Shown here piece after piece: positions 1 to 64,000 of a stretch of DNA of 64,000 nucleotides; position 1 is the first letter of the stretch, and every line of letters begins with the position of its first letter. The position numbers and the translations under genes are program-made. The stretch covers positions 1,798,001-1,862,000 of the forward strand of contig NZ_AP023396.1 in assembly GCF_014466955.1 (NCBI RefSeq), written 5' to 3'. A model generated the notes under the pieces. The model was not told where the DNA came from and searched no databases. It saw only the letters and a list, made by a program, of their open reading frames with translations. Origin of the DNA: Nocardia wallacei (GTDB taxonomy: Bacteria > Actinomycetota > Actinomycetes > Mycobacteriales > Mycobacteriaceae).

Positions 1-303
1 ATCACCGCCGAGATCGGCCGTCGCAATCCCTCGATCAGCACCGTGCTGCTCGACTGGGCACCCTACGGCGGGCTCGGCGTCGCCGGATTCCGCGACCACG
101 ACGGCAACAACATTCGCGACCACGAACTCGACCTCGACATCAGTTTCTACGCCAGCGATATCCGCGCCGCCGACAGCAACAATGCACTGACCCAGCCACC
201 ACACGAGCAGGGGCTATTCCGTCTCGACCTGCACGACACCATTCCCGCCGCCGATGAACGAGAAGAAGGAAACAACCGCGATGATCACACCCCGCGTCGG
301 TGA
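1..303 (+). CDS. Hypothetical protein, 3' part only
   Basis: The frame is open from the first base of the window, so the start codon lies outside and only the last 100 codons are seen. The polypeptide is hydrophilic and rich in Asp and His (DHDGNN, LDLDISFY), with no membrane segment. I do not recognise a family. Its stop overlaps the next gene by 23 bases, which suggests the two are translated together. Position next to a DUF4314 gene and a conjugation module suggests a cargo or maintenance gene of the same element. Confidence 0.5.
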   Translation: MTAEIGRRNPSISTVLLDWAPYGGLGVAGFRDHDGNNIRDHELDLDISFYASDIRAADSNNALTQPPHEQGLFRLDLHDTIPAADEREEGNNRDDHTPRR

Positions 304-565
304 CCGCGTTCGTATCACCGGGCTCATGCCCGACGATCCCGCGCCGCTGGAAATCGGAACAATCGGAACGGTGACACGGATCCCCAGTTCATGCCCCGGC
401 CAGATCTTTGTCGACTGGGACAACGGGAGATCACTGATCCTGCTCGAATCCGACCCGTTCGAGATCCTTCCGACGCACTCGCCGCCACAACCTGGCGATC
501 GAGGGGCCGCTTTACCCGGCCCGGCTGCCGCCGACACCAGGAGCAGCAGACGCGGGCCATATTGA
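281..565 (+). CDS. DUF4314 family small protein
   Basis: A 94-residue protein. Residues 3-60 follow the DUF4314 pattern: RVRITGLMPDDPAPLE, then GTIGTVTRI, then FVDWDNGRSLILL and DPFEIL, a small beta-rich fold common on actinobacterial and Gram-positive mobile elements. Its molecular function is unknown. The ATG at 281 is preferred over the upstream ATG at 254 because GAAGAAGGAAA lies just before it and the domain starts a few residues in. The Pro/Ala/Arg-rich tail after residue 65 is not part of the domain. The gene overlaps the preceding one and ends just before a strong hairpin. Confidence 0.7.
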   Translation: MITPRVGDRVRITGLMPDDPAPLEIGTIGTVTRIPSSCPGQIFVDWDNGRSLILLESDPFEILPTHSPPQPGDRGAALPGPAAADTRSSRRGPY

Positions 566-588
566 CCCGCGCGGAATGCAGCACCGCT

Positions 589-627
589 GATGCCCTGGGG
601 CCGCCATACCAGCGGCCCCAGGGCATC
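589..627. terminator. Hairpin terminator, 16-bp perfect stem
   Basis: GATGCCCTGGGGCCGC (589-604) and its exact reverse complement (612-627) enclose a 7-nt loop. It lies between the plus-strand DUF4314 gene and the converging minus-strand gene at 767, so it can serve both. There is no clear T-run, as is usual for GC-rich actinobacterial terminators. Confidence 0.75.
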
Positions 628-766
628 GTCAGCGCCCTGTTCAGCTGTCTGCGTTCGGGTGTCCCACCACGCGCCTGGCGACCGGCTGGCCCAAATCAAC
701 TGGGGCACCCACCCCGCCGCCGGGTATGACACCGGCGAACCTGTCATCGAAGGGCCCGACTGGCGA

Positions 767-1720
767 TCACCAATAGTCCGCGCCACGTCGCCACGGCGGC
801 ACGGGTACCGTCCAGCTCCCGGACTTGTCCTTTTCCCTTTCTCGCCGGAGTTCGTCGCGCTCGCGGCGAACCTGTTCGGTGATGTCGTAGATCACATCGA
901 GGTCCGCGGTCGTGCCGCCCATCACCTCGATACCGACCATGCCGTCTTCGACCTCGTAGTCGAAGTAGACGATCTCCTCGGCAGCGTGCCGGGGGCACCC
1001 GGGGACGGTGACGATAACCTCGTCATCGAAGATCCGGACGCGCACCCGGACCTCACCGCCACCACATGGTGAGTACCCCCAGCCCAGGCGACGGGAACGG
1101 TCCGAGCCGAGCAGGCACCCGCGATTGTGGACGGCTTCAGCCGTCATGGACAGCACGGCAGCCGAGTCCAGGGCGGAATCGAGCAGGTCGCTCAGCCGCT
1201 CCCCGGTGATTCGATCCAGCCCTCGCAGCTTGACATCCACTCCGTAGTAGGCGGCGGCAACGGTCCTCCACTCGACACAGCGGATCTCGGCGTCGGCACG
1301 CACGCGCTTCAGGTCGTCGAGTACCTGCGAGACCTTCGTGCGGAATTCCTCGTTCAACTCGCTTTGGCTCAGTGTGTCTCGCTGCCAGTAGGGCACGACC
1401 ACGGTCGTCGGCGTCAACTTGGCGGACTGAAGTGCGTGGACCTTCGGCAACAGCACATCAGCTGCGGCGAGGACATCCTCGCAGGTGGGATCCGCCAGGC
1501 CGTCAGGCCCCAGCTGTTCGGCATCGGCACGGCGCCAATACTTCCCGGTCCCGTCGACGCTGATCTTCAACGGACGCAGCCGTGAGTTCCTCTCGGCCTG
1601 CTCGCGTGCCTGCGCGGCCTGCTTTTCGCCGCGTCGGAGAGCTTCGGCATATTGCACGCCGTCCTCGGCTGCGATCCTGCGAGCGCGACGGCGCCGCCGC
1701 GCACTGCTGTTCTTCGGCAT
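767..1720 (-). CDS. Hypothetical protein with basic N-terminus and charged C-terminal helix
   Basis: About 317 residues if translation starts at the ATG at 1720 (MPKNSSARRRRRARR); an ATG four codons upstream at 1732 is an equal alternative. Residues 1-55 are strongly basic and helical with long runs of Arg, Lys, Glu and Ala, as in DNA-binding or coiled-coil segments. The C-terminus has a second charged helix (ITEQVRRERDELRRER). The middle is mixed alpha/beta. No membrane segment or catalytic motif was recognised. It sits alone on the minus strand, between the hairpin at 589-627 and the cutinase terminator. Function unknown. Confidence 0.55.
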   Translation of the reverse strand: MPKNSSARRRRRARRIAAEDGVQYAEALRRGEKQAAQAREQAERNSRLRPLKISVDGTGKYWRRADAEQLGPDGLADPTCEDVLAAADVLLPKVHALQSAKLTPTTVVVPYWQRDTLSQSELNEEFRTKVSQVLDDLKRVRADAEIRCVEWRTVAAAYYGVDVKLRGLDRITGERLSDLLDSALDSAAVLSMTAEAVHNRGCLLGSDRSRRLGWGYSPCGGGEVRVRVRIFDDEVIVTVPGCPRHAAEEIVYFDYEVEDGMVGIEVMGGTTADLDVIYDITEQVRRERDELRREREKDKSGSWTVPVPPWRRGADYW

Positions 1721-1965
1721 GTTCTCGTCCATTCCCGGCAGAGGCGCCCACGCCACCCTGCCTGCAACGAACAAGCATGCGAACAGGGGAAGTGTGAACG
1801 CGGGCCCCGGGAAGGACCTTGGCCATCAACGTCACCGAACCGGCGTGGGCGAGGCAACTCAGGCGAGAACGAGGAGCGCGTGCGCGGCCTGTCACTCCGC
1901 AGGAGAGCTTATCCTCTCGCGTGCTCGTCGAGAACCAACTTCGCCGAGACCACCATCCACGAGCA

Positions 1966-1989
1966 GGGGCCCGGCGTCTGCCGGGCCCC
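1966..1989 (-). terminator. Hairpin terminator downstream of the cutinase gene
   Basis: GGGGCCCGGC (1966-1975) pairs perfectly with GCCGGGCCCC (1980-1989) around a 4-nt loop. It lies 41 bases past the stop of the minus-strand cutinase gene. Confidence 0.7.
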
Positions 1990-2029
1990 AAGCTGGCCGC
2001 CCTGTGAGGGTCCGGCCGGATTCATAGGT

Positions 2030-3481
2030 TCACTTGCTGTTGTCGATGCTGCTGGCGAGCGAGTCGAGAACGTCCTGGACGCCGGGGCCGTAACCGGTTT
2101 GGTGTACTCCCGAGGTGTAGAACTCGGCCGCGTCGCTGCCTTGGCGGACAAGGTCGGCCATGTCGGACAGGGCAGCGCTGGTCGCGGGGTCGGTGCGGGC
2201 GGTGAGGTCGGCGACCAGACCGGTGAGCTGGCTGGCTCCGTCTCCGACGAGCGCCGAGGCCGCGGTGGCGGCGAGGTCGGCGGCTACCGGGACGAGTCCG
2301 GTCAGTTCGAGGCCGGCGCCGACGGGATCGCCGAGGGCGAGTTTGTCGACGGCGCGCCAGGCGACTTCTTGGGCGAGACCGATGTCGGTGGCGACGCGGC
2401 CGAGGTCGACTCGGCCGATGATGCCGACGACTTGGGCGGCTACGGCGGTCCAGCCGCTGGGGTCGGCGGCTGCGGCCATCGAGAGTGCACGTGCGACGAG
2501 GCGTAGGTCGACCTGGTCGGCGATGCGAACCAGCGGGCTGAACAGGTTGTTGAGTTCGCCGCTGATGCGGTGGGTGCCGCCGATGTCTCCGGCCAGCACG
2601 GTGGGCGGCAGGCGCAGCACGTTGTCGCCGATAGCGGGCAAGTTCGCGGCGAACTCGGCGAGACCGCCGAGCACGAGGATGACCTGCCGTGTCACCGAGG
2701 AGGGATCGAGCACACCGGTCGAAGACGAAGTGGTGGTGGTGTCGTCGAGGAGGGAGGAGTTGCCGGTGAACGCGCGGCCGACAGCGGCAAGTCCGGGCGA
2801 TTCTTCCGGCGAGGTGGCGCAGTAGAGGTCGCCGGCGGCGCAGACGGTGCGTACTCGGTTGGCGAGGCTGCCGAAGTTGTCGCGGGGGCCGGCGATCCCT
2901 TGCCCGTCGACCGGTTGTCCGAGCTGCGGTGTGCTCGGGTCACGGTTCGGGTCGGACAACAAACCAACGGCGAGCACTCGCGAGGCCGGAATCGGATCTT
3001 GGCTGCGGCCGATGGTGGAGGTGACGTCGCCGACGACATCGGCACCCTGTGAGTACCCGGCCATGACGACCTGAGTGGTCGGACACAGCCCCGCCAGCAG
3101 CCCGGACAGAGCTTGTACTCCACCGGATTCCGACTGCTGGTACGGGGCGGGGGCAGCGGCATAGGCCAGGGACCGTACGTCGATGTCGTTGCCGTAGCGG
3201 GCGCGCAGCCCGTCACCGATCGGTGCCAGCATGCCCACCGATCGGGTGGGGTCAGCGCCCGGATTGGTTTCGCCGGTGCCGGGCACCAGGACCGCCGTCC
3301 ATCGGGGGCATGCCGCGCTGCCAGGTTCTGCGGTGGCAACTCCGGTCGCGACGGTGGTGACGGCGGTGGCGCCGACAACCACCACAGCCGCAGCCGCTAC
3401 CGCACGCGCGGCGAACCGAGGGGCTGTTGCACGGTTGCGGCGGGCGGGCGCACGCCACGGTGTGAGTCGGAGATTGAACAT
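2030..3481 (-). CDS. Secreted cutinase-family serine hydrolase with a large C-terminal insertion
   Basis: A 483-residue exported alpha/beta hydrolase. The start at 3481 (MFNLRLTPW) has GGGAG six bases upstream. A basic N-terminus, a hydrophobic helix at about residues 24-45 and an Ala-x-Ala type site (ATAEPGSA) form a signal peptide. The cutinase core follows: VLVPGTGETNP, the nucleophile elbow GYSQGAD with Ser144, and AAGDLYC with Asp218. The likely catalytic His is at about residue 460 (HQTGYGP). In ordinary cutinases the Asp and His are close together; here about 240 residues, Leu/Ala-rich and probably helical, lie between them. The family cleaves polyester and lipid esters. Next to a transfer module, a role in remodelling the mycolate envelope is possible but inferred. 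Confidence 0.8.
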   Translation of the reverse strand: MFNLRLTPWRAPARRNRATAPRFAARAVAAAAVVVVGATAVTTVATGVATAEPGSAACPRWTAVLVPGTGETNPGADPTRSVGMLAPIGDGLRARYGNDIDVRSLAYAAAPAPYQQSESGGVQALSGLLAGLCPTTQVVMAGYSQGADVVGDVTSTIGRSQDPIPASRVLAVGLLSDPNRDPSTPQLGQPVDGQGIAGPRDNFGSLANRVRTVCAAGDLYCATSPEESPGLAAVGRAFTGNSSLLDDTTTTSSSTGVLDPSSVTRQVILVLGGLAEFAANLPAIGDNVLRLPPTVLAGDIGGTHRISGELNNLFSPLVRIADQVDLRLVARALSMAAAADPSGWTAVAAQVVGIIGRVDLGRVATDIGLAQEVAWRAVDKLALGDPVGAGLELTGLVPVAADLAATAASALVGDGASQLTGLVADLTARTDPATSAALSDMADLVRQGSDAAEFYTSGVHQTGYGPGVQDVLDSLASSIDNSK

Positions 3482-3840
3482 ATGGGGCTCCCAGGGACGT
3501 CGTATTCGGTCGTGCGGGTGAGTTCTCTCGCCGCACTGGGAACTCCGGGATTTCAGGGGTCTTTTGGACACAACGGGTCAGCAAAGCCATCGAGAGGAAC
3601 GGACGGGGCGAACGGAAGACGCCCTTCAGCGGGTCTGACGGTGGGTATGCGACTCAAAGGGGTGTTCGGATGCGTTGCCCGGCGAATCAGGATGGTCAGG
3701 GTCGGCGCGCAGAACCCACCGAATCTGCGCCAGGCGGTTGTCGTTCGCGCGCCACAGGAGACGGGGCGATGGGGATCGGGGACGCGCGTTCGCGACGGCT
3801 GGGCGGGCATCGACGGGCGTACGTCCTGGAAATGGCGAGA
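3482..3840. other. Intergenic, no gene recognised
   Basis: Upstream region of the cutinase gene. The open frames here on both strands are basic, low-complexity GC-rich shadows without a convincing ribosome binding site. The cutinase promoter presumably lies here, but I see no clear -35/-10 pair. Confidence 0.5.
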
Positions 3841-3890
3841 GCGGGAGTAGGGCGGTTGCCCTTTGACAGGGTGGCCGCTCTACTCCCGCC
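3841..3890 (-). terminator. Long imperfect hairpin terminator
   Basis: GCGGGAGTAGGGCGG at 3841 pairs with CCGCTCTACTCCCGC ending at 3889, with one mismatch, and the stem continues imperfectly through GTTGCCC/GGGTGG around a short TTTGACA loop. It lies just past the stop of the minus-strand gene at 3909. Confidence 0.7.
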
Positions 3891-3908
3891 GGGTCCGGGT
3901 GGTTCGGT

Positions 3909-4577
3909 TCAGGACTGGGAGGACGGTGCGAGTGCGAACTTCTTGGGGCGCGTGGTGGTCATCTCCGCGACCCCGGAGTCGGTGAGCCGTACGAGGGCAT
4001 TGTGGACTGCGCCCGAGGACCGACCACCGAGCGCCTTGCCGATCTGGTGCGGGGTGAACTCCTGGCCCGGGTGGTCACGCAGGTGATCCTCGACCAGCCC
4101 CCGCAGTGCACCGGGAGCGAGTTTGTCCGGATGCGGCGACCCTTCGCCGGTATGACCGGCTGGTCCCGCATCATCGGTGTCGGTGTCGGTGGCCGGTTCG
4201 TCCGAAGTTGTGGCGTTGTCAACGATTTCGTCGATGTTCGGCGGGGGCGGGGTGGAGTCATCGAGATGCGAGGCGTCGGTCTCCGGTGTGCGGGGCTGAG
4301 TTTCAGCATCGTCAGGGGCTTCGCCGTCGCCGGAGGTGTCGGTGTCGGGTTCGGTGGTGGGCGCGATGCTCCAGCGGGCGGCGGCGTGGGGGTTGGTCTC
4401 GTCGGTGTGGCGGGAGATGCTGCCGTCGGCGGCCCACATGTTGAGGAGCTTGCGGGTCTTCGACTGACTGATTCCTGCGGCGGTCGCCAGTTCGGCGGCG
4501 GGTTTGGGGTCAGCGCTGATGACCGCCCACAGGGCGTCTTCGACGGCGGTGCGGGCAGATTCTGTCGTGGTGGACAT
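3909..4577 (-). CDS. DNA-binding protein with two winged-helix domains and an acidic linker
   Basis: 222 residues. Residues 5-65 form a winged-helix domain (AVISADPKPAAELATAAGIS, SKTRKLLNMWAADGSI). Residues 70-150 are an acidic Asp/Glu/Pro/Thr linker. Residues 155-215 form a second winged helix (FTPHQIGKALGGRSSGAVHNAL, RLTDSGVAEM). Such dimer-in-one proteins are usually regulators or plasmid maintenance factors. The ATG at 4577 has AGGAG six bases upstream. It is transcribed alone, with a terminator behind it and a 545-base gap in front, and may regulate the neighbouring transfer genes. That role is inferred; the domain reading is firm. Confidence 0.7.
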   Translation of the reverse strand: MSTTTESARTAVEDALWAVISADPKPAAELATAAGISQSKTRKLLNMWAADGSISRHTDETNPHAAARWSIAPTTEPDTDTSGDGEAPDDAETQPRTPETDASHLDDSTPPPPNIDEIVDNATTSDEPATDTDTDDAGPAGHTGEGSPHPDKLAPGALRGLVEDHLRDHPGQEFTPHQIGKALGGRSSGAVHNALVRLTDSGVAEMTTTRPKKFALAPSSQS

Positions 4578-5123
4578 GACATTCTCCTGGGAAATGGTGG
4601 CTGGTGGTGTGTTTCGTCATGTCCCGGCCGGGACGGCACCCCGGGAATTCGGATTCGTGGGGCGCCGGTCTCCATGGACGCTCGATACGGGGTGAATTGT
4701 CAAGCGGAATCGGGAACGAAGCGGTCATATCGGCGGTATGTCACTGAAATGGCCGTGACTGTCTGCATGGGAATTGATTCCGTTTCGGTGTGGTCTTGAC
4801 AAACCCGGGTCTATCGAGCGTCGATGGTCGTGGAAACCCGTGGTTCGGCAATCCTGCCGATGAATGGGTGACCACCCCGGCCGGGTCGCCAATCACGATT
4901 CCCTCGATCGAACTCCGGAGAAGCCGCATGCCCACTGACCACGACAATCGCGAAACCAGCTGAGTCGCAGCATCTTCTCAAGTCGGGCTCGGGAACGACC
5001 GTTCCTGGCGAAGCTGACTGGCCCCGGCGTGGGCAGCGCAGATCATGTGCGCGATGTCGGCGGAGGGGCCCTCGTGAAATCACTCGCTACGCACAACTTT
5101 TCGGAACAGTTTGGAGACTTCTC
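4578..5123. other. Long intergenic region between divergent genes
   Basis: Control region between the minus-strand winged-helix gene and the plus-strand RAMA gene. It is visibly less GC-rich than the surrounding genes. A TTGACA hexamer at 4796-4801 could be a -35 element, but no good -10 lies at the right distance. No convincing gene is present. Confidence 0.45.
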
Positions 5124-5972
5124 ATGGATAACACCGTTCTCACTGCAAGATTGGACGAGTCCTACACCGTCATCGGCACCAGTGAATGCGTCCACCGCAT
5201 CCGGGAAGTTACTTTCCAGGTGACTTGTGTGGATGATTGCATCCATAGCGAGGGCAGAATCTGCACCGAGTGTGCGCCGTCGTGGCAGCTGGATTATGAA
5301 TTCGACGAGCCGTTCCCGTTCGAGCGTGTGGCCCGGGTGACCGTCCGCGATCTGCTCGACGCGGGACACGTGCGTGTCGGCGATCGATTGGCCAGTCCCG
5401 ACAGCGAGGTCACGGCGGTGATCACGGGCTGCGGTGGCTTGATGCTGCCCGACGGCCGCATCTTCACCAATCCTTCCGCCGCTGCCAACGCCGTCGGTGG
5501 TAACCGAAACGAGTAGCCCGCAGACGTGACCCGCGCGGCTCGCTTCCCTCGCGTGGGCCGCGCGGGTCACGTGCGTCGCGGCATGCATATGCGCCCGGCG
5601 CGAGCGGTGGATATCGCCCCTTCTGTGCCGCGATGCTCGGTGCTCTGCATGGCGGTTGGGTGTGCCGGGCCTATATGCCGTTGCCGCAGCATCCAGTGGT
5701 TGGCCCTCGTCCGGATGAACGTCTTCGCGGGCACCGTTTTCAGGTTCTGGGATTGTCGGGATGTTCGTGATCCCAGGGAAGGGGTTCGGCGAACAGGTGC
5801 TGGGATTTCCACAGGGGGGGGCGCATTCGGCGCAGATGGTGTCTTGGTGCTGGCATCGGCGGGGGTCGGCGATGGGGATCTCGACTTCGTCGATGTGGTG
5901 CACGAGTTCGGTGCCGCCGGGCGGGATGTGGGCGAAGTCCGCCAGCGCGGTGACGGTGGCCGGTAGAGTCAT
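5043..5972 (-). CDS. Hypothetical protein sharing the Cys/His motif of the RAMA protein; 3' end uncertain
   Basis: The start at 5972 (MTLPATVTALADFAH) is well marked by AGGAGG. Residues 20-55 (LVHHIDEVEIPI, CQHQDTICAECAPPC) align with the N-terminal motif of the converging RAMA protein (CVHRIREVTFQV, CIHSEGRICTECAP), so the two N-termini look related. After about residue 60 the sequence becomes low-complexity, and the open frame runs through the terminator at 5525-5571 and antisense to the RAMA gene as far as 5043. The real protein probably ends before 5572. Either a frameshift has removed the natural stop or only the first 60-130 residues matter. Function unknown. Confidence 0.4.
   Translation of the reverse strand: MTLPATVTALADFAHIPPGGTELVHHIDEVEIPIADPRRCQHQDTICAECAPPCGNPSTCSPNPFPGITNIPTIPEPENGAREDVHPDEGQPLDAAATAYRPGTPNRHAEHRASRHRRGDIHRSRRAHMHAATHVTRAAHAREASRAGHVCGLLVSVTTDGVGSGGRIGEDAAVGQHQATAARDHRRDLAVGTGQSIADTHVSRVEQIADGHPGHTLERERLVEFIIQLPRRRTLGADSALAMDAIIHTSHLESNFPDAVDAFTGADDGVGLVQSCSENGVIHEKSPNCSEKLCVASDFTRAPPPTSRT
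5124..5516 (+). CDS. RAMA-domain protein with N-terminal Cys/His motif
   Basis: 130 residues. Residues 70-125 match the RAMA pattern (VTVRDLLDAGHVRVGDRL, then LPDGRIFTNPSAAANAVGG), a small beta domain associated with restriction and modification systems and thought to sense modified bases. Residues 20-52 hold a compact Cys/His cluster (CVHRIREV, CVDDCIH, ICTECAP) that could bind a metal. Nearly the same cluster opens the converging gene that starts at 5972. The ATG at 5124 follows GGAG. A hairpin lies eight bases past the stop. An orphan DNA methyltransferase 13 kb away (18559-19512) could provide the modified DNA, but that link is speculative. Confidence 0.6.
   Translation: MDNTVLTARLDESYTVIGTSECVHRIREVTFQVTCVDDCIHSEGRICTECAPSWQLDYEFDEPFPFERVARVTVRDLLDAGHVRVGDRLASPDSEVTAVITGCGGLMLPDGRIFTNPSAAANAVGGNRNE
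5525..5571. terminator. Bidirectional hairpin terminator, 15-bp perfect stem
   Basis: CGTGACCCGCGCGGC (5525-5539) and its exact reverse complement (5557-5571) around a 17-nt loop. It lies directly after the RAMA gene and between it and the converging gene from 5972. Confidence 0.75.
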
Positions 5973-6021
5973 GGGGAAGCCTCCTGTCGAGATGTGACGG
6001 CTCGCTCTCGGACCGATCGGT

Positions 6022-7035
6022 CTAGAGCTGCGGTGCCGGACCGGCAGCGGGCGGCGCGAGGTCGGCGGGGCGAGTGGCCTTGTAGTAGTCATCGCCGCGC
6101 CAGCGGTATTCCGAGATTTGAACAGGCTCGTTGAAGGTCGGCGCGTGCAGCATCTTCCCGGCGCCCAGGTAGATGCTGACGTGGTGCACGTCGGCGTCGG
6201 TGCCGTAGAAGAGGAGATCACCGGGCAGGAGTTGGTCCTCGGGGATAGAGGGCCCGGTGTGGACTTGGTCGTAGGTGGTGCGTGGGATGGCGATGCCGGC
6301 GCGGGCGTAGGCGGCTTGGGTGAGGCCGGAGCAATCCCAGCCGCCGGAGACCTCGGGGCCGTTGCCGCCCCAGACGTAGGGTTGCCCGAGTTGCTGGCAG
6401 GCGAACGAGATCGCTGTCGCGGCAGCGGGACTCGCGGCCCGTAGGTCGGCGCAGTCACCGCTGCCGGGCGGTGGTGCGGTGGCGTGCGTGGAGTAGCGGT
6501 CGGCCTGGGCGAGAACGTCGCGGACGTACCAGTCGGCGTGGTTATAGGCGAAGATCGCCGCGTAGAGATCGCCCGGCGCGCCGGAATCACACAGGTAATG
6601 GGCGGCTGCGTGGACGGCGTCGTGCGGGTTGTATCGCGACGGAGGTGTCGCCCCGCCAGCGGGCAGCGGATGCCGGGCGACGACGGAGTCGAAGGTGGGG
6701 GCCAGGAACTGCATCGGTCCACCGGCTCCGGCGAAGTTCTCCCCGGCGGCGACGCCGGGCAAAGTGGAGCGGCCGTGGTCGGTTTCGATCTTGCCGATCG
6801 CGGCGAGTACCGACCAATCCAAGCCCGGACACGAGCCGGCGCCTTGCTGATACAGCACCAGCATCTCCGGCGGGATATCGGTCAGGGCCTCGGTACTCGG
6901 CGCAGTGGCCGCGCCCGGTGCCGGAGCCGGGGTGGGAGCATGGTCGTAGACGGCGACGGTGGCGACGACCGCGGCGATCACGACCGTGCAGAACACGACC
7001 GCGGCCGAACCGACACCGAGTGCTTTGGCGAACAT
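6022..7035 (-). CDS. Lytic transglycosylase-NlpC/P60 bifunctional wall hydrolase (VirB1-like)
   Basis: 337 residues. An N-terminal membrane anchor or signal (residues 8-30) is followed by a Pro/Ala linker and a lysozyme-like domain (GLDWSVLAAIGKIETDHGRS with the probable catalytic Glu, GPMQFLAPTF, FAYNHADWYV). The C-terminal NlpC/P60 domain carries Cys in WDCSGLTQAAY and His in VHHVSIYLG. Together these cut glycan strands and stem peptides, opening the wall for the transfer channel. The start at 7035 follows GGAGG and overlaps the upstream stop by one base (TGATG). It is the last gene of the transfer operon. Confidence 0.85.
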   Translation of the reverse strand: MFAKALGVGSAAVVFCTVVIAAVVATVAVYDHAPTPAPAPGAATAPSTEALTDIPPEMLVLYQQGAGSCPGLDWSVLAAIGKIETDHGRSTLPGVAAGENFAGAGGPMQFLAPTFDSVVARHPLPAGGATPPSRYNPHDAVHAAAHYLCDSGAPGDLYAAIFAYNHADWYVRDVLAQADRYSTHATAPPPGSGDCADLRAASPAAATAISFACQQLGQPYVWGGNGPEVSGGWDCSGLTQAAYARAGIAIPRTTYDQVHTGPSIPEDQLLPGDLLFYGTDADVHHVSIYLGAGKMLHAPTFNEPVQISEYRWRGDDYYKATRPADLAPPAAGPAPQL

Positions 7036-8039
7036 CACGAACCTCCGGTCTCGCAGGGCGGCATCGGTGACGGCGGGTCGAGGACCGCCGGCCCACTGGT
7101 CGTGGTCGGCGCGGAGTACTGCGGGATGCTCGCCGGGGGCGGGGTGAGATGCGGCCACGAGGCGGGGAGCTGGTGCAGCGCCAGTCGTTCGCCGCCGTGA
7201 CCATCGAGGGACAGCCAGACACGGTCGGCGGGGCTCGGATGTTCTGCGGTGGGATCGAGAAGATCGGCAGCGGCGGTTGCGACCGGCACCGCGCCGGGGT
7301 CGGGCAGCGTTTGCCACGTCTCGAGGAGGGCACGGCGGGCGGTGGTTTCGCGTCCGGTGGTCGGCACCCACAGCAGAACGGGAGTGACGATGCCCGTGGA
7401 GCGGGCGAGTTCGGCGTAGCCGGCGAGCTTGCCGGCCACCGAGGAGAGGGTGATGGTGCCGAGGTCGAATTCGAGGAAGAAGTCCAGGGTCGCCCCGGTG
7501 TGGGTGTAGCGGCCGTAGGCGTCGGGGCGGACGAGATCACCCCAGAGCCCTCGGCTGCGGCCTTCCGACCACCACGCCAGCACCCGCCCGTGGCCGGGAG
7601 TTGTGACGAGGGCGGTGAACCATTGGTTGACGCCGACGGTGTGTGCGAGGTGCAGGCTGTGGGCGATAGCGAGGGCGCGCTCGTGGCGGTAACGCAGCTC
7701 ACGGACCTCGATACCGGCTTCGGCGGCGACCACCGCGGCGCCGGCGGGAGCCAGGACCCAGTGCCCCGGGGCGGTGCCTCGCGCACGGAGGGGCCGGAAC
7801 CGGTCGACGACCCGATACCTGTGCAACAGGGTGAGGCGGCGACGGGCTTTGATGATGGTGGGGAAGGCCAACTCGGCGAGCTGGGTGGTAGTCAGGACGC
7901 GATGCTCGAGCAGCATCCGCAGAATCCACCGATCCCTGCCGGTGAGCCGCACAGCCAGACCGGCGTGGCCGATCGCCGACGGTGCCCGGGTTGGTCGGGG
8001 TGCTCGCAGATCCCTCTGCCTATCCGGGTGATTGATCAT
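7035..8039 (-). CDS. Replication-relaxation family protein
   Basis: 334 residues matching the actinobacterial replication-relaxation family. An N-terminal winged helix (LTGRDRWILRMLLEHRVLTTTQLAELAF, then RRRLTLLHRYRVVDRFRP) is followed by a conserved region with HSLHLAHTVGVNQWF, LRPD-like 'LVRPDA', FFLEFDLGT and KLAGYAELAR. Members sit in conjugative and plasmid loci and are thought to help replication or DNA relaxation; the mechanism is not established. It lies in the transfer operon, 63 bases after the coupling protein, and its stop overlaps the next start. In the absence of a recognisable relaxase this DNA-binding protein is a candidate for part of that role. Confidence 0.75.
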   Translation of the reverse strand: MINHPDRQRDLRAPRPTRAPSAIGHAGLAVRLTGRDRWILRMLLEHRVLTTTQLAELAFPTIIKARRRLTLLHRYRVVDRFRPLRARGTAPGHWVLAPAGAAVVAAEAGIEVRELRYRHERALAIAHSLHLAHTVGVNQWFTALVTTPGHGRVLAWWSEGRSRGLWGDLVRPDAYGRYTHTGATLDFFLEFDLGTITLSSVAGKLAGYAELARSTGIVTPVLLWVPTTGRETTARRALLETWQTLPDPGAVPVATAAADLLDPTAEHPSPADRVWLSLDGHGGERLALHQLPASWPHLTPPPASIPQYSAPTTTSGPAVLDPPSPMPPCETGGS

Positions 8040-8102
8040 CGCAGCAACCTCCGAGAGTTGAATTACCTTGCTAGACAGGTGAATCCGTGTGGACTCACTG
8101 GG

Positions 8103-10628
8103 TCAGGACAGGCGGGGATCGCCGCCACCGACCGGTGGAGCAGCAGATTTTGTGAGATCCGGCCCCGGTTCGTCGGTGTCGGGTTCTGCCGGCTCCGTGG
8201 TTGGAAGCGGTGCGGCGAGGCGAGCACGGGCAGCGGCGCGTATCTCGCGGGCGCGCCCCGGCACGGCTGGTGGCAGGGGTTGGGTGGTGAGGGTGAACGG
8301 TGGCGCCTGCTGGCCGCGGACCAAGACCCGGGCGGCGGCGTGGAAGGCGTCGAGGTGGGTCAGGTCGTGCTCGGACAACCAGGGAGTCGTGTGGCGAGCC
8401 AGGTCTCGGGCATCTTCGGGGGACGCGGTGAAGATGACCTTGTTGCGTGCATTGGCCGACACCGCCGCCCGCATGTCTGTCGGCAGCTGTCCGAGGTTTT
8501 GGTGCGCGATGACCAGAGACAGGCGCAGGCCGCGGGCCTCGGCGAGCATGTCCTCGAGTGGGGTGGCGAGGTTGAGGAAGTTGTGGGCTTCGTCGAGGGC
8601 CAGGGTGGCGTCGGGGCGCTGGTCGGGGTGGGTGCCGACGCGGGCGGTGGTGGCCTGCCAGGTGCGCGCTACGAGCAGCGATCCCATCAGGCGGCTGGTG
8701 TTCTCGCCGAGAGAGCCTTTGGGTATCCGGGCCAGGCAGATGCCGCCGTGGTCGAGCACGTCACCGAGATCGACGGTGGAGGGTCCGGCGGCGAGTGCGT
8801 CGCGTACGAATTGCCGGAACAGAAAGTGCCGCAACTTGTTCAACAACGGTCCGATGACCTGGTTGCGTGCGGAGTCGGTCAATTCCTCATACGAGGACCA
8901 GAATCCACGCAGGACGGGGTCGGTGGTGGCGCGGGTGACCCGGGTGCGGAACGCGGGCTCGGTCAACAAGCGCGGTAGATCGGTGAGGGTGGCGACGCCG
9001 GGTTGGCGGCACAGGGTGAGCAGGCTTGCTCGCAGGACGTCGTCCGTGCGCGGGCCCCACCATTGGGCGAAGGTGCGGTGGAAGATGGTGGCCAGGTTGT
9101 CGACCGCGCGGTCGGTCCCCGCTCGGTCGGCGGGGGTGTCGAGCGGGTTGAGGCAAGGCGGGCGGCTGCGGGAGTCGGCGTCGAACAAGACGACTCGGTC
9201 GGCGCAACGCCGGGGCAACCGGGCGAGGATGTCGGTGATGAGGTCGCCTTTGGGATCGACGACGACCACGCCGCGGTCCTGATCAGCCTCCTCGAGGATC
9301 AGCCGCCCCAGCAGTGTTGACTTCCCGACGCCGGTTGGGCCCAGGACGTGCAGGTGGTGGCGGGCGTCGGCGACGCGCACCGCCACCGAGCGTCCACCGG
9401 GACTGTCGGCAACGCCCAGGGGTTTCGAATACGGTCCCGCCGCAGGGATTTCCGGGGTCGGTGCGATGGCGCGGGCTCCGGCCCGCTGCACACCAGGAAT
9501 GGCCGGATCATGCGGAAGATGGGCGAGTGCGGCCAGCTCCGGCACCGACAACAGATCACCGCGGCCCAGCCGCCGCTGCGAGAGCGCCGAGCCGAGCCGC
9601 CGCGTGCGGCGGTGCCGGTAGTAGTTGTGATCGGTGCAGGACCCGAACACCACCGCCAGCGCATCCGCCCGACCCCGCGCAACGGCCCGCGCCGCGACCC
9701 GGTCACCGGTATCGGGCACCGACACGGCATAGCGGATGACGGTCTCCCAGTGCGCACCACGGGCTTTACCGGCGGCGGCCCGCTGCTCGGTCGTCTCGCG
9801 CATCGCGGCCTGCCGATCACTCGACTGGGCCGCCGCCGCGGCACGGACGCGGCCAGCGCGGCGGACCGGGCCCGGGGTGAGCAGATCGAGCACCTCCCGC
9901 AGCAGCGGGATAGGCCATGCCGCACCGGTCCCGGTTCGGGTGCCGCGCCGCACGCGGCGGCCGGTGACCGGTCGCGCCAGTACCTGCACGCAGGCGGCCT
10001 GCCCGGGGCCCAGATCATCGGCGGCGGAGATGAGATCACGAACCAGGTCCGCGCCGCCGTAGTCGGTGCGGATCGGCAGTGCTTCCCGGCGCCCGAGCCG
10101 CAGCTCACCTCCGGACAGCAGCCGACGATCCTCAAGCCCAGGAGGTGTGAGCGGCGGGGAGACCGTATGGGCGGTGCGGGTGTGCGCGCCCGGCCACGCG
10201 GAGGCCACCGCCCGCTCGACCAACCCTGGCGGAATCCGGCCGGGTACCCAGAGCCGAATCGCCACCCCGTGCTCGGGGGTGATGCTGTACTCGAACCCCA
10301 GATGCGGTTGCCCGAACAGCATCCGCCGCCAGGACGGGCGCAGCTGCCCGGTCAGATGCGCCCACAGTGCCTCCGCCCCCTTCGGATCGACCTTGGGAGG
10401 CGTGAGGACGGTGACCTGGCGGGCGTCGGTGGCCAGCCGGTGCCGGCGCAGTCGCTCGGCAACCCTCGCCGCGGCGAGCACGCCCACCATCAGCCCCACA
10501 GCGATCACCGCCGCCGGACCGGTCACCACCCGTAAAGCGGTGTCGGCGAGTTCGCGCATCGCTGCGGCGGGGTCGAGCAGCAGCTCGCCCACGATGCCGT
10601 GGTCCGCCGCAAACAGCATGAGGGACAT
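8103..10628 (-). CDS. VirD4/TraD-type T4SS coupling ATPase
   Basis: 841 residues. One N-terminal membrane helix (about residues 35-55) precedes a long cytoplasmic region. The ATPase core has Walker A GPTGVGKST at about residue 430 followed by VVVVDPKGDL, and Walker B LALDEAHN at about residue 660 with AHQNLGQLP behind it. The C-terminus is Pro/Glu-rich. Coupling proteins bring the DNA-relaxase complex to the secretion channel and drive transfer. The start at 10628 is three bases after the stop of the VirB4-like gene. Length and order fit actinobacterial conjugative elements with the PrgI/VirB4-VirD4 arrangement. Confidence 0.9.
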   Translation of the reverse strand: MSLMLFAADHGIVGELLLDPAAAMRELADTALRVVTGPAAVIAVGLMVGVLAAARVAERLRRHRLATDARQVTVLTPPKVDPKGAEALWAHLTGQLRPSWRRMLFGQPHLGFEYSITPEHGVAIRLWVPGRIPPGLVERAVASAWPGAHTRTAHTVSPPLTPPGLEDRRLLSGGELRLGRREALPIRTDYGGADLVRDLISAADDLGPGQAACVQVLARPVTGRRVRRGTRTGTGAAWPIPLLREVLDLLTPGPVRRAGRVRAAAAAQSSDRQAAMRETTEQRAAAGKARGAHWETVIRYAVSVPDTGDRVAARAVARGRADALAVVFGSCTDHNYYRHRRTRRLGSALSQRRLGRGDLLSVPELAALAHLPHDPAIPGVQRAGARAIAPTPEIPAAGPYSKPLGVADSPGGRSVAVRVADARHHLHVLGPTGVGKSTLLGRLILEEADQDRGVVVVDPKGDLITDILARLPRRCADRVVLFDADSRSRPPCLNPLDTPADRAGTDRAVDNLATIFHRTFAQWWGPRTDDVLRASLLTLCRQPGVATLTDLPRLLTEPAFRTRVTRATTDPVLRGFWSSYEELTDSARNQVIGPLLNKLRHFLFRQFVRDALAAGPSTVDLGDVLDHGGICLARIPKGSLGENTSRLMGSLLVARTWQATTARVGTHPDQRPDATLALDEAHNFLNLATPLEDMLAEARGLRLSLVIAHQNLGQLPTDMRAAVSANARNKVIFTASPEDARDLARHTTPWLSEHDLTHLDAFHAAARVLVRGQQAPPFTLTTQPLPPAVPGRAREIRAAARARLAAPLPTTEPAEPDTDEPGPDLTKSAAPPVGGGDPRLS

Positions 10629-10631
10629 GGC

Positions 10632-13600
10632 CTATGCCGCCTGCACATCGACGTAGACGTCCCCGTCGCCGTCCTCATCCGCCAGTCCGGTGTCGACATC
10701 GGCGTTGTCGTCGGTGACAATCGGAGTGAACGGGGCGGGTTCGGTGATGTCGAGACCTGACTCCTCGGCATCTGCGGTGTCGGCGAGTTCGCTGGGATCG
10801 GTGGTGACCAGCGCGTGCTCCTCGACGGAGGCCATCGAGGCGAACACGGCTCTGTCAGTGCCGTCGAGAGCGATCAGCCCTTGCCCGCGGGCCGCCGACA
10901 ACAAGAACTGTCGTTCTCCGTCCGAGAGCTTGAACGCGGTCGCGACCTCGTCGATCGCCTGCGGCGCTTGATGCAGCAGGATCTGGGTGGCCGCATTGGA
11001 CACGATCGCCTTACCGAGTTCGGTGCCCAGCACATCCGCACAGTCCTGGGTGGCGACCGTGAGGCCGGCCCAGTACTTGCGGAACGACTTCGCGGCCCGG
11101 AACAAGAACTCCGCACCGGCGGTCTGGCGCATGATCAGCCACGCCTCGTCCACGGTCACCATCCGCGGCCGACGATTCGCCGGGTTGGCGACTCGCCGCC
11201 AGGTGGCATCCAACACGAGCAGCGTCCCGATCGTCTTCAACTCATCGGGCAGCTCCCGCAACGAGTAGGCGACCATCGCCGCATCCGGGCTGACCGTCGT
11301 CGGCCCATCGAGCAGGCCCGCGAACGCGCCCTCGCCGACGAACGGAGCCAACGACGCGGCAAGGTCATCAGCCACGGCCGAACCGAGCGCGGCCAACTGC
11401 TCACACAGGACACCCAGGGTCGGGGCGGGCCTGGTCCACGTCGCGGGGTCCTCGGTGATCCCCGCACTCGCGTAGGTGGCGGTCACAGCGGTGTCGAGCG
11501 TGGCACGCTGCGCAGCCGTCTGGTCACCGAGCAGGACCCGGATCACGGTGTGACAGAATAGTTTCCGTCGATTCAGTGCATCCGACGGTGCGGTGCGGCG
11601 GCCGTCGGGGCGGGTATGGACCTCCAAATCGAAGGGATTGAGCCGGATCCCGGGGGCGCCGAGGTGGATATAGGTGCCGCCGACCGCCTCGGTCAACGCG
11701 CGATACTCGTCTTCGGGGTCGATGATCACCTGTTCGATCCCGCGATACAGCGACCGCAGAATATCGGTCTTGACCAGGTAACTCTTACCGGCGCCGGAAC
11801 GGCCGAGCACGACGGCGTTATGGTTGTGCGCCTCGGGACCGAACCGGTCGACGAACACCAGCCCGGATGCGGCGTCTCGCCCGTAGAGCACCCCTTCTGG
11901 CGATGCCGCGCGGGCCGGATCACCAACAGGCAGTTGCGGACTGGAGAACGGGAACGCCGCCGCAAGGGCATTGGTGTCGAAGGTGCGGCGCACCTTCACC
12001 AGATCCAGACCCAGCGGAAGCGTGGAAACCCAGCCCTGGGTGGTGCGGTAGGACAGATGGCAGGTGTCGACGAGCAGACTGGCTGCCAGGGCGCGGACGG
12101 CGGCGACCTCGTCGGCCAGCTCGGCTTCCGAGCGGGCGTGCACGGTCAGATACAGGCCGATTCGGAACAGTCGAGCTTCGGCGCGTGCCACCCGGGAGGA
12201 CAGTTCTGCGGCATCCTCGGCCGCGACCTCCACCAGGGGATCGGTGCGGCGGCCGTAGCTGGCATCGTGAAATCGGGTCGACTCCAGCCGGGCGAGCTGG
12301 CGCCGCAGCCGGGAGGCGGCGGTGACCGGGTCGACCGGATCGATATGCAGGGCAACGTCGAGGCGGCCGGGGTGCGACAGCAGCGGAGCCAGCCAGCCGG
12401 CGGTGACCTCACGCGGATACCCGGTGACGGCGAGCGTCGCCACCCATCCTGTCCCTACTTCGAGGTGCCGTGTCCCGATCGCCAGCGAATCCGGCCCGAA
12501 TCCAGCTGCGGCACCGGCGATCTGGCGACGTCGGCGACGCAGGGATCCTCGCCGATGCGGGTGTGCGTCGATATCGTCGGCCAGTTCGATATCGGTGGAG
12601 GTCTCGGTGTCCGGGCCGTCGGTGGTGATGACGGTGTGGGGGCCGGCGATGTCTGCGGAGGAGGGAACGAGACTGCCGGGGTTGCAGGCGCCGGTTACCA
12701 CGGCGGTGGCCTGCGCGTCATCGAGCGGTGTCACGGTGACACCCATCGGGGCGAGGAGGTCGGCGGCCTCATGCACCCGCCGCAGTAGCCGGGCCTCCGC
12801 GGCGCGCCGTGCCGCGGCCGACAATTCCCGTCGAGCACGCCGACGCCCCGCGACCAGCCAGCCCAGCATCGCCGCCGGCGTCGGTCCACCCAGCCTGTCG
12901 CTCGTCGCCGGGAGGTCGAGGGGTTCACGCCAGACCAGCAGTACTTGCCGGTGCATCAGGTCCTCCCCGGCCGCGAGTCCGGCCAGGTGGTCGGCGTGAC
13001 CGTGCGCGGCAGCGGCCAGCTCCGGTGACATCTCACCGACCGAACGCCACAGACTCTGCAGCTGGCCGGTCAGATCCAGGCGCGTCGACCGCAACAGGAT
13101 CTGCACCGGTTGGCGCAGCGTGTGCAGCCAGCCCCCGAGCTGTGAGACCAGGGCATCCTGCTCCTCGGGAGTGCGCAGGGCGAGGTTGACCGTCCCGGCC
13201 GCTGCGACCACAGCCAGCCCGTCCGGGCCCAGATCGACCACCCCGACCCCGTTGGCGCTGGTGACCGCCTCGGGTAGCTGTAATGCTTTGGCCGACAAAG
13301 GCTGCGGCACCAGCGGCTTCTTCCCTCGACCCGCAGCGCGGGTGAGCCACCGTGGTGCCGTAGCGATCCCTTCGGGCGCGGCTACCAGGCGAGAAGGCCG
13401 CAGACGTTGCCGTACGGCGGCCAGCAGCAACCGGTCGCCCGACAGGCCGTCGCGGGTGGTCAAGATCAGCACCGCGACCGCGGTGCCCAGCGGGACGGCT
13501 CCGGCCAAGAACGCTGCGGGGGCGATCACTTCACGAGTTGCGGTCCACGCGAGATACAGCAGTAGCGCGGTGACCGCGAGGACTGCGAGCTGGCGGGCGG

Positions 13601-13664
13601 TGAATGGGCCGATCAACCGGTCTTGCCGGTCGACATCGGCAGGAATACGAACGGGCGTGCTCAT
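10632..13664 (-). CDS. PrgI-VirB4 fusion, T4SS ATPase (SCO6880-like)
   Basis: 1010 residues. The N-terminus (ADVDRQDRLIGPFTARQLAVL) with two membrane helices at about residues 25-70 is a PrgI-type membrane part. The C-terminal half is a VirB4 ATPase: Walker A GRSGAGKSYLV at about residue 618, IDPEDEYRALTEAVGG, Walker B VTVDEAWLIMRQ at about residue 834, and VATQDCADVL. VirB4 proteins power assembly of the mating channel. It overlaps the upstream TrbL-like gene by four bases and is followed after three bases by the coupling protein. The last 80 residues are acidic. Confidence 0.9.
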   Translation of the reverse strand: MSTPVRIPADVDRQDRLIGPFTARQLAVLAVTALLLYLAWTATREVIAPAAFLAGAVPLGTAVAVLILTTRDGLSGDRLLLAAVRQRLRPSRLVAAPEGIATAPRWLTRAAGRGKKPLVPQPLSAKALQLPEAVTSANGVGVVDLGPDGLAVVAAAGTVNLALRTPEEQDALVSQLGGWLHTLRQPVQILLRSTRLDLTGQLQSLWRSVGEMSPELAAAAHGHADHLAGLAAGEDLMHRQVLLVWREPLDLPATSDRLGGPTPAAMLGWLVAGRRRARRELSAAARRAAEARLLRRVHEAADLLAPMGVTVTPLDDAQATAVVTGACNPGSLVPSSADIAGPHTVITTDGPDTETSTDIELADDIDAHPHRRGSLRRRRRQIAGAAAGFGPDSLAIGTRHLEVGTGWVATLAVTGYPREVTAGWLAPLLSHPGRLDVALHIDPVDPVTAASRLRRQLARLESTRFHDASYGRRTDPLVEVAAEDAAELSSRVARAEARLFRIGLYLTVHARSEAELADEVAAVRALAASLLVDTCHLSYRTTQGWVSTLPLGLDLVKVRRTFDTNALAAAFPFSSPQLPVGDPARAASPEGVLYGRDAASGLVFVDRFGPEAHNHNAVVLGRSGAGKSYLVKTDILRSLYRGIEQVIIDPEDEYRALTEAVGGTYIHLGAPGIRLNPFDLEVHTRPDGRRTAPSDALNRRKLFCHTVIRVLLGDQTAAQRATLDTAVTATYASAGITEDPATWTRPAPTLGVLCEQLAALGSAVADDLAASLAPFVGEGAFAGLLDGPTTVSPDAAMVAYSLRELPDELKTIGTLLVLDATWRRVANPANRRPRMVTVDEAWLIMRQTAGAEFLFRAAKSFRKYWAGLTVATQDCADVLGTELGKAIVSNAATQILLHQAPQAIDEVATAFKLSDGERQFLLSAARGQGLIALDGTDRAVFASMASVEEHALVTTDPSELADTADAEESGLDITEPAPFTPIVTDDNADVDTGLADEDGDGDVYVDVQAA

Positions 13665-15586
13665 CTGGGGTTTCCTCCTCGGGGAGTGCGGCGTGCGCGC
13701 CGGCGGACAGGGAGATCGGGCAGCGGCAGATGCAGCTGACGACCTGCCGGTGTCGAGGGACGTGGCGGCGGAACCGGTGGCGGCGTGCTCGCTCGCTCGG
13801 CGGGCCGGACCCGGGTCACCGGGAACGGCAGCCGGTACTGGCCGCTGCGCAGCGGCCGGTTGCCCTCATACGGATCGGGCGGATCGAACTCGAACGCCAA
13901 CTGCGTGCCCTGCCGAGGACGCGGCGGCGGCGACGCCGACGCCGGTGCCGGCGCTGCGGGAGGCCCGGCAGGGGCGGGTGTCCGTCGGACCCGGGCAACA
14001 GGGATCGGCAGCGGGTACTGGCCGCGGTGATTGGCGCGAATCCCGCTGTAGGGGTCTGGCGGGGTGAAATCGAACGCGAGCTGGCGGCCTCGCGATCTCG
14101 GGCGGGTCGTCGGCCCAGGGGCGGTGCCGGGTGAGGCCGGAGCCGATGTGGTGGTGGCCGACTGCGACGGTGGTGTTGCAGGACCCTGCGTTCGCCGGAC
14201 CCGGTGGACTCCTTCGAGGGGCAACATCAGCTGGCCGTCCCGCGTCGACCGTGTCCGCGCATACGGGTCGGCGCTGCCCACTGCAGCGGCGGCACCTCGG
14301 CGGCCGTTGCCCACCCTGTTGGCAGTGGCTGCGTTGCCCTGTGGGGTGGGGCGTCGAATCGCCGTGGCGGCAGCCTTCTCGCCGCTCTTGAGTAGGCCGA
14401 AGGTCTTGTAGGCGACGTATCCGCGGACCAGGGATCCGACCATGCTGCGGCCGTGGCCGATTCGCATGGTCGACATCAGCCAGAACGGGATCTTGATCAA
14501 CACGCCCATCAGGGCGAGCCCGATGATCAGGCTCACGACGCCGTCCATGTTGGGCCCGAAGAATCCCCATCCTCCCGGGGTGAGGAAAACCCGCAGGGTG
14601 GTGACCAACACCAGCGACTGGACCACCTGAATCGCCAGACACGCGGCGAAGGAGCGCCACCACCAGCGAGCGATCGAGTCCAGACCAGGCAGCGCATGAC
14701 ACATCAAAGCCAGTGGTGCCGCTACGATCAGGATGATGGTGATCGCGACGCGCACGACGTAGGTGATGAGCAGTACCACCAGCATCACGACAAGCGCAGT
14801 TCGCAGCAGAACCAGGAAGATTCCGTTCCCGGTGACCGACCCGGTCAGTTCCTTCAGCGCGGTGGTGGCAGAGTCGGACTCGACCCCGCTACCGGCGAAT
14901 GCCTCGGCCAGCGCGTTCGCGAACACGATCGCCTGGGTCGCCAGCAGCATGCTCATGGCACCGGCAATGAACCCGACCACGATCCGTGGCAGCAGTTCTT
15001 GCAGTGACCAGCGGGTCTGCAATGTTTCGCGGACCATCAGCAGGATGCCAGCGGCCACCACCAGCAGCCCGTACATGGCCAGCATCAGATGCCACGACGA
15101 GTCCCACAACTCACCGACCCGCGGCAAGTCACCGGGCTCCGGGGTGGTCAACAGTGTTTGCGACAGTAGCTCGAGCAGCGGATTGAGCGCCGAATCCACC
15201 AGGCGGGCAAAGAAACCGTCGATAGCATTCGCGACACAACCGGAGATATTGCGAATTCCGCAGTCGGAATCACCTGTATCCGACGGCTCAACCGGTACTT
15301 GACTGGAGTCGCCCGGCCAGGAGCCGCGCGGAGTAGGCGACGGAGTCGCGGGTGTGCTCGGACCTTGCGATGTGGGCGGAGGCGTGGGCGTCGGCGCGGT
15401 CGGTGCCGGTTGCTGGGGTGTCGTCGCCACCGGCGGCGGTGGCGGTGGGGCGGTGGGCTCGGCGGCGGCAGTCGCACCGATGCCAACCCCGACCACCAGC
15501 ATCGCGACCACGGCCGCCACCACCCGCAACGGCCAGCCTGTTCGGGGGTTCGGTGGTGAGGTGCCGATTGGGAAGGCCGCGGTCAT
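13661..15586 (-). CDS. TrbL/VirB6-like polytopic membrane protein
   Basis: 641 residues. A signal-like helix at about residues 20-42 leads into a Pro/Thr-rich stretch. Residues 120-410 contain about six hydrophobic helices (for example GLLVVAAGILLMV, IVVGFIAGAMSMLLA, VVMLVVLLITYVVRVAITIILIVAAPLAL). The C-terminal 230 residues are a Pro/Arg-rich tail with repeated QLAFDFxPPDPY and LPxPVxRVRR motifs. VirB6/TrbL proteins form the inner part of the mating channel. The start at 15586 (MTAAFPIGTS) is two bases after the preceding stop. The repeat tail is unusual and may be a cytoplasmic docking region. Confidence 0.8.
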   Translation of the reverse strand: MTAAFPIGTSPPNPRTGWPLRVVAAVVAMLVVGVGIGATAAAEPTAPPPPPPVATTPQQPAPTAPTPTPPPTSQGPSTPATPSPTPRGSWPGDSSQVPVEPSDTGDSDCGIRNISGCVANAIDGFFARLVDSALNPLLELLSQTLLTTPEPGDLPRVGELWDSSWHLMLAMYGLLVVAAGILLMVRETLQTRWSLQELLPRIVVGFIAGAMSMLLATQAIVFANALAEAFAGSGVESDSATTALKELTGSVTGNGIFLVLLRTALVVMLVVLLITYVVRVAITIILIVAAPLALMCHALPGLDSIARWWWRSFAACLAIQVVQSLVLVTTLRVFLTPGGWGFFGPNMDGVVSLIIGLALMGVLIKIPFWLMSTMRIGHGRSMVGSLVRGYVAYKTFGLLKSGEKAAATAIRRPTPQGNAATANRVGNGRRGAAAAVGSADPYARTRSTRDGQLMLPLEGVHRVRRTQGPATPPSQSATTTSAPASPGTAPGPTTRPRSRGRQLAFDFTPPDPYSGIRANHRGQYPLPIPVARVRRTPAPAGPPAAPAPASASPPPRPRQGTQLAFEFDPPDPYEGNRPLRSGQYRLPFPVTRVRPAERASTPPPVPPPRPSTPAGRQLHLPLPDLPVRRRARRTPRGGNPR

Positions 15587-15588
15587 GG

Positions 15589-15996
15589 TCAGGCACCCAC
15601 GATCGACTTGAGAACGGCGACGATCACCGGCGCGAGCATCGCCAGGCCGTAACCCAGGCATGCAGCGCGCAGCGCGGTCTTGGACTTCTCGACCTCGCTG
15701 GGGTCGCCGGAGGCCAGCACATAGCGGGCGCCGCCGATGGTCAGGAACACCGTCGCCAGCCCGGCAAGGATGCCGACCAGCCAGTTCCGGATATTGTCGA
15801 GTACCTGGTCGAACGACTCAGCGATGGCGAGTACCGAAACGGGTTCTGCCGCAGCGGTACCCGCGGTCGCTATGGCGGTCAGCGCCACCGCCGCGAATAC
15901 CGCGATCGGGGCAAGGGCCCGCCGGATGGTGCCGGGCTGGGCCGTCCGGTGTGACGAGGTCGCAGAACGAACTTCAGGGAAACCGATCATGCGCAT
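15589..15996 (-). CDS. VirB2/TrbC-like small membrane protein
   Basis: About 135 residues. A basic N-terminus and hydrophobic helix ending in AxA (TAGTAAAEP) form a signal peptide. The mature part is short, with two hydrophobic helices (WLVGILAGLATVFLTIGGARYVL and ACLGYGLAMLAPVIVAVLKSIVG) joined by a polar turn (ASGDPSEVEKSK), which is the VirB2/TrbC pilin layout. GGAGGTGAA precedes the start. It may form a pilus or channel lining. The gene overlaps the upstream regulator by 10 bases and is closely followed by the TrbL-like gene. Confidence 0.75.
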   Translation of the reverse strand: MRMIGFPEVRSATSSHRTAQPGTIRRALAPIAVFAAVALTAIATAGTAAAEPVSVLAIAESFDQVLDNIRNWLVGILAGLATVFLTIGGARYVLASGDPSEVEKSKTALRAACLGYGLAMLAPVIVAVLKSIVGA

Positions 15997-17360
15997 CGGC
16001 GATTCACCTCCACCTGGGTTGCCGGTTGTGCGGGGGCAGCCGATGTCCGCCCGCACTGGCTACTCCGCGTTTGCGAGCCACATTTGGACCTGGGAGTGTC
16101 CGGAAAATCGCCAGATCGGCCAGCGCGGGTAGTCGGCTGCGAGGTGGTGAAGGCGGTCTCCGCCGCGGGAGTACCTGTTGAACCCGACCGCCGCGGTGCG
16201 TGCTCGCCAGTGATCTCGCCGTGCCGTGTGGTGTTGTGCAGGCCGACAGCGAGGATCGCCGAGCCGAGCGGGCTGAGGGCGTACTGCCACGGCGGCACAC
16301 CACGACGCCCCACACCGGGGCGGGTACGACGGCAACGGGTGAGCACCCCGCGACGGGTCAGCGCCGTCAGCCTTTTCCGTGCGGTGTCGACGCTGGGGAA
16401 CAACAGGTCGGCGACCTGGTCGGCACTCAGACCCTGCTCAGCATCGAGCAGCCGCAGCACTTCCAGGTCCCGCTCGGTGAGTCGCTGTCGCTGCGCGGCC
16501 ACTTCTGAGCCCTGGTCGTCGGCCGAACAGGACAGGAGTTGCAGGGCGCGGTGCTCGACGGTGCTGGTGCGTGCCGGATCGGTGGCTGCCGTGCGCGCGA
16601 CCAGCCAGTCGAGGAGATCGTGTTCGCCTCGCTGGCGGGTCTTGCGCAACGCCCAGTGCGACAACCCCGTCGAATCGCTTGCCAGAGAGGTCACCGACCG
16701 CCCCTCCAGCCGGGTGGCGGCGATCAACTCGGCGACCTCGGCGGTAATCACGTTCTCCGCGACCGCCTCGGCGAGAATCTGTTCGGGATGCCCCGCCGGG
16801 GCCCACATCACCTGCACCGGTTCGTCCGCTCTGGTGTCGATGTCGGCTCCAGTGCCGACATCCGCACCGGGCACGGGGGCAGCGGCCTCCCGCCGCACCC
16901 AAGCCCGGCCACCACGGAACAGCGCCCACCGCAGTCGGAACCACAGAAACGGGCGCTCGACATCTATGCGCGGCAATTCGGCGAAGAACTCGGCCAACAG
17001 ATCGGCCTCGATGTCAGCGCGGTCCTCGCGCCGGCGAGGTCCGAACACGCTGGCCATCCCCGCCAACATCGGTGCCGCCATCCCGGCACACGCCAAGGCT
17101 GCATCCGAACCGTGGGTTCGAGACCGGCCGATCAGCCACACCCAGACCGCATCCACGGTCTCGATCGGCAGCGCCGGGTCCGACAGCACCTGCCGCAACT
17201 GGCCCCAGGTATCGACCTGCCTGCCGAGTCCCGATACCTGATTCCTCACGACAGGTAGCGGGTGATCGGCTATCCGGTCGAGCGCCGACCGCACGACCGC
17301 CAGCGGCGAAGCTTCCGCATGATCCGGCCTCTCCGCAGAAATACTGTAATTCGCATTCAT
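15987..17360 (-). CDS. DNA-binding protein heading the transfer operon
   Basis: 457 residues from the ATG at 17360, which has AAGGGG at good spacing; an ATG two codons upstream is possible. Residues 60-270 resemble the helical N-terminal region of sigma-factor-like or TraA-associated proteins (RPFLWFRLRWALFRG, VAENVITAEVAELIAATRLEG). Residues 290-370 form a winged helix (LTERDLEVLRLLDAEQGLSADQVADLLF, ARKRLTALTRRGVL) like that of replication-relaxation proteins. The C-terminal 80 residues are low-complexity. As first gene of the operon, with phased repeats 70-113 bases upstream of its start, it is a candidate autoregulator. That role is inferred. Confidence 0.6.
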   Translation of the reverse strand: MNANYSISAERPDHAEASPLAVVRSALDRIADHPLPVVRNQVSGLGRQVDTWGQLRQVLSDPALPIETVDAVWVWLIGRSRTHGSDAALACAGMAAPMLAGMASVFGPRRREDRADIEADLLAEFFAELPRIDVERPFLWFRLRWALFRGGRAWVRREAAAPVPGADVGTGADIDTRADEPVQVMWAPAGHPEQILAEAVAENVITAEVAELIAATRLEGRSVTSLASDSTGLSHWALRKTRQRGEHDLLDWLVARTAATDPARTSTVEHRALQLLSCSADDQGSEVAAQRQRLTERDLEVLRLLDAEQGLSADQVADLLFPSVDTARKRLTALTRRGVLTRCRRTRPGVGRRGVPPWQYALSPLGSAILAVGLHNTTRHGEITGEHAPRRSGSTGTPAAETAFTTSQPTTRAGRSGDFPDTPRSKCGSQTRSSQCGRTSAAPAQPATQVEVNRRCA

Positions 17361-17429
17361 TGCCATTCCCCTTGCTCGAAGCGTTGATAAATCCGACTCG
17401 GCAAGGACACAGAACGGCCGCCACCAAAA

Positions 17430-17473
17430 AGCCTCCGAATAACCTCCAAACGACCTCGAGATGACCTCCGGCC
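17430..17473. repeat. Four tandem 11-bp repeats upstream of the transfer operon
   Basis: AGCCTCCGAAT, AACCTCCAAAC, GACCTCGAGAT and GACCTCCGGCC follow one another at 17430, 17441, 17452 and 17463. The shared core CCTC(C/G) recurs every 11 bases, about one helical turn, so all copies face the same side of the DNA. The array lies 70 to 113 bases upstream of the first codon of the transfer operon. It could be a regulator binding array or iterons. Confidence 0.6.
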
Positions 17474-17580
17474 GATCACCGATCAGCCGGATTCGACCAC
17501 ACGGAACCGGTACGGGAGCTTGAGCGCGGTGCCGGGAAACTGCTATCTACCAGGGGTTGTGTACGTTTGGTGGCGTTCCG

Positions 17581-17653
17581 GTGGCGCTGTACACCGCGCG
17601 AGAAGCTTTCGGGTGGACCGTCGAAAAATTGGCGTCAGATGTGGCGCTCTACA
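17581..17653. repeat. Pair of direct repeats exactly 60 bp apart
   Basis: GTGGCGCTGTACA at 17581-17593 recurs as GTGGCGCTCTACA at 17641-17653. A weaker relative, GTTTGGTGGCGTT, lies just upstream around 17564. They sit in the divergent control region between the transfer operon and the methyltransferase pair. Confidence 0.5.
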
Positions 17654-17743
17654 ACTGTGGATATCGAAGATCGATCAGTCGATTTGCATAGTTTTCGGGA
17701 CGGTTCGATGTCCAAAAACGGCGAATTCGTGAGGAGTTGACCA

Positions 17744-18454
17744 GTGCACACATCCCATGCACTGGAATCGACAAGGACCGCGCCGATGACCGAACACACC
17801 CCAGTCCGCCGCCGTCGCCACACCGGCTCGTCCGGCTCGCGCCGCGCTCCGGCGGCCGAGGTTCCCTCAACCATCTGGGCCTCCGGAACCGACCCGATCG
17901 ACCCCACCGACCAATGGCCGACGCCGATCGTCTCCCGCGCCGTCACCGAGTTCTCCCGCCCCGGAGACCAAGTGCTGCTGGCGCCCCCGGCCTCAACCGC
18001 CCCCGACACACCCTTCCCGACGCCGGACACTGCCGACGTGCTCGCCGTGATCGACAGCCTCGGCCGCGACAGCCTGATCGAACGCCCCGATGCTCACCAA
18101 CATCGGCCACCGCACGAAGGAGCTGTTGCCCTCGTCCTGGCCAGCCTGCTCGCTCCCGAGGCCACATCACCTTCGGCAGTCGACGAGATCGTCGCGCTCG
18201 CCGCAACCCGGTTGAACCCCGGCGGCGTGCTTGTCGTGTTCACCCGCTGCACGCACACCCGCGACGGTGTCCTGCTCGATCCGACCGGCTGGACAGTAGC
18301 CGCCGGTCAGGCCGCCGACCTGCTGTTCCTTCAGCACATCGTCGCCGTCCCGATCGCGGGCGACACCGTCGCGGCACCCGGACTCGACAACACCGGGCAC
18401 GCCCGCACGCACAGCATCGTGCATACCGATATCACCGTTCTTTTGCGCCCCTGA
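17744..18454 (+). CDS. Small methyltransferase-fold protein preceding a DNA methyltransferase
   Basis: 236 residues. The GTG at 17744 has GAGGAG eight bases upstream; an ATG at 17786 is less well placed. After a basic, disordered N-terminus the protein resembles the C-terminal half of Rossmann methyltransferases: ADVLAVIDSLGRDSL, a helix ending in ALAATRLNPGGVLVVFTRC, and DITVLLRP at the end. A clear SAM-binding glycine loop is missing, so it may be a degenerate partner or specificity subunit. It precedes the DNA methyltransferase in the same direction, 104 bases away. Function is inferred from that pairing. Confidence 0.55.
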   Translation: MHTSHALESTRTAPMTEHTPVRRRRHTGSSGSRRAPAAEVPSTIWASGTDPIDPTDQWPTPIVSRAVTEFSRPGDQVLLAPPASTAPDTPFPTPDTADVLAVIDSLGRDSLIERPDAHQHRPPHEGAVALVLASLLAPEATSPSAVDEIVALAATRLNPGGVLVVFTRCTHTRDGVLLDPTGWTVAAGQAADLLFLQHIVAVPIAGDTVAAPGLDNTGHARTHSIVHTDITVLLRP

Positions 18455-18558
18455 TCGCCGCAGTGGCCCTGCCGTACTGGGCCCCGCCGTACGACGCTGG
18501 GCACACGATGGCGGCATGTAGCTCCTGACCACCGAATCTCGAATCGAGGCACCTTTCG

Positions 18559-19512
18559 ATGACCGCAACCCACAAAACGGAGAACAACATCGCCGCGGTA
18601 TCGGTATGGCCGACCGCGCAGGCCGCGCCCGCTACTCAACGCACCGGCCGCTACCACCCCGACAGCGTCAAACACCCCGCGAAAATGCTGCCCGCCATCG
18701 CCGCCCACGCCATCGAGGCATACACCCACCCCGGGGACCTGGTCCTGGACCCGATGTGCGGCATCGGCACCACCCTCGTCGAGGCCCTGCACCGAGGCCG
18801 CCGCGCCATCGGCGTCGAATACGAAACCCGATGGGCCGACCTCGCCCGCACCAACATCGACCTCGCCTACGGTGCCGGCATCGACCTCGACGCTGCCGTC
18901 TACCAAGGCGACGCCCGAAAACTTCCAACTCTGCTTCCTGCCGACCTGCGCGGCCAGGTCGACCTCGTCATCACCTCACCCCCATACGGCGACTCCACCC
19001 ACGGTCACGTCCGAGTCAAGCCCGGCGAAGGCGTCCGCAAGTACGACCACCGCTACGGAGCCGTCCTCGACCGCGGCAACCTCGCCAACGTCGGCATCGG
19101 CCGGCTCCTGACCGGATTCACCAGAATCCTCACCGGCGTCGCCGACTACCTCAAACCCGGCGGACACGTCGTCATCACCGCTCGCCCCTGGCGACAGCAC
19201 GCCGAACTCATCGACCTACCCACCCACATCACCACCTGCGGCACCCTTGCCGGACTCACCCCCGTCGAACGCTGCGTCGCACTCCTCGGCCGCCTCGCCG
19301 ACGACGACATCATCGCCCGAAGCAGCTTCTTCCAGCGCGACTTCATCGTCAAGAACCGCCGCGGAGGGCTTCCCGTTCACCTGATCGCACACGAGGACGT
19401 CATTGTGCTCGAGCGCAGGGACGTGCCAGATTCGTTGCAGCTCAAGCAAACTCATCCAAACCGGAGTTTGGTGTCGACGGCTGCCTGGGTCGACCGCAAA
19501 TGGGCGGCATGA
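18559..19512 (+). CDS. DNA methyltransferase (N4-cytosine/N6-adenine class)
   Basis: 317 residues. The SAM-binding motif I is DPMCGIGTT at about residue 64, followed by AIGVEYETRWADLARTN. The catalytic motif IV is TSPPYG at about residue 138. FxNxP-type and later motifs are blurred, but PGGHVVITARPW fits the family. Such enzymes methylate exocyclic amino groups in DNA. No restriction endonuclease was recognised next to it unless the small downstream protein (19642-20118) is one. On a mobile element an orphan methyltransferase usually protects against host restriction. A strong hairpin follows the stop. Confidence 0.85.
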   Translation: MTATHKTENNIAAVSVWPTAQAAPATQRTGRYHPDSVKHPAKMLPAIAAHAIEAYTHPGDLVLDPMCGIGTTLVEALHRGRRAIGVEYETRWADLARTNIDLAYGAGIDLDAAVYQGDARKLPTLLPADLRGQVDLVITSPPYGDSTHGHVRVKPGEGVRKYDHRYGAVLDRGNLANVGIGRLLTGFTRILTGVADYLKPGGHVVITARPWRQHAELIDLPTHITTCGTLAGLTPVERCVALLGRLADDDIIARSSFFQRDFIVKNRRGGLPVHLIAHEDVIVLERRDVPDSLQLKQTHPNRSLVSTAAWVDRKWAA

Positions 19513-19531
19513 ACTACGAGAATAGCCACGC

Positions 19532-19565
19532 GGGAGAACCGGGTTCGCCGGAACCCGGTTCTCCC
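19532..19565 (+). terminator. Hairpin terminator, 15-bp perfect stem
   Basis: GGGAGAACCGGGTTC (19532-19546) and GAACCCGGTTCTCCC (19551-19565) with a 4-nt loop, 20 bases after the methyltransferase stop. Confidence 0.8.
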
Positions 19566-19641
19566 TGCCTCCGGAAGCAGGTCTCGCGAGGCCGTGGCCG
19601 TGCCGGAATGGACATCGCCGCCGCGTTCTAGGATCAAGCCA

Positions 19642-20118
19642 GTGGGGAACGTTGTAGAAACCGCTGAGCTGGCCTCGTCATTGACAAGATGGCTCTCCGA
19701 AGTCCGGGTCACCGGCCTGTCCGCGCGGGAAGCGACAGCGTTGATCACCCAACACACGGTCCGGTGGGGGCACGCCAACGGTTGGACGGTCGACCTCGAG
19801 CGAGAGGCATTGATCGCCAGGCGTACCGGACGGCGGATGTACCACGGCCATTTGGACGTCTTCTGCTGGCGCGACGACCATTTGCCGTGCATCGCCATCG
19901 AGATCGACCGCTCGAACAAGCGATGGTCGGTGGAGAAGCTGCTCGCCGAGGCCGACACCGGCAACATCGCACTCTGGGGGCGCTGGTACGGCACGACACG
20001 AATCGCCGTGCCGGACACCGTCGGCCTCGTCGACATCAGCGCTACGGCAGGGTTCGAACGCCCCAGAAAGGAAGCCCGCCGGAGGGAACGGCGAGCGCCC
20101 GGCGCACCCGGCGCATGA
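19642..20118 (+). CDS. Hypothetical protein, possible PD-(D/E)xK-type nuclease
   Basis: About 158 residues from the GTG at 19642, which has AGGA at a suitable distance; an in-frame ATG at 19594 would add 16 residues but lies near the terminator. The core reads MYHGHLDVFCWRDDHLPCIAIEIDRSNKRWSVEKLL, with Asp, then Glu-Ile-Asp on a second strand and a Lys-containing helix. That is the layout of PD-(D/E)xK nucleases. The C-terminus is basic. Following a DNA methyltransferase, a nuclease role is plausible, but the fold assignment is tentative. Confidence 0.5.
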   Translation: MGNVVETAELASSLTRWLSEVRVTGLSAREATALITQHTVRWGHANGWTVDLEREALIARRTGRRMYHGHLDVFCWRDDHLPCIAIEIDRSNKRWSVEKLLAEADTGNIALWGRWYGTTRIAVPDTVGLVDISATAGFERPRKEARRRERRAPGAPGA

Positions 20119-20252
20119 CCACCCTGCCGCGTCAACCGGCCATCTGTCCAGGCTGGTGTACCGGCAGGCCCGGGTTGGTGAACCGGAGGCGGGGAGCACC
20201 GAAAGGGCAGGGCATTCCGAGGTGTCGCAGGGCGTGATTATGCTCGCGCGAC

Positions 20253-20827
20253 ATGGAGCCCGCCACCGCAGCCATCGCTGATCTTGTTGCCGCGATCACG
20301 CCTATCGACGAGGTTGAACAGCAACACATCGAGCAGACACTGGCCTGGCTCGCCCAAACCAATGACATCTTCCGCCGAGTTCCACCAGCGACTCCACCGC
20401 AGCACTTGGTCGCGTACGTGGTCTTGGTCGACCCCACCGAGCGCGGCATCTACCTCGGTAGACACCGCAAATCCGGTCTCGAACTCCCGATGGGCGGGCA
20501 CCTGGCTCCCGGCGAAGACCCATGCACTACGGCGCGGCGGGAAGCACGCGAGGAACTCGGGTTCGACCCGAGATTCGATGTCGTTGGGGATAAGCCCCTG
20601 TTCCTGACAGTGACTCCCACCGTCGGCCCCACCGCTGGCCATGTTGATATCTCTCTGTGGCATGTCGCTCGGGGTGACCGGGCCCAGCACTACGACCTCG
20701 ATCCCGCCGAGTTCGACGGGGGCCGCTGGTGGGACCTCGACCCCACGGCCTGCCGAGCACCGATCCCCACCTCCCACGCTTCATCCGCAAGCTCGACACC
20801 GTCCTCCAACCCGCTGCCGCTCGATGA
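20253..20827 (+). pseudogene. NUDIX hydrolase gene with a 1-base frameshift near the 3' end
   Basis: Starts at 20253 (MEPATAAIADLV). The Nudix box is complete (GGHLAPGEDPCTTARREAREELGF, residues about 78-101), so the catalytic part that hydrolyses nucleoside-diphosphate-linked compounds is intact. After WWDLDPT the frame drifts into a Ser/Thr/Pro-rich tail ending at 20852. In the next frame, from 20759, the expected family ending TDPHLPRFIRKLDTVLQPAAAR appears and stops at 20825-20827, giving a perfect ATGA overlap with the kinase gene. So one base is missing near 20757. It is either a real mutation or a sequence error. The enzyme could still be active with the altered tail. Confidence 0.7.
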
Positions 20828-21333
20828 CTACGCTGGTCGTCATCCGCGGTAATTCCGCGTCGGGCAAATCGACCGTCGCCGCCGGCCTCCAACGTCGCTT
20901 CGAGCACGGCCACTGCGCGGTCATCGGTCAGGATGTAGTGCGACGGCAGATTGTCCGTGAGCGCGACGAGCCCGGCGGGTGGAATATCGAGCTGATCGAA
21001 CATATCGCGACACTGTGCCTGGCCCGTGGGATGGTGACGATCGTGGAAGGCATCCTCGACGCCGATCGCTACGGGGCGATGCTGCACCGTCTCGCCGACA
21101 CCGCCGGCTGTGCACTCCACTACGGCTTCGACCTCACCTTCGACGAAACTCTCGCTCGCCATGCCGGCCGGCCGCAGGCCGCAACGATTCCTCCTGACCA
21201 GATGGCCGAGTGGTATCACGGTTGGCAACCCCTGTCCTACGTTGAGGAGGTCCGCATCGACTCCAGCTGGAGCCGCGACTCCATTATCGAGCGGATTCAC
21301 ACCGACATCCTCGCCACCGACCGACTCCGCTGA
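20824..21333 (+). CDS. P-loop kinase (AAA-33/zeta-toxin-like)
   Basis: 169 residues from the ATG at 20824. Walker A is GNSASGKST at residues 9-17, followed by the lid and base segments seen in small cytosolic kinases (IGQDVVRRQIVRERDEPG, TIVEGILDADRY, FDETLARHAGRP). The family phosphorylates small substrates such as sugars, nucleosides or aminoglycosides; the substrate cannot be read. Its start overlaps the frame-corrected stop of the NUDIX gene by four bases, a pairing frequent in actinobacteria. A hairpin follows the stop. Confidence 0.75.
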   Translation: MTTLVVIRGNSASGKSTVAAGLQRRFEHGHCAVIGQDVVRRQIVRERDEPGGWNIELIEHIATLCLARGMVTIVEGILDADRYGAMLHRLADTAGCALHYGFDLTFDETLARHAGRPQAATIPPDQMAEWYHGWQPLSYVEEVRIDSSWSRDSIIERIHTDILATDRLR

Positions 21334-21350
21334 CGGTCAAATGAGGCGCG

Positions 21351-21373
21351 GCAGGCAATATTGGATTGCCTGC
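21351..21373 (+). terminator. Hairpin terminator after the kinase gene
   Basis: GCAGGCAAT (21351-21359) and ATTGCCTGC (21365-21373) around a 5-nt loop, 17 bases past the kinase stop. No T-run follows. Confidence 0.55.
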
Positions 21374-21402
21374 TGGCGCAGTGAGTCCTGATCGTTCTGT
21401 AC

Positions 21403-21675
21403 ATGATCGTGCGCCGCCTGACCGCCGACGGCTGGCAGACAGCCCGAACAGTGCGCCTCGACGCACTCGCTGGTAGCCCCGCAGGCACCTTCTCCACCAC
21501 CTACGAGCAGGCACTGGCTTGGAGCGTCGACCAGTGGAAGCGCTGGACCCGGACTCGGGCGATGTTCGTCGCTGAGGAGCACGACACAGTGCTCGGATCC
21601 GCCGCCGTGCGCGTTGCAGGAAACGGACGAAAAAGTTGTCCGCGCCGCGCATCTCGAATTGGCCGAGGGCGATAG
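21403..21675 (+). pseudogene. GNAT acetyltransferase remnant, N-terminal part
   Basis: MIVRRLTADGWQTARTVRLDAL and AMFVAEEHDTVLGSAAVRVAG are the first strands of a GNAT fold. The homology stops at about residue 72, near 21620, where the frame turns into a basic shadow. The acetyl-CoA loop is absent. The remnant abuts, out of frame, the body of a second GNAT gene, so two acetyltransferase genes seem to have been joined by a deletion. Confidence 0.55.
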
Positions 21676-22048
21676 CTTTCCGTTTGCATTGGGTCTTGAA
21701 CCCGATATGAGCTGGGCGGACTATCTCCGCGCCCGGGAGGAACAGCGGCAGGGTGCCAATCTGCCGGATGGCATCGTGGCCTCCACATATCTGCTCGCAA
21801 CTGTTGACGGCCAAGTAGTCGGTCGAACCTCGATCAGACACACCCTCAACGAGGGCCTACGTCGACGAGGCGGGCACATCGGGTATGCCGTGCTGCCCCA
21901 GTACAGGCGGCGTGGGTACGGTGGCGCCATTCTCCGCCGCAGTATCGTCGTTGCCCGGTCGATCGGTATCGACCGGATACTGCTCACCTGCGACGATTCG
22001 AATCTCGGATCGCGACGGATCTTCTCTGAACTGTCTGGGCTTCATTGA
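21614..22048 (+). pseudogene. GNAT acetyltransferase missing both ends
   Basis: The frame carries a GNAT body: VVRAAHLELAEGDSFPFALG, then SWADYLRAREEQ, VVGRTSIRHTLNEGL, the acetyl-CoA loop QYRRRGYGGAILRRS and CDDSNLGSRRI. The natural start is lost into the preceding remnant. It ends early at FSELSGLH, about 35-45 residues short of the usual C-terminus. The break at about 22040 coincides with the start of the AT-richer DUF4238 region, so insertion of that DNA may have cut it. Probably inactive. Confidence 0.6.
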
Positions 22049-22103
22049 CTGCCAGAGTTCGTCGCACTGCCGAATTGAGTCGCTCGCGGCTGCGCGACCT
22101 ACA

Positions 22104-23219
22104 ATGCAGACTGTGACTACCGTCAATCGTTGGCTAACCGACGTCGAGATCGAAAAATCCAAGGAAGAGACTCGTAAAAACGCCCAAACCACATTCCGAC
22201 ACCACTACGTGCCAAGAATGTATCTCAAGCGGTGGACTACCGACGGTAGCGGGGAAATTCAGGTCACAAACGTTGACACCAAAGAATCAAATTGCGTACC
22301 CATAGAATCGACAGCCGTCGAGGATAACTTCTATCAAATATCGGCACCCGACATCGATGCCGACGCAAATCCAGACATGTGGTTCGAGACCCACATGGGA
22401 CGCATAGAGGGCCGGGCCGCGAACTGGCTTCGCGCGCTCGACGGTCAGCCCGATGGGAGGATCAAGGATAAAAACCTAATCTCCAACCTAGCCGTATACA
22501 TCAGCCTACAAAGCCAGCGCACCCAGCGTGGGCGACAGACCGACGTGGGCATCGACGCAGCAGTGAACCGTTACGGAGCCAGCCATATTCTGAACATTAC
22601 CGGCCTGCTTCCGATCTTATGTCGCGAGTACGGCATTGAGTACTCAGAAGCGAGACACCAGGCTATCGTGAATCAGATACTCGCCAAGCGGGCCGTCAGC
22701 AGCGAAACCAAGCCCAAGGCAATCGATGCAGCCATCGGCGCCTGGAAGAACGTTCTCGCCCCGCTGATTGAAAACGATCGAGACTACTGGCTGGCAAGCT
22801 CCACAGGCGATCTATTGACCTGCGATGAACCCGTACTCGGAATTCCAACGAAGCGAAACACTCGCCAGTTTCCGGTCTCGATAAGAAATTCTGAAATAAT
22901 TGTATTTCCGATCAGTCCTAATCGACTCCTAATTCTGAGCCGGAAGAATGTGAAGATCAAGCCCCCGTTCGAACTATCTTCGACTGAGGCAAAGTTTCTA
23001 AATCGCGAATTCTGCTACAACTGCAATCGGCTGGTTTTCGAAAAAAGCGGAACCTCGATCGCATCGCAGATTCAGATCCCCAACTACCCAGAGAAGCAGG
23101 ACTGGTCAAGTAGCATCACCTCCGCTCCGGAGTTCGCTCGCGCCGTTCTCCTGCCGACCCGATGGACCGACGCGCCCCATTCGCCGCAGTGGCCCTTATC
23201 TCGATGGACCACTGACTAG
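22104..23219 (+). CDS. DUF4238 domain protein in AT-richer DNA
   Basis: 371 residues from the ATG at 22104 (a GTG three codons later is possible). Residues 30-45 contain the DUF4238 hallmark FRHHYVPRMYLKRW, followed by family motifs NLAVYISLQSQRTQ, DYWLASSTGDLLTCDEPVL and FPISPNRLLIL. The family is widespread on mobile elements and its biochemistry is unknown; nuclease or defence roles have been suggested. Base composition and codon use are clearly less GC-rich than either neighbour, with many AAA, AAT and ATA codons, so it was acquired separately. The IS5-type element begins at the base after its TAG stop without changing the protein. Confidence 0.75.
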   Translation: MQTVTTVNRWLTDVEIEKSKEETRKNAQTTFRHHYVPRMYLKRWTTDGSGEIQVTNVDTKESNCVPIESTAVEDNFYQISAPDIDADANPDMWFETHMGRIEGRAANWLRALDGQPDGRIKDKNLISNLAVYISLQSQRTQRGRQTDVGIDAAVNRYGASHILNITGLLPILCREYGIEYSEARHQAIVNQILAKRAVSSETKPKAIDAAIGAWKNVLAPLIENDRDYWLASSTGDLLTCDEPVLGIPTKRNTRQFPVSIRNSEIIVFPISPNRLLILSRKNVKIKPPFELSSTEAKFLNREFCYNCNRLVFEKSGTSIASQIQIPNYPEKQDWSSSITSAPEFARAVLLPTRWTDAPHSPQWPLSRWTTD

Positions 23220-24264
23220 GCCGCGTTTCATAAGCCCGATGGTGTGGGGACGGAACCCGTTGTCCGGGTTGAGAAGTTGGTGATATGGCGAGGTCTCCGG
23301 TAGTTGGTTGAACGACCAAGCACAACCGGAAACCAACCGGAGACCTCGTGAACAGCGTAACGGCAACGTGCCGTGCGGATCTGACCGATGCTCAGTGGGC
23401 GAAACTGGAACCGCTACTACCTGCTGGTATGAAGCCGGGCCGGCCACCGCGGTGGTCGAAACGACAGTTGATCGACGGGATCCGGTGGCGGATCCGGACC
23501 GGCAGTCCGTGGCGTGATATTCCGAGCGTGTATGGGCCGTGGCAGACGGTGTATGGGTTGTTCCGCCGCTGGCAGCGTGACGGCACGTGGGAATCGGTGC
23601 TGACCGCACTGCAAGCCCACGCCGATGCGGGCGGTGAGATCGAGTGGACGGTGAGCGTGGACTCCACGATCGCCCGCGCGCACCAGCATGCGGCGGGTGC
23701 GCGCCGCGACTTCGCCGGCCAGGTCGAGGCGGCGGGTGGTTTCGACGACGAACCCGCTGACCACGGGCTGGGACGGTCGCGGGGCGGGTTCACCACGAAG
23801 CTGCACCTGGCCGCCGACCAGGGGCAGCGGCCGCTGGCGCTGGTGGTCACGCCTGGTCAGTGGGCTGATTGCCCACAGTTCACGACGGTGCTCGGCGATA
23901 TACGGGTGCCGCGGCTCTCGGTCGGTGGTACCCGGTCGCGGCCGGATCGGGTCCTGGCCGACAAAGCCTATTCTTCGGCGGCCAACCGTGCTTACCTGCG
24001 GAAACGCGGGATCAAGGCAACCATCCCGATCAAGGCGGACCAGGCAGCGCATCGTGTGGCCAAGGGCAACGCCGGTGGCCGGCCGCCGGCGTTCGACCCT
24101 GGTCTCTACAAACTCCGGCACGCCGTGGAATGCACGATCAGCCGCCTCAAACAGCACCGCGCTGTCGCCACCCGCTACGACAAACTCGCTGTCCGTTACC
24201 TGGCCACGGTCCGCGTCGCCGCAATCAACCTGTGGTTATCCGGCCAAGGCTTATGAAACGCGGC
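23220..24264 (+). mobile_element. IS5-family insertion sequence, complete, with 4-bp target duplication
   Basis: 1045 bp bounded by 17-bp perfect inverted repeats, GCCGCGTTTCATAAGCC at 23220-23236 and its complement at 24248-24264. CTAG is duplicated at 23216-23219 and 24265-24268, matching the YTAR target preference of the IS5 group. CTAG is itself a palindrome, so the ends could be read one to four bases wider. One transposase gene fills the element. Intact ends and gene indicate a recent insertion. Confidence 0.9.
23348..24256 (+). CDS. IS5-family DDE transposase
   Basis: 302 residues, the normal length. The start is the GTG at 23348 with GGAG upstream. The N-terminal DUF4096-type segment reads [31 protein letters not shown] and [14 protein letters not shown]. 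The catalytic triad is visible: Asp in [13 protein letters not shown], Asp in VLADKAYSS, Glu in [21 protein letters not shown]. The reading frame is uninterrupted, so the protein should be active. It inserts DNA by cut and paste between the 17-bp repeats of its own element. Confidence 0.92.
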
Positions 24265-24331
24265 CTAGGAGCACGATGCGGACACCCTGGCCACCGGAGT
24301 CGGCGGCGCTACCACCTATCGATCCCCTAAA

Positions 24332-24369
24332 GGGGTAGCCGTAGCATCCGCCGAAAATCAGGCGGATAT
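24332..24369 (+). repeat. Putative left terminal inverted repeat of the Tn3-family element
   Basis: Begins GGGGTAGCCGTAGCATCCGC, the GGGG start and about 38-bp length being typical of Tn3-family ends. It contains a short internal hairpin (ATCCGCC and GGCGGAT around GAAAATCA). It lies 110 bases before the transposase start. No matching right end was found in the window. Confidence 0.55.
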
Positions 24370-24479
24370 GGCGTAGCCGCCTGGTAGGCATCGGGTTTCG
24401 GGTTCGGCATGCGCTGTCGGCTGGTTGGTGCTTGGCTGCCGGTGTTGGTGTTGGTCGGCGCTGGTGGAGGCTGGGGTTC

Positions 24480-27400
24480 GTGGCGACGCGGATGTTCGCG
24501 GACGAGGAGTTGGAACGTCTGCGGGGATTCCCGGAGATCAGCCGCGAGGAGCTGTTTCGATACTTCACGCTCACGTCGGCGGATCTGGCGTTCGTGGATC
24601 CGGGCCGCGGCAGGGGACCGGCCGAACGGCTGGGCTTGGCGATCGCGTTGTGTACGCTGCCGTGGCTGGGATTCGTGCCGGATCGGCTGGTCACGGCCCC
24701 ACCGGGGGCGGTGGCCCGCCTCGCCGAGCAGCTGCGGGTCGACCCGGTGGTGATCGGTGCCTATGGCAGGCGAGCCAAGACCCGCACCGAGCATGTGCGC
24801 CTGGCCGCGCGGTACCTGGGATGGCGTGCGGCCGGTGCGCTGGAGTTCAAGGAGCTCGACGAGTTCCTGCTCGCGCGGGCGATGGAGCACGATTCCCCGA
24901 CTCTGTTGTTCCGGCTGGCGTGTGAGTATCTGATCTCGGCGAAGGTGATCCGGCCGGGCCCTGTCACCGTGGTGGAGCGGGTCGCCCACGCCCGGCACCA
25001 GGCCCAGACCGAAACCTATGACCGGCTCGCTCACGAGTTCACTGCGGCGCGGTGTGCGGAGTTGGACGGCTTGCTGGTCACGGACGCGTCGCTGGGGATC
25101 TCGCGGTTGCGGTGGCTGTCGACCGGGCCGGTGGAGGCGTCGGCGGCTGCGGTCCGCGCCGAGGTCGACAAGCTGGGGTTTCTGCGGGGTTTGGGTGCTG
25201 ATCGGCTGGATCTGTCGGTGCTGCCCGCCGAGCGGCGCCGGTTCTTGGCCACGATGGGCCGGCGTCTGAGTCCGCAAGCCCTGGAGCGTCGGGATCCGCA
25301 GCGCCGGTATCCGATCCTGCTCACGGTGCTGGCCCAGTCGGGCACCGATGTGCTCGATGAGGTCGTGGTGTTGTTCGATCAGGCGATCTCGGCGAAGTTC
25401 GGTGCCGCCGAACGGAAGATGCAGCAGCAGCTGGCCGAGCGCGGCAAGACCGGCGAGGACCGCCAGGCGCTGCTGGACGATCTCTTGGAAATCGTCACCG
25501 ACCCGACGGTGGCTGATGAGGAGATCGGCGCGCTGATCCGCGGCGAGAAGATCGGGTGGGAGCGCCTGCGCGCGGCGATCGCCCAGGCCAAACCCAGGTT
25601 GCCGCGTGATCACGGGCATCTGGCAGCGCTGGATTCCTCCTACAACTACCTGCGCCAGTTCACCCCCGCAGTGCTTGAAGCGGTGCGCTTCGCCGGCGGC
25701 ACCGCCGCTACCGAGCTGCTGATCGCGGTGAACATGCTGCGCGAGCTGAACGCGACCGGGCGGCGCAAGGTCTTCGACGACGCCCCGACCGGGTTCGTGC
25801 CGACGAAATGGCGCGGCTACCTCGACGAGGCCCGAAAGACCGGTAGCGCCACCGCGTACCGGCACTACTGGGAATTGTGCGTACTGCTCGGACTGCGCGA
25901 CGGGCTGCGCAGCGGGGATGTGTTCGTGCCCGGCTCGCGCCGCTACGCCGACCCGGCCGCCTACCTGATCACCACTGGGCAGTGGGAACCGCAACGCGGC
26001 GAGTTCTGCCGCCTGGTCGGGCGATCCGCCGATCCGGGCGTCGCGCTGGCGGCCGTGGTCGCCGAACTGCACGATGCGGTCGGTGAGCTGGAGGCGGTGC
26101 TGGCCGGCGGGGACGGCCCGGTCAGGGTGGACGAGGGCGGGGATCTGGTGATCTCGCCGCTGAGCGCGGAAGATGTTCCCGCCGAGGCGATCGCGCTCAA
26201 GGCCGAGCTGACCGAGATGCTGCCGTTCGCGCCGATCGTTTCCTTGTTGATCGAGTTGGACAAGCGCACCGGCTACCTGGACTGCTTCACCCACGCCGGC
26301 GGCCAGGCCACCCGGACGCCGGAGCTCAAACGCAATCTGATCGCGGTACTGCTGGCGCACTCGACGAACCTGGGGTTGACCCGGATGGCGCAGGCGTGCG
26401 GGATCACCTACGACATCCTGGCCTGGACCGATGAGTGGTATGTGCGCGAGGAGACCCTGCGCGCGGCCAACCTCGTGTTGATCGGCTACCATCAGCGGCT
26501 GCCGCTGACCGCGGTGTTCGGTGCCGGAACGCTGTCGTCGAGCGATGGGCAGCGGTTCCCGACGCGTGGGAAATCAACCACGGCCAGGCCGTTGAGCCGG
26601 TATTTCGCCAGCGAGGGCCTGTCGACCTACACCCATGTCACCGATCAGCATGCCACCTACGGCACCAAGGTGATCGTGGCGACCAAACGTGAAGCCCATT
26701 ACGTGCTCGATGAGATCCTGGGCAATGCAGCGGATCTGCCGATCACCGAGCACGCCACCGACACCCACGGGGTCACCCTGGTCAACTTCGGGTTGTTCGA
26801 CCTGCTCGGGATGCAGCTCTCGCCGCGGATCCGGGATCTGGGCCGGATCACCCTGTACCGGCCGGGCCCGCGCGCGCAGGCCGAGGCCCGGTTCCCGCAC
26901 GCGGGCCCGCTGATGACCCGCAAAGCGAATCTCGGGTTTGATCGCCGAGCACTGGGACGATCTGCTCAGGTTGGCCGGATCGTTGAAGTTCGGGCACGCC
27001 ACCGCGTCGCTGCTGGTCGGCAAGCTCTCGGCGTCGGGGCGGCAGAACACTCTGGCCGCGGCGCTCAAGGAGTACGGGGCGCTGCGGCGCACCATCTACG
27101 CCGCGAGGTACCTCTCCGATCCGGACTATCGGCGCAAGATCTCGCGGCAGCTCAACAAGGGCGAGTCGCTGCACGCGCTGCGGCGCGACCTGCTCTATGC
27201 CCATAAGGGGATGATTCGGGCACGCCATCTCGAGGACCAGACCGAGCAAGCCTGGTGCCTGACCTTGGCGACCAACGCTGTGATCGCTTGGACCACGGAG
27301 TATTACGGGCTCGCTGTCGATCAGATGCGTCGGGCCGGGCAGCGTATCGATGACGAGGTCCTGGCCCACATCAGCCCGGCCCACAGTGCCAACATCAATT

Positions 27401-27495
27401 TCTTCGGCGCGATCGAGGTCGACATCGACGCCGAGCTGGCCCAGCTGGGCCCGACCGGGTACCGGCCGCTGCGGGTGCGTGACACCTTGTTCTGA
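24480..27495 (+). pseudogene. tnpA: Tn3-family transposase split by a frameshift before the catalytic Glu
   Basis: The GTG at 24480 has GGAGG at good spacing. The first frame covers the N-terminal DUF4158 region and most of the DDE domain, including Asp in SSSDGQRF and Asp in VTDQHATYGTKV. At about 26928-26938, after TRKANL, the frame is off by one base; the right continuation, LIAEHWDDLLRLAGSLKFG with the third catalytic acid Glu, lies in the next frame and runs to 27495 (NTLAAALKEYGALRRTIYAARYL). Removing one base restores a protein of about 1000 residues, the normal length. Without it the first product lacks the essential Glu and ends in a nonsense tail at 27206. Mutation or sequence error. 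Confidence 0.85.
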
Positions 27496-27514
27496 CTGCG
27501 CGGCCGATCTGTGG

Positions 27515-28162
27515 TTACGGCCTGCCGGTGCCGGTCGGGCTGGTTGATGCGGTGGCTGTTGAGTGAGCGGTGAGGAAGTTGTCGACGAGCCGGGCGCAGT
27601 CGTCGTGGTCGATGGTGCGTAGTCCGGTGAGGCGGGCGAACACGATCGGGCCGAGGAGTTCGATGATGGCGAAGGTGGTGTCGAGTTCGCCGAGTGTGGC
27701 GCGGGCGTCGGGGCTGGTGAGGATCTGGTCGAACGGTCGGCGGTATTGCTCGATGACGCGGGCGCGTAGTGAGGTGAGCGCGGCCGGGTCGGTGTGGTTG
27801 TCGTCGATGGATCCCATGGCCAGCCAGGCCAGGGTGGTCATCTGTACCGGGGCCTGTTCGATGAGGTCGGCTTGGGTGGTGAGCAGCGTGAGGAGCTGCT
27901 CGCGTACCGGGGTGGTGCCGGTGAGGGCGTCGACGTGGGGGAGCAGCCGTTCGAAGGTCGCCGCGAGCAGATGGGTGGTGCTGCCGAAGTGCCGGTAGAG
28001 GGTGGCGCGCGCGACTTTCGATACGCGGGTGACCGCTTCGACGGTGACCGCCTCGACACCGCCGGTGGACAGCAGATGGGTGGCCGCGTCGAGCAACCGG
28101 TTGCGTGAGCGTGCCAGCCGCGGATCGGCCTGCTCGTCGTCCGCGGGGTGCGGGTCGGTCAT
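27515..28162 (-). CDS. TetR-family repressor of the adjacent exporter
   Basis: 215 residues from the ATG at 28162, preceded by GGAGG. The N-terminal helix-turn-helix is clear (LLDAATHLLSTGGVEAVTVEAVTRVSKVARATLYRHFGSTTHLLAA, residues 22-67), and the C-terminal helical ligand domain is unassigned. It is transcribed away from the MFS gene, with three GTCTC half-sites between them. By family precedent it represses the exporter until a toxic ligand binds. It converges on the transposase 3' end 20 bases away. Confidence 0.85.
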   Translation of the reverse strand: MTDPHPADDEQADPRLARSRNRLLDAATHLLSTGGVEAVTVEAVTRVSKVARATLYRHFGSTTHLLAATFERLLPHVDALTGTTPVREQLLTLLTTQADLIEQAPVQMTTLAWLAMGSIDDNHTDPAALTSLRARVIEQYRRPFDQILTSPDARATLGELDTTFAIIELLGPIVFARLTGLRTIDHDDCARLVDNFLTAHSTATASTSPTGTGRP

Positions 28163-28247
28163 GGACGCGTGTTCCTCCGGATTCGTGCCGTGCGGCTGTG
28201 GGTGTGAGTGGACTCTATCCCACACCCCGACCCCTATGATACGAATG

Positions 28248-28273
28248 GTCTCGCACAGAGACTATCGGTCTCT
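28248..28273. promoter_or_regulatory. Probable TetR operator: three alternating half-sites
   Basis: GTCTC (28248-28252), GAGAC (28258-28262) and GTCTC (28268-28272) alternate in orientation with 5-bp spacers, so two overlapping perfect palindromes share the middle half-site and neighbouring centres are 10 bp apart. It lies between the divergent tetR and MFS genes, just upstream of the exporter start. Confidence 0.7.
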
Positions 28274-28284
28274 AAAGTCGGGAG

Positions 28285-29874
28285 GTGCCGGTGGACACGC
28301 CTGGGACGGACACTGTCGAGATCGCCCGGTGGACCCGGGCCGAGTGGTGGATGCTGACGGTGTCGTGCCTGGCGGTGGCGCTGGTGGTCGCGGCGATGGC
28401 GGCGTTGTATTCGGCGTTGCCGCAGATCGCGGTCGCGACCGGGGCCACCCAAGCTCAGCTGACCTGGATCGTCGACGGCTACACACTGGTGCTGGCGTGT
28501 CTGGTGCTGCCCGCCGGCGCCGTCGGTGACCGTTACGGGCGACGTGTGGTGCTGGTGGCGGGATTGGTGGTGTTCGCCGCCGCCTCGGCGCTGCCGCTGC
28601 TGCTGGACGAGCCGGTGTGGCTGATCGCGACGCGCGCCCTGGCCGGGGCGGGCGCGGCGCTGGTGATGCCCTCGACGCTGTCGATCCTGACCGCGGGGTT
28701 CGCCCCTGTTCATCGCGGCCGGGCGGTCGGGATATGGGCCGGGGTCGCCGGATCCGGGGCGGTGCTGGGGATCCTCGGTGCCGGGGTGCTGCTCGAACGA
28801 TGGTCGTGGCCCTCGGTGTTCGTCGGGTTGACCGTGGCCGGGACGGTGCTGGCGGTGCTGGCGTGCACCATCGCCGAATCCCGCCACCGTGAGCATCCGC
28901 CGGTGGACTGGGTCGGCGCGGGCACGGTGGCGGTCGCGGTCGCCGCGATCGTGTTCGCCGCGATCGAGGTCCCCGCACGCGGCTGGGCCGACCCGCTCGT
29001 CGCCGCCGCGGCCGGGATCGGTGTGGCCGCGGCGGTGGCGTTCGTGGTCGTCGAACTGCGCAGCGCGGCGCCGCTGCTGGACGTGCGGTTGTTCACCCGC
29101 CGCGGTTTCGGTGCCGGGTCGCTGTCGGTGACCATCCAGTTCCTGGTCACCTTCGGAGTGTTCCTGCTGCTGGTGCAGTACCTGCAGCTGATCTTCGGTT
29201 ACGGGCCGCTGGCCTCGGCGCTGGCACTGGCACCGATGGTGGTGCCGCTGGTCGCGATCTCGGTGATCGCGCCGTGGCTGTCGAGCCTGGTCGGATTACG
29301 GGTGATGACCGTGACCGGCCTGCTCACCATCGCCGCCGGGCTGGTGCTGGTGAGCCGGTTGACCCTGGCCGCAAACTATCCCGACCTGCTGTGGCCGCTG
29401 CTGATCATGAGCGCGGGCCTGGGATTGTGCACCGCCCCGGCGACCTATGCCATCGTCGCCGACACCCCAGAGGCCAAACACGGGGTCGCCGCCGCGGTCA
29501 ACGACGCCGCCCGCGAGATCGGCGCCGCGATCGGGATCGCCGTGGCCGGCAGCGTCCTCGCCGCCGGCTACACCCACCGCATCCAGCCCGCCTTGGCCCG
29601 GCTACCCGAGCCCGCCCGCGGCCCGGTCGCCGATTCCCTGGCCGCCGCCCTGCAAGTCGCCGACCAGGCAGGACCGGTAGCCGCGCCGCTGGCCGAGTTC
29701 GCCCAAGCCGCGTTCGTGCACGGCAGCGGCCAGGCCGCGCTCGCACTGGCCGCCCTCACCACCGCCACAGCGATCGTGCTGGCCGTCCTGGCCCCCGGCC
29801 GCACGCCACGCCCGCACATGAGAACCTCTCCCCCCTCCTCACACGCCTCTCCTCGTGAAAGACGCCCGTCATGA
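28285..29874 (+). CDS. MFS drug exporter, DHA2/EmrB-QacA type with about 14 helices
   Basis: 529 residues. The start is the GTG at 28285 or, with better spacing to GGGAGG, the GTG at 28291. Hydrophobic helices run through the chain, and motif A, GDRYGRRVVLVAG, follows the second one. Motif C-like ALVMPSTLSILTAGF and GVAGSGAVLGILG are typical of proton-driven drug/H+ antiporters. It should sit in the cytoplasmic membrane and pump out hydrophobic or cationic compounds. The final GT-P-rich tail is short. Overlaps the universal stress protein gene by four bases. Confidence 0.88.
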   Translation: MPVDTPGTDTVEIARWTRAEWWMLTVSCLAVALVVAAMAALYSALPQIAVATGATQAQLTWIVDGYTLVLACLVLPAGAVGDRYGRRVVLVAGLVVFAAASALPLLLDEPVWLIATRALAGAGAALVMPSTLSILTAGFAPVHRGRAVGIWAGVAGSGAVLGILGAGVLLERWSWPSVFVGLTVAGTVLAVLACTIAESRHREHPPVDWVGAGTVAVAVAAIVFAAIEVPARGWADPLVAAAAGIGVAAAVAFVVVELRSAAPLLDVRLFTRRGFGAGSLSVTIQFLVTFGVFLLLVQYLQLIFGYGPLASALALAPMVVPLVAISVIAPWLSSLVGLRVMTVTGLLTIAAGLVLVSRLTLAANYPDLLWPLLIMSAGLGLCTAPATYAIVADTPEAKHGVAAAVNDAAREIGAAIGIAVAGSVLAAGYTHRIQPALARLPEPARGPVADSLAAALQVADQAGPVAAPLAEFAQAAFVHGSGQAALALAALTTATAIVLAVLAPGRTPRPHMRTSPPSSHASPRERRPS

Positions 29875-30314
29875 CGGCCTACCACACGATCATCGTCGAC
29901 ACCGACGGATCCGACCGCTCCTACCGTGTGGTCGAGCACGCCGCAGAACTCGCCCACGCCACCCACGCCCGGCTACTGATCGTCTGCGCTCGCCACCGCA
30001 TCGACGAACACACACCCAAGGCCCACCTCGACCGGCCCGGACCCGAGACCTCCCCGCTGCACGGCAGCACCCCCGCCGACACCGTCCTGCGCATCGCCCA
30101 CCAGCACGCCCTCGCCCACGGCGCCACCGACGTCGACACCCACATCCTGGACGAACCCGCCCTACCCGCGCTGCTGCACCTGGCCGCGGCCACCGCCGCC
30201 GACCTCATCGTCACCGCCAACCCCCACCGGTCACCACTGCTGGCCCAGCTGCTGTCCACCCCACCGATCGAGCTCGCCCGCAAAACCCACTGCGACATCC
30301 TCATCACCGCCTAA
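29871..30314 (+). CDS. Universal stress protein family (UspA-like)
   Basis: 147 residues, one Usp domain: HTIIVDTDGSDRSYRVVEHAAELAHA at the start, and at the end DLIVTANPHRSPLLAQLLSTPPIELARKTHCDILIT. The ATP-binding G-2x-G-9x-G(S/T) motif is modified (the usual Gly residues are replaced by Asn and Leu), so nucleotide binding is doubtful. The start overlaps the exporter stop (ATGA), so the two are co-translated. Role in the stress response of the cargo operon is inferred. Confidence 0.8.
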   Translation: MTAYHTIIVDTDGSDRSYRVVEHAAELAHATHARLLIVCARHRIDEHTPKAHLDRPGPETSPLHGSTPADTVLRIAHQHALAHGATDVDTHILDEPALPALLHLAAATAADLIVTANPHRSPLLAQLLSTPPIELARKTHCDILITA

Positions 30315-30335
30315 ACACACTCACAGAAAGCACCC

Positions 30336-30863
30336 ATGACCGAGAACACACCCAGCACCCACACACCCGAGCCCCGCCAGGTCCCGGACTGGATCCCCGC
30401 CTTCCCCGTACACGCACCCGACTCCGCCGACCTGCCGCCCCACCACGACCACTGCCTCGGCTGCGGACCGGCCAACCCCCACGGCCACCAGCTACGCGCC
30501 CGACGCGACACACACGGCGTCTACGCCCACCACCGCTTCGACTCCCGCCACGTCGGCGCCCCAGCGATCGCCCACGGCGGCGCGGTCGCCACCGTCCTCG
30601 ACGAACTGTTCGGACTCCTGCTCTACACCGTCGGGGAACCCGCCGTCACCCGCCACCTCGCCATCGACTACCTCGCCCCGATCCTGCTCGACACCCCCTA
30701 CACCCTCCGCGCCCACATCCACTCCCGCGACGGCCGCAAACTCCACCTGAAAGCCACCATCGAAAACGACCACGCCCACGTGGTCACCACCGCCACCGCA
30801 CTGTTCCTCATCGTCGACGTCAACCACTTCCTCACCCCACAACAAACCCCCACACACCGATAA
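30336..30863 (+). CDS. PaaI-type hotdog thioesterase
   Basis: 175 residues. After a 45-residue polar N-terminus, the hotdog fold reads CLGCGPANPHGHQLR, then the helix AHGGAVATVLDELFGLLLY with the Gly-Gly and acidic residue of the PaaI/4HBT active site, then TRHLAIDYLAPILLDTPYTLRAHI. Such enzymes hydrolyse acyl-CoA thioesters. It follows the Usp gene by 21 bases and ends the cargo operon. Confidence 0.8.
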   Translation: MTENTPSTHTPEPRQVPDWIPAFPVHAPDSADLPPHHDHCLGCGPANPHGHQLRARRDTHGVYAHHRFDSRHVGAPAIAHGGAVATVLDELFGLLLYTVGEPAVTRHLAIDYLAPILLDTPYTLRAHIHSRDGRKLHLKATIENDHAHVVTTATALFLIVDVNHFLTPQQTPTHR

Positions 30864-30875
30864 CACCCCCTGACC

Positions 30876-30958
30876 TGTTCCGTAACCCGATCGTCCACCG
30901 GAACACCACGCAGAACGAACATCGGCCCAGCACACCGGTGTTCCGTAGAGGTGTTCCG
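30876..30958. promoter_or_regulatory. Possible resolvase binding/resolution (res) site
   Basis: TGTTCCGTA occurs at 30876-30884 and 30939-30947. CCGGAACACC (30898-30907) is inverted relative to CCGGTGTTCCG (30935-30945), and GGTGTTCCG recurs at 30950-30958. Several half-sites of one sequence directly upstream of a serine resolvase gene are what a res site looks like. Subsite boundaries cannot be assigned by eye. Confidence 0.45.
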
Positions 30959-31001
30959 CAAACTGTGCCGGTCAACCCCCGCCATCTGGAACACTTTCGG
31001 C

Positions 31002-31211
31002 ATGGGTGAGCCGTTCCGCATCGGATACTGCCGCTGCTCCACCGACGAACAAGACGTCGAGATCCAAACCGAACAACTACTGGCGCTCGGAGCGCCGCGC
31101 GAGCGGATCTTCATCGACAAAGGGTTCTCCGGGACCACCCGCAAGAACCGGGCCGGCCTGGACAACGCACTCGCCGCCGCCACCTCCGCCGCAGCGGCCA
31201 TCGACGAGCGA
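31002..31211 (+). pseudogene. tnpR: Serine resolvase, N-terminal fragment
   Basis: Starts at 31002 (MGEPFRIGYCRCSTDEQ). RIGYCRCSTDEQDVEIQTEQLLALG with the catalytic Ser, then IFIDKGFSGTTRKNRAGLDNAL, is a resolvase N-terminal domain. The homology ends at about residue 68-70, before the usual strand with LDRLxR. Beyond about 31211 the DNA is the reverse strand of a tyrosine recombinase gene. The rest of the catalytic domain and the DNA-binding helix-turn-helix are missing. Not functional. Confidence 0.8.
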
Positions 31212-33444
31212 CAGGTAGTGCTCATGCTGGCAGGTAGTTCCGTATGCGCGCCCGCATTCGCCGAGCGCAACCTTGCGGCGCTCGAAATGGCCCAGGAATT
31301 CCTCCCACTCGGCATCGGTAGGGGTGCGGTATTCCTCGCTCGGCCGCGTTCCTCGGCGCCGCGTGATGAACGCGCGGTGGCCGTTGATTGCTTCTTGTGG
31401 GTAGACGGCCTTGTAACCCATGGTGGTGGATATGTCGTTGTGACCCAGCAGCATGCGCAATGTGCGGGGGCATCCCGTTCAGAATTGCGTCCGTGGCAAA
31501 TATTCTGCGCAGGTCGTGGGGCACGAAGTAGAGCGGTTGGCCGCCGGCGTCTTTTATGTCCGTCGACTCGAGTATTTCCCTGATGCATTTGCGGATCGTC
31601 GACGCCGCTATGGCTCGCGTATGGCTGCCGTTGTTCCACTGGAACAGCAGCGGAGCCGGCGTGGCCCAGCATCGTTCGGAGAGGTCATAGAAGGGGACCA
31701 ATGGAATGGCTCCGTCCTTCTGCCGAACTCGGGCGATGATCGCGGATATGACATCGGCCAGCTCCGGACTGACGACGAGGAGGCGTTCCTCGTCGGTCTT
31801 GGACGGCGCGACGTGCAGCAGCGGGATGATCTGCCCTGCTTGGGGGTGTCGATACTGGATGATGCTGTGATGGCTCGTTTCGAGCATCTCCTCGACCCTG
31901 ACGCCGGTGTGCCGAAGAAACTCGACTGCTGCCCAACCCCAGAAGGCACGATGGTCCTCGGCACGAAGGTGGCGGCGGCGGCCGGTCGAGTCGAAGACGC
32001 CCGTAACCATACTGAGCCGCTGATTTTCGTTTCTGCGTGCGGAGACTCTGGTGAAGGTCTCGCCGAAGACGGTGAACGGCTTGCCGGGTTCAGAATTCAA
32101 CGCTGCGTCCAGTCGGAGGCGGGCCTCCTCGGTGCGGCGTTCGGCGGTCCGCACCAGAACTGGCAGCAAGGGCAGGCGTTCGCGGGTCCGCTGGTCCATG
32201 CGCGCCTTTCGGCGCGAATTGACCTTCCTGGTCGAGTGCGCGGTTTCCGACGCGCGGATGGGGCACGGAACGGCCCATCGCGGCCATCGCGCAGAATCCT
32301 CGGTAGCCCATTGCGCGATGTCCAGGTAGAACGCCCGGACTGTGGTCAGGAGTTGGAGGTAGTTCACCCGTGGGACGGTGACCTCGACGGTGGTCCCGTC
32401 CGGCAGGCGCTTATTCTGGATCTTGACGCGGAGGCGTTCTTTCCACGCATGCGCCACTTTCGGGTCGAGGTCGAGCGAGTCGATGCCTGGATGGTGTGCT
32501 TCCAGATCCGTCCAGAAATTCATAACCAGCACCCGCGACAACGAGTCGAGTGTGGTGTAGTCCAGGGCGACTTGCCGTTCCGCCAGGTAGCTGACCAGCA
32601 GGTTGCGGACCTCGGGATCAGCGACGTGATACCGATCCACGAGTCGCTCGATGCTGGATCGTCCGCCATAGTTCATGATTGCGCGCAGGGTCACCGGCGC
32701 ACCCTGCGGAAGGAATCCCGCAGCCTCGAGCAGGGTGTAGAACAGATAGCGCCCCTTTCCGGGCAAACCGATGGCTATCTCCTGCTTGCGTAACTCGACA
32801 CAGTCTCCGACGGTGATGTCGCGAACGCCGCCGCCCTTGGTCAGCAGCAGGACACAGAGCTGCCATCGGATGACGGGGAGGCAGGTGCTCGACCGGATTT
32901 CGGGCGTCATCGCCGTCTTGAGTAGCCCGAAACCCGACGGATCGCGATACTCGGCGATCCTAGTCGTCCAGGTTCCGGTTCGGTTGATAGTAAGCAGGAA
33001 TGTCGGGCTGGGACAGATGATCCTTGCAATGGACAGCAGCATCAGCGCGGTCAGCAGCTGGGACTTGTCGCCTACCCGGCCGTGTGCCCGGTGCCATTCC
33101 GCGGCGGCCGCAGTCCAGTGCGGCTCAGCGGTTTCGGCACCGCTGGCCTGCCATCGCTGCTGCCAGGTCTCGCCAGGGAAGATCTCCAGCCTGCCGAGCA
33201 GCCTCTTGACACACAGTCTGCGACGAAAGCGCATATCGTCCGACACCGGAGGAAGCCGTAACCCCTCGAGCCGTTCAATGGTTTTCTCGACGGTCAGGGC
33301 CTGACGCGAAGCGGAAAGCACTGGTCGAGCGGGAAATTGATCCAGGATGGTCTCGGCGAGCACTCCACGCGCTTCGCGCGTCAGTTCCTGCTTTCGGCTG
33401 GTCGAACCGACCTCAGCCGTCGCTGTGGTTGTCGATGATTTCAC
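31212..33444 (-). pseudogene. Tyrosine recombinase, second of a tandem pair; frameshifted and 3'-truncated
   Basis: The frame from 33444 (MKSSTTTATAEV) reads about 665 residues of a large integrase with the first catalytic region (HTGVRVEEML with Arg) and the box II start PHDLRRIFATDAILNG. At about 31455-31461, after MPPHIA, the frame shifts; the expected box MLLGHNDISTTMGYKAVYP with the distal His and the Tyr nucleophile is in the next frame. The C-terminus continues GECGRAYGTTCQHEH and is then cut at about 31211, where resolvase DNA begins. Such two-recombinase loci resemble Tn554-type TnpA/TnpB systems. It overlaps its partner by four bases. Inactive as written. Confidence 0.8.
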
Positions 33445-34709
33445 TGCGTCCTGCCGAATATGACGTCGAGAGAACGTGGGTCGTAACCCGACGCTGGCGG
33501 CTCCGGTGGGGCTGCCGCGCGCTCGTTCTGGCGCGCGTGGTGGGCGAGCGCAGCCGTGATCACCTCACCGTGGGTAGGGGTGGTGTAGAGCTGCGTGGTC
33601 GTCAGATCGGCGTGGTCAAGGATCCACTGGACGTCGGTGATGTCCATGTCCGGGTCATCGGCCATGCGGTAGGCCGCGGTGTGCCGAAGGGCGTGGAGCG
33701 GATAGTTGGAGCCGAGCGCTTCCTGGGCGCGGGTGAACATTGCTCGGGCCGCGTGATAGGACAGCGGCCGCCAAGGTCGGCGTAGCGTGAACCAGAGTGG
33801 ATGGCGGTGACCGCGGGAAGCGCCCTTGCGCCAGAGTTATTCCTGGTAGAGCCGCAGCCAGACGAACGCATCAGGCGAAGCCGGCAACTGCTGAGCTTTG
33901 CGAGAACCCTTTCGTGTAACCGTGATCAGTTGCTGGCCGGGATCCTCATCGCCCTGGCAGGCGGACAGTAGTTCTTCGGCGCGGGCGCCGGTGGACACCC
34001 AGAGCGCCAGCAGGGCGCGGTCCCGGTTCGACTTCAGTGCCGCGAACACCGTGTTGAATTGCTCGTCGGGGATCTTCTTCGGGATCCGCTTGGGAACCTT
34101 CGGCCGATAGCGGCCGACCCGCTCCTTCCGATGCGGATCCATCGGGTTGTGGTGCGCGTGAGCCCGCCTTGAGCGTCGTGAGCGGTCCAGCGGGAATGGG
34201 TTGATCAATGGGCCTTTGCCGAGTTCCAGCTGGAAGTCGTAGAACGCCCGCCAGACGGTCTCGGCGTGCGCCCGCGACGCTGGCGAGTACTTCGGTCCCG
34301 GGCTCGGCCTGCCAGTGACGGCATTGACGACCTGGCTGGGGCGGCCGCGGGGCAAACCGGGCAACTGGCCGTCGGTCCGGTGCCGCCAATGAACTCTCAT
34401 CGGCTTGTCCGCCAACAACCTCCATCGTCCGAAGTCGCGCCCCTCCATTGGCGTTACTTTGTCCCACGACATGCCGATCGCGGCGAGGAACCGCCACCAG
34501 CGAAGCAGATCGCTGCCATATGACCGGATCGTCGACGGCTGCTTGTCGGTGGCCTGTAGCTCGGCGAAGTACCTCGCCGCGGGTTCGATGACCGCGCCGT
34601 TCGCGTCGAGAAGCTGGTATGGCTCCCACACGTCACCGGTCCTTTGGAGCCGACCGACGTCCGGCACAACGAGTCTCGACAGATATCGCTCGCCGCCCTC
34701 TTCGCACAT
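33441..34709 (-). pseudogene. Tyrosine recombinase, first of a tandem pair, with an in-frame stop
   Basis: The gene starts at about 34709 and should encode 422 residues. An N-terminal SAM-like domain (YFAELQATDKQPSTIRSYGSDLLRWWRFL) and the catalytic Arg in STGARAEELL are followed by a TAA at 33837-33839 directly after RLYQE. The same frame continues without gap through LWRKGASRG, box II HALRHTAAYRM, and ILDHADLTTTQLYTTP with the Tyr nucleophile to 33441. All catalytic residues are thus present apart from one nonsense codon. Restart downstream (33740) would give only a fragment. It overlaps the next recombinase by ATGA. Confidence 0.85.
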
Positions 34710-34991
34710 GGCGAGGAAAGCTAGCAGAAACCTAAGCTGACCTGCAAGGATTACGAAGTTAGTTCAGTCAATACGTCATCGAGGCTTGCGGCGGGGTCTT
34801 GGAGGGGGTCGAGCTTTGGGCCGACGGCAGCACGATGCGACGGTACTGGATCGACTAGAGGCGCCATTGCTCGATCGTGGTCCCACCGCCGTCCCGCACC
34901 TTGGCGGTGAAGCCATTCCGTTGGCCGAACCCGCAGATCTCGGGTGTGAAATGGGCGTGCGCCTGCGTGGGCATCTCGGCAGGATGCGAGC
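34710..34991. other. Intergenic region with a gene scrap
   Basis: Promoter region of the recombinase pair and the divergent GNAT gene. On the plus strand a short frame ending at 34857 reads VLEGVELWADGSTMRRYWID, which looks like the tail of a larger protein that is gone. I see no complete gene. Confidence 0.4.
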
Positions 34992-35546
34992 ATGGTTGCC
35001 CCGTTGGATATCCCGCGTTTGACTGCAAACGACAGATTTGTGCTCCGCTCCTGGGAGATCAGCGACCTGCCTCTGGTTCGAGAGGCGTCGAGCGACGATC
35101 ACATCCCGTTGATCACGACCGTTCCGGCGGTGTACTCGCGAGAAGCAGGCGAAGCCTTCGTGCGTCGGCAGTGGGAGCGTGTATCGACCGGCAGTGGGTA
35201 TCCGTTCGTCATCGTGCGGGTTGAGGACGGTCGGCCGCTCGGGTCGGTCGGTCTGTGGTTGCGGGACCTGGACGAGGGGCGTGCGATGCTGGGCTACTGG
35301 GTGGTCAAGTCCGCTCGTGGTCAGCGGGTCGCTGCGGAAGCGCTTCGAGCGGTCACTGCCTGGGCCCTTACTGACCTGGAGATCCGCCGCCTTCACCTAT
35401 ATGTCGAGCCCTGGAATGCCGCATCCCAGCGGACGGCTGAGCGTGTGGGTTTCCAGTGTGAGGGCCTGCTCCGCAGTTGGCAGCTGGTCGGCGAGGAGCG
35501 TCGGGACATGATCATGTATTCGATGTTGGGTTCTGATCTGTCCTGA
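34992..35546 (+). CDS. GNAT acetyltransferase, RimJ/RimL-like
   Basis: 184 residues. PRLTANDRFVLRSWEISDLPLV at the N-terminus, GSVGLWLRDLDEGRAMLGYWVVKSARGQRVAAEALRAVTAWAL with the acetyl-CoA loop, and RLHLYVEPWNAASQRTAERVGFQCEGLLRSW are those of the RimJ/RimL group, which acetylates protein N-termini or small amines. The start at 34992 has AGGATG upstream. It opens the row of plus-strand tailoring-type genes but is separated by 188 bases from the next one. Confidence 0.8.
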   Translation: MVAPLDIPRLTANDRFVLRSWEISDLPLVREASSDDHIPLITTVPAVYSREAGEAFVRRQWERVSTGSGYPFVIVRVEDGRPLGSVGLWLRDLDEGRAMLGYWVVKSARGQRVAAEALRAVTAWALTDLEIRRLHLYVEPWNAASQRTAERVGFQCEGLLRSWQLVGEERRDMIMYSMLGSDLS

Positions 35547-35734
35547 TCGGCCGCCTGTTGGCTGACCTCGGTGGGCACCTCCAGATTCGGTACCGTCGCT
35601 TACGACCATGACGGCCTCCTACTCGGTCAGGGCTACTATGACCCGCTATCGCCCGGGACGACGATCATCCCGGACGGGCTGCCGAGCGGGAAATTAGCTG
35701 GTGAAGGCCGCTGTTCGCGCGGCACTATTGTCCG
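35547..35734. other. Intergenic region with a coding remnant
   Basis: A plus-strand frame at about 35600-35700 reads VAYDHDGLLLGQGYYDPLSPGTTIIPDG without start or stop of its own, as if it were a leftover of a deleted gene. No complete gene or clear promoter was seen. Confidence 0.35.
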
Positions 35735-36673
35735 ATGACCGAGATCGAAATCCCGGTGTCCCGGATCGCGTGGAGCGAGCTGCCCATCTCGGTGCGAGGC
35801 GAGATCGAGAGTCGCTTGGGCGCGGGAGTGCGTTCGGGATCGACCCAACCGGGCGGATTCAGCCGCGGAATGGCATCCCGGCTAGCGATGGTGGACGGTC
35901 GCACGGTGTTTGCCAAAGCAATCCCCATCAGAGACCGTTTCGCCCACCGGTACCGGATCGAAGGCGACACCGCGACTCAGCTCCCAGCAGAGATCCCGGC
36001 ACCAGCGGTGAGGTTCATGCTGGAAATCGACGGGTGGCGAGTCCTGGTATTCGACGACGTCACCGGTCGCCATCCCCGTTTCGACCAGCCTACGGAATTG
36101 GCGGCGGTGCTCGCCGTGGTCGAGGACATGGCACGGATGCTGACACCGAACCCACTACCGGACGTACCGACCCTGGCCGATGATCTCGGATCGGACTTAT
36201 CAGGTTGGCGGAAGCTGGCCGGCGGCGAGCTGGCCGGTAACTTGGACGAGTGGTCGGCCCGGAACGTGGATCGGCTCGCTGTTCTCGAATCCGGGTGGGA
36301 GCGTGCCACGGTCGGGCAGACGTTGCTGCATACCGATCTTCGCGCCGACAACATGCTGGTGCGCCCCGATGGCACGGTGATGATCGTGGACTGGTCCTGG
36401 CCATCCGTGGGTGCGGCGTGGGTGGATCTGGTGTTCCTGGCGACCGCCTTCGCCCTGCATGGGGTCGATCCCGAACCGATCCTGGGCTCGCACGCCCTCA
36501 CCCGGGGCGTCGATCCTGATGCGATCTCTGCGCTGGTGTGCGCGCTGGCGGGGTACTGGATCCGAGAGAGCCGTCGGCCTGGAGGGTCGCAGTCGGTGGC
36601 TCTGCGTCGGCACCGCGCCGAGTCAGGTCGCGCAACGGTTGCGTGGTTGCAGCGGCGGGTCGGGTGGAAGTGA
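35735..36673 (+). CDS. Aminoglycoside-phosphotransferase (APH) family kinase
   Basis: 312 residues with an APH/choline-kinase fold: Lys in MVDGRTVFAKAI, the Brenner box HTDLRADNMLV with the catalytic Asp (about residue 206) and the metal site IVDWSWPSVG. The family phosphorylates small hydroxylated molecules, including antibiotics, choline, and sugars. The substrate cannot be read. It precedes the iron oxygenase gene with 17 bases, or an overlap if that gene starts at 36670, so they are likely co-transcribed. It may serve self-resistance or a tailoring step; both are inferred. Confidence 0.8.
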   Translation: MTEIEIPVSRIAWSELPISVRGEIESRLGAGVRSGSTQPGGFSRGMASRLAMVDGRTVFAKAIPIRDRFAHRYRIEGDTATQLPAEIPAPAVRFMLEIDGWRVLVFDDVTGRHPRFDQPTELAAVLAVVEDMARMLTPNPLPDVPTLADDLGSDLSGWRKLAGGELAGNLDEWSARNVDRLAVLESGWERATVGQTLLHTDLRADNMLVRPDGTVMIVDWSWPSVGAAWVDLVFLATAFALHGVDPEPILGSHALTRGVDPDAISALVCALAGYWIRESRRPGGSQSVALRRHRAESGRATVAWLQRRVGWK

Positions 36674-36690
36674 GCGCAGCGCGGTCCGCT

Positions 36691-37419
36691 ATGACCGGTG
36701 GTGTGAACACGAGGTACGAAGTCGAACATGCGCAGCGGATCGCCGCCGCGCATGACGACCTGGAGCGGCACGGTGCCGCGGTGGTGTCCTGGCTCTTTCC
36801 CGCGTCAGTTCGGTATGCGATTGCGGCTGAGGCCATCTGGTTGGCGGAGCAGTTGGGCGTCCGTCGGGACTTGGCTTTCGCCGAGACAGGTTTCACGCCT
36901 CGCCGGATGAGGAACGTGAGGCGGGCGCAGATCGCGGAGAGCGGAGTTGTGATCCGGGAGACGTATGCATCACCCGAGGTCGCCGAGGTTGTGGCTGCCG
37001 TGGCCGGTCAAGCTGTGTATTCATGCCCGTATGAGCCCGAACAGTTCGTGGTTACCCAGCTGGACCGGGTGGGTGACACGCATGGATGGCATTGGGACGA
37101 TTACAGTTTCGCGCTGGTGTGGGTGGCCGAATGCCCGGACACCGTTGACGGCGGATTCGTCGAGTGTGTCCCGGGCACGGTGTGGGATAAGCAGCAGCCG
37201 GGCATCGAGCAGGTACTTCGTGATCGCGCGATCCACCGGCTGGAGGCCGGTCCGGGACAGGTGTATCTCATGCGGGCGAGTACGACGCTGCATCGGGTGC
37301 ACCCGATTCGGCGGGGCCGCCGCACGATTGTGAACATGGCGTTCGCGGCGGAGGATGAATTGTCGCGGCCCGTATCGCACGAGACGATGGACGCACTGTG
37401 GTCCGAGCCTGGGGATTGA
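36691..37419 (+). CDS. BesD/HalD-like Fe(II)/2-oxoglutarate oxygenase with intact H-x-D
   Basis: 242 residues. The iron site reads HGWHWDDYSF, giving His-x-Asp; the distal His and the 2-oxoglutarate Arg lie in TTLHRVHPIRRGRRTIVNMAF. The arrangement FALVWVAECPDTVDGGFVECVPGTVWDKQQP matches the HalD/BesD/ArpA group that acts on free amino acids. In the halogenases of that group the Asp is replaced by Gly to make room for chloride. Here the Asp is present, so hydroxylation is the expected reaction. The ATG at 36691 is used; a GTG at 36670, overlapping the kinase stop, would add seven residues. Confidence 0.75.
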   Translation: MTGGVNTRYEVEHAQRIAAAHDDLERHGAAVVSWLFPASVRYAIAAEAIWLAEQLGVRRDLAFAETGFTPRRMRNVRRAQIAESGVVIRETYASPEVAEVVAAVAGQAVYSCPYEPEQFVVTQLDRVGDTHGWHWDDYSFALVWVAECPDTVDGGFVECVPGTVWDKQQPGIEQVLRDRAIHRLEAGPGQVYLMRASTTLHRVHPIRRGRRTIVNMAFAAEDELSRPVSHETMDALWSEPGD

Positions 37420-37431
37420 GCGGAGGAAACC

Positions 37432-38226
37432 TTGCCGGTTGAGAGCGTCACATTGGGATCAGTGGACGGTGTGCGGCTCGACGCAGCGGTCCATATGGCA
37501 TCCGTTCCGGCCAAGGGGGTCGTGCTGCTGGTGCACGGGATCACTGTGGATATGGACGAGGGCGGTGGGATGTTCGTCCGCTTGGCCGAGCGACTGACCG
37601 CTGTGGGATTTGATGTCGTGCGGTTCTCGTTCCGGGGGCATGGAAACAGCGGTGGGACGCAACGCGGAGTGACCATTGCTGGCGAGTGCCTGGATCTGGA
37701 GGCTGCGGTGCAGTTCCTCCAGGGGCGGTTTCCGGGCCGGTTTTCGATTGTGGCGGCTAGTTTCGGGGCCGTGTCCACGGTGCTGTCGCTGCCGTGGCTT
37801 GCTGATGGGCTTGATCGGTTGGTGCTGTGGAATCCTGTCCTCGACCTGCGGCATACGTTCCTGGAGCCGGATTTGGCGTGGGGTGAAGAGAACTTCGGCG
37901 CGTCGCAGCGCAAACTATTGCACGACACCGGAGTCCTGGTGGTCGACGGGGAATTCGAACTCGGCCGCGTGTTGTTCAGCGAGTTCGCCCACTACGACCC
38001 ACTGGCACGATTCCTCGACAGCACCGTGCCGTCGCTGATCGTCCATGGAGACCGTGACACCGCGGTCTCCTACGAGATTTCCGCTCGGGCCGCGATGTCG
38101 AGGCCGAATACGGCGCTGCGTACCATCGCTGGTTCGGATCACGGCTTCGACTCGCGGGAGCGCGAAGATCAGGCGATCTCGGAGACGGTTGACTGGCTGG
38201 TCGGCCAGGTCGCGCCCGCCTCGTGA
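37432..38226 (+). CDS. Alpha/beta hydrolase
   Basis: 264 residues from the TTG at 37432, which has GGAGGAAACC just upstream. GVVLLVHGITVDMDEGG carries the oxyanion region; FSFRGHGNSGGT follows; the nucleophile elbow is the variant VAASFGAV. Late motifs are VPSLIVHGDRDTAVSYE with Asp and SDHGFDSRERE with His. It belongs to the serine aminopeptidase/acylglycerol-lipase-like hydrolases. The elbow (A-S-F-G) lacks the canonical G-x-S-x-G first Gly but keeps Ser. It follows the oxygenase by 12 bases and overlaps the next gene. Confidence 0.75.
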   Translation: MPVESVTLGSVDGVRLDAAVHMASVPAKGVVLLVHGITVDMDEGGGMFVRLAERLTAVGFDVVRFSFRGHGNSGGTQRGVTIAGECLDLEAAVQFLQGRFPGRFSIVAASFGAVSTVLSLPWLADGLDRLVLWNPVLDLRHTFLEPDLAWGEENFGASQRKLLHDTGVLVVDGEFELGRVLFSEFAHYDPLARFLDSTVPSLIVHGDRDTAVSYEISARAAMSRPNTALRTIAGSDHGFDSREREDQAISETVDWLVGQVAPAS

Positions 38227-38885
38227 CTCCCAGGGACCTGCACGGGCCGATTCGGCTCGGTGATGATGTGATCATCGGCGAGCACTGCGTTCTGGGATGC
38301 CCGAAGGAAACGCGTCTGCGGGAAGCTCAACGTGGGCGATGGTCGGCGGGTACTCCTGTCGTGATCGGAGATCGGAGTCTGCTGTTCAACCAGGTCATCA
38401 TCCAGGAAGGCACAGCTCTTGGCATGGAGTGCGTGGTAGAAGACCGGGCACGGATCGGGTACGGGTGTGTGATCGGCGACCGGACCCGGGTCGTCCACGG
38501 CGCCTACATCTGTGATCGCGTCACGATCGGCGCGGACGCGTGTGTCGCTGGGTTCGTTTGCGATGCGACGGTGATCGGTGACCGCGCGACCGTGATGGGC
38601 GAGCTGGTCCACGAGTACACGAGTCCGCATCTGGGTTGGTGGGGAGTGGATGAAGAACCGCCCGTGGTCGAGGCGGATTCGGTGGTCGGGTTTGGTGCAC
38701 GAGTGGTCGGCGGCGTCCGGATCGGGCCTCGCAGCTACGTCGCGGCCGGCGCGGTCGTGACCAAGAACGTGCCGAGTGAGCACGTCGTCACCGGCGTCAA
38801 TGTTCACACGCCGATCGGCGAGTGGCCCGGTAAACGTCTTTCGGCGCTGATCGAACACTGGACGGCACCGCGACCGATGCGGTGA
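38223..38885 (+). CDS. Left-handed beta-helix (hexapeptide) transferase
   Basis: 220 residues from the GTG at 38223, overlapping the hydrolase stop (GTGA). Many hexapeptide turns are visible (GDDVIIGEHCVLG, VVEDRARIGYGCVIGDRTRVVHGAYICDRVTIGADACVAG, AVVTKNVPSEHVVTGV). These build the trimeric beta-helix of acyl- and acetyltransferases such as sugar O- or N-acetyltransferases. The late PAVVTKNVP-like segment is typical of sugar acyltransferases. Last gene of the row, 13 bases from the converging GT25 gene. The acceptor is unknown. Confidence 0.75.
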   Translation: MTPRDLHGPIRLGDDVIIGEHCVLGCPKETRLREAQRGRWSAGTPVVIGDRSLLFNQVIIQEGTALGMECVVEDRARIGYGCVIGDRTRVVHGAYICDRVTIGADACVAGFVCDATVIGDRATVMGELVHEYTSPHLGWWGVDEEPPVVEADSVVGFGARVVGGVRIGPRSYVAAGAVVTKNVPSEHVVTGVNVHTPIGEWPGKRLSALIEHWTAPRPMR

Positions 38886-38898
38886 TCGAAGCCGCGCA

Positions 38899-39633
38899 TC
38901 ACCACCGAATGAAGTCGGAATTCTCGGTGTCGCTGCCGGCGTCGTCCTTCGGTCGTTGTGTGACCAGCGGCGGATCGAACGCTAGCGCGGTGAGTCGCGG
39001 TGCGAACCGTGCCCGCACATCGGGTCGTGGATGTGGTGTGTAGAGGGCGGGAAGGAACTCGTCGACCGGCACGATGGCCTCGGTGAGTTCGGTGGACAGT
39101 GCGGTACGCAGGCCACTGCGAGTGAGCAGATAGGCGTAGCTGCAGTGGCTGTAGCCGGGGTGGACGATCCCGGGAACCGGCGTAGGGGTGTCCGGCCGGA
39201 GCAGGTCGCGCCCGAGGTACAGCATGTCGAATGCGATATCGACTTCGTCGATCAGGTTCAGGGTCTGGAGAAGGCGTGGTGCGAATTCCGGTGGGAGGGT
39301 CGCGTCGTCTTCGAGGATCAGAGTGTACGGGGCTGCGCTGTGCTTCTCGGCGTGGTTCCAGCATGCGAGATGAGCGAGAGTGCAGCCTATTTCGCCGTAT
39401 TTGAGCGGTCGATTCCACCACGGGTTGTCGGAGTCGATTTGCCAGTCGAACAGCTTGATTCCAAGCGCCTGGAGGTCGCTGGTGGCGAGTTGCCGGCCGT
39501 CGATGACCACGTCGAGGTCCGAGGTGTAGGTGACCGTCATTGCCGAAGGTAGCCGGGCGCTGATCCATGCTCGGCGGTCTTTCCGCCGTGGCAGATTCAC
39601 GACATAGGTGGCGATGTCGTCCAGATTCGTCAC
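38899..39633 (-). CDS. Glycosyltransferase family 25 (LPS-biosynthesis/procollagen type)
   Basis: 244 residues from the GTG at 39633. The GT25 signatures are clear: YVVNLPRRKDRRAW at the N-terminus, KYGEIGCTLAHLACWNHA, the metal-binding LILEDDATLPPEF, and IVPVDEFLPALY. Members transfer hexoses from nucleotide sugars to surface glycans or to hydroxylated residues in proteins. A partner for the nearby iron hydroxylase is conceivable (hydroxylate, then glycosylate) but this is inference. The start overlaps the stop of the preceding regulator gene by four bases. Confidence 0.82.
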   Translation of the reverse strand: MTNLDDIATYVVNLPRRKDRRAWISARLPSAMTVTYTSDLDVVIDGRQLATSDLQALGIKLFDWQIDSDNPWWNRPLKYGEIGCTLAHLACWNHAEKHSAAPYTLILEDDATLPPEFAPRLLQTLNLIDEVDIAFDMLYLGRDLLRPDTPTPVPGIVHPGYSHCSYAYLLTRSGLRTALSTELTEAIVPVDEFLPALYTPHPRPDVRARFAPRLTALAFDPPLVTQRPKDDAGSDTENSDFIRW

Positions 39634-40850
39634 GCCGTTTGCCCGGGGGAGCAGCGGTGATGGCAGGTGAAGCGTTTGGTGTTGTCGATCACGACTCCCC
39701 AGTTCGCGCCGTGGGGGCGGGACATGAGCAGCAGGGGCTCCATGACGGTGAGGTCGGCGACGTCGGTGATGCCGCCGACGCGACGGGCTTCGGTGACCAC
39801 GACGAAGTCATCCTGACCGACGTGGTCGGAGAGGTATTCGACATTGGTGGGTCCTCGTCGTGGATCGAGTAGTGCGCGGGCCGCGCCGAGGACCCCGAGG
39901 GTGAGGCACCCGCCCAGCAGTAGCGCGGTGGTTCCCTGCACGGTGAGCCGGGTGAGCACGGCGAGGTCTTCGATCAGCTCGCCACCGGGTGTCCACCGTG
40001 GAGCCATACAGAGGTTGTCCAGTTCGGGTACGACGAGCGGGTCGTCCTCACCGAGCGGATTCGCATCAAAGTAGAAGGGTAACTGAGGGAGGAACTCCCG
40101 GTATTTGGCGTTCCACGGTGGGCCGCCGATCACCACGAGAACCTCGACCTGGGTATCGAAGTACTCCGAGGGCGCGAAGTCGCGCACAACCGCGGTGGGA
40201 GCGAGTTGCGCCAGTTGGGTGCGGACGAAGATCAATGTGTCCAAGTCAGCGAACTTGGCATACCGCAGGTAGTTCCGATCCTGTGGTGACGCATACTCTG
40301 GACGTTCGTCCACGGGGATTTCGGAGCAGACAATGTCGACGCCACCGCTAGGACGCAGGCCCCAGAACCGGCGCACAGCATCGTAGGGATCCTGTTTGCT
40401 GGCCCGGCCGTGGTGGCTCGGGCTGCGGTCGATGGCCTGCGTCTGTGCCCCGTCAGGAGCCGACGAGATCGTTACCAGGAGATAAGCCAGGGTGTCGAGG
40501 GCTTGGTCGGAACGGCGGCGCACGGTCTTGACCGCGCACTTGAGGTGCTGGGCCAGGGACTCTTGCCTGTCGGTGAGCGTCGGGTAACTGTGGTCAGGTC
40601 GAACGTTGAAATCCACTTCGGCGTAGACCCGCTCGCTCTCGGTGAGCTGACCGATCGCCTGACGCAGGATTGCGGCGAGATGTTCGATGTGTTCGGCAGA
40701 GCCAGGCTCGGTGTCGGAGTCGCGGCACAGATATGCCTGCACAGGTTCGTCGATGATGGTGAGCAGTGCTGTGGGCCGCGCCAATCCGAGTCCGCGGCGC
40801 ACCCGTCTCAAGCTGTCCTTCACCTGGTCGATAGAGGGCGGCGCCAGCAT
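39630..40850 (-). CDS. Putative regulator: helix-turn-helix plus unrecognised sensor domain
   Basis: 406 residues. Residues 60-125 contain LTESERVYAEVDFNV, then RQESLAQHLKCAVKTVRRRSDQALDTLAYLL, which fits a helix-turn-helix as found in actinobacterial regulators. The C-terminal 240 residues are alpha/beta with FADLDTLIFVRTQLAQL, VEVLVVIGGPPWNAKYREFL and FVVVTEARRVGGIT, a nucleotide-binding or Rossmann-like pattern I cannot name. It is divergent from the peptide gene at 41092, with TGTCCA boxes beginning two bases upstream of its start, and so could control itself and the peptide cluster. That is inference. Confidence 0.5.
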   Translation of the reverse strand: MLAPPSIDQVKDSLRRVRRGLGLARPTALLTIIDEPVQAYLCRDSDTEPGSAEHIEHLAAILRQAIGQLTESERVYAEVDFNVRPDHSYPTLTDRQESLAQHLKCAVKTVRRRSDQALDTLAYLLVTISSAPDGAQTQAIDRSPSHHGRASKQDPYDAVRRFWGLRPSGGVDIVCSEIPVDERPEYASPQDRNYLRYAKFADLDTLIFVRTQLAQLAPTAVVRDFAPSEYFDTQVEVLVVIGGPPWNAKYREFLPQLPFYFDANPLGEDDPLVVPELDNLCMAPRWTPGGELIEDLAVLTRLTVQGTTALLLGGCLTLGVLGAARALLDPRRGPTNVEYLSDHVGQDDFVVVTEARRVGGITDVADLTVMEPLLLMSRPHGANWGVVIDNTKRFTCHHRCSPGQTA

Positions 40851-40851
40851 C

Positions 40852-40996
40852 TGTCCACCTTATGTCCAGCGAAGGCGAATGCGACATCGGGTTTCCCGAG
40901 CGGCCGTACTACCTGTGTCCAGAAAATGTCCACTCCAGTCCAGGGTGTCCAGAAACTCGGGATGCAGCAGGGATAGCACATACAGCGCAGTGGACA
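40852..40996. promoter_or_regulatory. Array of TGTCCA boxes in the divergent control region of the peptide cluster
   Basis: TGTCCA at 40852, 40863, 40916, 40927 and 40946, and the inverted TGGACA at 40991. The first two and the next two pairs are each exactly 11 bp apart; TGTCCAGAAA recurs 30 bp apart (40916 and 40946). All lie between the divergent starts at 40850 and 41092. Repeats in helical register suggest cooperative binding of one regulator. Confidence 0.55.
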
Positions 40997-41091
40997 GACA
41001 CTCGAATCGTGGCTGATCGAAAATCTGTTCGGAAGTAGCAGGATTCGTGCACTCCAGCCACCGTCCAGGAGACCGACGGAAGGGAAAAGTC

Positions 41092-41184
41092 ATGTCGGAG
41101 CACGCCACCACCACGGCCGAGCGTGGGGAGTACGAAGCCCCCAAGGTGGAGACGAAATCGATGATCAGCCGCCAGTGCGACTGA
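41092..41184 (+). CDS. Candidate RiPP precursor peptide, 30 residues
   Basis: A 30-codon gene starting at 41092 with AAGGGAAAAGTC just upstream. The peptide has a hydrophilic leader (MSEHATTTAERGE), then YEAPKVE, then a short basic and polar end, TKSMISRQCD. Y-x-x-P followed by a small hydrophobic residue is the motif with which lasso-type and related leaders bind PqqD-like recognition domains, and the next two proteins both carry such a domain. Cys29 next to the C-terminus is the only Cys and a likely modification site. The stop is two bases before an in-frame ATG and 67 bases before the best start of the next gene. Identification as a precursor is inference, strongly supported by context. 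Confidence 0.65.
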   Translation: MSEHATTTAERGEYEAPKVETKSMISRQCD

Positions 41185-41251
41185 GATGACAACCCTGGTC
41201 GGCCGCGGTGTGGTCGGCCAGGGACCGGCGGCAACAACAAGGGGTGGTCGA

Positions 41252-42256
41252 ATGCTGACCTTGTACGTGGGTGATCTCCACTTTTCGGGATGGTCGATGC
41301 GCGGTCGAGTCGCGGTGGCCGAGAAGGGCCTTCCAGTGGCCGAAAGGATCGTGGAGCTGGATTGGCCGATCCGGGAAAGTCCGGACGGGGTGCTGTTCGC
41401 CGGCGACGGGACCGACGAACGCGAGGCCGGTATCGGCTGCGCGTGTGATGCCGACGAACTCGCGGAAGCCGATGTCGAAGGCATTCTGGAGGACTCCGCG
41501 ATGTCGCTGCTGCCTCGGGTCCCGATTCTGGCCGACACCGAGACCGGAGCCGTTGCCGGAGATGTGGTCTCGATCGCCGAATACCTCGATGAAATCGCAC
41601 CGGACTCCGGTCCCAGCCTCATGGGCACCACGCGACGCCAACGGGCCTTGGTCCGCTCTATCTCCGCCTGGGCGAGTCACGACCTGCCGTACCTGCGCGA
41701 GGGCGCGTCCTACGCACGCTCGCTCCGTACCGCCCCCGGCATTCCTGGGCCCGGCGCGGTGGAGCAGGCACGGTGGCTGTGCGATGTAGTGTCCGGATTG
41801 TTGCGCCGTTCGGGCGGTCCGTTCCTCGTCGGAGACTTCGGGCTCGCGGATGTGATGGTGTCGACCTACTTCCAGCAGCTCCGCGGCTGGCATATCGGCA
41901 TCGACGACCCCACCGTGCGCGACTACGCGGGTCGACTGCTGGAACGACCGTCGGTCGCTGACCACATCGACCAGGCCCGCGCGATCTACCGGGCCATCGA
42001 CGAAGCCCCGACCGGGTCGCCGCAGTGGATCCTGCGCCACTACCGCTATCACCCGGGCAAGCAATTGCTGCACGACTGGCAACGCGACCGCTGCGAACAA
42101 CTGGTCAACACCACCGCCGCGGAGGCAGTACAGCTGGCCTATCAGGGTCTCGACCTCGAGCAGATCACGCAGACGCTCGCCCAAACCTATGAGGTGCCGC
42201 CGGAGCGCGTTGCCGACGACGTCACCACGTTGTTCGCGCGGCTATCACCCGCCTGA
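41252..42256 (+). CDS. Glutathione-transferase-fold protein fused to a PqqD-like RiPP recognition domain
   Basis: 334 residues from the ATG at 41252, which has AAGGGG at good spacing and opens directly with the GST fold; an upstream in-frame ATG at 41186 is possible. Residues 1-110: thioredoxin-like part with LYVGDLHFSGWSMRGRVAVAEKGLPV, the cis-Pro segment RVPIL, and VSIAEYLDEI. Residues 115-245: helical GST part (RRSGGPFLVGDFGLADVMVSTYF). Residues 255-332: YRYHPGKQLL, VNTTAAEAVQLAYQGLDLEQITQTLAQTYEVPPERVADDV, which follows the PqqD/RRE pattern. The fusion should bind the leader peptide and act on the core or on a thiol adduct. I know no characterised protein of this design. Confidence 0.75.
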   Translation: MLTLYVGDLHFSGWSMRGRVAVAEKGLPVAERIVELDWPIRESPDGVLFAGDGTDEREAGIGCACDADELAEADVEGILEDSAMSLLPRVPILADTETGAVAGDVVSIAEYLDEIAPDSGPSLMGTTRRQRALVRSISAWASHDLPYLREGASYARSLRTAPGIPGPGAVEQARWLCDVVSGLLRRSGGPFLVGDFGLADVMVSTYFQQLRGWHIGIDDPTVRDYAGRLLERPSVADHIDQARAIYRAIDEAPTGSPQWILRHYRYHPGKQLLHDWQRDRCEQLVNTTAAEAVQLAYQGLDLEQITQTLAQTYEVPPERVADDVTTLFARLSPA

Positions 42257-42280
42257 CCGCTCGACGCGAGGAGCATCGCT

Positions 42281-43675
42281 ATGCCCGCCACCCTGTCCCG
42301 GGCCCTGACCCAGCAGCTGAGATACCGTGCCGACCTCGGCCTGCTGTTCGACCCACACACCGGCACCTTCCATCGACTCCGCAACGCGGTCGCCGAATCG
42401 ATGGTGTCCCTGATGTTCTCCGGCGCCGATGACGACACCGTCATCGGCGATATCGCGCAGCGCTACAACGCCGCCCCCTCACGCGTCGCCGCCGACGCCG
42501 CCGACCTGGTCGCCACCCTGACCTCCCCGCAGCCAGCAGCCGTCCAGGACGACGGCCGCGGATCGTTGCTGGGCGTCGACAAGCGGTTCGACACGAAGCT
42601 GGACTTCCCGCTGCGGCTGGAAATCGAGCTCACCGCCGTATGCAACTGGGCGTGCGGATTCTGCTACAACGTGTGGAAGATCGACCCGGACATGAGCGAC
42701 GCCGAGGTCCGGCGCGCGGTAAAAGCATTGCCGGAAAAGCATATTCCGACCGAGCTGGCATGCTCGATCCTCGACGAATGCGCAGACCGGGGCTGTTTCG
42801 TCATCCGCTACAGCGGCGGTGAGACACTGCTGCACCCCGATGCGATGGAGATCTTCGAACACGGTGGACGCCGCGGCCTGTACCAGGTGGTGTTCACCAA
42901 CGGCCACTTCCTCACCGCCGAACGGGCGAAGCGGCTGGCAGCAGCGAACGTGCGCTGTGTCCTCGTCTCGATCCACGGCGACCGCGACACCCACAACGAA
43001 CTGACCGGCCATCCCCGCGCCTATGACCGCGCGATCGACGCGATGCGACTGCTGATCGACGCCGGCATCACCGTGGTCGCGGAGATGACACTGGTCAAAA
43101 GCAACATCGACGGTGCGCTGGACGTCATCCGCGATGTGCATGCGCTCGGGGTGCGCGAGTTCGGCGTCATGCGCTACGTCCCGACCGGCCGCCACGACGA
43201 CCGCTACGGCATTCCGGTGTCGGTCACCATGCCGCTGATCACCCGCATCGACCACCTCCTTGCCACCGAATGCCCCGGGATGACGGTGGCGTGGCCCTGC
43301 GCGCAGAAGGTGTGCACCTCCGATACCGACACCCCGTTACGGTCCGACGACCCAACCCTCGGATTGCGGCTGTCGCAGATATCCGGGCACTGCGAATCGG
43401 GAATGGTGTGGGGCAGCGTCTCCTACGACGGCCGATTGCGGAACTGTCCGCACTCCAACGTCTACTTCGGTTCCCTGCACACCGAACCCCTCGCCGGAGC
43501 ATGGCCCGCCTTGACCGACGCCGTGCACGCAGCGGTCGCCACCAGGCCAACCTGCACCGGTTGCGCAGTCGCCGACGCCTGCCGCGGCGGCTGCCACCTG
43601 CCCAGCTTCTTCGCTCCAGCGACCGGAGTAGCGCTCGGAATGCCCGCTCTCGCCACCGATAGGATTTCCGGATGA
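42281..43675 (+). CDS. Radical SAM/SPASM peptide-modifying enzyme with N-terminal PqqD-like domain
   Basis: 464 residues. Residues 5-83 are PqqD-like (LLFDPHTGTFHRL, then VIGDIAQRYNAAPSRVAADAADLV). The radical SAM cluster is CNWACGFC (Cys121, 125, 128, CX3CX2C), with GGETLLHP as the SAM-binding GGE motif. The C-terminal SPASM region has many Cys (AWPCAQKVC, GHCESG, RNCPHSN, CTGCAVADACRGGC) for auxiliary iron-sulfur clusters. This build is that of RiPP-maturing enzymes that form carbon-carbon, thioether or related links in a leader-bound peptide. It starts 24 bases after the GST-RRE gene and overlaps the GlyRS start by four bases (ATGA). The bond formed cannot be predicted. Confidence 0.88.
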   Translation: MPATLSRALTQQLRYRADLGLLFDPHTGTFHRLRNAVAESMVSLMFSGADDDTVIGDIAQRYNAAPSRVAADAADLVATLTSPQPAAVQDDGRGSLLGVDKRFDTKLDFPLRLEIELTAVCNWACGFCYNVWKIDPDMSDAEVRRAVKALPEKHIPTELACSILDECADRGCFVIRYSGGETLLHPDAMEIFEHGGRRGLYQVVFTNGHFLTAERAKRLAAANVRCVLVSIHGDRDTHNELTGHPRAYDRAIDAMRLLIDAGITVVAEMTLVKSNIDGALDVIRDVHALGVREFGVMRYVPTGRHDDRYGIPVSVTMPLITRIDHLLATECPGMTVAWPCAQKVCTSDTDTPLRSDDPTLGLRLSQISGHCESGMVWGSVSYDGRLRNCPHSNVYFGSLHTEPLAGAWPALTDAVHAAVATRPTCTGCAVADACRGGCHLPSFFAPATGVALGMPALATDRISG

Positions 43676-46600
43676 CCACGGCAACTGCCCACAACGACAA
43701 CCCCTCCGTCCCCGTATCGATGCAGGAAGCGATCCTTCGTCTGCAGGCGTACTGGTCGCAGCGAGGTTGCCTGCTGGGTCAGCCGTTCAACACCGAGGTC
43801 GGTGCCGGCACGATGAACCCCGCCACGCTGCTGAGTGTGCTGGGTCCGGAAATCTGGAACGTCGCCTACGTCGAACCATCCGTACGTCCCGACGACTCTC
43901 GATACGGTAAGAACCCGAACCGCTTGCAGACCCACACCCAGTTCCAGGTGATACTCAAACCTGAACCGGGTGATCCGCAGGAGTTGTACCTGGGTTCGCT
44001 GGCCGCGCTCGGTATCGACCTCGATGCCCACGATGTGCGGTTCGTGGAGGACAACTGGGCTCAGCCGGCGATCGGGGCGTGGGGTCTGGGCTGGGAAGTC
44101 TGGCTCGACGGTATGGAGATCACCCAGTTCACCTACTTCCAACAGGTCGCGGGACAGAACCTCGACCCGATCCCGGTCGAGATCACCTACGGCCTCGAGC
44201 GGATCCTGATGGCGATCCAGGGCGTCACACACTTCGAGCACATCGCCTACGCGCCCGGCGTCAGCTACGGCGAAGTGTTCGGCCAGTCTGAGTACGAGAT
44301 GTCGCGCTACTACCTCGACGACGCCGACATCGACACCACCCGTGGCCTGCTCGCCGCGTACTCGGCCGAAGCCGACCGGATGATCACCACCCGGCTGCCG
44401 GTCCCTGCGCATGTACATGTCCTGAAATCCAGCCACGCATTCAACATTCTGGATTCGCGCGGTGCGGTGAGTACAGCCGAGCGCGCGAAGTGGTTCGCGG
44501 TGATGCGCAAGCAATCCCGCGAGATCGCCGCCCTGTGGACCGACTTACGTGCGGAGGCCGGGTATCCGCGCGGAGTACACGCCCCGCCGCCGCTGGCCAC
44601 TTCTCCCGTCGATCCCGCCACGATCACTTCAGCACCCGGATCGGTGCTGCTGTTCGAGATCGGCACCGAGGAACTACCGCCGCATGTCGTGACCGCGAGC
44701 ATTTCCAGCGTGCGCGCCACACTCATCGAACTCCTTGATTCCACTGCCCTGCCGCATGGTGAGATCACCGTGCAGGCGACCCCACGCCGGATCGGCGTGC
44801 GAGTCGAGGGCATCGCCGATAGGGAACCCGACAGCGTGAACGTGCGCCGGGGCCCGAAGGTCGCCGCAGCCTACGATGCCGACGGTAAATCCACTCCGGC
44901 TCTCGCCGGTTTCCTTCGTGCGCAGGGTGTTTCGGCCGATGATCTGCAACGGATCGAAGTCGGCGGTGCCGAGCACGTCGCGGTCGAGAGCACTCGCGCC
45001 GGCCGTTCGGCGGCAGTGGTACTCACCGATGTCCTGTCCCGGCTCACCCTGTCGTTGCGGGCGGACAAGAACATGCGCTGGCGTGATCCGGAATTGAGTT
45101 TCTCCCGCCCTATCCGATGGCTCACCGCGCTACTCGGCGACCAGATCCTCCCGATCACCGCCGGCACATTGGTAGCGGGCCGCAGCACCCGAGGCCACCG
45201 CCAGTCCGCTACACCGACGTTCGATCTCCCTGCCGCCGACCACTATCTCCCAGTACTCGAGGCCGCGGGAATCGTCGTCGACCCGGTCGAGCGCCGCGCA
45301 CGCGTCGTGTCCTCGGCCGCCGCTCTGGCTGAGGCCGCGAACGGCCGGATCGACGTCGACGGCGACGCCGACCTGATCGATGAGATCACCAACCTCGTCG
45401 AATCCCCGACCGGTATCCTGGGCCATTTCGACCCGAAATACCTCGACCTGCCAGAACAAATCCTCATCACTGTGATGCGCAAGCATCAGCGTTACCTCCC
45501 GGTCCGCTCCGGCGCGGGTGACCTGCTGCCGGTCTTCGTGACGATGGCCAACGGCGACTGCGACGCCGACGTCGTCCGCGGCGGCAACGAAAACGTGCTC
45601 CGCGCCCGCTTCGAGGATGCCGCGTTCTTCTGGAATGTCGACCTGACCATCGCCCCTGACCAGTTCCGGGCCCGGCTCGGGGCACTCATGTTCCACGAGA
45701 AGGTCGGCACCATGGCTGACCGCGCCGACCGCATTGCCACAGCGGCCTCCATACTTGGCACCCGCAGTGGCCTCCCTGCTGCTGACGCGGCCACCTTGAC
45801 CCGCGCTGGTGCCCTCGCGAAGTTCGACCTCGCCACCCAAATGGTGATCGAAATGACCTCCCTCGCCGGCACTATGGCGCGCGAATACGCGACCAAGTCC
45901 CGCGAATCCGAACCAGTGGCCACGGCACTGTGGGAAATGGAGCTGCCCCGCTCGTCCGGAGACGACCTCCCCACCACCACACCCGGCGCGCTCCTTGCAT
46001 TGGCAGACCGCTTCGACCTCCTGGTCGCGATGCTCGCCGTCGGCGCCAAACTCACCGGCAACGCCGACCCCTACGGCCTGCGCCGCGCGGCAGCCGGAAT
46101 CCTGGCAATCCTGCGCGACCACCCCGAACTCGCCGACGTCACCATCCCAATCGGCCTCAGGACCGCCGCCGACCAACTCCGCGGCCAGGGCCTCACCATC
46201 GACCCCGCGGTCCTGTCCACTGCTGAGGAACTGATCACCACCCGCTACGAGCAGCGACTCCGCGACGAAGCAGTCGGTCCAGGACTCATCGCCGCAGTCC
46301 GTCCCTCCGCCGAGGCCCCGCATCGCGCGGACATGTTGATCGACCAGATCAGCGAAGCCAGCGAGGACAACCGATTCGCCGACCTTGTGGAAGGACTGCA
46401 ACGGATCATGCGGATCCTGCCTCCCGCCGCGCCCACCACCTACGACCCCGCTAGGCTCATCGGCCCCGCCGAGCAGCAGCTCCTGACCGTGATGGGTTCG
46501 GTGCCTGTTGCCGATGGCAAGCCGTTGACCGAATGGATCCCCCACGGCCACACCCTGATCGAGCCACTGACCACGTTTTTCGACGATGTCCTGGTCATGG

Positions 46601-46719
46601 CCGACGACCCCGCCGACCGCACCGCACGGCTGGGTCTACTGGCCGCGATCCTGGCGAAAGCTCCAGCCGGAATCGACTGGCGAGAAGTCCACCAAATGCT
46701 GCAGAAGCGGGATGGATGA
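43672..46719 (+). CDS. glyQS: Glycyl-tRNA synthetase, fused alpha and beta subunits, within the RiPP operon
   Basis: 1015 residues, full length for a fused tetrameric-type enzyme. Residues 12-300 are the catalytic alpha part: QEAILRLQAYWSQRGC, GAGTMNPAT, PSVRPDDSRYG, and the motif 3 region EITYGLERILMAIQGV. Residues 325-1010 are the beta part: LLFEIGTEELPPHVV, the HD-like and anticodon-binding regions, RMGLLAAIL-type end. It attaches glycine to tRNA(Gly) in the cytoplasm. Actinobacteria normally rely on the unrelated alpha2-type GlyRS, so this is probably a second enzyme. Its start overlaps the radical SAM stop, so both are made together. It may be a self-resistance copy or supply Gly-tRNA to the pathway. 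Confidence 0.92.
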   Translation: MTTATAHNDNPSVPVSMQEAILRLQAYWSQRGCLLGQPFNTEVGAGTMNPATLLSVLGPEIWNVAYVEPSVRPDDSRYGKNPNRLQTHTQFQVILKPEPGDPQELYLGSLAALGIDLDAHDVRFVEDNWAQPAIGAWGLGWEVWLDGMEITQFTYFQQVAGQNLDPIPVEITYGLERILMAIQGVTHFEHIAYAPGVSYGEVFGQSEYEMSRYYLDDADIDTTRGLLAAYSAEADRMITTRLPVPAHVHVLKSSHAFNILDSRGAVSTAERAKWFAVMRKQSREIAALWTDLRAEAGYPRGVHAPPPLATSPVDPATITSAPGSVLLFEIGTEELPPHVVTASISSVRATLIELLDSTALPHGEITVQATPRRIGVRVEGIADREPDSVNVRRGPKVAAAYDADGKSTPALAGFLRAQGVSADDLQRIEVGGAEHVAVESTRAGRSAAVVLTDVLSRLTLSLRADKNMRWRDPELSFSRPIRWLTALLGDQILPITAGTLVAGRSTRGHRQSATPTFDLPAADHYLPVLEAAGIVVDPVERRARVVSSAAALAEAANGRIDVDGDADLIDEITNLVESPTGILGHFDPKYLDLPEQILITVMRKHQRYLPVRSGAGDLLPVFVTMANGDCDADVVRGGNENVLRARFEDAAFFWNVDLTIAPDQFRARLGALMFHEKVGTMADRADRIATAASILGTRSGLPAADAATLTRAGALAKFDLATQMVIEMTSLAGTMAREYATKSRESEPVATALWEMELPRSSGDDLPTTTPGALLALADRFDLLVAMLAVGAKLTGNADPYGLRRAAAGILAILRDHPELADVTIPIGLRTAADQLRGQGLTIDPAVLSTAEELITTRYEQRLRDEAVGPGLIAAVRPSAEAPHRADMLIDQISEASEDNRFADLVEGLQRIMRILPPAAPTTYDPARLIGPAEQQLLTVMGSVPVADGKPLTEWIPHGHTLIEPLTTFFDDVLVMADDPADRTARLGLLAAILAKAPAGIDWREVHQMLQKRDG

Positions 46720-46804
46720 CACTCGTCGACCCGGCACCGCGCAGGCGGCTGGAGCCATGGCGGATCGCGACGTCATTGTCAGACGGTCAGAGCTTCCGTC
46801 ATGA
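46712..46804 (+). CDS. Possible small ORF overlapping the GlyRS end
   Basis: A 30-codon frame begins with the ATG at 46712, eight bases inside the GlyRS gene, and ends at 46804: MDDTRRPGTAQAAGA, then MADRDVIVRRSELPS. The overlap would allow coupled translation, but there is no separate ribosome binding site and no similarity to the peptide at 41092. It could equally be chance. Confidence 0.2.
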   Translation: MDDTRRPGTAQAAGAMADRDVIVRRSELPS

Positions 46805-46835
46805 GTTACCGCTGCCGCCGCGCGGGCCGCCGCCG

Positions 46836-47252
46836 TCAATTCGTGTTCGGCAGGAAATCGAATTCGCCGTCGCGGGCTCCGGCAACGAAGGCGGTCCATT
46901 CGCCATCGTCGAAGCGGAGCCTGATCGCGCCATCCGCAGTCTGGACGAGGGTGTCCGCTCCGTCCTTGCGGACATTGACGATGCCGTTGGCGCTGCGCGA
47001 GCCGCTGCGCGATTCGTCGATAAACGCGGTCCATGCGTGGAGATCGAAGGTGATCGTGCCGTGCGAGGGGTGCTTGCTGTGCCGCAGGTAGACGCGACTA
47101 TCGCGGGGGGCGACGTCCACGCAGTTCTCACCGGCCCCGCTGTGGCTGGATGTCCGCCAGCCGGCGGAGGGGGCGACCTCGACGCAGTTCTCGCCGTTGC
47201 TGCTGTAGCTGGATGTCCGCCATTCGAGGCGGGTGCCGGTGTTCACCGTCAC
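46836..47252 (-). CDS. Tandem DUF397 protein
   Basis: 138 residues with two DUF397 units: LEWRTSSYSSNGENCVEVAP at the N-terminus and a second unit GWRTSSHSGAGENCVDVAPRDSRVYLRHSK just after it, then IRLRFDDGEWTAFVAGARDGEF at the end. DUF397 proteins nearly always partner DUF5753/XRE regulators and are thought to act with them like an antagonist pair (BldB/WhiJ-type). Its start overlaps the stop of such a regulator gene by four bases. The doubled unit is less common than the single one. Confidence 0.82.
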   Translation of the reverse strand: MTVNTGTRLEWRTSSYSSNGENCVEVAPSAGWRTSSHSGAGENCVDVAPRDSRVYLRHSKHPSHGTITFDLHAWTAFIDESRSGSRSANGIVNVRKDGADTLVQTADGAIRLRFDDGEWTAFVAGARDGEFDFLPNTN

Positions 47253-48118
47253 TCCTTGTCTGTCAGGGTGCTGATTCGGGCTCTGATGACTTCAGCGGAG
47301 TCGGACTCCGACAGCGCTGCCTCACAGAGCCGGTCAGCTGCCATTTTATACAACTGCACCTGGTCCTGTTCCTGCATGTACAGGGCGCCAGCCGGGTATT
47401 CGACATATCCGATCGATTGGGCATTGTCGAAGTTCAGCAGCATGAAGTCGCCGTCGAGTCCGTCGTGGACGGTGACGCTGAGCGGCATGATGTGCAGCTC
47501 GACGTTGTCGAGTTCCTGCAGTTCGAGTAGGCGCTCGAGTTGCGGCCGCATCACCGTAGAACCGCCGACCAGGCGATCGAGTACGACTTCCTCCAGGACG
47601 GCGCGATACCGCAGCGGGTTGTTTGCTGCGGTGAGGCGTTGTCGTGCCATCCGCGCCTCCACAACCTGAGGTGCATCGATCGGCGGAACTCTCAGGTTCC
47701 CCTGAAGAAGCGCCATTGCGTACTCGGGTGTCTGGAGCTGTCCTGGGAGCAGTGTCTGTTCGTAGGTGAATACCGAGGTCGCGAGCCCTTCGAGTCCGAC
47801 GAAGGTGCGGAACCAGTTCGGGAAGGCGTCGCCGAACGGCGCCCACCAGATTGTCTGGTCGGCCTGGGACGCGAGCGCGGCGAGGCGTGTGATGTGGACG
47901 TCGTCGGCGCCATAGAGCTTGAGTAGGTGAGTTACCTCGTCAGGTTGTTGCTGATTACGGCCCGATTCGAGGTAGTTGATCTTTGTCTGGGTGCAGCCGA
48001 GGTGTTCGCTGGCCTGGCGCTGTGACATGCGGGCTCGTTCCCGAGCGTCGCGTAACTCCCGGCCGATGAGGAACCGCAGGGCATTCGGATCTGACCGGTC
48101 CCATCCTGGCGTCGTCAT
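47249..48118 (-). CDS. XRE/DUF5753 regulator
   Basis: 289 residues from the ATG at 48118, which has GGAGG five bases upstream. Residues 12-65 are a helix-turn-helix (LIGRELRDARERARMSQRQASEHLGCTQTKINYLESGR). The rest is DUF5753 (TIWWAPFGDAFPNWFRTFVGLEGLATSVFTYEQTLLPGQLQTPEYA, ARQRLTAANNPLRYRAVLEEVVL, and so on). Such regulators form modules with DUF397 proteins in actinobacteria and affect development or secondary metabolism. It is divergent from 48296, with a perfect palindrome in between, a likely binding site. Confidence 0.88.
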   Translation of the reverse strand: MTTPGWDRSDPNALRFLIGRELRDARERARMSQRQASEHLGCTQTKINYLESGRNQQQPDEVTHLLKLYGADDVHITRLAALASQADQTIWWAPFGDAFPNWFRTFVGLEGLATSVFTYEQTLLPGQLQTPEYAMALLQGNLRVPPIDAPQVVEARMARQRLTAANNPLRYRAVLEEVVLDRLVGGSTVMRPQLERLLELQELDNVELHIMPLSVTVHDGLDGDFMLLNFDNAQSIGYVEYPAGALYMQEQDQVQLYKMAADRLCEAALSESDSAEVIRARISTLTDKE

Positions 48119-48191
48119 CGCGGCCTCCATTCATCGATCGTGCGTTAGCACCCTATCCCGCCTCTCAGGGTGGATCGCCCCATCCCTTGCG

Positions 48192-48209
48192 GCTGGTATA
48201 TATACCAGC
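48192..48209. promoter_or_regulatory. Perfect 18-bp palindrome, probable operator
   Basis: GCTGGTATATATACCAGC is exactly self-complementary and lies 74 bases upstream of the divergent XRE gene and 87 bases before the plus-strand gene at 48296. The AT core could also serve as part of a promoter, so a bound regulator would block transcription. Confidence 0.65.
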
Positions 48210-48295
48210 TACATTACTCTCAATGTCGTGGCATGAGTAACACATCAATACCGCGCACTCAGCGAGTGTTCGAGTGATCTCAGGAGTGATCAGCC

Positions 48296-48604
48296 ATGCA
48301 ACTTGTAACTGGAGCCGATACTGACCGGCTGTCCGCGTGGTATGTCGGGCAACAGTCGTGGACGTTGCCGTGGATGCAGGGCAGGACGGTGGACACCCTG
48401 GCCGCGAATGCGGCTGTTCATGCGGGTGAGGCACTACAGGCTGCGCCTCCACCCGGCGATCCCCGCTGGAGAGATATCCGCTTCGGTGCTGACGCGCTGG
48501 GGCTGACCGTCCATGAACTCGCGGTTGTACTGGGTGTCACCTGCACCATTCCTGATCTCCCACCGCGTCGTGCGCGGATCTGGCTACCGGGCGAGCGGAG
48601 GTGA
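48296..48604 (+). CDS. Hypothetical protein
   Basis: 102 residues. Tryptophan-rich N-terminus (LSAWYVGQQSWTLPWMQGRTVDTLAANAAVHAGEAL), then RWRDIRFGADALGLTVHELAVVLGVT and a basic end. No family recognised; the C-terminal segment is helical and could be a small adaptor. It starts downstream of the 18-bp palindrome and ends seven bases before the next gene, so it heads a short operon with the two resolvase-fold paralogues. Confidence 0.5.
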   Translation: MQLVTGADTDRLSAWYVGQQSWTLPWMQGRTVDTLAANAAVHAGEALQAAPPPGDPRWRDIRFGADALGLTVHELAVVLGVTCTIPDLPPRRARIWLPGERR

Positions 48605-48610
48605 GCGCGG

Positions 48611-49429
48611 GTGTTGTCGAACGCGGACCGAGAACCGTCGTTGATGTACGGGTACCTGCGCAAGGAACTGCTCGGTGACCACCAGAGCGATGTCGAACAT
48701 CGACTGCGGGATCTGGCTGGGCTGAACGGGTTCAATATCGCGGCCCTCTTCTGCGAGACGGGCGCGGGGACCGGTGCGTTGTGGCAGTTGATGCGGGCCA
48801 TCGAATCGACCGGTGCCCGCGATGTCGCCGTTCCGTCCGAAGCGCATTTGACTGCGGGCCGTAGTCAGCAGCGGACGAAGTTCCTCCACGATCTCGATGC
48901 CGTCGACGGCTTGCGTGTGTGGTGTTTGGACCTGAGCAACCGGTCGGTTGTGCTGAGCGGATTTCGCCGCAGCGTCGTCCTGCCGCGTGAGCGCACGTTG
49001 GCTCGACTCCTGCTGCGGACCGGTTCGGTGACTGTAGTGGAGGAGGCCCGCATGGACATCCTCAATACCCTGTCGAGAGCCAGGCTGCGGCACATGGTCG
49101 ACGACGTCGAACACTTCGTGCTATCTGCTCTGTCCGACTTCATACCCGCAGACAGCGGCGGCAATCCGCCGATCTTCGCCGATCTCACAGCCACGCTGCC
49201 GAATCTGACCGAGTCGATCGTTCTGACGGTGTGGCTGTTGCTTCGGGGCCCGGCGTTGGAGGTGCAGGTTCTTCGGTCGCCGATGCTTTCTCTCGAACCG
49301 ATCGGTCCCGACGTACTTGGCCCGGCAGCGGCTGGCCGACGCTCGCTACGCGGGGGCGCCCGAATCTCTTGGATCCGGCTGCCGATCGAGCCTGGTCAGT
49401 CACCGCTGGCGGCGGGGCGAGCATCATGA
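48611..49429 (+). CDS. Resolvase-fold protein without the catalytic serine motif
   Basis: 272 residues from the GTG at 48611. The first 110 residues follow the layout of a serine-recombinase N-terminal domain (LMYGYLRKELLG where recombinases have Y-x-R-x-S, then DVEHRLRDLAGLNGFNIAALF, and DVAVPSEAHLTAG where the domain's later strand lies), but the catalytic Ser is missing. Residues 110-272 are unassigned. It overlaps the next gene, a short paralogue sharing the PSEAHL strand, by four bases. The last 60 residues are poor in familiar patterns and may reflect a frameshift. Function unknown. Confidence 0.5.
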   Translation: MLSNADREPSLMYGYLRKELLGDHQSDVEHRLRDLAGLNGFNIAALFCETGAGTGALWQLMRAIESTGARDVAVPSEAHLTAGRSQQRTKFLHDLDAVDGLRVWCLDLSNRSVVLSGFRRSVVLPRERTLARLLLRTGSVTVVEEARMDILNTLSRARLRHMVDDVEHFVLSALSDFIPADSGGNPPIFADLTATLPNLTESIVLTVWLLLRGPALEVQVLRSPMLSLEPIGPDVLGPAAAGRRSLRGGARISWIRLPIEPGQSPLAAGRAS

Positions 49430-49761
49430 GGCGGGCATTGGGGATCGTCCGTCGCGATATCGCGGGGGTGGCGGCCGAAACGGTGGCTGCGGGGATCAGG
49501 GCGCTGGCGCGCGTGCACCGCATCCAGCTGGACGAGATCGTGTTTCGCGACTCCAGCGAAGGCTTGGTCCGGCTGCTCGCGAATCTGCCCGACTCGGTCG
49601 ATTTGGTGATGATTCCGTCGGAAGCCCACTTGGGCGCGTGGATTCCCGCCGCCCGGCGCACAGCTGAGGTGTGGTCGGTCGATCGGGGCGTGTGCTGGCC
49701 CCAGGGTGAAGGCAGGACGCGGTTGATATCGCGCCCCGATCGCCTGCGGGAGATCCGATGA
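49426..49761 (+). CDS. Short paralogue of the resolvase-fold protein
   Basis: 111 residues from the ATG at 49426. GIVRRDIAGVAAETVAAGIRALARVHRIQLDEIVF, LVRLLANLPDSVDLVMIPSEAHLGAWIPAARRTAEVWSVD aligns with the first domain of the upstream protein (PSEAHL in the same place), again without the Ser motif. It ends before a basic tail. Two adjacent, non-catalytic resolvase-like domains suggest DNA binding or a regulatory or nucleotide-sensing use of the fold rather than recombination. This is inference. Confidence 0.5.
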   Translation: MRRALGIVRRDIAGVAAETVAAGIRALARVHRIQLDEIVFRDSSEGLVRLLANLPDSVDLVMIPSEAHLGAWIPAARRTAEVWSVDRGVCWPQGEGRTRLISRPDRLREIR

Positions 49762-49790
49762 CATCTCTCGCGGGCCACACGGAGTATCCG

Positions 49791-50726
49791 CTATCGGTCG
49801 ACTTGGTCCGCCTCGTTCGCGAGGCCGGTTGCGACACATCGGAATCCGGTGTCGTCGTCGAGCATCGAATGCGCGGCGTCGTTGAATGCCGACGGTTCGC
49901 CTCGGTCGAAGGGGCTGGTGAAGGCACTGCCTTTGAGTTCGTACCGGCCGCTGGTGGTTTCGGTGGCGGTCCATTCCCAGGTGTTGTCGACGAGGTCGTA
50001 TACACCGAATGGACTGACACCGCTGGCGTAGGTCGCGACAGGGGTTGTCGTGCCAGGGCCGGAACCGCGAATATTGCATTTGGCTGGGGTCGGTTGGTTT
50101 CCCCAGGGCCAGACGTTGCCGCGGGTACCTCGAGCAGCTTTCTCCCACTGCTGGCTGGTCGGCAGGGACTTCTGGGCCCATCGGGCATAGGTGGCGGCGT
50201 CGTCCCGGCTCACCCAGACCACCGGGTGATCGGCGATCTCACGGGCCGGAGCCGGACCGCCCCAGTGGTGGGGTGCGGAATACCCTTGGGCCGCCACAAA
50301 TCTCGCGTAATCCGCGTTGGTGGTCGGGAAGACATCGATCCAGTACCCAGCCACCCATACGGGTTGGTCCTGTGGCCCCGCGAGGTAGATCCCTTCGGGA
50401 ATCCAGGTCATGAGCTTGCCGTCAGCGGGATGGCGGGTGTCGGTGCGTTGCTCAGGTACGTCGGTATCGCGGGCGTCGCTGAGGACGGCCGGGGATATCG
50501 CTTCGACGAACCGGGTCAGTTCGTCGCTGCCCAGCCGCGCCAGGATGGTGTCGAGTGCTGCTTGGTTGACCGGGCGGGGGCGGATGTTCTTGCCGCCGGC
50601 CTCCCAGCGGGAGATCAGCCGAGGATTGACGCCGATGTGTGCGGCGAATTCGGTGATACTCATTCGCCGTGCGTCTCGCAGTGCGCGCGCTTCGGCGCCG
50701 GTCCAGCTGCGGACCACGATGCCCAT
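49791..50726 (-). CDS. XRE helix-turn-helix fused to a SUMF1/FGE-type domain
   Basis: 311 residues. Residues 8-60 are a helix-turn-helix (ARALRDARRMSITEFAAHIGVNPRLISRWEAGG). Residues 105-300 are a formylglycine-generating-enzyme/C-type-lectin fold (IPEGIYLAGPQDQPVWVAGYWIDVFPTTNADYARFVAA, PVVWVSRDDAATYARWA, LPTSQQWEKAARG, GNVWPWGN, YDLVDNTWEWTATE, DTGFRCV). The paired Cys of true FGEs are absent from their usual region, so a binding or regulatory role is more likely than Cys oxidation. A DNA-binding/SUMF1 fusion may sense a ligand. It is followed on the other side by unrelated genes. Confidence 0.75.
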   Translation of the reverse strand: MGIVVRSWTGAEARALRDARRMSITEFAAHIGVNPRLISRWEAGGKNIRPRPVNQAALDTILARLGSDELTRFVEAISPAVLSDARDTDVPEQRTDTRHPADGKLMTWIPEGIYLAGPQDQPVWVAGYWIDVFPTTNADYARFVAAQGYSAPHHWGGPAPAREIADHPVVWVSRDDAATYARWAQKSLPTSQQWEKAARGTRGNVWPWGNQPTPAKCNIRGSGPGTTTPVATYASGVSPFGVYDLVDNTWEWTATETTSGRYELKGSAFTSPFDRGEPSAFNDAAHSMLDDDTGFRCVATGLANEADQVDR

Positions 50727-50792
50727 CGCCTGTGTGCTCCCTTCCCCGAGCGGTGGGTTCCGAGCCTAGTCACAATAGTGGCGCAAAGCAGG

Positions 50793-51572
50793 TCAGATGC
50801 GTTGCGGGGGAATGGATTCGTACTCTGTCCGGAGCCTGGCGATCATCTCATGGTCGACGGGCAGGTCGACGTTGTCGATGCGGGCGATGGCGCGAACGCC
50901 GACCGCTGCGTTGGTCGCGACCGCGCCGTCGACATGCGGCAGTTCGGCCAGCGTGATGGGTTTGACGACGACGTCCTCATCGAGGGTCTGGCTGAGCAGG
51001 CGCATCGTGATGCCGGGAAGTACCTCGGCCTGCGGCCAGATCAGCTGGCCATCGGAGATCACACCGATATTGGAGGTCGCGATCTCGGTGATGGTCCCAT
51101 CGGCCAGGGTGAACAGGACGTCATCAGCGCCATCGCGTTGCGCGAGGCGACGCTGGTAGAGACTGCCGAACAACCCGACATGCTTGGTTTTGGGCAGGTC
51201 GCGGGTGTAGACGGCCGACCGCAAAGTCAGCGGGGCCTGCGGGACGGCGGGAGCCTCCCGCGAGGTGACGAGGATCTGCGGGTCGGCGTCGGCTCCAGGT
51301 TTGCCGAGCCCGAGGTGCGGGTCGAACACAGTGACGCGAACAACCACCGGAGACGCCGTGTCCGGCAGCGCGTGACGGATGAGTTCGCGTACCCGGTCGG
51401 GGTCGAGCTCGGTGTCGAACACGGTGCGGCAGTCGCGGATGAGTCGGTCCATGTGCTGGCTGAGTCCGCGAACAGCGTGGTTCTCGACCCGCATGGACGT
51501 GAAGTGCCCGTACCCGACCAAACCCAATGCAGCGAGATCGGACTCGGTGATCGGCGACCCGTTGAGTTCCAT
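50793..51572 (-). CDS. Class IV aminotransferase (PLP fold type IV)
   Basis: 259 residues. YGHFTSMRVENHAVRGLSQHMDRL is the N-terminal substrate region; the PLP Lys is in TKHVGLFGSLYQRRLAQRDGADDVLF; GTITEIATSNIGVI carries the conserved Glu, followed by LPGITMRLL. The family includes branched-chain and D-amino-acid aminotransferases and aminodeoxychorismate lyase; the subtype cannot be read. It might supply an amino acid or amine for the clusters on either side. Its start is about 200 bases from the divergent operon starting at 51773. Confidence 0.8.
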   Translation of the reverse strand: MELNGSPITESDLAALGLVGYGHFTSMRVENHAVRGLSQHMDRLIRDCRTVFDTELDPDRVRELIRHALPDTASPVVVRVTVFDPHLGLGKPGADADPQILVTSREAPAVPQAPLTLRSAVYTRDLPKTKHVGLFGSLYQRRLAQRDGADDVLFTLADGTITEIATSNIGVISDGQLIWPQAEVLPGITMRLLSQTLDEDVVVKPITLAELPHVDGAVATNAAVGVRAIARIDNVDLPVDHEMIARLRTEYESIPPQRI

Positions 51573-51772
51573 GGGGCCAGTCTGTCATCGACCGGCCTGC
51601 CTGGAAGCAGCGCTGGGTGCTCAACGTCAGCGAAACGTCAGTGCAACGCCGTGAAGCGACAGTTCCGGCCAAGCGCCCGCACACCGATTCTGAGGTTCAT
51701 GGAAACCACCGAGGGCAGGGCCGGGTTCGGTGCCCGGCCAGGCCGCTCGATACATGCGCAAGGGGTTCAGTG

Positions 51773-51976
51773 ATGACCGACGATCTGCCGCAGCGTAATC
51801 CAGGAGCGACGTTGCCCACGCATTTCGAGCGGCTGGGCGAGGCGCTGGCAACGGTCATCGTCGCCCGAGACGAGTCCGGCGGCCCGCTAGCGCGGTCGTT
51901 CTCGTGCGACGAGGCGACGATGCGACGGGTCGCTGAGCAATTACCGCTATGGACCGGCGACCCTGCGGCCGATTGA
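51773..51976 (+). CDS. Hypothetical small protein heading the heptose operon
   Basis: 67 residues from the ATG at 51773 (MTDDLPQRNPGATLPTHFERL); the frame is open further upstream but without a good start. It contains LGEALATVIVARDESGGPLAR and ends WTGDPAAD. No family recognised. It is followed after six bases by another small gene in the same direction. Confidence 0.45.
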   Translation: MTDDLPQRNPGATLPTHFERLGEALATVIVARDESGGPLARSFSCDEATMRRVAEQLPLWTGDPAAD

Positions 51977-51982
51977 TCCGCC

Positions 51983-52264
51983 ATGGAGCGCCGCCTGGTC
52001 GTTGACTTCGACATCCCGGGAGTGCCGGTACAGCACTACCGAGCAGAGCGGTGTGCCGCAGAGGCATTCGCCGCCGAAGCAACACGACAGGGACTGGCGC
52101 GTGTGACGGTCGACGATCTGGCGACCGACGAGATGAAACAACTTCCGTACCAGCGGCTTTTCCTACCCAGCAGAAGGGACGACCACACTGATGGACTCGA
52201 TACGAGCACCGATGCGGCCTGGCATGCGGCCGATGGACCGCATGCCCGCCATTATCTGCACTGA
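51983..52264 (+). CDS. Hypothetical small protein
   Basis: 93 residues. LVVDFDIPGVPVQHYRAERCAAEAFAAEATRQGLARVTVDDLATDEMKQL is a compact alpha/beta-looking segment without a family match. The last 30 residues overlap the start of the nucleoside-hydrolase-like gene by 74 bases, in another frame, so the natural end may be earlier or the overlap real. Function unknown. Confidence 0.45.
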   Translation: MERRLVVDFDIPGVPVQHYRAERCAAEAFAAEATRQGLARVTVDDLATDEMKQLPYQRLFLPSRRDDHTDGLDTSTDAAWHAADGPHARHYLH

Positions 52265-53210
52265 TGTCGGGCACGACCCGGACGATTTGCTGGCGCTCAT
52301 CCTCGCTGCGGCGGCGCTGCCGCTGCGGCTGGTGGTGACCAGTGACGAATTCGGCGGCGGTCAACGCGCAAGGCTGGCGCGGTTCCTGCTGAACTTGTGC
52401 GGGCGAACCGGGGTCGTGGTGGTCGCCGGCGCGGAAATCGAGGGCGCGCAAGCGCGATGGGTGTGCGACGGTCTGGTGCCCGCCGGATTCCCGCCAGTCT
52501 CGGCGCCGGTGACCGGGTCGGTAATCGACGCCGTGCGCGCGGTGCTGGGCGAGACCGGGCGTGCGGCGTGGATCGGTCAGGGACCGATGAGCAACCTGGC
52601 CCACCTCTACGCCGACGCACCGGGGTTGGCGCGGCGGCTGACGATCATGCAGATGGGCGGCGGCTTCGCCCATCTGTACAGACGGCCCGATCGTGCCTCG
52701 CACAACCTGCGCATGGACCCCGCAAGCGCCCGGACGGTGCTGACCGCGCCCGATCTGGACGTAGCCTTGGTGACCTCCGATGTCACCTTCACCCCCGAGA
52801 CCGCGATCGACGCGGACAGCGAGGTGTATCAGCTGCTCGCGGCGGCCAACGCGCCGAAGTGGGCGAAACTCGTCGCTGCGGGCTACGACCGATGGTTCGC
52901 CGGGGAACGTTCCGCGTCGATGGCGGCCGACCCGCTGACCGTGACCGCTGCGGCCGGGATGGGCTTCGTCGAGTTCGCCACCCATCACGTGACGGTGGCG
53001 CCGGACGCGCGCATGTACGACAACCCCGACGGTGTGGCCCTGTCCATGTCGGTGGCGGCGGACTATGCGGCGTTTCGGGCGTGGGTCACCACGGTGGTGC
53101 AGCATGCTCTCGAGGTCGGGATGCGATACGACCCCGCCTTGATCGGGCATAAGCCGGGGAACACCCGACCCGTGGCCACCGGGCACGCCATGCCGATCGG
53201 TACCCGGTAA
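52191..53210 (+). CDS. Nucleoside-hydrolase-like protein
   Basis: 339 residues from the ATG at 52191 (AAGGGA upstream; an ATG at 52242 is an alternative). The Ca-binding signature DVGHDPDDLLAL near residue 25 is that of inosine-uridine hydrolases. TIMQMGGGF and NLRMDPASARTVL are also family-like. Near the end, AADPLTVTAAA keeps the active-site Asp, but the adjacent catalytic His of the family is Ala. So it binds a ribosyl substrate in that fold, but classical hydrolysis with a leaving-group His is doubtful. It is an unusual member in a sugar operon. Confidence 0.7.
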   Translation: MDSIRAPMRPGMRPMDRMPAIICTDVGHDPDDLLALILAAAALPLRLVVTSDEFGGGQRARLARFLLNLCGRTGVVVVAGAEIEGAQARWVCDGLVPAGFPPVSAPVTGSVIDAVRAVLGETGRAAWIGQGPMSNLAHLYADAPGLARRLTIMQMGGGFAHLYRRPDRASHNLRMDPASARTVLTAPDLDVALVTSDVTFTPETAIDADSEVYQLLAAANAPKWAKLVAAGYDRWFAGERSASMAADPLTVTAAAGMGFVEFATHHVTVAPDARMYDNPDGVALSMSVAADYAAFRAWVTTVVQHALEVGMRYDPALIGHKPGNTRPVATGHAMPIGTR

Positions 53211-53437
53211 TGGCCGACAGCCTGGTGCGAGGGCACCTGAACCCGGCCACCTTGACACACACCCAATCCAATATCGGCGACTGCTTCGCCGACCCCGGCG
53301 CACTGACCTACGGCCAGGCCCTGCATGCCCAGACGCTGCACCAGTACTGCTCACCGAGCTGCGGTGTCCGCAACCGAATCGATGAACAGCTCGGGACTGC
53401 GGCCAGTGAAATCGGAGAGGCGAGCTCAGATGACTAG
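53210..53437 (+). CDS. Hypothetical small protein
   Basis: 75 residues; the ATG shares a base with the preceding stop (TAATG), which supports coupled translation. Contains IGDCFADPGALTYGQALHAQ and the Cys pair YCSPSCGVRNRI. It overlaps the methyltransferase start by eight bases. No family recognised. Confidence 0.45.
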   Translation: MADSLVRGHLNPATLTHTQSNIGDCFADPGALTYGQALHAQTLHQYCSPSCGVRNRIDEQLGTAASEIGEASSDD

Positions 53438-54260
53438 TCCCCGTCGCGCAGACAATGAGGCGATCGTGCTCGATCCGTCTCAGGCACACAGCGGACGCAT
53501 TCACGACGTCCTGTTGGGTGCGGGCAAAGACGCCTATCTGGTGGACCTCGAGGCCGGTCACAAGCTGATCACCCACTCCCGCGCCTTTCTGGTCGCGGCC
53601 CGCGCGACACGTTTGTGGCTGCTGCGGGCCGTGCGGTACCTGGCAAGTGAACAGCTGGTACGGCAGTTCGTCGAACTCGGCAGCGGCTACCCATGCTCGC
53701 CGAACCTGCACGAGGTAGCCCGCAACTGCGCGCCGACCGCACGCATGGTCTACGTCGATCACGACCCGGTGGTCGCCGCCCACGGCCGAGTATTTCTCGC
53801 CGACGAACAAACTGAATTCGTCCACGCCGATCTGAGCGACACCGACGCCCTCGTCACCGAGATCACCGCTGCCATGGATCCGAGCGAGCCGATCGCGGTG
53901 TGTCTGTCGTTCGTCGCCGAATTCCTGCCCGACCCGGGCATGGTCGTGGACGCGGTCACGACCATGCTGCCGAGCGGCTCGTTCCTGGCACTCAGCCATA
54001 TCACACGTGACGCTGATCCCGGCCCCGTCGACCGCGCGGCCGATATCTACACCGGATTCGGCATCGAATTCCGTTCTCGCAGTCGCGACGAGGTCGCGGC
54101 ACTGCTGGCCGGCTATGACCTCGTCGAACCTGGGCTGGTTGCGCCACACCGTTGGTGGTCACCCCACGACGTCGACCAGCGTCGTGCCCGCAACCTCGGC
54201 TGGGAGCCGCCGCAGGCCGACGACCTGTGTTGCCGCGCCGCCGTCGGGCGACTGCGATGA
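53430..54260 (+). CDS. SAM-dependent methyltransferase, DUF574 family
   Basis: 276 residues from the ATG at 53430. The DUF574 pattern is clear: QAHSGRIHDVLLGAGKDAYLVDLEAG at the start, then ARATRLWLLRAVRYLASE, the SAM site RQFVELGSGYPCSPN, MVYVDHDPVVAAHGRVFLAD, and SLSHITRD-like ALSHITRDA. The family is abundant in actinobacteria, often next to biosynthetic genes, and the substrates are mostly unknown. It lies 71 bases before the GmhA-HldE gene. Confidence 0.8.
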   Translation: MTSPRRADNEAIVLDPSQAHSGRIHDVLLGAGKDAYLVDLEAGHKLITHSRAFLVAARATRLWLLRAVRYLASEQLVRQFVELGSGYPCSPNLHEVARNCAPTARMVYVDHDPVVAAHGRVFLADEQTEFVHADLSDTDALVTEITAAMDPSEPIAVCLSFVAEFLPDPGMVVDAVTTMLPSGSFLALSHITRDADPGPVDRAADIYTGFGIEFRSRSRDEVAALLAGYDLVEPGLVAPHRWWSPHDVDQRRARNLGWEPPQADDLCCRAAVGRLR

Positions 54261-54331
54261 CGAGGTGAGCCCCGGCGAACGCCAACCCAAATGAGCATCA
54301 AATGTGCTGATGGACAAGGAGATCCGTAACC

Positions 54332-56356
54332 ATGATCGAGGCGGGGAGACAGATGAACGAATCCGGCGCGGATCGCGTCGCGAAGTTGTCCGAAGCCCTG
54401 GAACGCACCGATCTGGACAAGGTCCGGTCGTGGGGCCAGATGGTAGCCAGCCGACTACGGCGCGGCGGGCGAGTGCTAGCCGTCGGAAATGGTGGAAGCG
54501 CCGCGCAGGCGCAGCACCTGGTTGCTGAGTTGGTGGGCCGGTTCGAGACGGAGCGCAACCCACTCGCTGCGCTCGCGCTCACCACTGACTCCGCGGTGGT
54601 GACTGCGATCGGCAACGACTACGGCTTCGACCAGTTGTATGCCCGGCAGGTCCGTGCACACGGTCGGGAGGGCGATGTGTTGATCGCGATTTCCACTTCC
54701 GGGTGCAGCACGAACGTGATCGCTGCCGCCACAGAGGCGAACGAGCTAGGGATGCTCACCTTCGCCTTGACCGGTCCCGCTGACAGCGTATTGGCGCGAG
54801 TATGCGACGAGGTGGTGTCAGTCGATTCGTCGGCGACCTCAACCATTCAAGAATGCCACCTTCTGATCGCGCACGAACTGTGTGCGGCGGTCGATGCGGC
54901 TTTGGCATCCGCCCCGTCGACGTCGCAGCCGACCGAAGCAGAGACCGCCGAGTCCGTCCCGCCGCCGACGGTTGAGCACGCTCGGCGCCTGGTGATTGTC
55001 GGTGACGTGCTGGCCGACTGTGACTGGTGCGGTGAGGTCACGCGGGTATCGCCGGAAGCGCCAGTGCCGGTGCTCAGCGCGGTGTCACGGCAGTGGCGAC
55101 CAGGCGGGGCAGGCTTGGCCGCGATCCTTGCCGCCCACGATGGCTGCGAGGTCACGCTGGTGACCGCGATCGGCGCCGACGAGCCCGGCCTGCGGATTCT
55201 CAGCGACCTCACCGAGGCGGGGGTGTCGGTGATCGATCTGGGCATCGAGGCGCCGACCCCGGTGAAGATCCGGATGCGGGCACGCGGACAGACCCTGGTC
55301 ATGGTCGACGACTCCGATCCGGCGGTGCCGGTGGGCGATCCGCCCCCAGAGGTCGCGCACGCCCTTGTCGAGGCACAAGGCGTACTCGTCGCCGACTACG
55401 GGCGCGGGGTAGCCGCCCAACCACGACTGCGAGTACTGCTGGCCACCGTGGCGCGGCGTGTGCCGGTGGTGTGGGATCCCCATCGTCACGGCCCGGCACC
55501 GACCGACGGGGTGAGCGTCATCGTCCCGAATGCGGAGGAAGCCGATCTGCTCACCGCCGAGGACGGAGCGGCCGGCGACCTCGACAGCGATGTCCGCCGG
55601 GCGCGCAGCCTTCGATCACGATGGCGATGCCAGTACGCGGTGGTCACCCGAGGCGCCGATGGCGCTGTCCTGGTCGGCGCCGACACCGATCCCGCGCACG
55701 TATTCCCGGCCCCACGCCGGGAGCAAGGCGATACCTGCGGGGCGGGTGATCGGTTCGCCGTGAGGCTGCTCGGTGAACTGATCGGTAATCGCACAATGTC
55801 GACAGCTGTGCAACGCGCCGTCACAGCGGCGGCCGACTACGTCGCCGGGCAACGCGCTACGGCGGGCAACCACCCGCGACCGGATGGCGCGGGTGACGGG
55901 TTCGCTGTGGCCGATCGGGTGCACGCAGCCGGTGGCCGGGTGGTGGCCACCGGCGGCTGTTTCGATGTGCTGCACGACGGGCACCGACAGCTGCTGGAGG
56001 CCGCTCGCGCCATGGGCGACTGCTTGATCGTGCTGCTCAACAGCGACGCGTCGGTGGCCAATTTGAAGGGACCGAACCGGCCGCTGGTACCGCAAGCGCA
56101 GCGGGCGGCGATGCTGACAGCATTCTCCTTCGTCGACGCGGTGCTGGTGTTCGACGAGGACACCCCGGCTGCGCTGTTGGAAAGGTTGCGTCCGCATGTG
56201 TGGGTCAAAGGCGGCGACTACGGAGCGACCGAACTACCCGAAACGGCCGTGGTGCAACGTCATGGCGGCCAAGTTGTCGTCGGCCCGTACCTGGAAGGGG
56301 TGTCGACGAGCGAGCTGATCGAACGCGCTGTCGCCGGGCGGGTGATGCAGCCATGA
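54332..56356 (+). CDS. GmhA-HldE trifunctional fusion: sedoheptulose-7-P isomerase, heptose kinase, nucleotidyltransferase
   Basis: 674 residues; AAGGAG precedes the ATG at 54332. Residues 30-195 are a GmhA-type SIS isomerase (GNGGSAAQAQHLVAELVGRF, ISTSGCSTNVI). Residues 215-510 are a PfkB-type HldE kinase (RLVIVGDVLADCDW, WRPGGAGLAAILAAHDG, and the signature DTCGAGDRFAVRLL). Residues 535-674 are the HldE cytidylyltransferase-like domain (GGCFDVLHDGHRQLLEAA, VWVKGGDYGATELPE, STSELIERA). Together they convert sedoheptulose 7-phosphate to heptose 1,7-bisphosphate and, after removal of the 7-phosphate, to an NDP-heptose, by family precedent ADP-activated. The GmhB phosphatase needed in between is not seen in the window. 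The fusion of all three domains is rare. Confidence 0.88.
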   Translation: MIEAGRQMNESGADRVAKLSEALERTDLDKVRSWGQMVASRLRRGGRVLAVGNGGSAAQAQHLVAELVGRFETERNPLAALALTTDSAVVTAIGNDYGFDQLYARQVRAHGREGDVLIAISTSGCSTNVIAAATEANELGMLTFALTGPADSVLARVCDEVVSVDSSATSTIQECHLLIAHELCAAVDAALASAPSTSQPTEAETAESVPPPTVEHARRLVIVGDVLADCDWCGEVTRVSPEAPVPVLSAVSRQWRPGGAGLAAILAAHDGCEVTLVTAIGADEPGLRILSDLTEAGVSVIDLGIEAPTPVKIRMRARGQTLVMVDDSDPAVPVGDPPPEVAHALVEAQGVLVADYGRGVAAQPRLRVLLATVARRVPVVWDPHRHGPAPTDGVSVIVPNAEEADLLTAEDGAAGDLDSDVRRARSLRSRWRCQYAVVTRGADGAVLVGADTDPAHVFPAPRREQGDTCGAGDRFAVRLLGELIGNRTMSTAVQRAVTAAADYVAGQRATAGNHPRPDGAGDGFAVADRVHAAGGRVVATGGCFDVLHDGHRQLLEAARAMGDCLIVLLNSDASVANLKGPNRPLVPQAQRAAMLTAFSFVDAVLVFDEDTPAALLERLRPHVWVKGGDYGATELPETAVVQRHGGQVVVGPYLEGVSTSELIERAVAGRVMQP

Positions 56357-57330
56357 CCCGCTCCGTGCTGGTCACCGGGACGGCCGGGTTCATCGGCGGG
56401 CATGTTGCCACCGGTCTGCATGCGGCCGGGTGGACGGTGACCGGAGTCGACCAGAATCCCGCGGCTACGGCGTGGCCGTGGGAATCGATCACCGTGGACG
56501 CTGCCGACCCAGCTGTGCTGGCTCGGATCGCTGGAGGGGAGTTCGCGGTGGTCGTGCACCAGGCAGCGGTCAGCGACACCCTCGCCGCAGATGACGAGCG
56601 GTTGCGGTGGGCCAACGCCACGGTGCCGCTGCGGCTGGCTCGCGCATGCACCGACTCCGGGACACGACTGGTGTATGCCTCCTCGGGCAGCGTGTACGGC
56701 GTGGTGCCGCACGGGGCGTCGTCCCGCGAATCCGACACCGAGGATCGTGGGCGCTGCTCGGGCCCCCTGAATTGTTACGCGAAATCCAAACTCGTCCTGG
56801 ATCAGTCGATGCTGCGCCGCGCGGCGGTGTTCGGCCTGGATTGCGTGGGGTTGCGCTACACGAACGTCTTCGGTCCCGGCGAGGAATCCAAAAGCTCGAT
56901 GGCCTCGATTCTGTGGCAGATCGTCACGGCCGTGGCGGCGCGGCGGCCGGTCCGGTTGTTCGACGACACCTTGACCGCCGCGCGGGACTACCTGCCGGTG
57001 CAGGTGCTGGTGTCGACGCTGGTGCGGCTGCTCGATACCCCGCAGGTCGCAGGCGTCTACAACCTCGGTTCCGGGACCGCGATCCGGTTCGAGACCTTGC
57101 TGGGCTGGTGTACGGAGTGGGCGGGCGCACCGGTGCCGCTGGTGGGGGTGCCGAACCCGATCCGTGACCGCTACCAGTACTGGACGTGCGCCGATATGCG
57201 GCGACTGCGCGCCGCGTTGCCTGGCCTGGAGCCGGTGGACACCGAGGTGATCCACCGGTACGCCCGCGACCTGTTCGACCACGCCCGCGCCGAAACCTTC
57301 GGCGTCGGCGAGCTTGTGAAGTCCCTGTGA
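56353..57330 (+). CDS. HldD-like NAD(P)-dependent nucleotide-sugar epimerase
   Basis: 325 residues; the start overlaps the fusion gene's stop (ATGA). TGTAGFIGGHVATGL is the Rossmann glycine motif, SSGSVYG and NCYAKSKL give the Ser/Tyr-x-x-x-Lys triad (YAKSK), and RYTNVFGPGEESKSSMASI closely follows ADP-glyceromanno-heptose 6-epimerase (RYFNVYGP, KGSMAS). It should invert C6 or otherwise modify the activated heptose made by the preceding enzyme. The C-terminus ends with a helix as in short-chain sugar epimerases. Confidence 0.85.
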   Translation: MTRSVLVTGTAGFIGGHVATGLHAAGWTVTGVDQNPAATAWPWESITVDAADPAVLARIAGGEFAVVVHQAAVSDTLAADDERLRWANATVPLRLARACTDSGTRLVYASSGSVYGVVPHGASSRESDTEDRGRCSGPLNCYAKSKLVLDQSMLRRAAVFGLDCVGLRYTNVFGPGEESKSSMASILWQIVTAVAARRPVRLFDDTLTAARDYLPVQVLVSTLVRLLDTPQVAGVYNLGSGTAIRFETLLGWCTEWAGAPVPLVGVPNPIRDRYQYWTCADMRRLRAALPGLEPVDTEVIHRYARDLFDHARAETFGVGELVKSL

Positions 57331-57344
57331 TCGGAGGAAACGCA

Positions 57345-58454
57345 ATGTCTACCAGCACAACCGGCGTGCTCGCTGGCGAGAAGGCGCTACGCCACCGGCT
57401 CACGGCCTTGTCGCGGTCGCTGCGCGAGGTGACCGCGGTCGAGCACCTCCAAGAGCCGCGGTACATCAGCTACGACACCGTCCGCGATGCCGACGGCACC
57501 ACCTACGGCCGCAAGAAGGCGATCCTGATGTCGGGCGGCTGTTCGGTGCCGACCTGCACCATGTGTCCGTTCACCAACTACAACAACTTCGGCCTGCACG
57601 GCGCGAACCCCCGGGGCTTGCGCGAGCAGGTCGCCACGCTGCTGGCACGCACCGATGACGAGCCGGACTACGACATGCTCGCCCTCTACAACGACGGGTC
57701 GTTCTTCGCCCGCCGCGAGGTACCGGCCGAGGTCCAGCTCGATATCGCCCGCCGCGTCGCGGTCACTGGTGTGCGCCGCCTGGTCGTCGAAAGCCTGCCC
57801 CAATTCCTCACGCCCGAGACCCTGGCACCTTTCGTCGAGGCCCTCGGCGATGTCGAGCTCGAGGTGGGAATCGGGTTGCAATCGGCCGACCGGCTGGTCC
57901 GCGAAACCCTGGTCAACACCCGAATCACCCGTGAGTCGTTCGAAGACGCGGTGGCGTTGATGCAGGCACACCACGTAATTCCCAAGGTGTACCTGATGAT
58001 CAAGCCCCCGTTCCTCACCGACGGCGAGGCCATCACCGACGTGATCTCCTCCACCGAGTACGTGGCCTCGCTCGGCATCGGCGGAGTCACCGTGTGCCCG
58101 ACGAGGCTGGCACCGAACACCGTGGCGTGGTGGCTCTACCAACGCGGGCACTACCAGGCGCCGAACCTGTGGACCGTCGTCGACGCCGTGCGCGGCGCGC
58201 ACGCCAAAGCGGCGGTGCGGGTGGCCTGTATCAACATGCGCGGCACAGACTTCGACTCGGTGTACCCGGACTCCTGCGAGCGCTGCGCGAACGGCATCGT
58301 CGACGGGCTGGTGTCCTACAGCGTCACCGGTGACCTCGCCGATTTGCCCGTCACCTGCGACTGCCGGCCTGACATACGAGCGGTCGACCTCGACCATGAC
58401 GCGATCCTTGCCCGCACCGCGGCATCCCTCGACGTCGGCGAGGCCACCCCGTGA
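57345..58454 (+). CDS. Radical SAM enzyme of the RaSEA/TIGR01210-like group
   Basis: 369 residues from the ATG at 57345, which follows GGAGGAAACGC. The iron-sulfur cluster motif is CSVPTCTMCPF (Cys66, 71 and 74, CX4CX2C) preceded by KKAILMSGG. NNFGLHGANPRGLREQV, ALYNDGSFFARREV, LVVESLPQFLT and TVCPTRLAPNTVAWWLY fit the archaeosine-synthase radical SAM group. RaSEA forms the amidine of archaeosine; the function of bacterial relatives is not settled. In a sugar operon it may make or modify a nitrogen-bearing or carbon-extended group. It overlaps the P450 start (GTGA). Confidence 0.82.
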   Translation: MSTSTTGVLAGEKALRHRLTALSRSLREVTAVEHLQEPRYISYDTVRDADGTTYGRKKAILMSGGCSVPTCTMCPFTNYNNFGLHGANPRGLREQVATLLARTDDEPDYDMLALYNDGSFFARREVPAEVQLDIARRVAVTGVRRLVVESLPQFLTPETLAPFVEALGDVELEVGIGLQSADRLVRETLVNTRITRESFEDAVALMQAHHVIPKVYLMIKPPFLTDGEAITDVISSTEYVASLGIGGVTVCPTRLAPNTVAWWLYQRGHYQAPNLWTVVDAVRGAHAKAAVRVACINMRGTDFDSVYPDSCERCANGIVDGLVSYSVTGDLADLPVTCDCRPDIRAVDLDHDAILARTAASLDVGEATP

Positions 58455-59731
58455 AACCGCCACCTACCATCGCCGAACCACCACCAGGGTCGCACCTGCC
58501 GCAGATTCTGGCTGCTGCGCACGCTCGGCATGGCCCCGTCTTTGGTGTCGGCTCAACGACGGGGCCGCCGACGGTGTTCTGCATCGGGCCGGACTCGGTG
58601 CGGTAGATGTTCGACCAGGAACGCGCAGGCACGCTGAGGGTGTACAACACTGCGGCGGTGCAGGCGCTGTTCCGCAGAGCGGTGTTCACCCTCCACGGTG
58701 CCGAACACCTGCGGGCGCGCAGTTTCCTGTCGACCGGGTTGCGCCACGGTGCGGTCACCGCCTACCTGCCGACAATCGGCGCTATTGCGCACCGCCATGT
58801 CGCCCAATGGGCCACCCTGCCGACCATCGAGCTCTATCAGGCGGCGCGCGACTACACGATGGCAGTGTGCCTGGCCGCGATCATCGGCCTGGCCGTCGAC
58901 GACCCCATCGCACAGCGGGTGCCGGACCTGTTCGACCGATTCGTCGCCGGAACCGAACTCCCACCGACCCGCACGACCGGCAGCGACCCGGCATACGCCG
59001 CCGCACTCGCCGCCGCCGAGGAACTGCGCGCCCTGCTCGAATCGCCCGCAGTGCGCATAGAGGGCAGGGCCGAGTCGGTGACCTCGAAGCTGGTCGCCGC
59101 CGGTCACGCCCCGGGCGGAAGCTTGGCTGATCATCTGCTGGCCCTGCTGATCGCCGCGCGAGAAACCACCGCCAGCCTGGTTACCTGGTTGCTGGTCGAG
59201 TGCGCGCTCGACGACCAGCTCGCCACCGCGCTCACCGCTGAAGCCCGCAGTCTGGTCGAGAACCCGTTGCAGGTGCTCCAGCACGGCGCTATCCCGCAGT
59301 TGCGGCACGTGCTGACCGAGTGCACCCGAGTCCATACACCCAACACGATCGCGACCCGGCGGGCCACTACGCCGGTGACGCTCGGCGGCTATCTGGTCCC
59401 AGCAGGCTGGCACGTCGCCTACAGCGCTCCCGTCACCCACCTTCTACCGCAGGAATATCCGGACCCGGAAGCGTTTTGCCCGCAACGCTTTCGCAGTGCC
59501 GAGGGCAGGCGCCGCGCCGCGGGGCTGCTCGCGTTCGGACGCGGCCCGCACGCCTGTGCAGGTCGCGGGTTCGCCGAGGCCACGACACTGTTGCTGGCGG
59601 CGGCTGTGCTGGCCGAACACTGGATCGACCTGCCGGCCCGACGACCAGAGGTCGGCCGATTCCAGCCGGTCCGGGCGCCAGCGGGGCCGGTCGAAGCCCG
59701 CATACGCACAAGGGAGGTGGCTGGCCGGTGA
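58451..59731 (+). pseudogene. Cytochrome P450 with an in-frame amber codon near the N-terminus
   Basis: From the GTG at 58451 the frame reads a P450 N-terminus (SHLPQILAAAHARHGPVFGVG, FCIGPDSVR) to a TAG at 58604-58606, where homologues usually have Trp before FD, then continues immediately as MFDQERAG to 59731. The rest is complete: I-helix ARETT, ECTR of the ExxR motif, and heme loop FGRGPHACAG (Cys at codon 369). Without the stop it would be 426 residues, the usual size. A single G-to-A change (TGG to TAG), a sequence error or readthrough/reinitiation at ATG 58607 would each explain it. Function if restored: oxidation of a biosynthetic intermediate. Confidence 0.8.
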
Positions 59732-61002
59732 ACATCGACGACATCGTCGACCGGCTCGCCCGGTTCGAAACCGCGACAGCAGCCCGGCTTCATCTGATCG
59801 CCAGCGAGAACCAGATGCCCGCCGACGCCCGGCTGCCGTATGTGAGCGCTGCCGCCGTCCGCTACTGCTTCGGCAGCGCCGAGGACACGCACTGGGCGTG
59901 GCCTGGACGCGACGAACTCGCCGAGCTGGAATCGGTAGCGGCCCACGCCATCGGAGAACTCCTCGGCGCCCAGCATGTGAACACCAAACCCGTCTCGGGA
60001 TTGTCGGCGATGACGGTGGCGCTCTCGGCGCTGGCCGGGCCGGCACACACCGTGCTCAGCCTCGCCGAAGCCGATGGCGGTCACGGCTCGACACAGTTCG
60101 TCGCACACAGGTTCGGGTTGAACTGGCAGCCCCTGCCCGTCGACCCAGCCACTATGGGCGTCGACCTCGAGCTGCTGGCCTCCCAGGCCCGCCGGACCAG
60201 CGGGCCCGTGCTGGTGTACCTCGACTCGTTCATGGCGTTGTTCCCCCATGACATCGCCGGCATCCGGGCCGCGGTCGGCGAGGACGCGGTGATCCATTAC
60301 GACGGCTCGCACACCCTCGGCCTGATCGCGGGCGGCGCGTTCCAGAACCCCCTAACCGAAGGCGCCGACAGCCTCGGTGGCAGCGTCCACAAGACCTGGC
60401 CCGGTCCGGTCGGCAAGGGCATCGTGGCCACCAACGATCCGAACCTCGCCCACCAGATCGACACCCACGCCGCCGGATGGATATCGCACCATCACCCCGC
60501 CGACGTCGCCGCGCTGGCGATCTCGACGGCATGGATGACCGCCCATGCCACCCACTACGCGACCGCGACCGTCACCCACGCCCGCCGCCTGGCTTACGCC
60601 CTCGCTGCAGAGGGGTTCACCGTGTGCGCGGCCGACCACGGATACACCCGATCACACCAGGTGTGGATCGACATCGCTCCCACGTGCCCGGCTGATACTG
60701 CCTCACGGCTGCTGTATGAGGCCAGGATCGTCGTCAACGCCATCCCGTTGCCCTACCTGCCCGAGCCCGGCCTGCGGCTGGGAGCACAGGAACTGACCTT
60801 CGCCGGTCTCGACGCCGCGGGTTTCGACGAACTCGCCGCGCTCATGGCGCGCGTACTCATCCACCGCGATCACCCTGAACAGGTCGCCCGCAACGTCGCA
60901 GACCTGCGCATCCGCTACGGCATCGGCGACGCCGCTGCGGCCGACCATACGGCGCAGGAGGTGCTGCGCCGAGCGTGGCGGCAGGAAGAGAGGACTTCAT
61001 GA
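59728..61002 (+). CDS. SHMT-like PLP-dependent enzyme (fold type I)
   Basis: 424 residues from the GTG at 59728, which overlaps the P450 stop and follows GGGAGG. The opening HLIASENQMP is the serine hydroxymethyltransferase signature; AVIHYDGSHTLGLIAGGAF carries the PLP-contacting Asp and His; GGSVHKTWPGPVGKG contains the Schiff-base Lys222. The order and length match SHMT, but Tyr/Glu residues used in folate binding are not evident. Relatives such as transaldolases of nucleoside antibiotics join glycine or threonine to aldehydes. Here a C-C bond formation with an aldehyde sugar intermediate is a plausible inference. Confidence 0.85.
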   Translation: MNIDDIVDRLARFETATAARLHLIASENQMPADARLPYVSAAAVRYCFGSAEDTHWAWPGRDELAELESVAAHAIGELLGAQHVNTKPVSGLSAMTVALSALAGPAHTVLSLAEADGGHGSTQFVAHRFGLNWQPLPVDPATMGVDLELLASQARRTSGPVLVYLDSFMALFPHDIAGIRAAVGEDAVIHYDGSHTLGLIAGGAFQNPLTEGADSLGGSVHKTWPGPVGKGIVATNDPNLAHQIDTHAAGWISHHHPADVAALAISTAWMTAHATHYATATVTHARRLAYALAAEGFTVCAADHGYTRSHQVWIDIAPTCPADTASRLLYEARIVVNAIPLPYLPEPGLRLGAQELTFAGLDAAGFDELAALMARVLIHRDHPEQVARNVADLRIRYGIGDAAAADHTAQEVLRRAWRQEERTS

Positions 61003-62150
61003 ACGCCACTGATCTGCCACTGACCACCAGCGACTTCTTCTGGCGACCCGACTGTCGTCATTTCATCGGCGGCCTGCCGTGCAAGCACTGGCGTCCTTGC
61101 CCAGGGTGCACACTGTATGACCCGGTGACCCACCGCATCCTGATCGTGATGCTCAAACGGATGGGCGACATGCTCATCGCCTCCCCACTACCGGCCCGCA
61201 TCAAAGCCGAACACCCCGGCGCACACATCACCTGGCTCGTCGGCGCCGAATCCGCCCCCATCGTGGAGATGATCCCGCACGTCGACCGCGTCCTGACCTG
61301 GGAGACCGAGACCGCCCACACAGTGCTCGCCGAACACTACGACGCCGTCTACAGCTTCGAACGCCACCCCGCCGTGGCCGGGCTCGTGCCCCGGATCAGC
61401 GCCGAGCACCACGCCGGCCTCGCCTACGGCGGCGAGAACAACAGCCTCTATCCGATCGGCACAGCGGCCCGGCACTTCTTCGCCATGAACACCTGGAACG
61501 ACTTCCGCACCAGCGGAAACAGTAAGACGTGGACCGAGCTGTACTTCGAGGTCGCCGGCTACATCTACACCGGCGAGCCCTACCAGCTGTCGGTGCCGGA
61601 CGCGGCCAAAGCCCGCGTCGCCGCGCGGCTAGGTACCAGCGGCGGCTGGGTCTGCCTTAACGTCGGCGGCTCCAAGACGACCAAGCTGTGGCCCACCGGT
61701 CACTGGGCCGACCTCGGGCGGCGACTGCTCGGCGACGGGCACCGGCTGGTCATCACCGGCGGCCCCGCCGACGCCCGCACCTGCCACCAGCTGTTACGAG
61801 AACTGGACACCGGAGTGGGCCGAGTGCGTCACGACGCCATGACCCTGCAGGAATTCGCCGCGGTCCCGGACTTCTGCGACGCGATGGTGACCGGCGACAG
61901 CCTCGGATTCCACCTCGCCCTCGCCTACGACCTGCCGGTGGTGCTGCTCCTGGGCCCGAGCAACGGCGCCGAAGTCATCCCCAAACACGCCGACAATGTC
62001 ACCGCGCTGCGGTCGACTCTGCCGTGCTCCCCGTGCGCACACCGGGTCACCTGCGGCGGGATCGGCGGCTGCATGGACACCATCACGGTCGCCGACGTCC
62101 ATGGCGCGGTCCGCAACTCACTGTCCACAGCCGCCGTGCGGGAGGGCTGA
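60999..62150 (+). CDS. Glycosyltransferase family 9 (heptosyltransferase-like)
   Basis: 383 residues from the ATG at 60999 (ATGA overlap). A Cys-rich segment CRHFIGGLPCKHWRPCPGC at residues 19-37 is followed by the GT9 core: HRILIVMLKRMGDMLIASPLPARIK, AHITWLVGAESAP, VCLNVGGSKTTKLWPTGHWADL, VITGGPADARTC, and VTGDSLGFHLALAYDLPVVLLLGPSN. GT9 enzymes use ADP-heptoses, which fits the GmhA-HldE and HldD genes directly upstream. The acceptor is unknown; in an organism without LPS it is probably a secondary metabolite or surface glycan. The Cys cluster may bind a metal. Confidence 0.87.
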   Translation: MNATDLPLTTSDFFWRPDCRHFIGGLPCKHWRPCPGCTLYDPVTHRILIVMLKRMGDMLIASPLPARIKAEHPGAHITWLVGAESAPIVEMIPHVDRVLTWETETAHTVLAEHYDAVYSFERHPAVAGLVPRISAEHHAGLAYGGENNSLYPIGTAARHFFAMNTWNDFRTSGNSKTWTELYFEVAGYIYTGEPYQLSVPDAAKARVAARLGTSGGWVCLNVGGSKTTKLWPTGHWADLGRRLLGDGHRLVITGGPADARTCHQLLRELDTGVGRVRHDAMTLQEFAAVPDFCDAMVTGDSLGFHLALAYDLPVVLLLGPSNGAEVIPKHADNVTALRSTLPCSPCAHRVTCGGIGGCMDTITVADVHGAVRNSLSTAAVREG

Positions 62151-62154
62151 CCGC

Positions 62155-63879
62155 GTGGGATACGTGCTCGGGCTCGGCGGCCCCTACCATCACGACGCCT
62201 CCGCCTGCCTCGTCGCCGACGGCCAACCCGTCGCGTTCGCCGAAGAGGAACGGTTCTCCCGAATCAAGCATCACCGCGATTCCCGCTCGGCCGCCTCCTC
62301 GGCCGCATGGTGCCTGGCCCAGGCCGGAATCCGGTGCGGTGATATCGACGAGATCGCGGTGGCCTGGAACCCGTACTGGCCGAACCCCGCCGATGAGATC
62401 ACCGACCCAGACCTAATCGCTGAACTCCTCGGACCGCTCGGCACCGGCCCGGAAAGACCACGTCGACTGACCATCGTCGGCCACCACCTCGCCCATGCCG
62501 CCAGCGCCTTCTACCCCGCAGGTGTCGCCGACGCCGCGGTCATCGTGGTCGACGGCTCCGGCGACGGTGTCTCCACCAGCATCCATCACGGAACCCGAGC
62601 CGGTCTGCGATGCCTGCGAACCTTCCCGTTCACACAATCACTGGGCTGGTTCTACCAATTCGCCACCGAACACGCCGGGCTCGGCGACTGGACCCACGCA
62701 GGCAAACTGATGGGCCTGGCCGCCTACGGAAAACCGACCATCGACCTGAACTTCCTGCACCCCACCCGCGACGGCTACCACCTCGACCTCACCCCCTACG
62801 GCCTCGCACCCGAGGCCGACCACACCGCCGGCTACACCGACCTCACCTACTACCGAGCCCTGCGCCACGCCTACCGCAAGGCATTCACCGACGCCGGAAT
62901 CCCGCGCCAAGCACCAAGATCGGACGACGCCCACCAAAGCCTCGCCGCCGACCTCGCAGCATCGGCCCAATTCCTGCTGCAACGCTGCCTGATCAGCGTC
63001 GTCTCCACCGCTCTGGAGGAAACCGGCGCGACCGCGCTGTGTCTGGCCGGCGGTGTTGGGCTCAACTGCACCACCAACGGCATCCTCGCCCGCACCCCCG
63101 ACACCGACACCTTGTTCGTGCAACCGGCCGCCGGTGATGCCGGATGCGCTCTCGGCGCAGCCCTGGAAGTCGCGCACCGCCGCGGTGACCACACAGTGCC
63201 CGGTCCTCGCCAAGCACACGCCTTCTTGGGTCCGGCCTACGACAACCACGCCATCGAGACCGCCCTGCACGATGCCGGCGCGAACTTCACCACCCCACCC
63301 GATATCGCCGCGACCGCCGCCCGCCTGATAGCCGAGGGCAAGGTCATCGGCTGGCACCAGGGCCGCGCCGAAGCCGGTCCACGGGCACTCGGTGCCCGCA
63401 GCATCCTCGCCGACCCCCGCACCACCAGACTGCGCGACCGCATCAACCGCGACATCAAACACCGCGAACTCTGGCGGCCCCTCGCACCGAGCATGCTCGA
63501 CCCGACCGGCTGGACCACCACACCCGACGGCCCGGCAGAATTCATGATCGTCGCCCACGAGGCCACACCCCGAGCACGCCAACAGATCCCCGGCGTCGTC
63601 CACGCCGACGGCACACTGCGCCCACAACACGTCGACCCCGCACACCAACCGGAATACGCCCGACTCCTGCACGCCCTCGAAGCCGAGACCGGGATCGGCG
63701 TCGTATTGAACACCAGCTACAACGGCCCCGGCGAACCGATCGTCGACACCCCAGCCGACGCACTCGCCAGCGGCGCCCGACTCGGCCTGGACGCCCTCGT
63801 GATCGGCGACTACCTCGTCACCACACCACCATCGGCACCCACCCATCAACAGCACCGACCACCGAGAAAAGGATCATGA
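62155..63879 (+). CDS. Carbamoyltransferase, NodU/TobZ/CmcH family
   Basis: 574 residues from the GTG at 62155, with GGAGGG upstream. GLGGPYHHDASACLVADGQPVAFAEEERFSRIKHH is the family's ASKHA-like opening; HHLAHAASAFYPAG has the metal-binding His pair of the Kae1-like domain; CLAGGVGLNCTTNG, then the C-terminal YrdC-like part (GRAEAGPRALGARSIL, RELWRPLAPSML, LNTSYNGPGEPIV). These enzymes put a carbamoyl group from carbamoyl phosphate and ATP onto a hydroxyl, usually of a sugar (tobramycin, bleomycin, Nod factor). The length is complete. It overlaps the next gene by ATGA. Confidence 0.9.
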   Translation: MGYVLGLGGPYHHDASACLVADGQPVAFAEEERFSRIKHHRDSRSAASSAAWCLAQAGIRCGDIDEIAVAWNPYWPNPADEITDPDLIAELLGPLGTGPERPRRLTIVGHHLAHAASAFYPAGVADAAVIVVDGSGDGVSTSIHHGTRAGLRCLRTFPFTQSLGWFYQFATEHAGLGDWTHAGKLMGLAAYGKPTIDLNFLHPTRDGYHLDLTPYGLAPEADHTAGYTDLTYYRALRHAYRKAFTDAGIPRQAPRSDDAHQSLAADLAASAQFLLQRCLISVVSTALEETGATALCLAGGVGLNCTTNGILARTPDTDTLFVQPAAGDAGCALGAALEVAHRRGDHTVPGPRQAHAFLGPAYDNHAIETALHDAGANFTTPPDIAATAARLIAEGKVIGWHQGRAEAGPRALGARSILADPRTTRLRDRINRDIKHRELWRPLAPSMLDPTGWTTTPDGPAEFMIVAHEATPRARQQIPGVVHADGTLRPQHVDPAHQPEYARLLHALEAETGIGVVLNTSYNGPGEPIVDTPADALASGARLGLDALVIGDYLVTTPPSAPTHQQHRPPRKGS

Positions 63880-64000
63880 CCAGCGTGACCGACACCGACT
63901 CGATTGCCCTCACAGACCGAGTCCGCGCCCGCTACGGCGACGCGGTACACATCGGCGCCGACTGCGACATCGCCGACGACGTCGACTTCGTCGTCGACAC
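63876..64000 (+). CDS. Start of a further operon gene, possibly a hexapeptide transferase
   Basis: Only 41 residues lie in the window (MTSVTDTDSIALTDRVRARYG, then DAVHIGADCDIADDVDFVVDT). The start overlaps the carbamoyltransferase stop. The repeated I-G/A-x-D-x-D spacing could be the first turns of a left-handed beta helix, as in acyltransferases, but too little is visible to name it. Confidence 0.4.
   Translation, partial: MTSVTDTDSIALTDRVRARYGDAVHIGADCDIADDVDFVVD

Follow-up and report, generated by a model that had tools for sequence, protein, structure and literature searches.

Organisation of the locus

The window, by which we mean the whole 64,000-nucleotide stretch of Nocardia wallacei DNA analysed here, contains four consecutive genes that form one operon. 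They encode a short precursor peptide, a GST-fold protein with a C-terminal RRE domain (GST-RRE), a radical SAM enzyme with an RRE domain of its own and an alpha-beta glycyl-tRNA synthetase (GlyRS). A search for this four-gene order in other actinobacteria, proposed in a preliminary description of the DNA, recovered it in other Nocardia. The features are as follows:

41078..41084, + strand: ribosome-binding site (GGAAGGG) of the peptide gene, read directly in the sequence
41092..41184, + strand: precursor peptide gene of 30 codons (ATG at 41092, TGA at 41182-41184)
41193..41223, + strand: GC-rich RNA hairpin between the peptide and GST-RRE genes (fold z=-2.05)
41252..42256, + strand: GST-fold protein with C-terminal RRE, 334 aa from ATG 41252 (Pfam, alignment, model, Foldseek)
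42014..42253, + strand: RRE (PqqD-like) domain of GST-RRE (Pfam PqqD, E=1.6e-6 to 2e-6, above cut-off)
42281..43675, + strand: radical SAM enzyme with SPASM-type cysteines and N-terminal RRE (PF04055, E=6.4e-19)
42290..42532, + strand: RRE domain of the radical SAM enzyme, residues 4-84 (profile-profile match to the RRE of GST-RRE)
43672..46719, + strand: fused alpha-beta GlyRS, the second GlyRS of the genome (NF011499); proposed self-resistance enzyme

The precursor peptide

The first gene has its own ribosome-binding site and encodes a leader-like peptide with a YxxP motif, exactly as first described; purine-rich stretches also precede the peptide genes of relatives. The peptide, MSEHATTTAERGEYEAPKVETKSMISRQCD, contains the anchor YEAP(K)V and, near its C-terminus, an invariant Gln-Cys pair followed by Asp. 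Its relatives follow the plan Y-x-x-P-x-[VI]-x8-Q-C with one or two further residues at the end. Of the 22 distinct peptides, 16 were aligned without gaps, including 6 of the 12 from class-1 loci, the Nocardia loci of the type seen in the window. Peptides of this plan occur in Nocardia, Bacillales, Staphylococcaceae and one Clostridia MAG. Throughout the peptides found, YxxP and the Cys near the C-terminus are invariant, as had been anticipated, and the Gln-Cys-X end keeps a constant 15-residue distance from the Tyr. Comparison with relatives reveals synonymous variation at the invariant residues; the peptide is under purifying selection. The pattern exceeds chance: the motif Y..P.[VI]..QC.{1,2}* occurs once in the six frames of the window, and was absent from 303,974 codons of other Nocardia DNA (in part copies of the same element) and from 60 shuffled windows.

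Homologous loci generally retain the gene: of the 16 Nocardia genomes whose class-1 radical SAM gene is intact, 14 also have an intact peptide gene, so that the concern that such loci might lack the peptide is not upheld. In N. anaemiae the peptide core is present with no in-frame start codon, and in a further genome (G508) neither the peptide nor GST-RRE was found within the 20 kb examined, while the radical SAM enzyme and GlyRS are retained. A small precursor gene under coding constraint thus lies beside modifying enzymes, as in RiPP pathways. Downstream of it, a hairpin comparable to that at 41193-41223 was found in seven of the eight loci folded (it is missing in L014), and may raise the amount of peptide message by terminating transcription in part or by stabilising the RNA.

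The modifying enzymes

A GST fold for the second gene product is indicated by Pfam (GST_N_2, E=1.1e-6, above cut-off), by its structure model (pLDDT 90.9) and by Foldseek, which matches that model to GSTs (best E 7.6e-10). The C-terminal PqqD-like domain described earlier is likewise above the Pfam cut-off and consists, in the predicted structure, of three strands followed by three helices. A start at 41186 was rejected in favour of 41252 because it would place the hairpin inside the gene; the conserved block of a 24-sequence alignment begins at 41252 and the hairpin fills the preceding gap, although one database protein in that alignment (P0079) has a longer annotated start. Within the family, FSxWSxR, Cys63 and a VP dipeptide are invariant (one alignment used 19 of 29 database proteins and another 26, together with the window and loci; L048 was omitted from alignment A3). 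The glutathione site of GSTs contains a Glu-Ser pair. This pair is not kept in GST-RRE, where G-D-V aligns to the S-E-S of 4isd; across the family the Glu is mostly Asp and the Ser mostly Val or Ile, with Ser in L046.

The third gene product carries the CxxxCxxC motif (C121, C125 and C128), invariant in all 30 aligned sequences (29 of 64 family proteins were used). A SPASM-type cysteine set, C-x17-C plus C-x2-C-x5-C-x3-C, is equally invariant (30/30) and may correspond to the auxiliary-cluster pattern, whose last lone Cys is unassigned, though the Pfam SPASM model matches only 6 of the 30. The structure model has a pLDDT of 86.7. The N-terminal segment of the enzyme gives only a weak Pfam PqqD match (E=0.011, below cut-off), but compared profile to profile with the RRE of GST-RRE it scores E=1e-15, and on this sequence evidence the two RREs are mutually homologous. 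Of 30 GST-RREs, 26 match a PqqD profile, as do 23 of the 30 radical SAM family members. Both enzymes contain an RRE, which would bind the leader, and the earlier assignment of a radical SAM protein with an N-terminal PqqD-like domain is confirmed, the SPASM part of that assignment being putative.

The enzyme falls well short of the equivalog cut-offs of known maturase models: it scores 61.3 bits against the mycofactocin maturase model TIGR03962 (cut-off 265) and 46.7 bits against the SkfB model TIGR04403 (cut-off 300). The sactipeptide-type enzyme SkfB is nevertheless the closest PDB relative of the family (E=1.1e-20); unlike in the SkfB system, the peptide of the Nocardia locus is very short and has just one Cys, close to its end.

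Distribution and mobility

The surroundings of the locus are near-identical in other Nocardia genomes over up to 61 kb (counting alignments longer than 400 bases), and the window contains conjugation-type genes. Presence is patchy, with 16 intact class-1 loci in 149 Nocardia genomes, and a Geobacillus pathway locus lies on a plasmid (pLW1071). Among 396 genomes of the phylum the radical SAM enzyme was present in the window's genome only, as was GST-RRE among 397 genomes of the order. The radical SAM enzyme was not found in phages, and its absence from 392 genomes in the genus to which G558 belongs shows little, as that search had no positive control. The family also has members named Streptomyces, Nocardioides, Zoogloea and Azorhizobium, known here as proteins only, without their neighbourhoods.

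These observations bear on whether the peptide might be the scaffold of a redox cofactor or metal-binding small molecule, with GlyRS unrelated to its action. Mycofactocin and PQQ arise in this way from a short precursor, a PqqD-type RRE and a radical SAM/SPASM enzyme (MftA/B/C and PqqA/D/E). The short peptide with conserved residues near its C-terminus resembles such precursors, and the MftC and PqqE profiles do match the radical SAM enzyme, though far under their cut-offs. In the Nocardia locus, however, RREs are fused to both enzymes, one of which is a GST-fold partner, and a second GlyRS is linked. The patchy presence, the plasmid location in Geobacillus, the conjugation-type genes and the second GlyRS of both Nocardia classes look more like a weapon, and we regard a cofactor as quite improbable.

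A second glycyl-tRNA synthetase accompanies the pathway

The start codon of the GlyRS gene (ATG 43672) and the stop codon of the radical SAM gene overlap, as noted earlier, and the product is a full-length fusion of alpha and beta chains (NCBIfam NF011499, 1306 bits; cut-off 1244). A housekeeping GlyRS of the alpha2 type is encoded elsewhere in the same genome (C394). All 16 intact class-1 loci in the 149 Nocardia genomes have an adjacent alpha-beta GlyRS, and the other 133 genomes contain two intact copies and one degraded copy (Fisher p=1.2e-19, counting the degraded copy as absent and ignoring kinship). The two intact copies without the pathway are in G478 and G518.

A second class of locus was found in five Nocardia genomes, with a related radical SAM enzyme, a peptide ending QCSF and no GST. 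In all five a second GlyRS, here of the alpha2 type, adjoins the peptide; the 28 other Nocardia genomes in the same search each have one alpha2 GlyRS. Class 1 uses another type of GlyRS altogether. The class-2 copies form one clade (support 100/99, in a tree of 68 of 127 GlyRS rows) and have eight fixed differences, including S79A and N290S. Each of the 19 housekeeping copies has Ser79 and Asn290. Among 103 close relatives in the database (E<=1e-250) the two residues are kept by 100, and the remaining three are cluster copies; the GlyRS of T. thermophilus has Gln at the position of N290. Of the other changes, those at 181 and 190 are common among relatives (44/103 and 52/103), K183M occurs in two other relatives, and positions 226, 298 and 317 vary elsewhere too; we claim no concentration of the eight changes at the active site. 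With numbering transferred to these proteins, a His and a Phe shortly past Ser79 belong to the tRNA A76 site, and Arg291, which adjoins Asn290, is named in the active site (PMC12208437). Since the class-2 copies form one clade, their replacements may represent a single event; they may also reflect drift of a paralogue.

A second synthetase copy is therefore linked to the pathway in 16 of 16 class-1 and five of five class-2 loci, an extra GlyRS at each of the 21 intact Nocardia loci. Could it be a passenger of the mobile element that stands beside the pathway by chance? As up to 61 kb is near-identical across Nocardia genomes, the linkage may have been inherited jointly. Two GlyRS types nonetheless adjoin two diverged pathway classes, and the adjacency is kept down to about 65% GlyRS identity, so that we consider a chance neighbour highly improbable.

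Self-resistance or biosynthesis

The preliminary description held that all four genes make one modified peptide. The RiPP-type pathway with its two RREs is supported, but the inclusion of GlyRS among the peptide-making enzymes is not. A biosynthetic GlyRS would supply Gly-tRNA from which the glycyl group passes to the peptide, in the manner of peptide aminoacyl-tRNA ligase (PEARL) pathways, for which glycine attachment and the use of glycyl-tRNA as nitrogen donor are known (PMC12945691), and the overlap of the GlyRS start with the radical SAM stop would suit such a role. Against it, a Pfam scan of 31 window proteins gave no PEARL (LanB-like ligase) or other aminoacyl-tRNA-using family; three Firmicute loci have the same modifying enzymes and no linked GlyRS; intact GlyRS persists in two genomes without the pathway; and a mere supplier has no need to differ at constant core residues. 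We therefore judge this role unlikely. The GlyRS pattern fits self-resistance better than biosynthesis, because the gene is a second copy drawn from two types, one of them changed at residues otherwise constant in the core, and can survive alone.

Our preferred explanation, which we hold to be probable, is an antibiotic-type RiPP pathway on a conjugative element, in which a second, insensitive GlyRS protects the producer from an anti-GlyRS product. The order and chemistry of the reactions are inferred from the features above, as are product release, GlyRS as the target and resistance as the role of the second copy. The 30-residue peptide would be held by both RREs through its Y-x-x-P-x-[VI] strand and its Gln-Cys-X end offered to one enzyme first and the other next. 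Radical chemistry by the radical SAM enzyme would modify the Cys, the final residue or a position close to one of these, after which the GST-fold domain, with its conserved Ser-rich alpha1 motif, Cys63, cis-Pro loop and altered glutathione motif, would act on the thiol of the peptide itself. A short piece from the C-terminus would be released as a small product that disturbs the synthesis of glycyl-tRNA, the target to be expected if GlyRS is read as self-resistance, and the neighbouring insensitive GlyRS would keep the producer alive. In a more specific version, tentative and somewhat unlikely, Gln-Cys-X is a ribosomal stand-in for glutathione that occupies the GST glutathione site while the leader sits in the protein's own RRE; following the radical SAM step the C-terminal piece would be the GlyRS inhibitor, and the second GlyRS would have been recruited from two types.

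Several observations count against the self-resistance explanation. Class 2 has no GST, and G508 keeps the radical SAM enzyme and GlyRS without the peptide or GST-RRE. The three Firmicute loci, which have the peptide, radical SAM enzyme and GST-RRE, carry an MFS transporter and no linked GlyRS. No alpha-beta GlyRS was found in the genomes of Priestia (G916) or of G1360, from the family of S. rostri, so these carriers would need other protection. The idea that hosts with a native alpha-beta GlyRS skip the extra copy was discarded for the same reason, the Priestia and Staphylococcaceae carriers tested having neither an alpha-beta nor a linked GlyRS.

Comparison with known systems

Microcin C-like compounds inhibit AspRS and are made by nucleotide attachment, not by a radical SAM enzyme and a GST. 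Like the product proposed here, these peptide-nucleotides begin as a ribosomal peptide and end as a synthetase inhibitor (PMC9239234). In-cluster second synthetases linked to self-resistance are described for ascamycin (AcmD) and SB-203208 (SbzA) (PMC12945691); those are AlaRS and IleRS, not GlyRS, and the products are not ribosomal peptides. The pathways for 3-thiaglutamate and other pearlins likewise direct several RRE proteins to one short scaffold peptide with a C-terminal Cys (PMC7470986, PMC12945691), whereas here the Cys is ribosomally encoded, and a radical SAM enzyme and a GST take the place of a PEARL, which is absent from the 31 window proteins scanned.

The claim that the pathway is undescribed must be qualified, since the 2020 RRE-Finder survey flagged RRE-glutathione S-transferase fusions, uncharacterised, among potential novel RiPP clusters (PMC7470986). 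Where the survey describes these fusions it gives no precursor, radical SAM pairing or GlyRS link. In the literature searched, whose coverage leaves out most subscription journals, we found no paper joining RiPP, glycyl-tRNA synthetase and radical SAM, and recognised no natural-product inhibitor of glycyl-tRNA synthetase among the matches listed. For GlyRS, the relevant part of a 2021 review of synthetase inhibitors names only the synthetic glycyl-sulfamoyl adenosine (PMC7916415), and the enzyme has been named a prospective tuberculosis drug target (PMC12208437). The locus suggests an undescribed natural product aimed at the essential GlyRS, with protection of the producer the most likely role of the second copy. 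If so, it would represent a class of RiPPs that a GST-fold enzyme helps to modify and whose target can be predicted from a linked spare copy; a peptide plan constant across phyla and two kinds of GlyRS partner make both target and chemistry directly testable.

Accessory genes

Five further genes lie upstream of the operon:

36538..37419, + strand: HalD/BesD-family Fe(II)/2-oxoglutarate enzyme with HWD motif (Pfam HalD, E=4.1e-91)
37432..38226, + strand: alpha/beta hydrolase (S33-like), possible peptidase or esterase (Pfam Hydrolase_4, E=8.7e-15)
38223..38885, + strand: hexapeptide-repeat acyltransferase-like protein, accessory module (Pfam Hexapep, E=2.8e-19)
38899..39633, - strand: glycosyltransferase family 25-like protein, accessory module (PF01755, E=1.6e-13)
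39630..40850, - strand: divergent 406-aa gene, possibly a regulator (Pfam match at chance level only)

This module was considered as part of the core and rejected, because the 406-aa gene is missing in three of the 16 intact class-1 genomes; in the other 13 it adjoins the peptide. The HalD/BesD-family enzyme scores under the NCBIfam BesD cut-off and is absent from some loci, and the glycosyltransferase-like gene is close to the 406-aa gene in relatives as well.

Organisation of the locus and conservation of the precursor peptide

The locus comprises the following features, in which RRE denotes a PqqD-like leader-binding domain and GlyRS a glycyl-tRNA synthetase.

Features of the locus
41092-41184, + strand: precursor peptide gene, 30 codons, with GGAAGGG ahead of the ATG
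41193-41223, between peptide stop and GST-RRE start: GC-rich hairpin (RNA folding)
41252-42256, + strand: GST-fold protein with C-terminal PqqD-like RRE (GST-RRE; profile match, start from alignment of relatives)
42281-43675, + strand: radical SAM protein with SPASM-type cysteines and N-terminal RRE (profile and cysteine pattern)
43672-46719, + strand: fused alpha-beta GlyRS, its ATG overlapping the stop of the preceding radical SAM gene

These parts agree with the preliminary description, including the ribosome binding site of the 30-codon gene, the domain order of both enzymes and the overlap of the GlyRS ATG (43672) with the radical SAM stop (43675). An ORF finder starts GST-RRE at 41186; in 24 aligned relatives the conserved block opens at the codon matching 41252, with a longer annotation in one (P0079). 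A hairpin similar to that at 41193-41223 follows the peptide stop in seven of eight loci folded (z -1.5 to -4.4), locus L014 lacking one (z +0.2), and we infer that it would favour the peptide message over the enzyme message in amount.

Judged from its sequence, the peptide gene is real. The 10 distinct class-1 tails from Nocardia (class 1 being the gene set of the window) share 12 fixed residues over 20 codons (E, Y, E, P, E, T, K, I, S, R, Q and C), nine of which use more than one codon. Of the 16 Nocardia genomes whose class-1 radical SAM gene is intact, 14 have the peptide gene intact too; in N. anaemiae (L012, a contig shared with genome G408) the peptide core is kept and an in-frame start codon is absent, and genome G508 has neither peptide nor GST-RRE within the 20 kb fetched, its radical SAM gene being intact. 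Similarly built short genes precede relatives of the radical SAM gene in Priestia, an IMG/VR contig, the Geobacillus plasmid pLW1071, S. rostri, a second genome of the S. rostri family (G1360) and a Clostridia MAG. Among 16 aligned peptides (of 22 distinct ones found) the plan is Y-x-x-P-x-[VI]-x8-Q-C followed by N, D, H or S-F and the stop. The expected YxxP and near-terminal Cys are kept in all 16 and the Tyr-to-Cys stretch is gapless, a constant spacing that we take as a putative measured reach from an RRE to an active site.

GST-RRE and radical SAM enzymes

In the AlphaFold model of GST-RRE (pLDDT 90.9) the body has the GST fold, and three strands followed by three helices make up the C-terminal unit; its closest Foldseek matches are bacterial GSTs, some glutathione-bound (E about 1e-9). 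The invariant positions among aligned relatives include FSxWSxR, Cys63 and a VP loop, and the position of Ser in Glu-Ser, which we take to be the usual glutathione-site motif, is mostly Val or Ile. Since thiols other than glutathione predominate in Actinobacteria and Bacillales, the Cys of the peptide itself could plausibly serve GST-RRE as a thiol substrate. An appealing but putative idea is that Q-C-X occupies the GST site as a ribosomally made substitute for glutathione; a related pathway, class 2, manages without the GST.

All 30 aligned members of the radical SAM family retain CxxxCxxC and the SPASM-type cysteines, although the Pfam SPASM model matches just six of them. The PqqD-like domains claimed for both enzymes find profile support (E up to 0.01) in 26/30 GST-RREs and 23/30 radical SAM proteins, with the radical SAM protein of the window among the misses (E=0.011). 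Its modelled N-terminus has the same strand-helix order as the RRE of GST-RRE, and the two RREs are mutually homologous (profile probability 98.6%, E=1e-15), which suggests that both would bind one leader.

A linked GlyRS as a putative self-resistance gene

The source genome's ordinary alpha2 GlyRS lies elsewhere. Alpha-beta GlyRS occurs in 19 of 149 Nocardia genomes, and 16 of these are the genomes in which the class-1 radical SAM gene is intact, the two genes being adjacent by coordinates in every case (16/16). The gene order of the window recurs in other Nocardia. The others are G478 and G518 (loci L072, L073), with intact stand-alone copies and no pathway, and G234, where a degraded copy adjoins a radical SAM remnant; G522 holds a shortened radical SAM gene and a GlyRS remnant. 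Five Nocardia genomes (L057-L061) carry class 2, and one of them, G411, has class 1 as well. Its radical SAM protein is 33-38% identical to that of class 1, with a second radical SAM gene following (PqqD domain found where tested, in L061), the peptide ends PPQCSF, a GST-RRE query gave no match at these loci, and PhyH-type dioxygenases lie downstream in L061, with inspection by eye placing them in others too. A Clostridia MAG locus (L022) pairs a class-2-like peptide with two radical SAM genes, on a contig that ends just upstream. In each class-2 locus a second alpha2-type GlyRS adjoins the peptide; these five genomes have two alpha2 genes, against a single one in each of the 28 other Nocardia genomes searched. 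An extra GlyRS thus lies beside each of the 21 intact Nocardia loci found, both classes counted, and is of two types, treated as different enzyme forms in PMC4938167 and PMC12208437.

The GlyRS might supply Gly-tRNA or protect the producer. The class-2 copies group as a single clade, separate from 19 housekeeping copies (support 100/99), and differ from all 19 at eight positions, two of which are conspicuous. Ser79, in the ASGH segment, and Asn290 are each conserved in all but three of 103 close database relatives, and those three are themselves cluster copies; residue 290 is Gln in T. thermophilus. Positions 181 and 190 are free to vary in other bacteria, and 183, 226, 298 and 317 do so in a few. 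PMC12208437 is the source for placing the His and Phe following ASGH at the tRNA A76 site and for naming Arg291 and Glu284 as active-site residues (numbering transferred by us). The stand-alone alpha-beta copies fit a resistance gene retained by non-producers but could alternatively be relics, and a scan of 31 window proteins gave no ligase that uses aminoacyl-tRNA. Second synthetase copies have precedent as self-resistance (PMC12945691). We therefore favour a putative self-resistance role over supply, and the earlier proposal that all four genes make the peptide is not supported. Against resistance, three Firmicute loci have an MFS transporter instead of a linked GlyRS, and alpha-beta GlyRS was not found in either Firmicute carrier genome searched (G916, G1360); we assume that putative export would protect these carriers.

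A RiPP-type pathway, taken alone, is highly probable. The whole reading, an antibiotic-type pathway whose product hits glycyl-tRNA synthesis and whose GlyRS is an insensitive copy, for which we infer modification, product and target alike, is moderately probable. Our literature search found no description of the pathway or of a natural GlyRS inhibitor, and a single paper mentioning RRE-GST fusions, which it lists among several unexplored RRE fusions (PMC7470986).

Distribution and genomic setting

The radical SAM family is rare across sampled species. At the E-value limits set for each genome search, it occurs in 1/396 genomes of the phylum sample (the source genome alone), 1/348 for the order of Priestia (that Priestia genome itself), 1/101 for the family of S. 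rostri and 0/392 in the sample taken for Streptomyces, yet a Streptomyces protein is among the database relatives. One relative, P0057, named Staphylococcus pseudintermedius, represents 572 member sequences, so this species may commonly carry the pathway. A transposase pair, IS21-like by eye, directly follows the Staphylococcaceae locus (L069, 9871-11912).

Three other Nocardia genomes match the window at 99.99-100% identity over 39,066 (G509), 61,263 (G411) and 36,761 bases (G431), lengths bounded by the DNA fetched and contig ends (stretches among L099-L107), whereas the housekeeping GlyRS of the source genome and G411, the sole pair compared, is 86.3% identical. The pattern suggests that a large, probably conjugative element was transferred recently; the window encodes VirB4/TraG-like, coupling-protein-like and relaxase-like proteins. 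The element carries a tRNA-Thr (ggt) at 28632-28706, and about 1.2 kb at 30025-31222, coding for a PaaI thioesterase, a universal stress protein and a recombinase, has matches of about 93% in Rhodococcus plasmids; 39 plasmid records match parts of 30000-50000, none covering most of it. Near the class-1 locus, 49791-51572 encodes an HTH-FGE-domain protein and a class IV aminotransferase, with homologues about 65% identical near the class-2 locus in L059. The genes at 53325-63879 (methyltransferase, SIS/PfkB/cytidylyltransferase fusion, epimerase, P450, carbamoyltransferase) appear to form a biosynthetic cluster of their own within the element. The HalD/BesD-family enzyme at 36538-37419 carries HWD at a site where Gly or Ala is usual in halogenases, and is thus perhaps an amino-acid hydroxylase.
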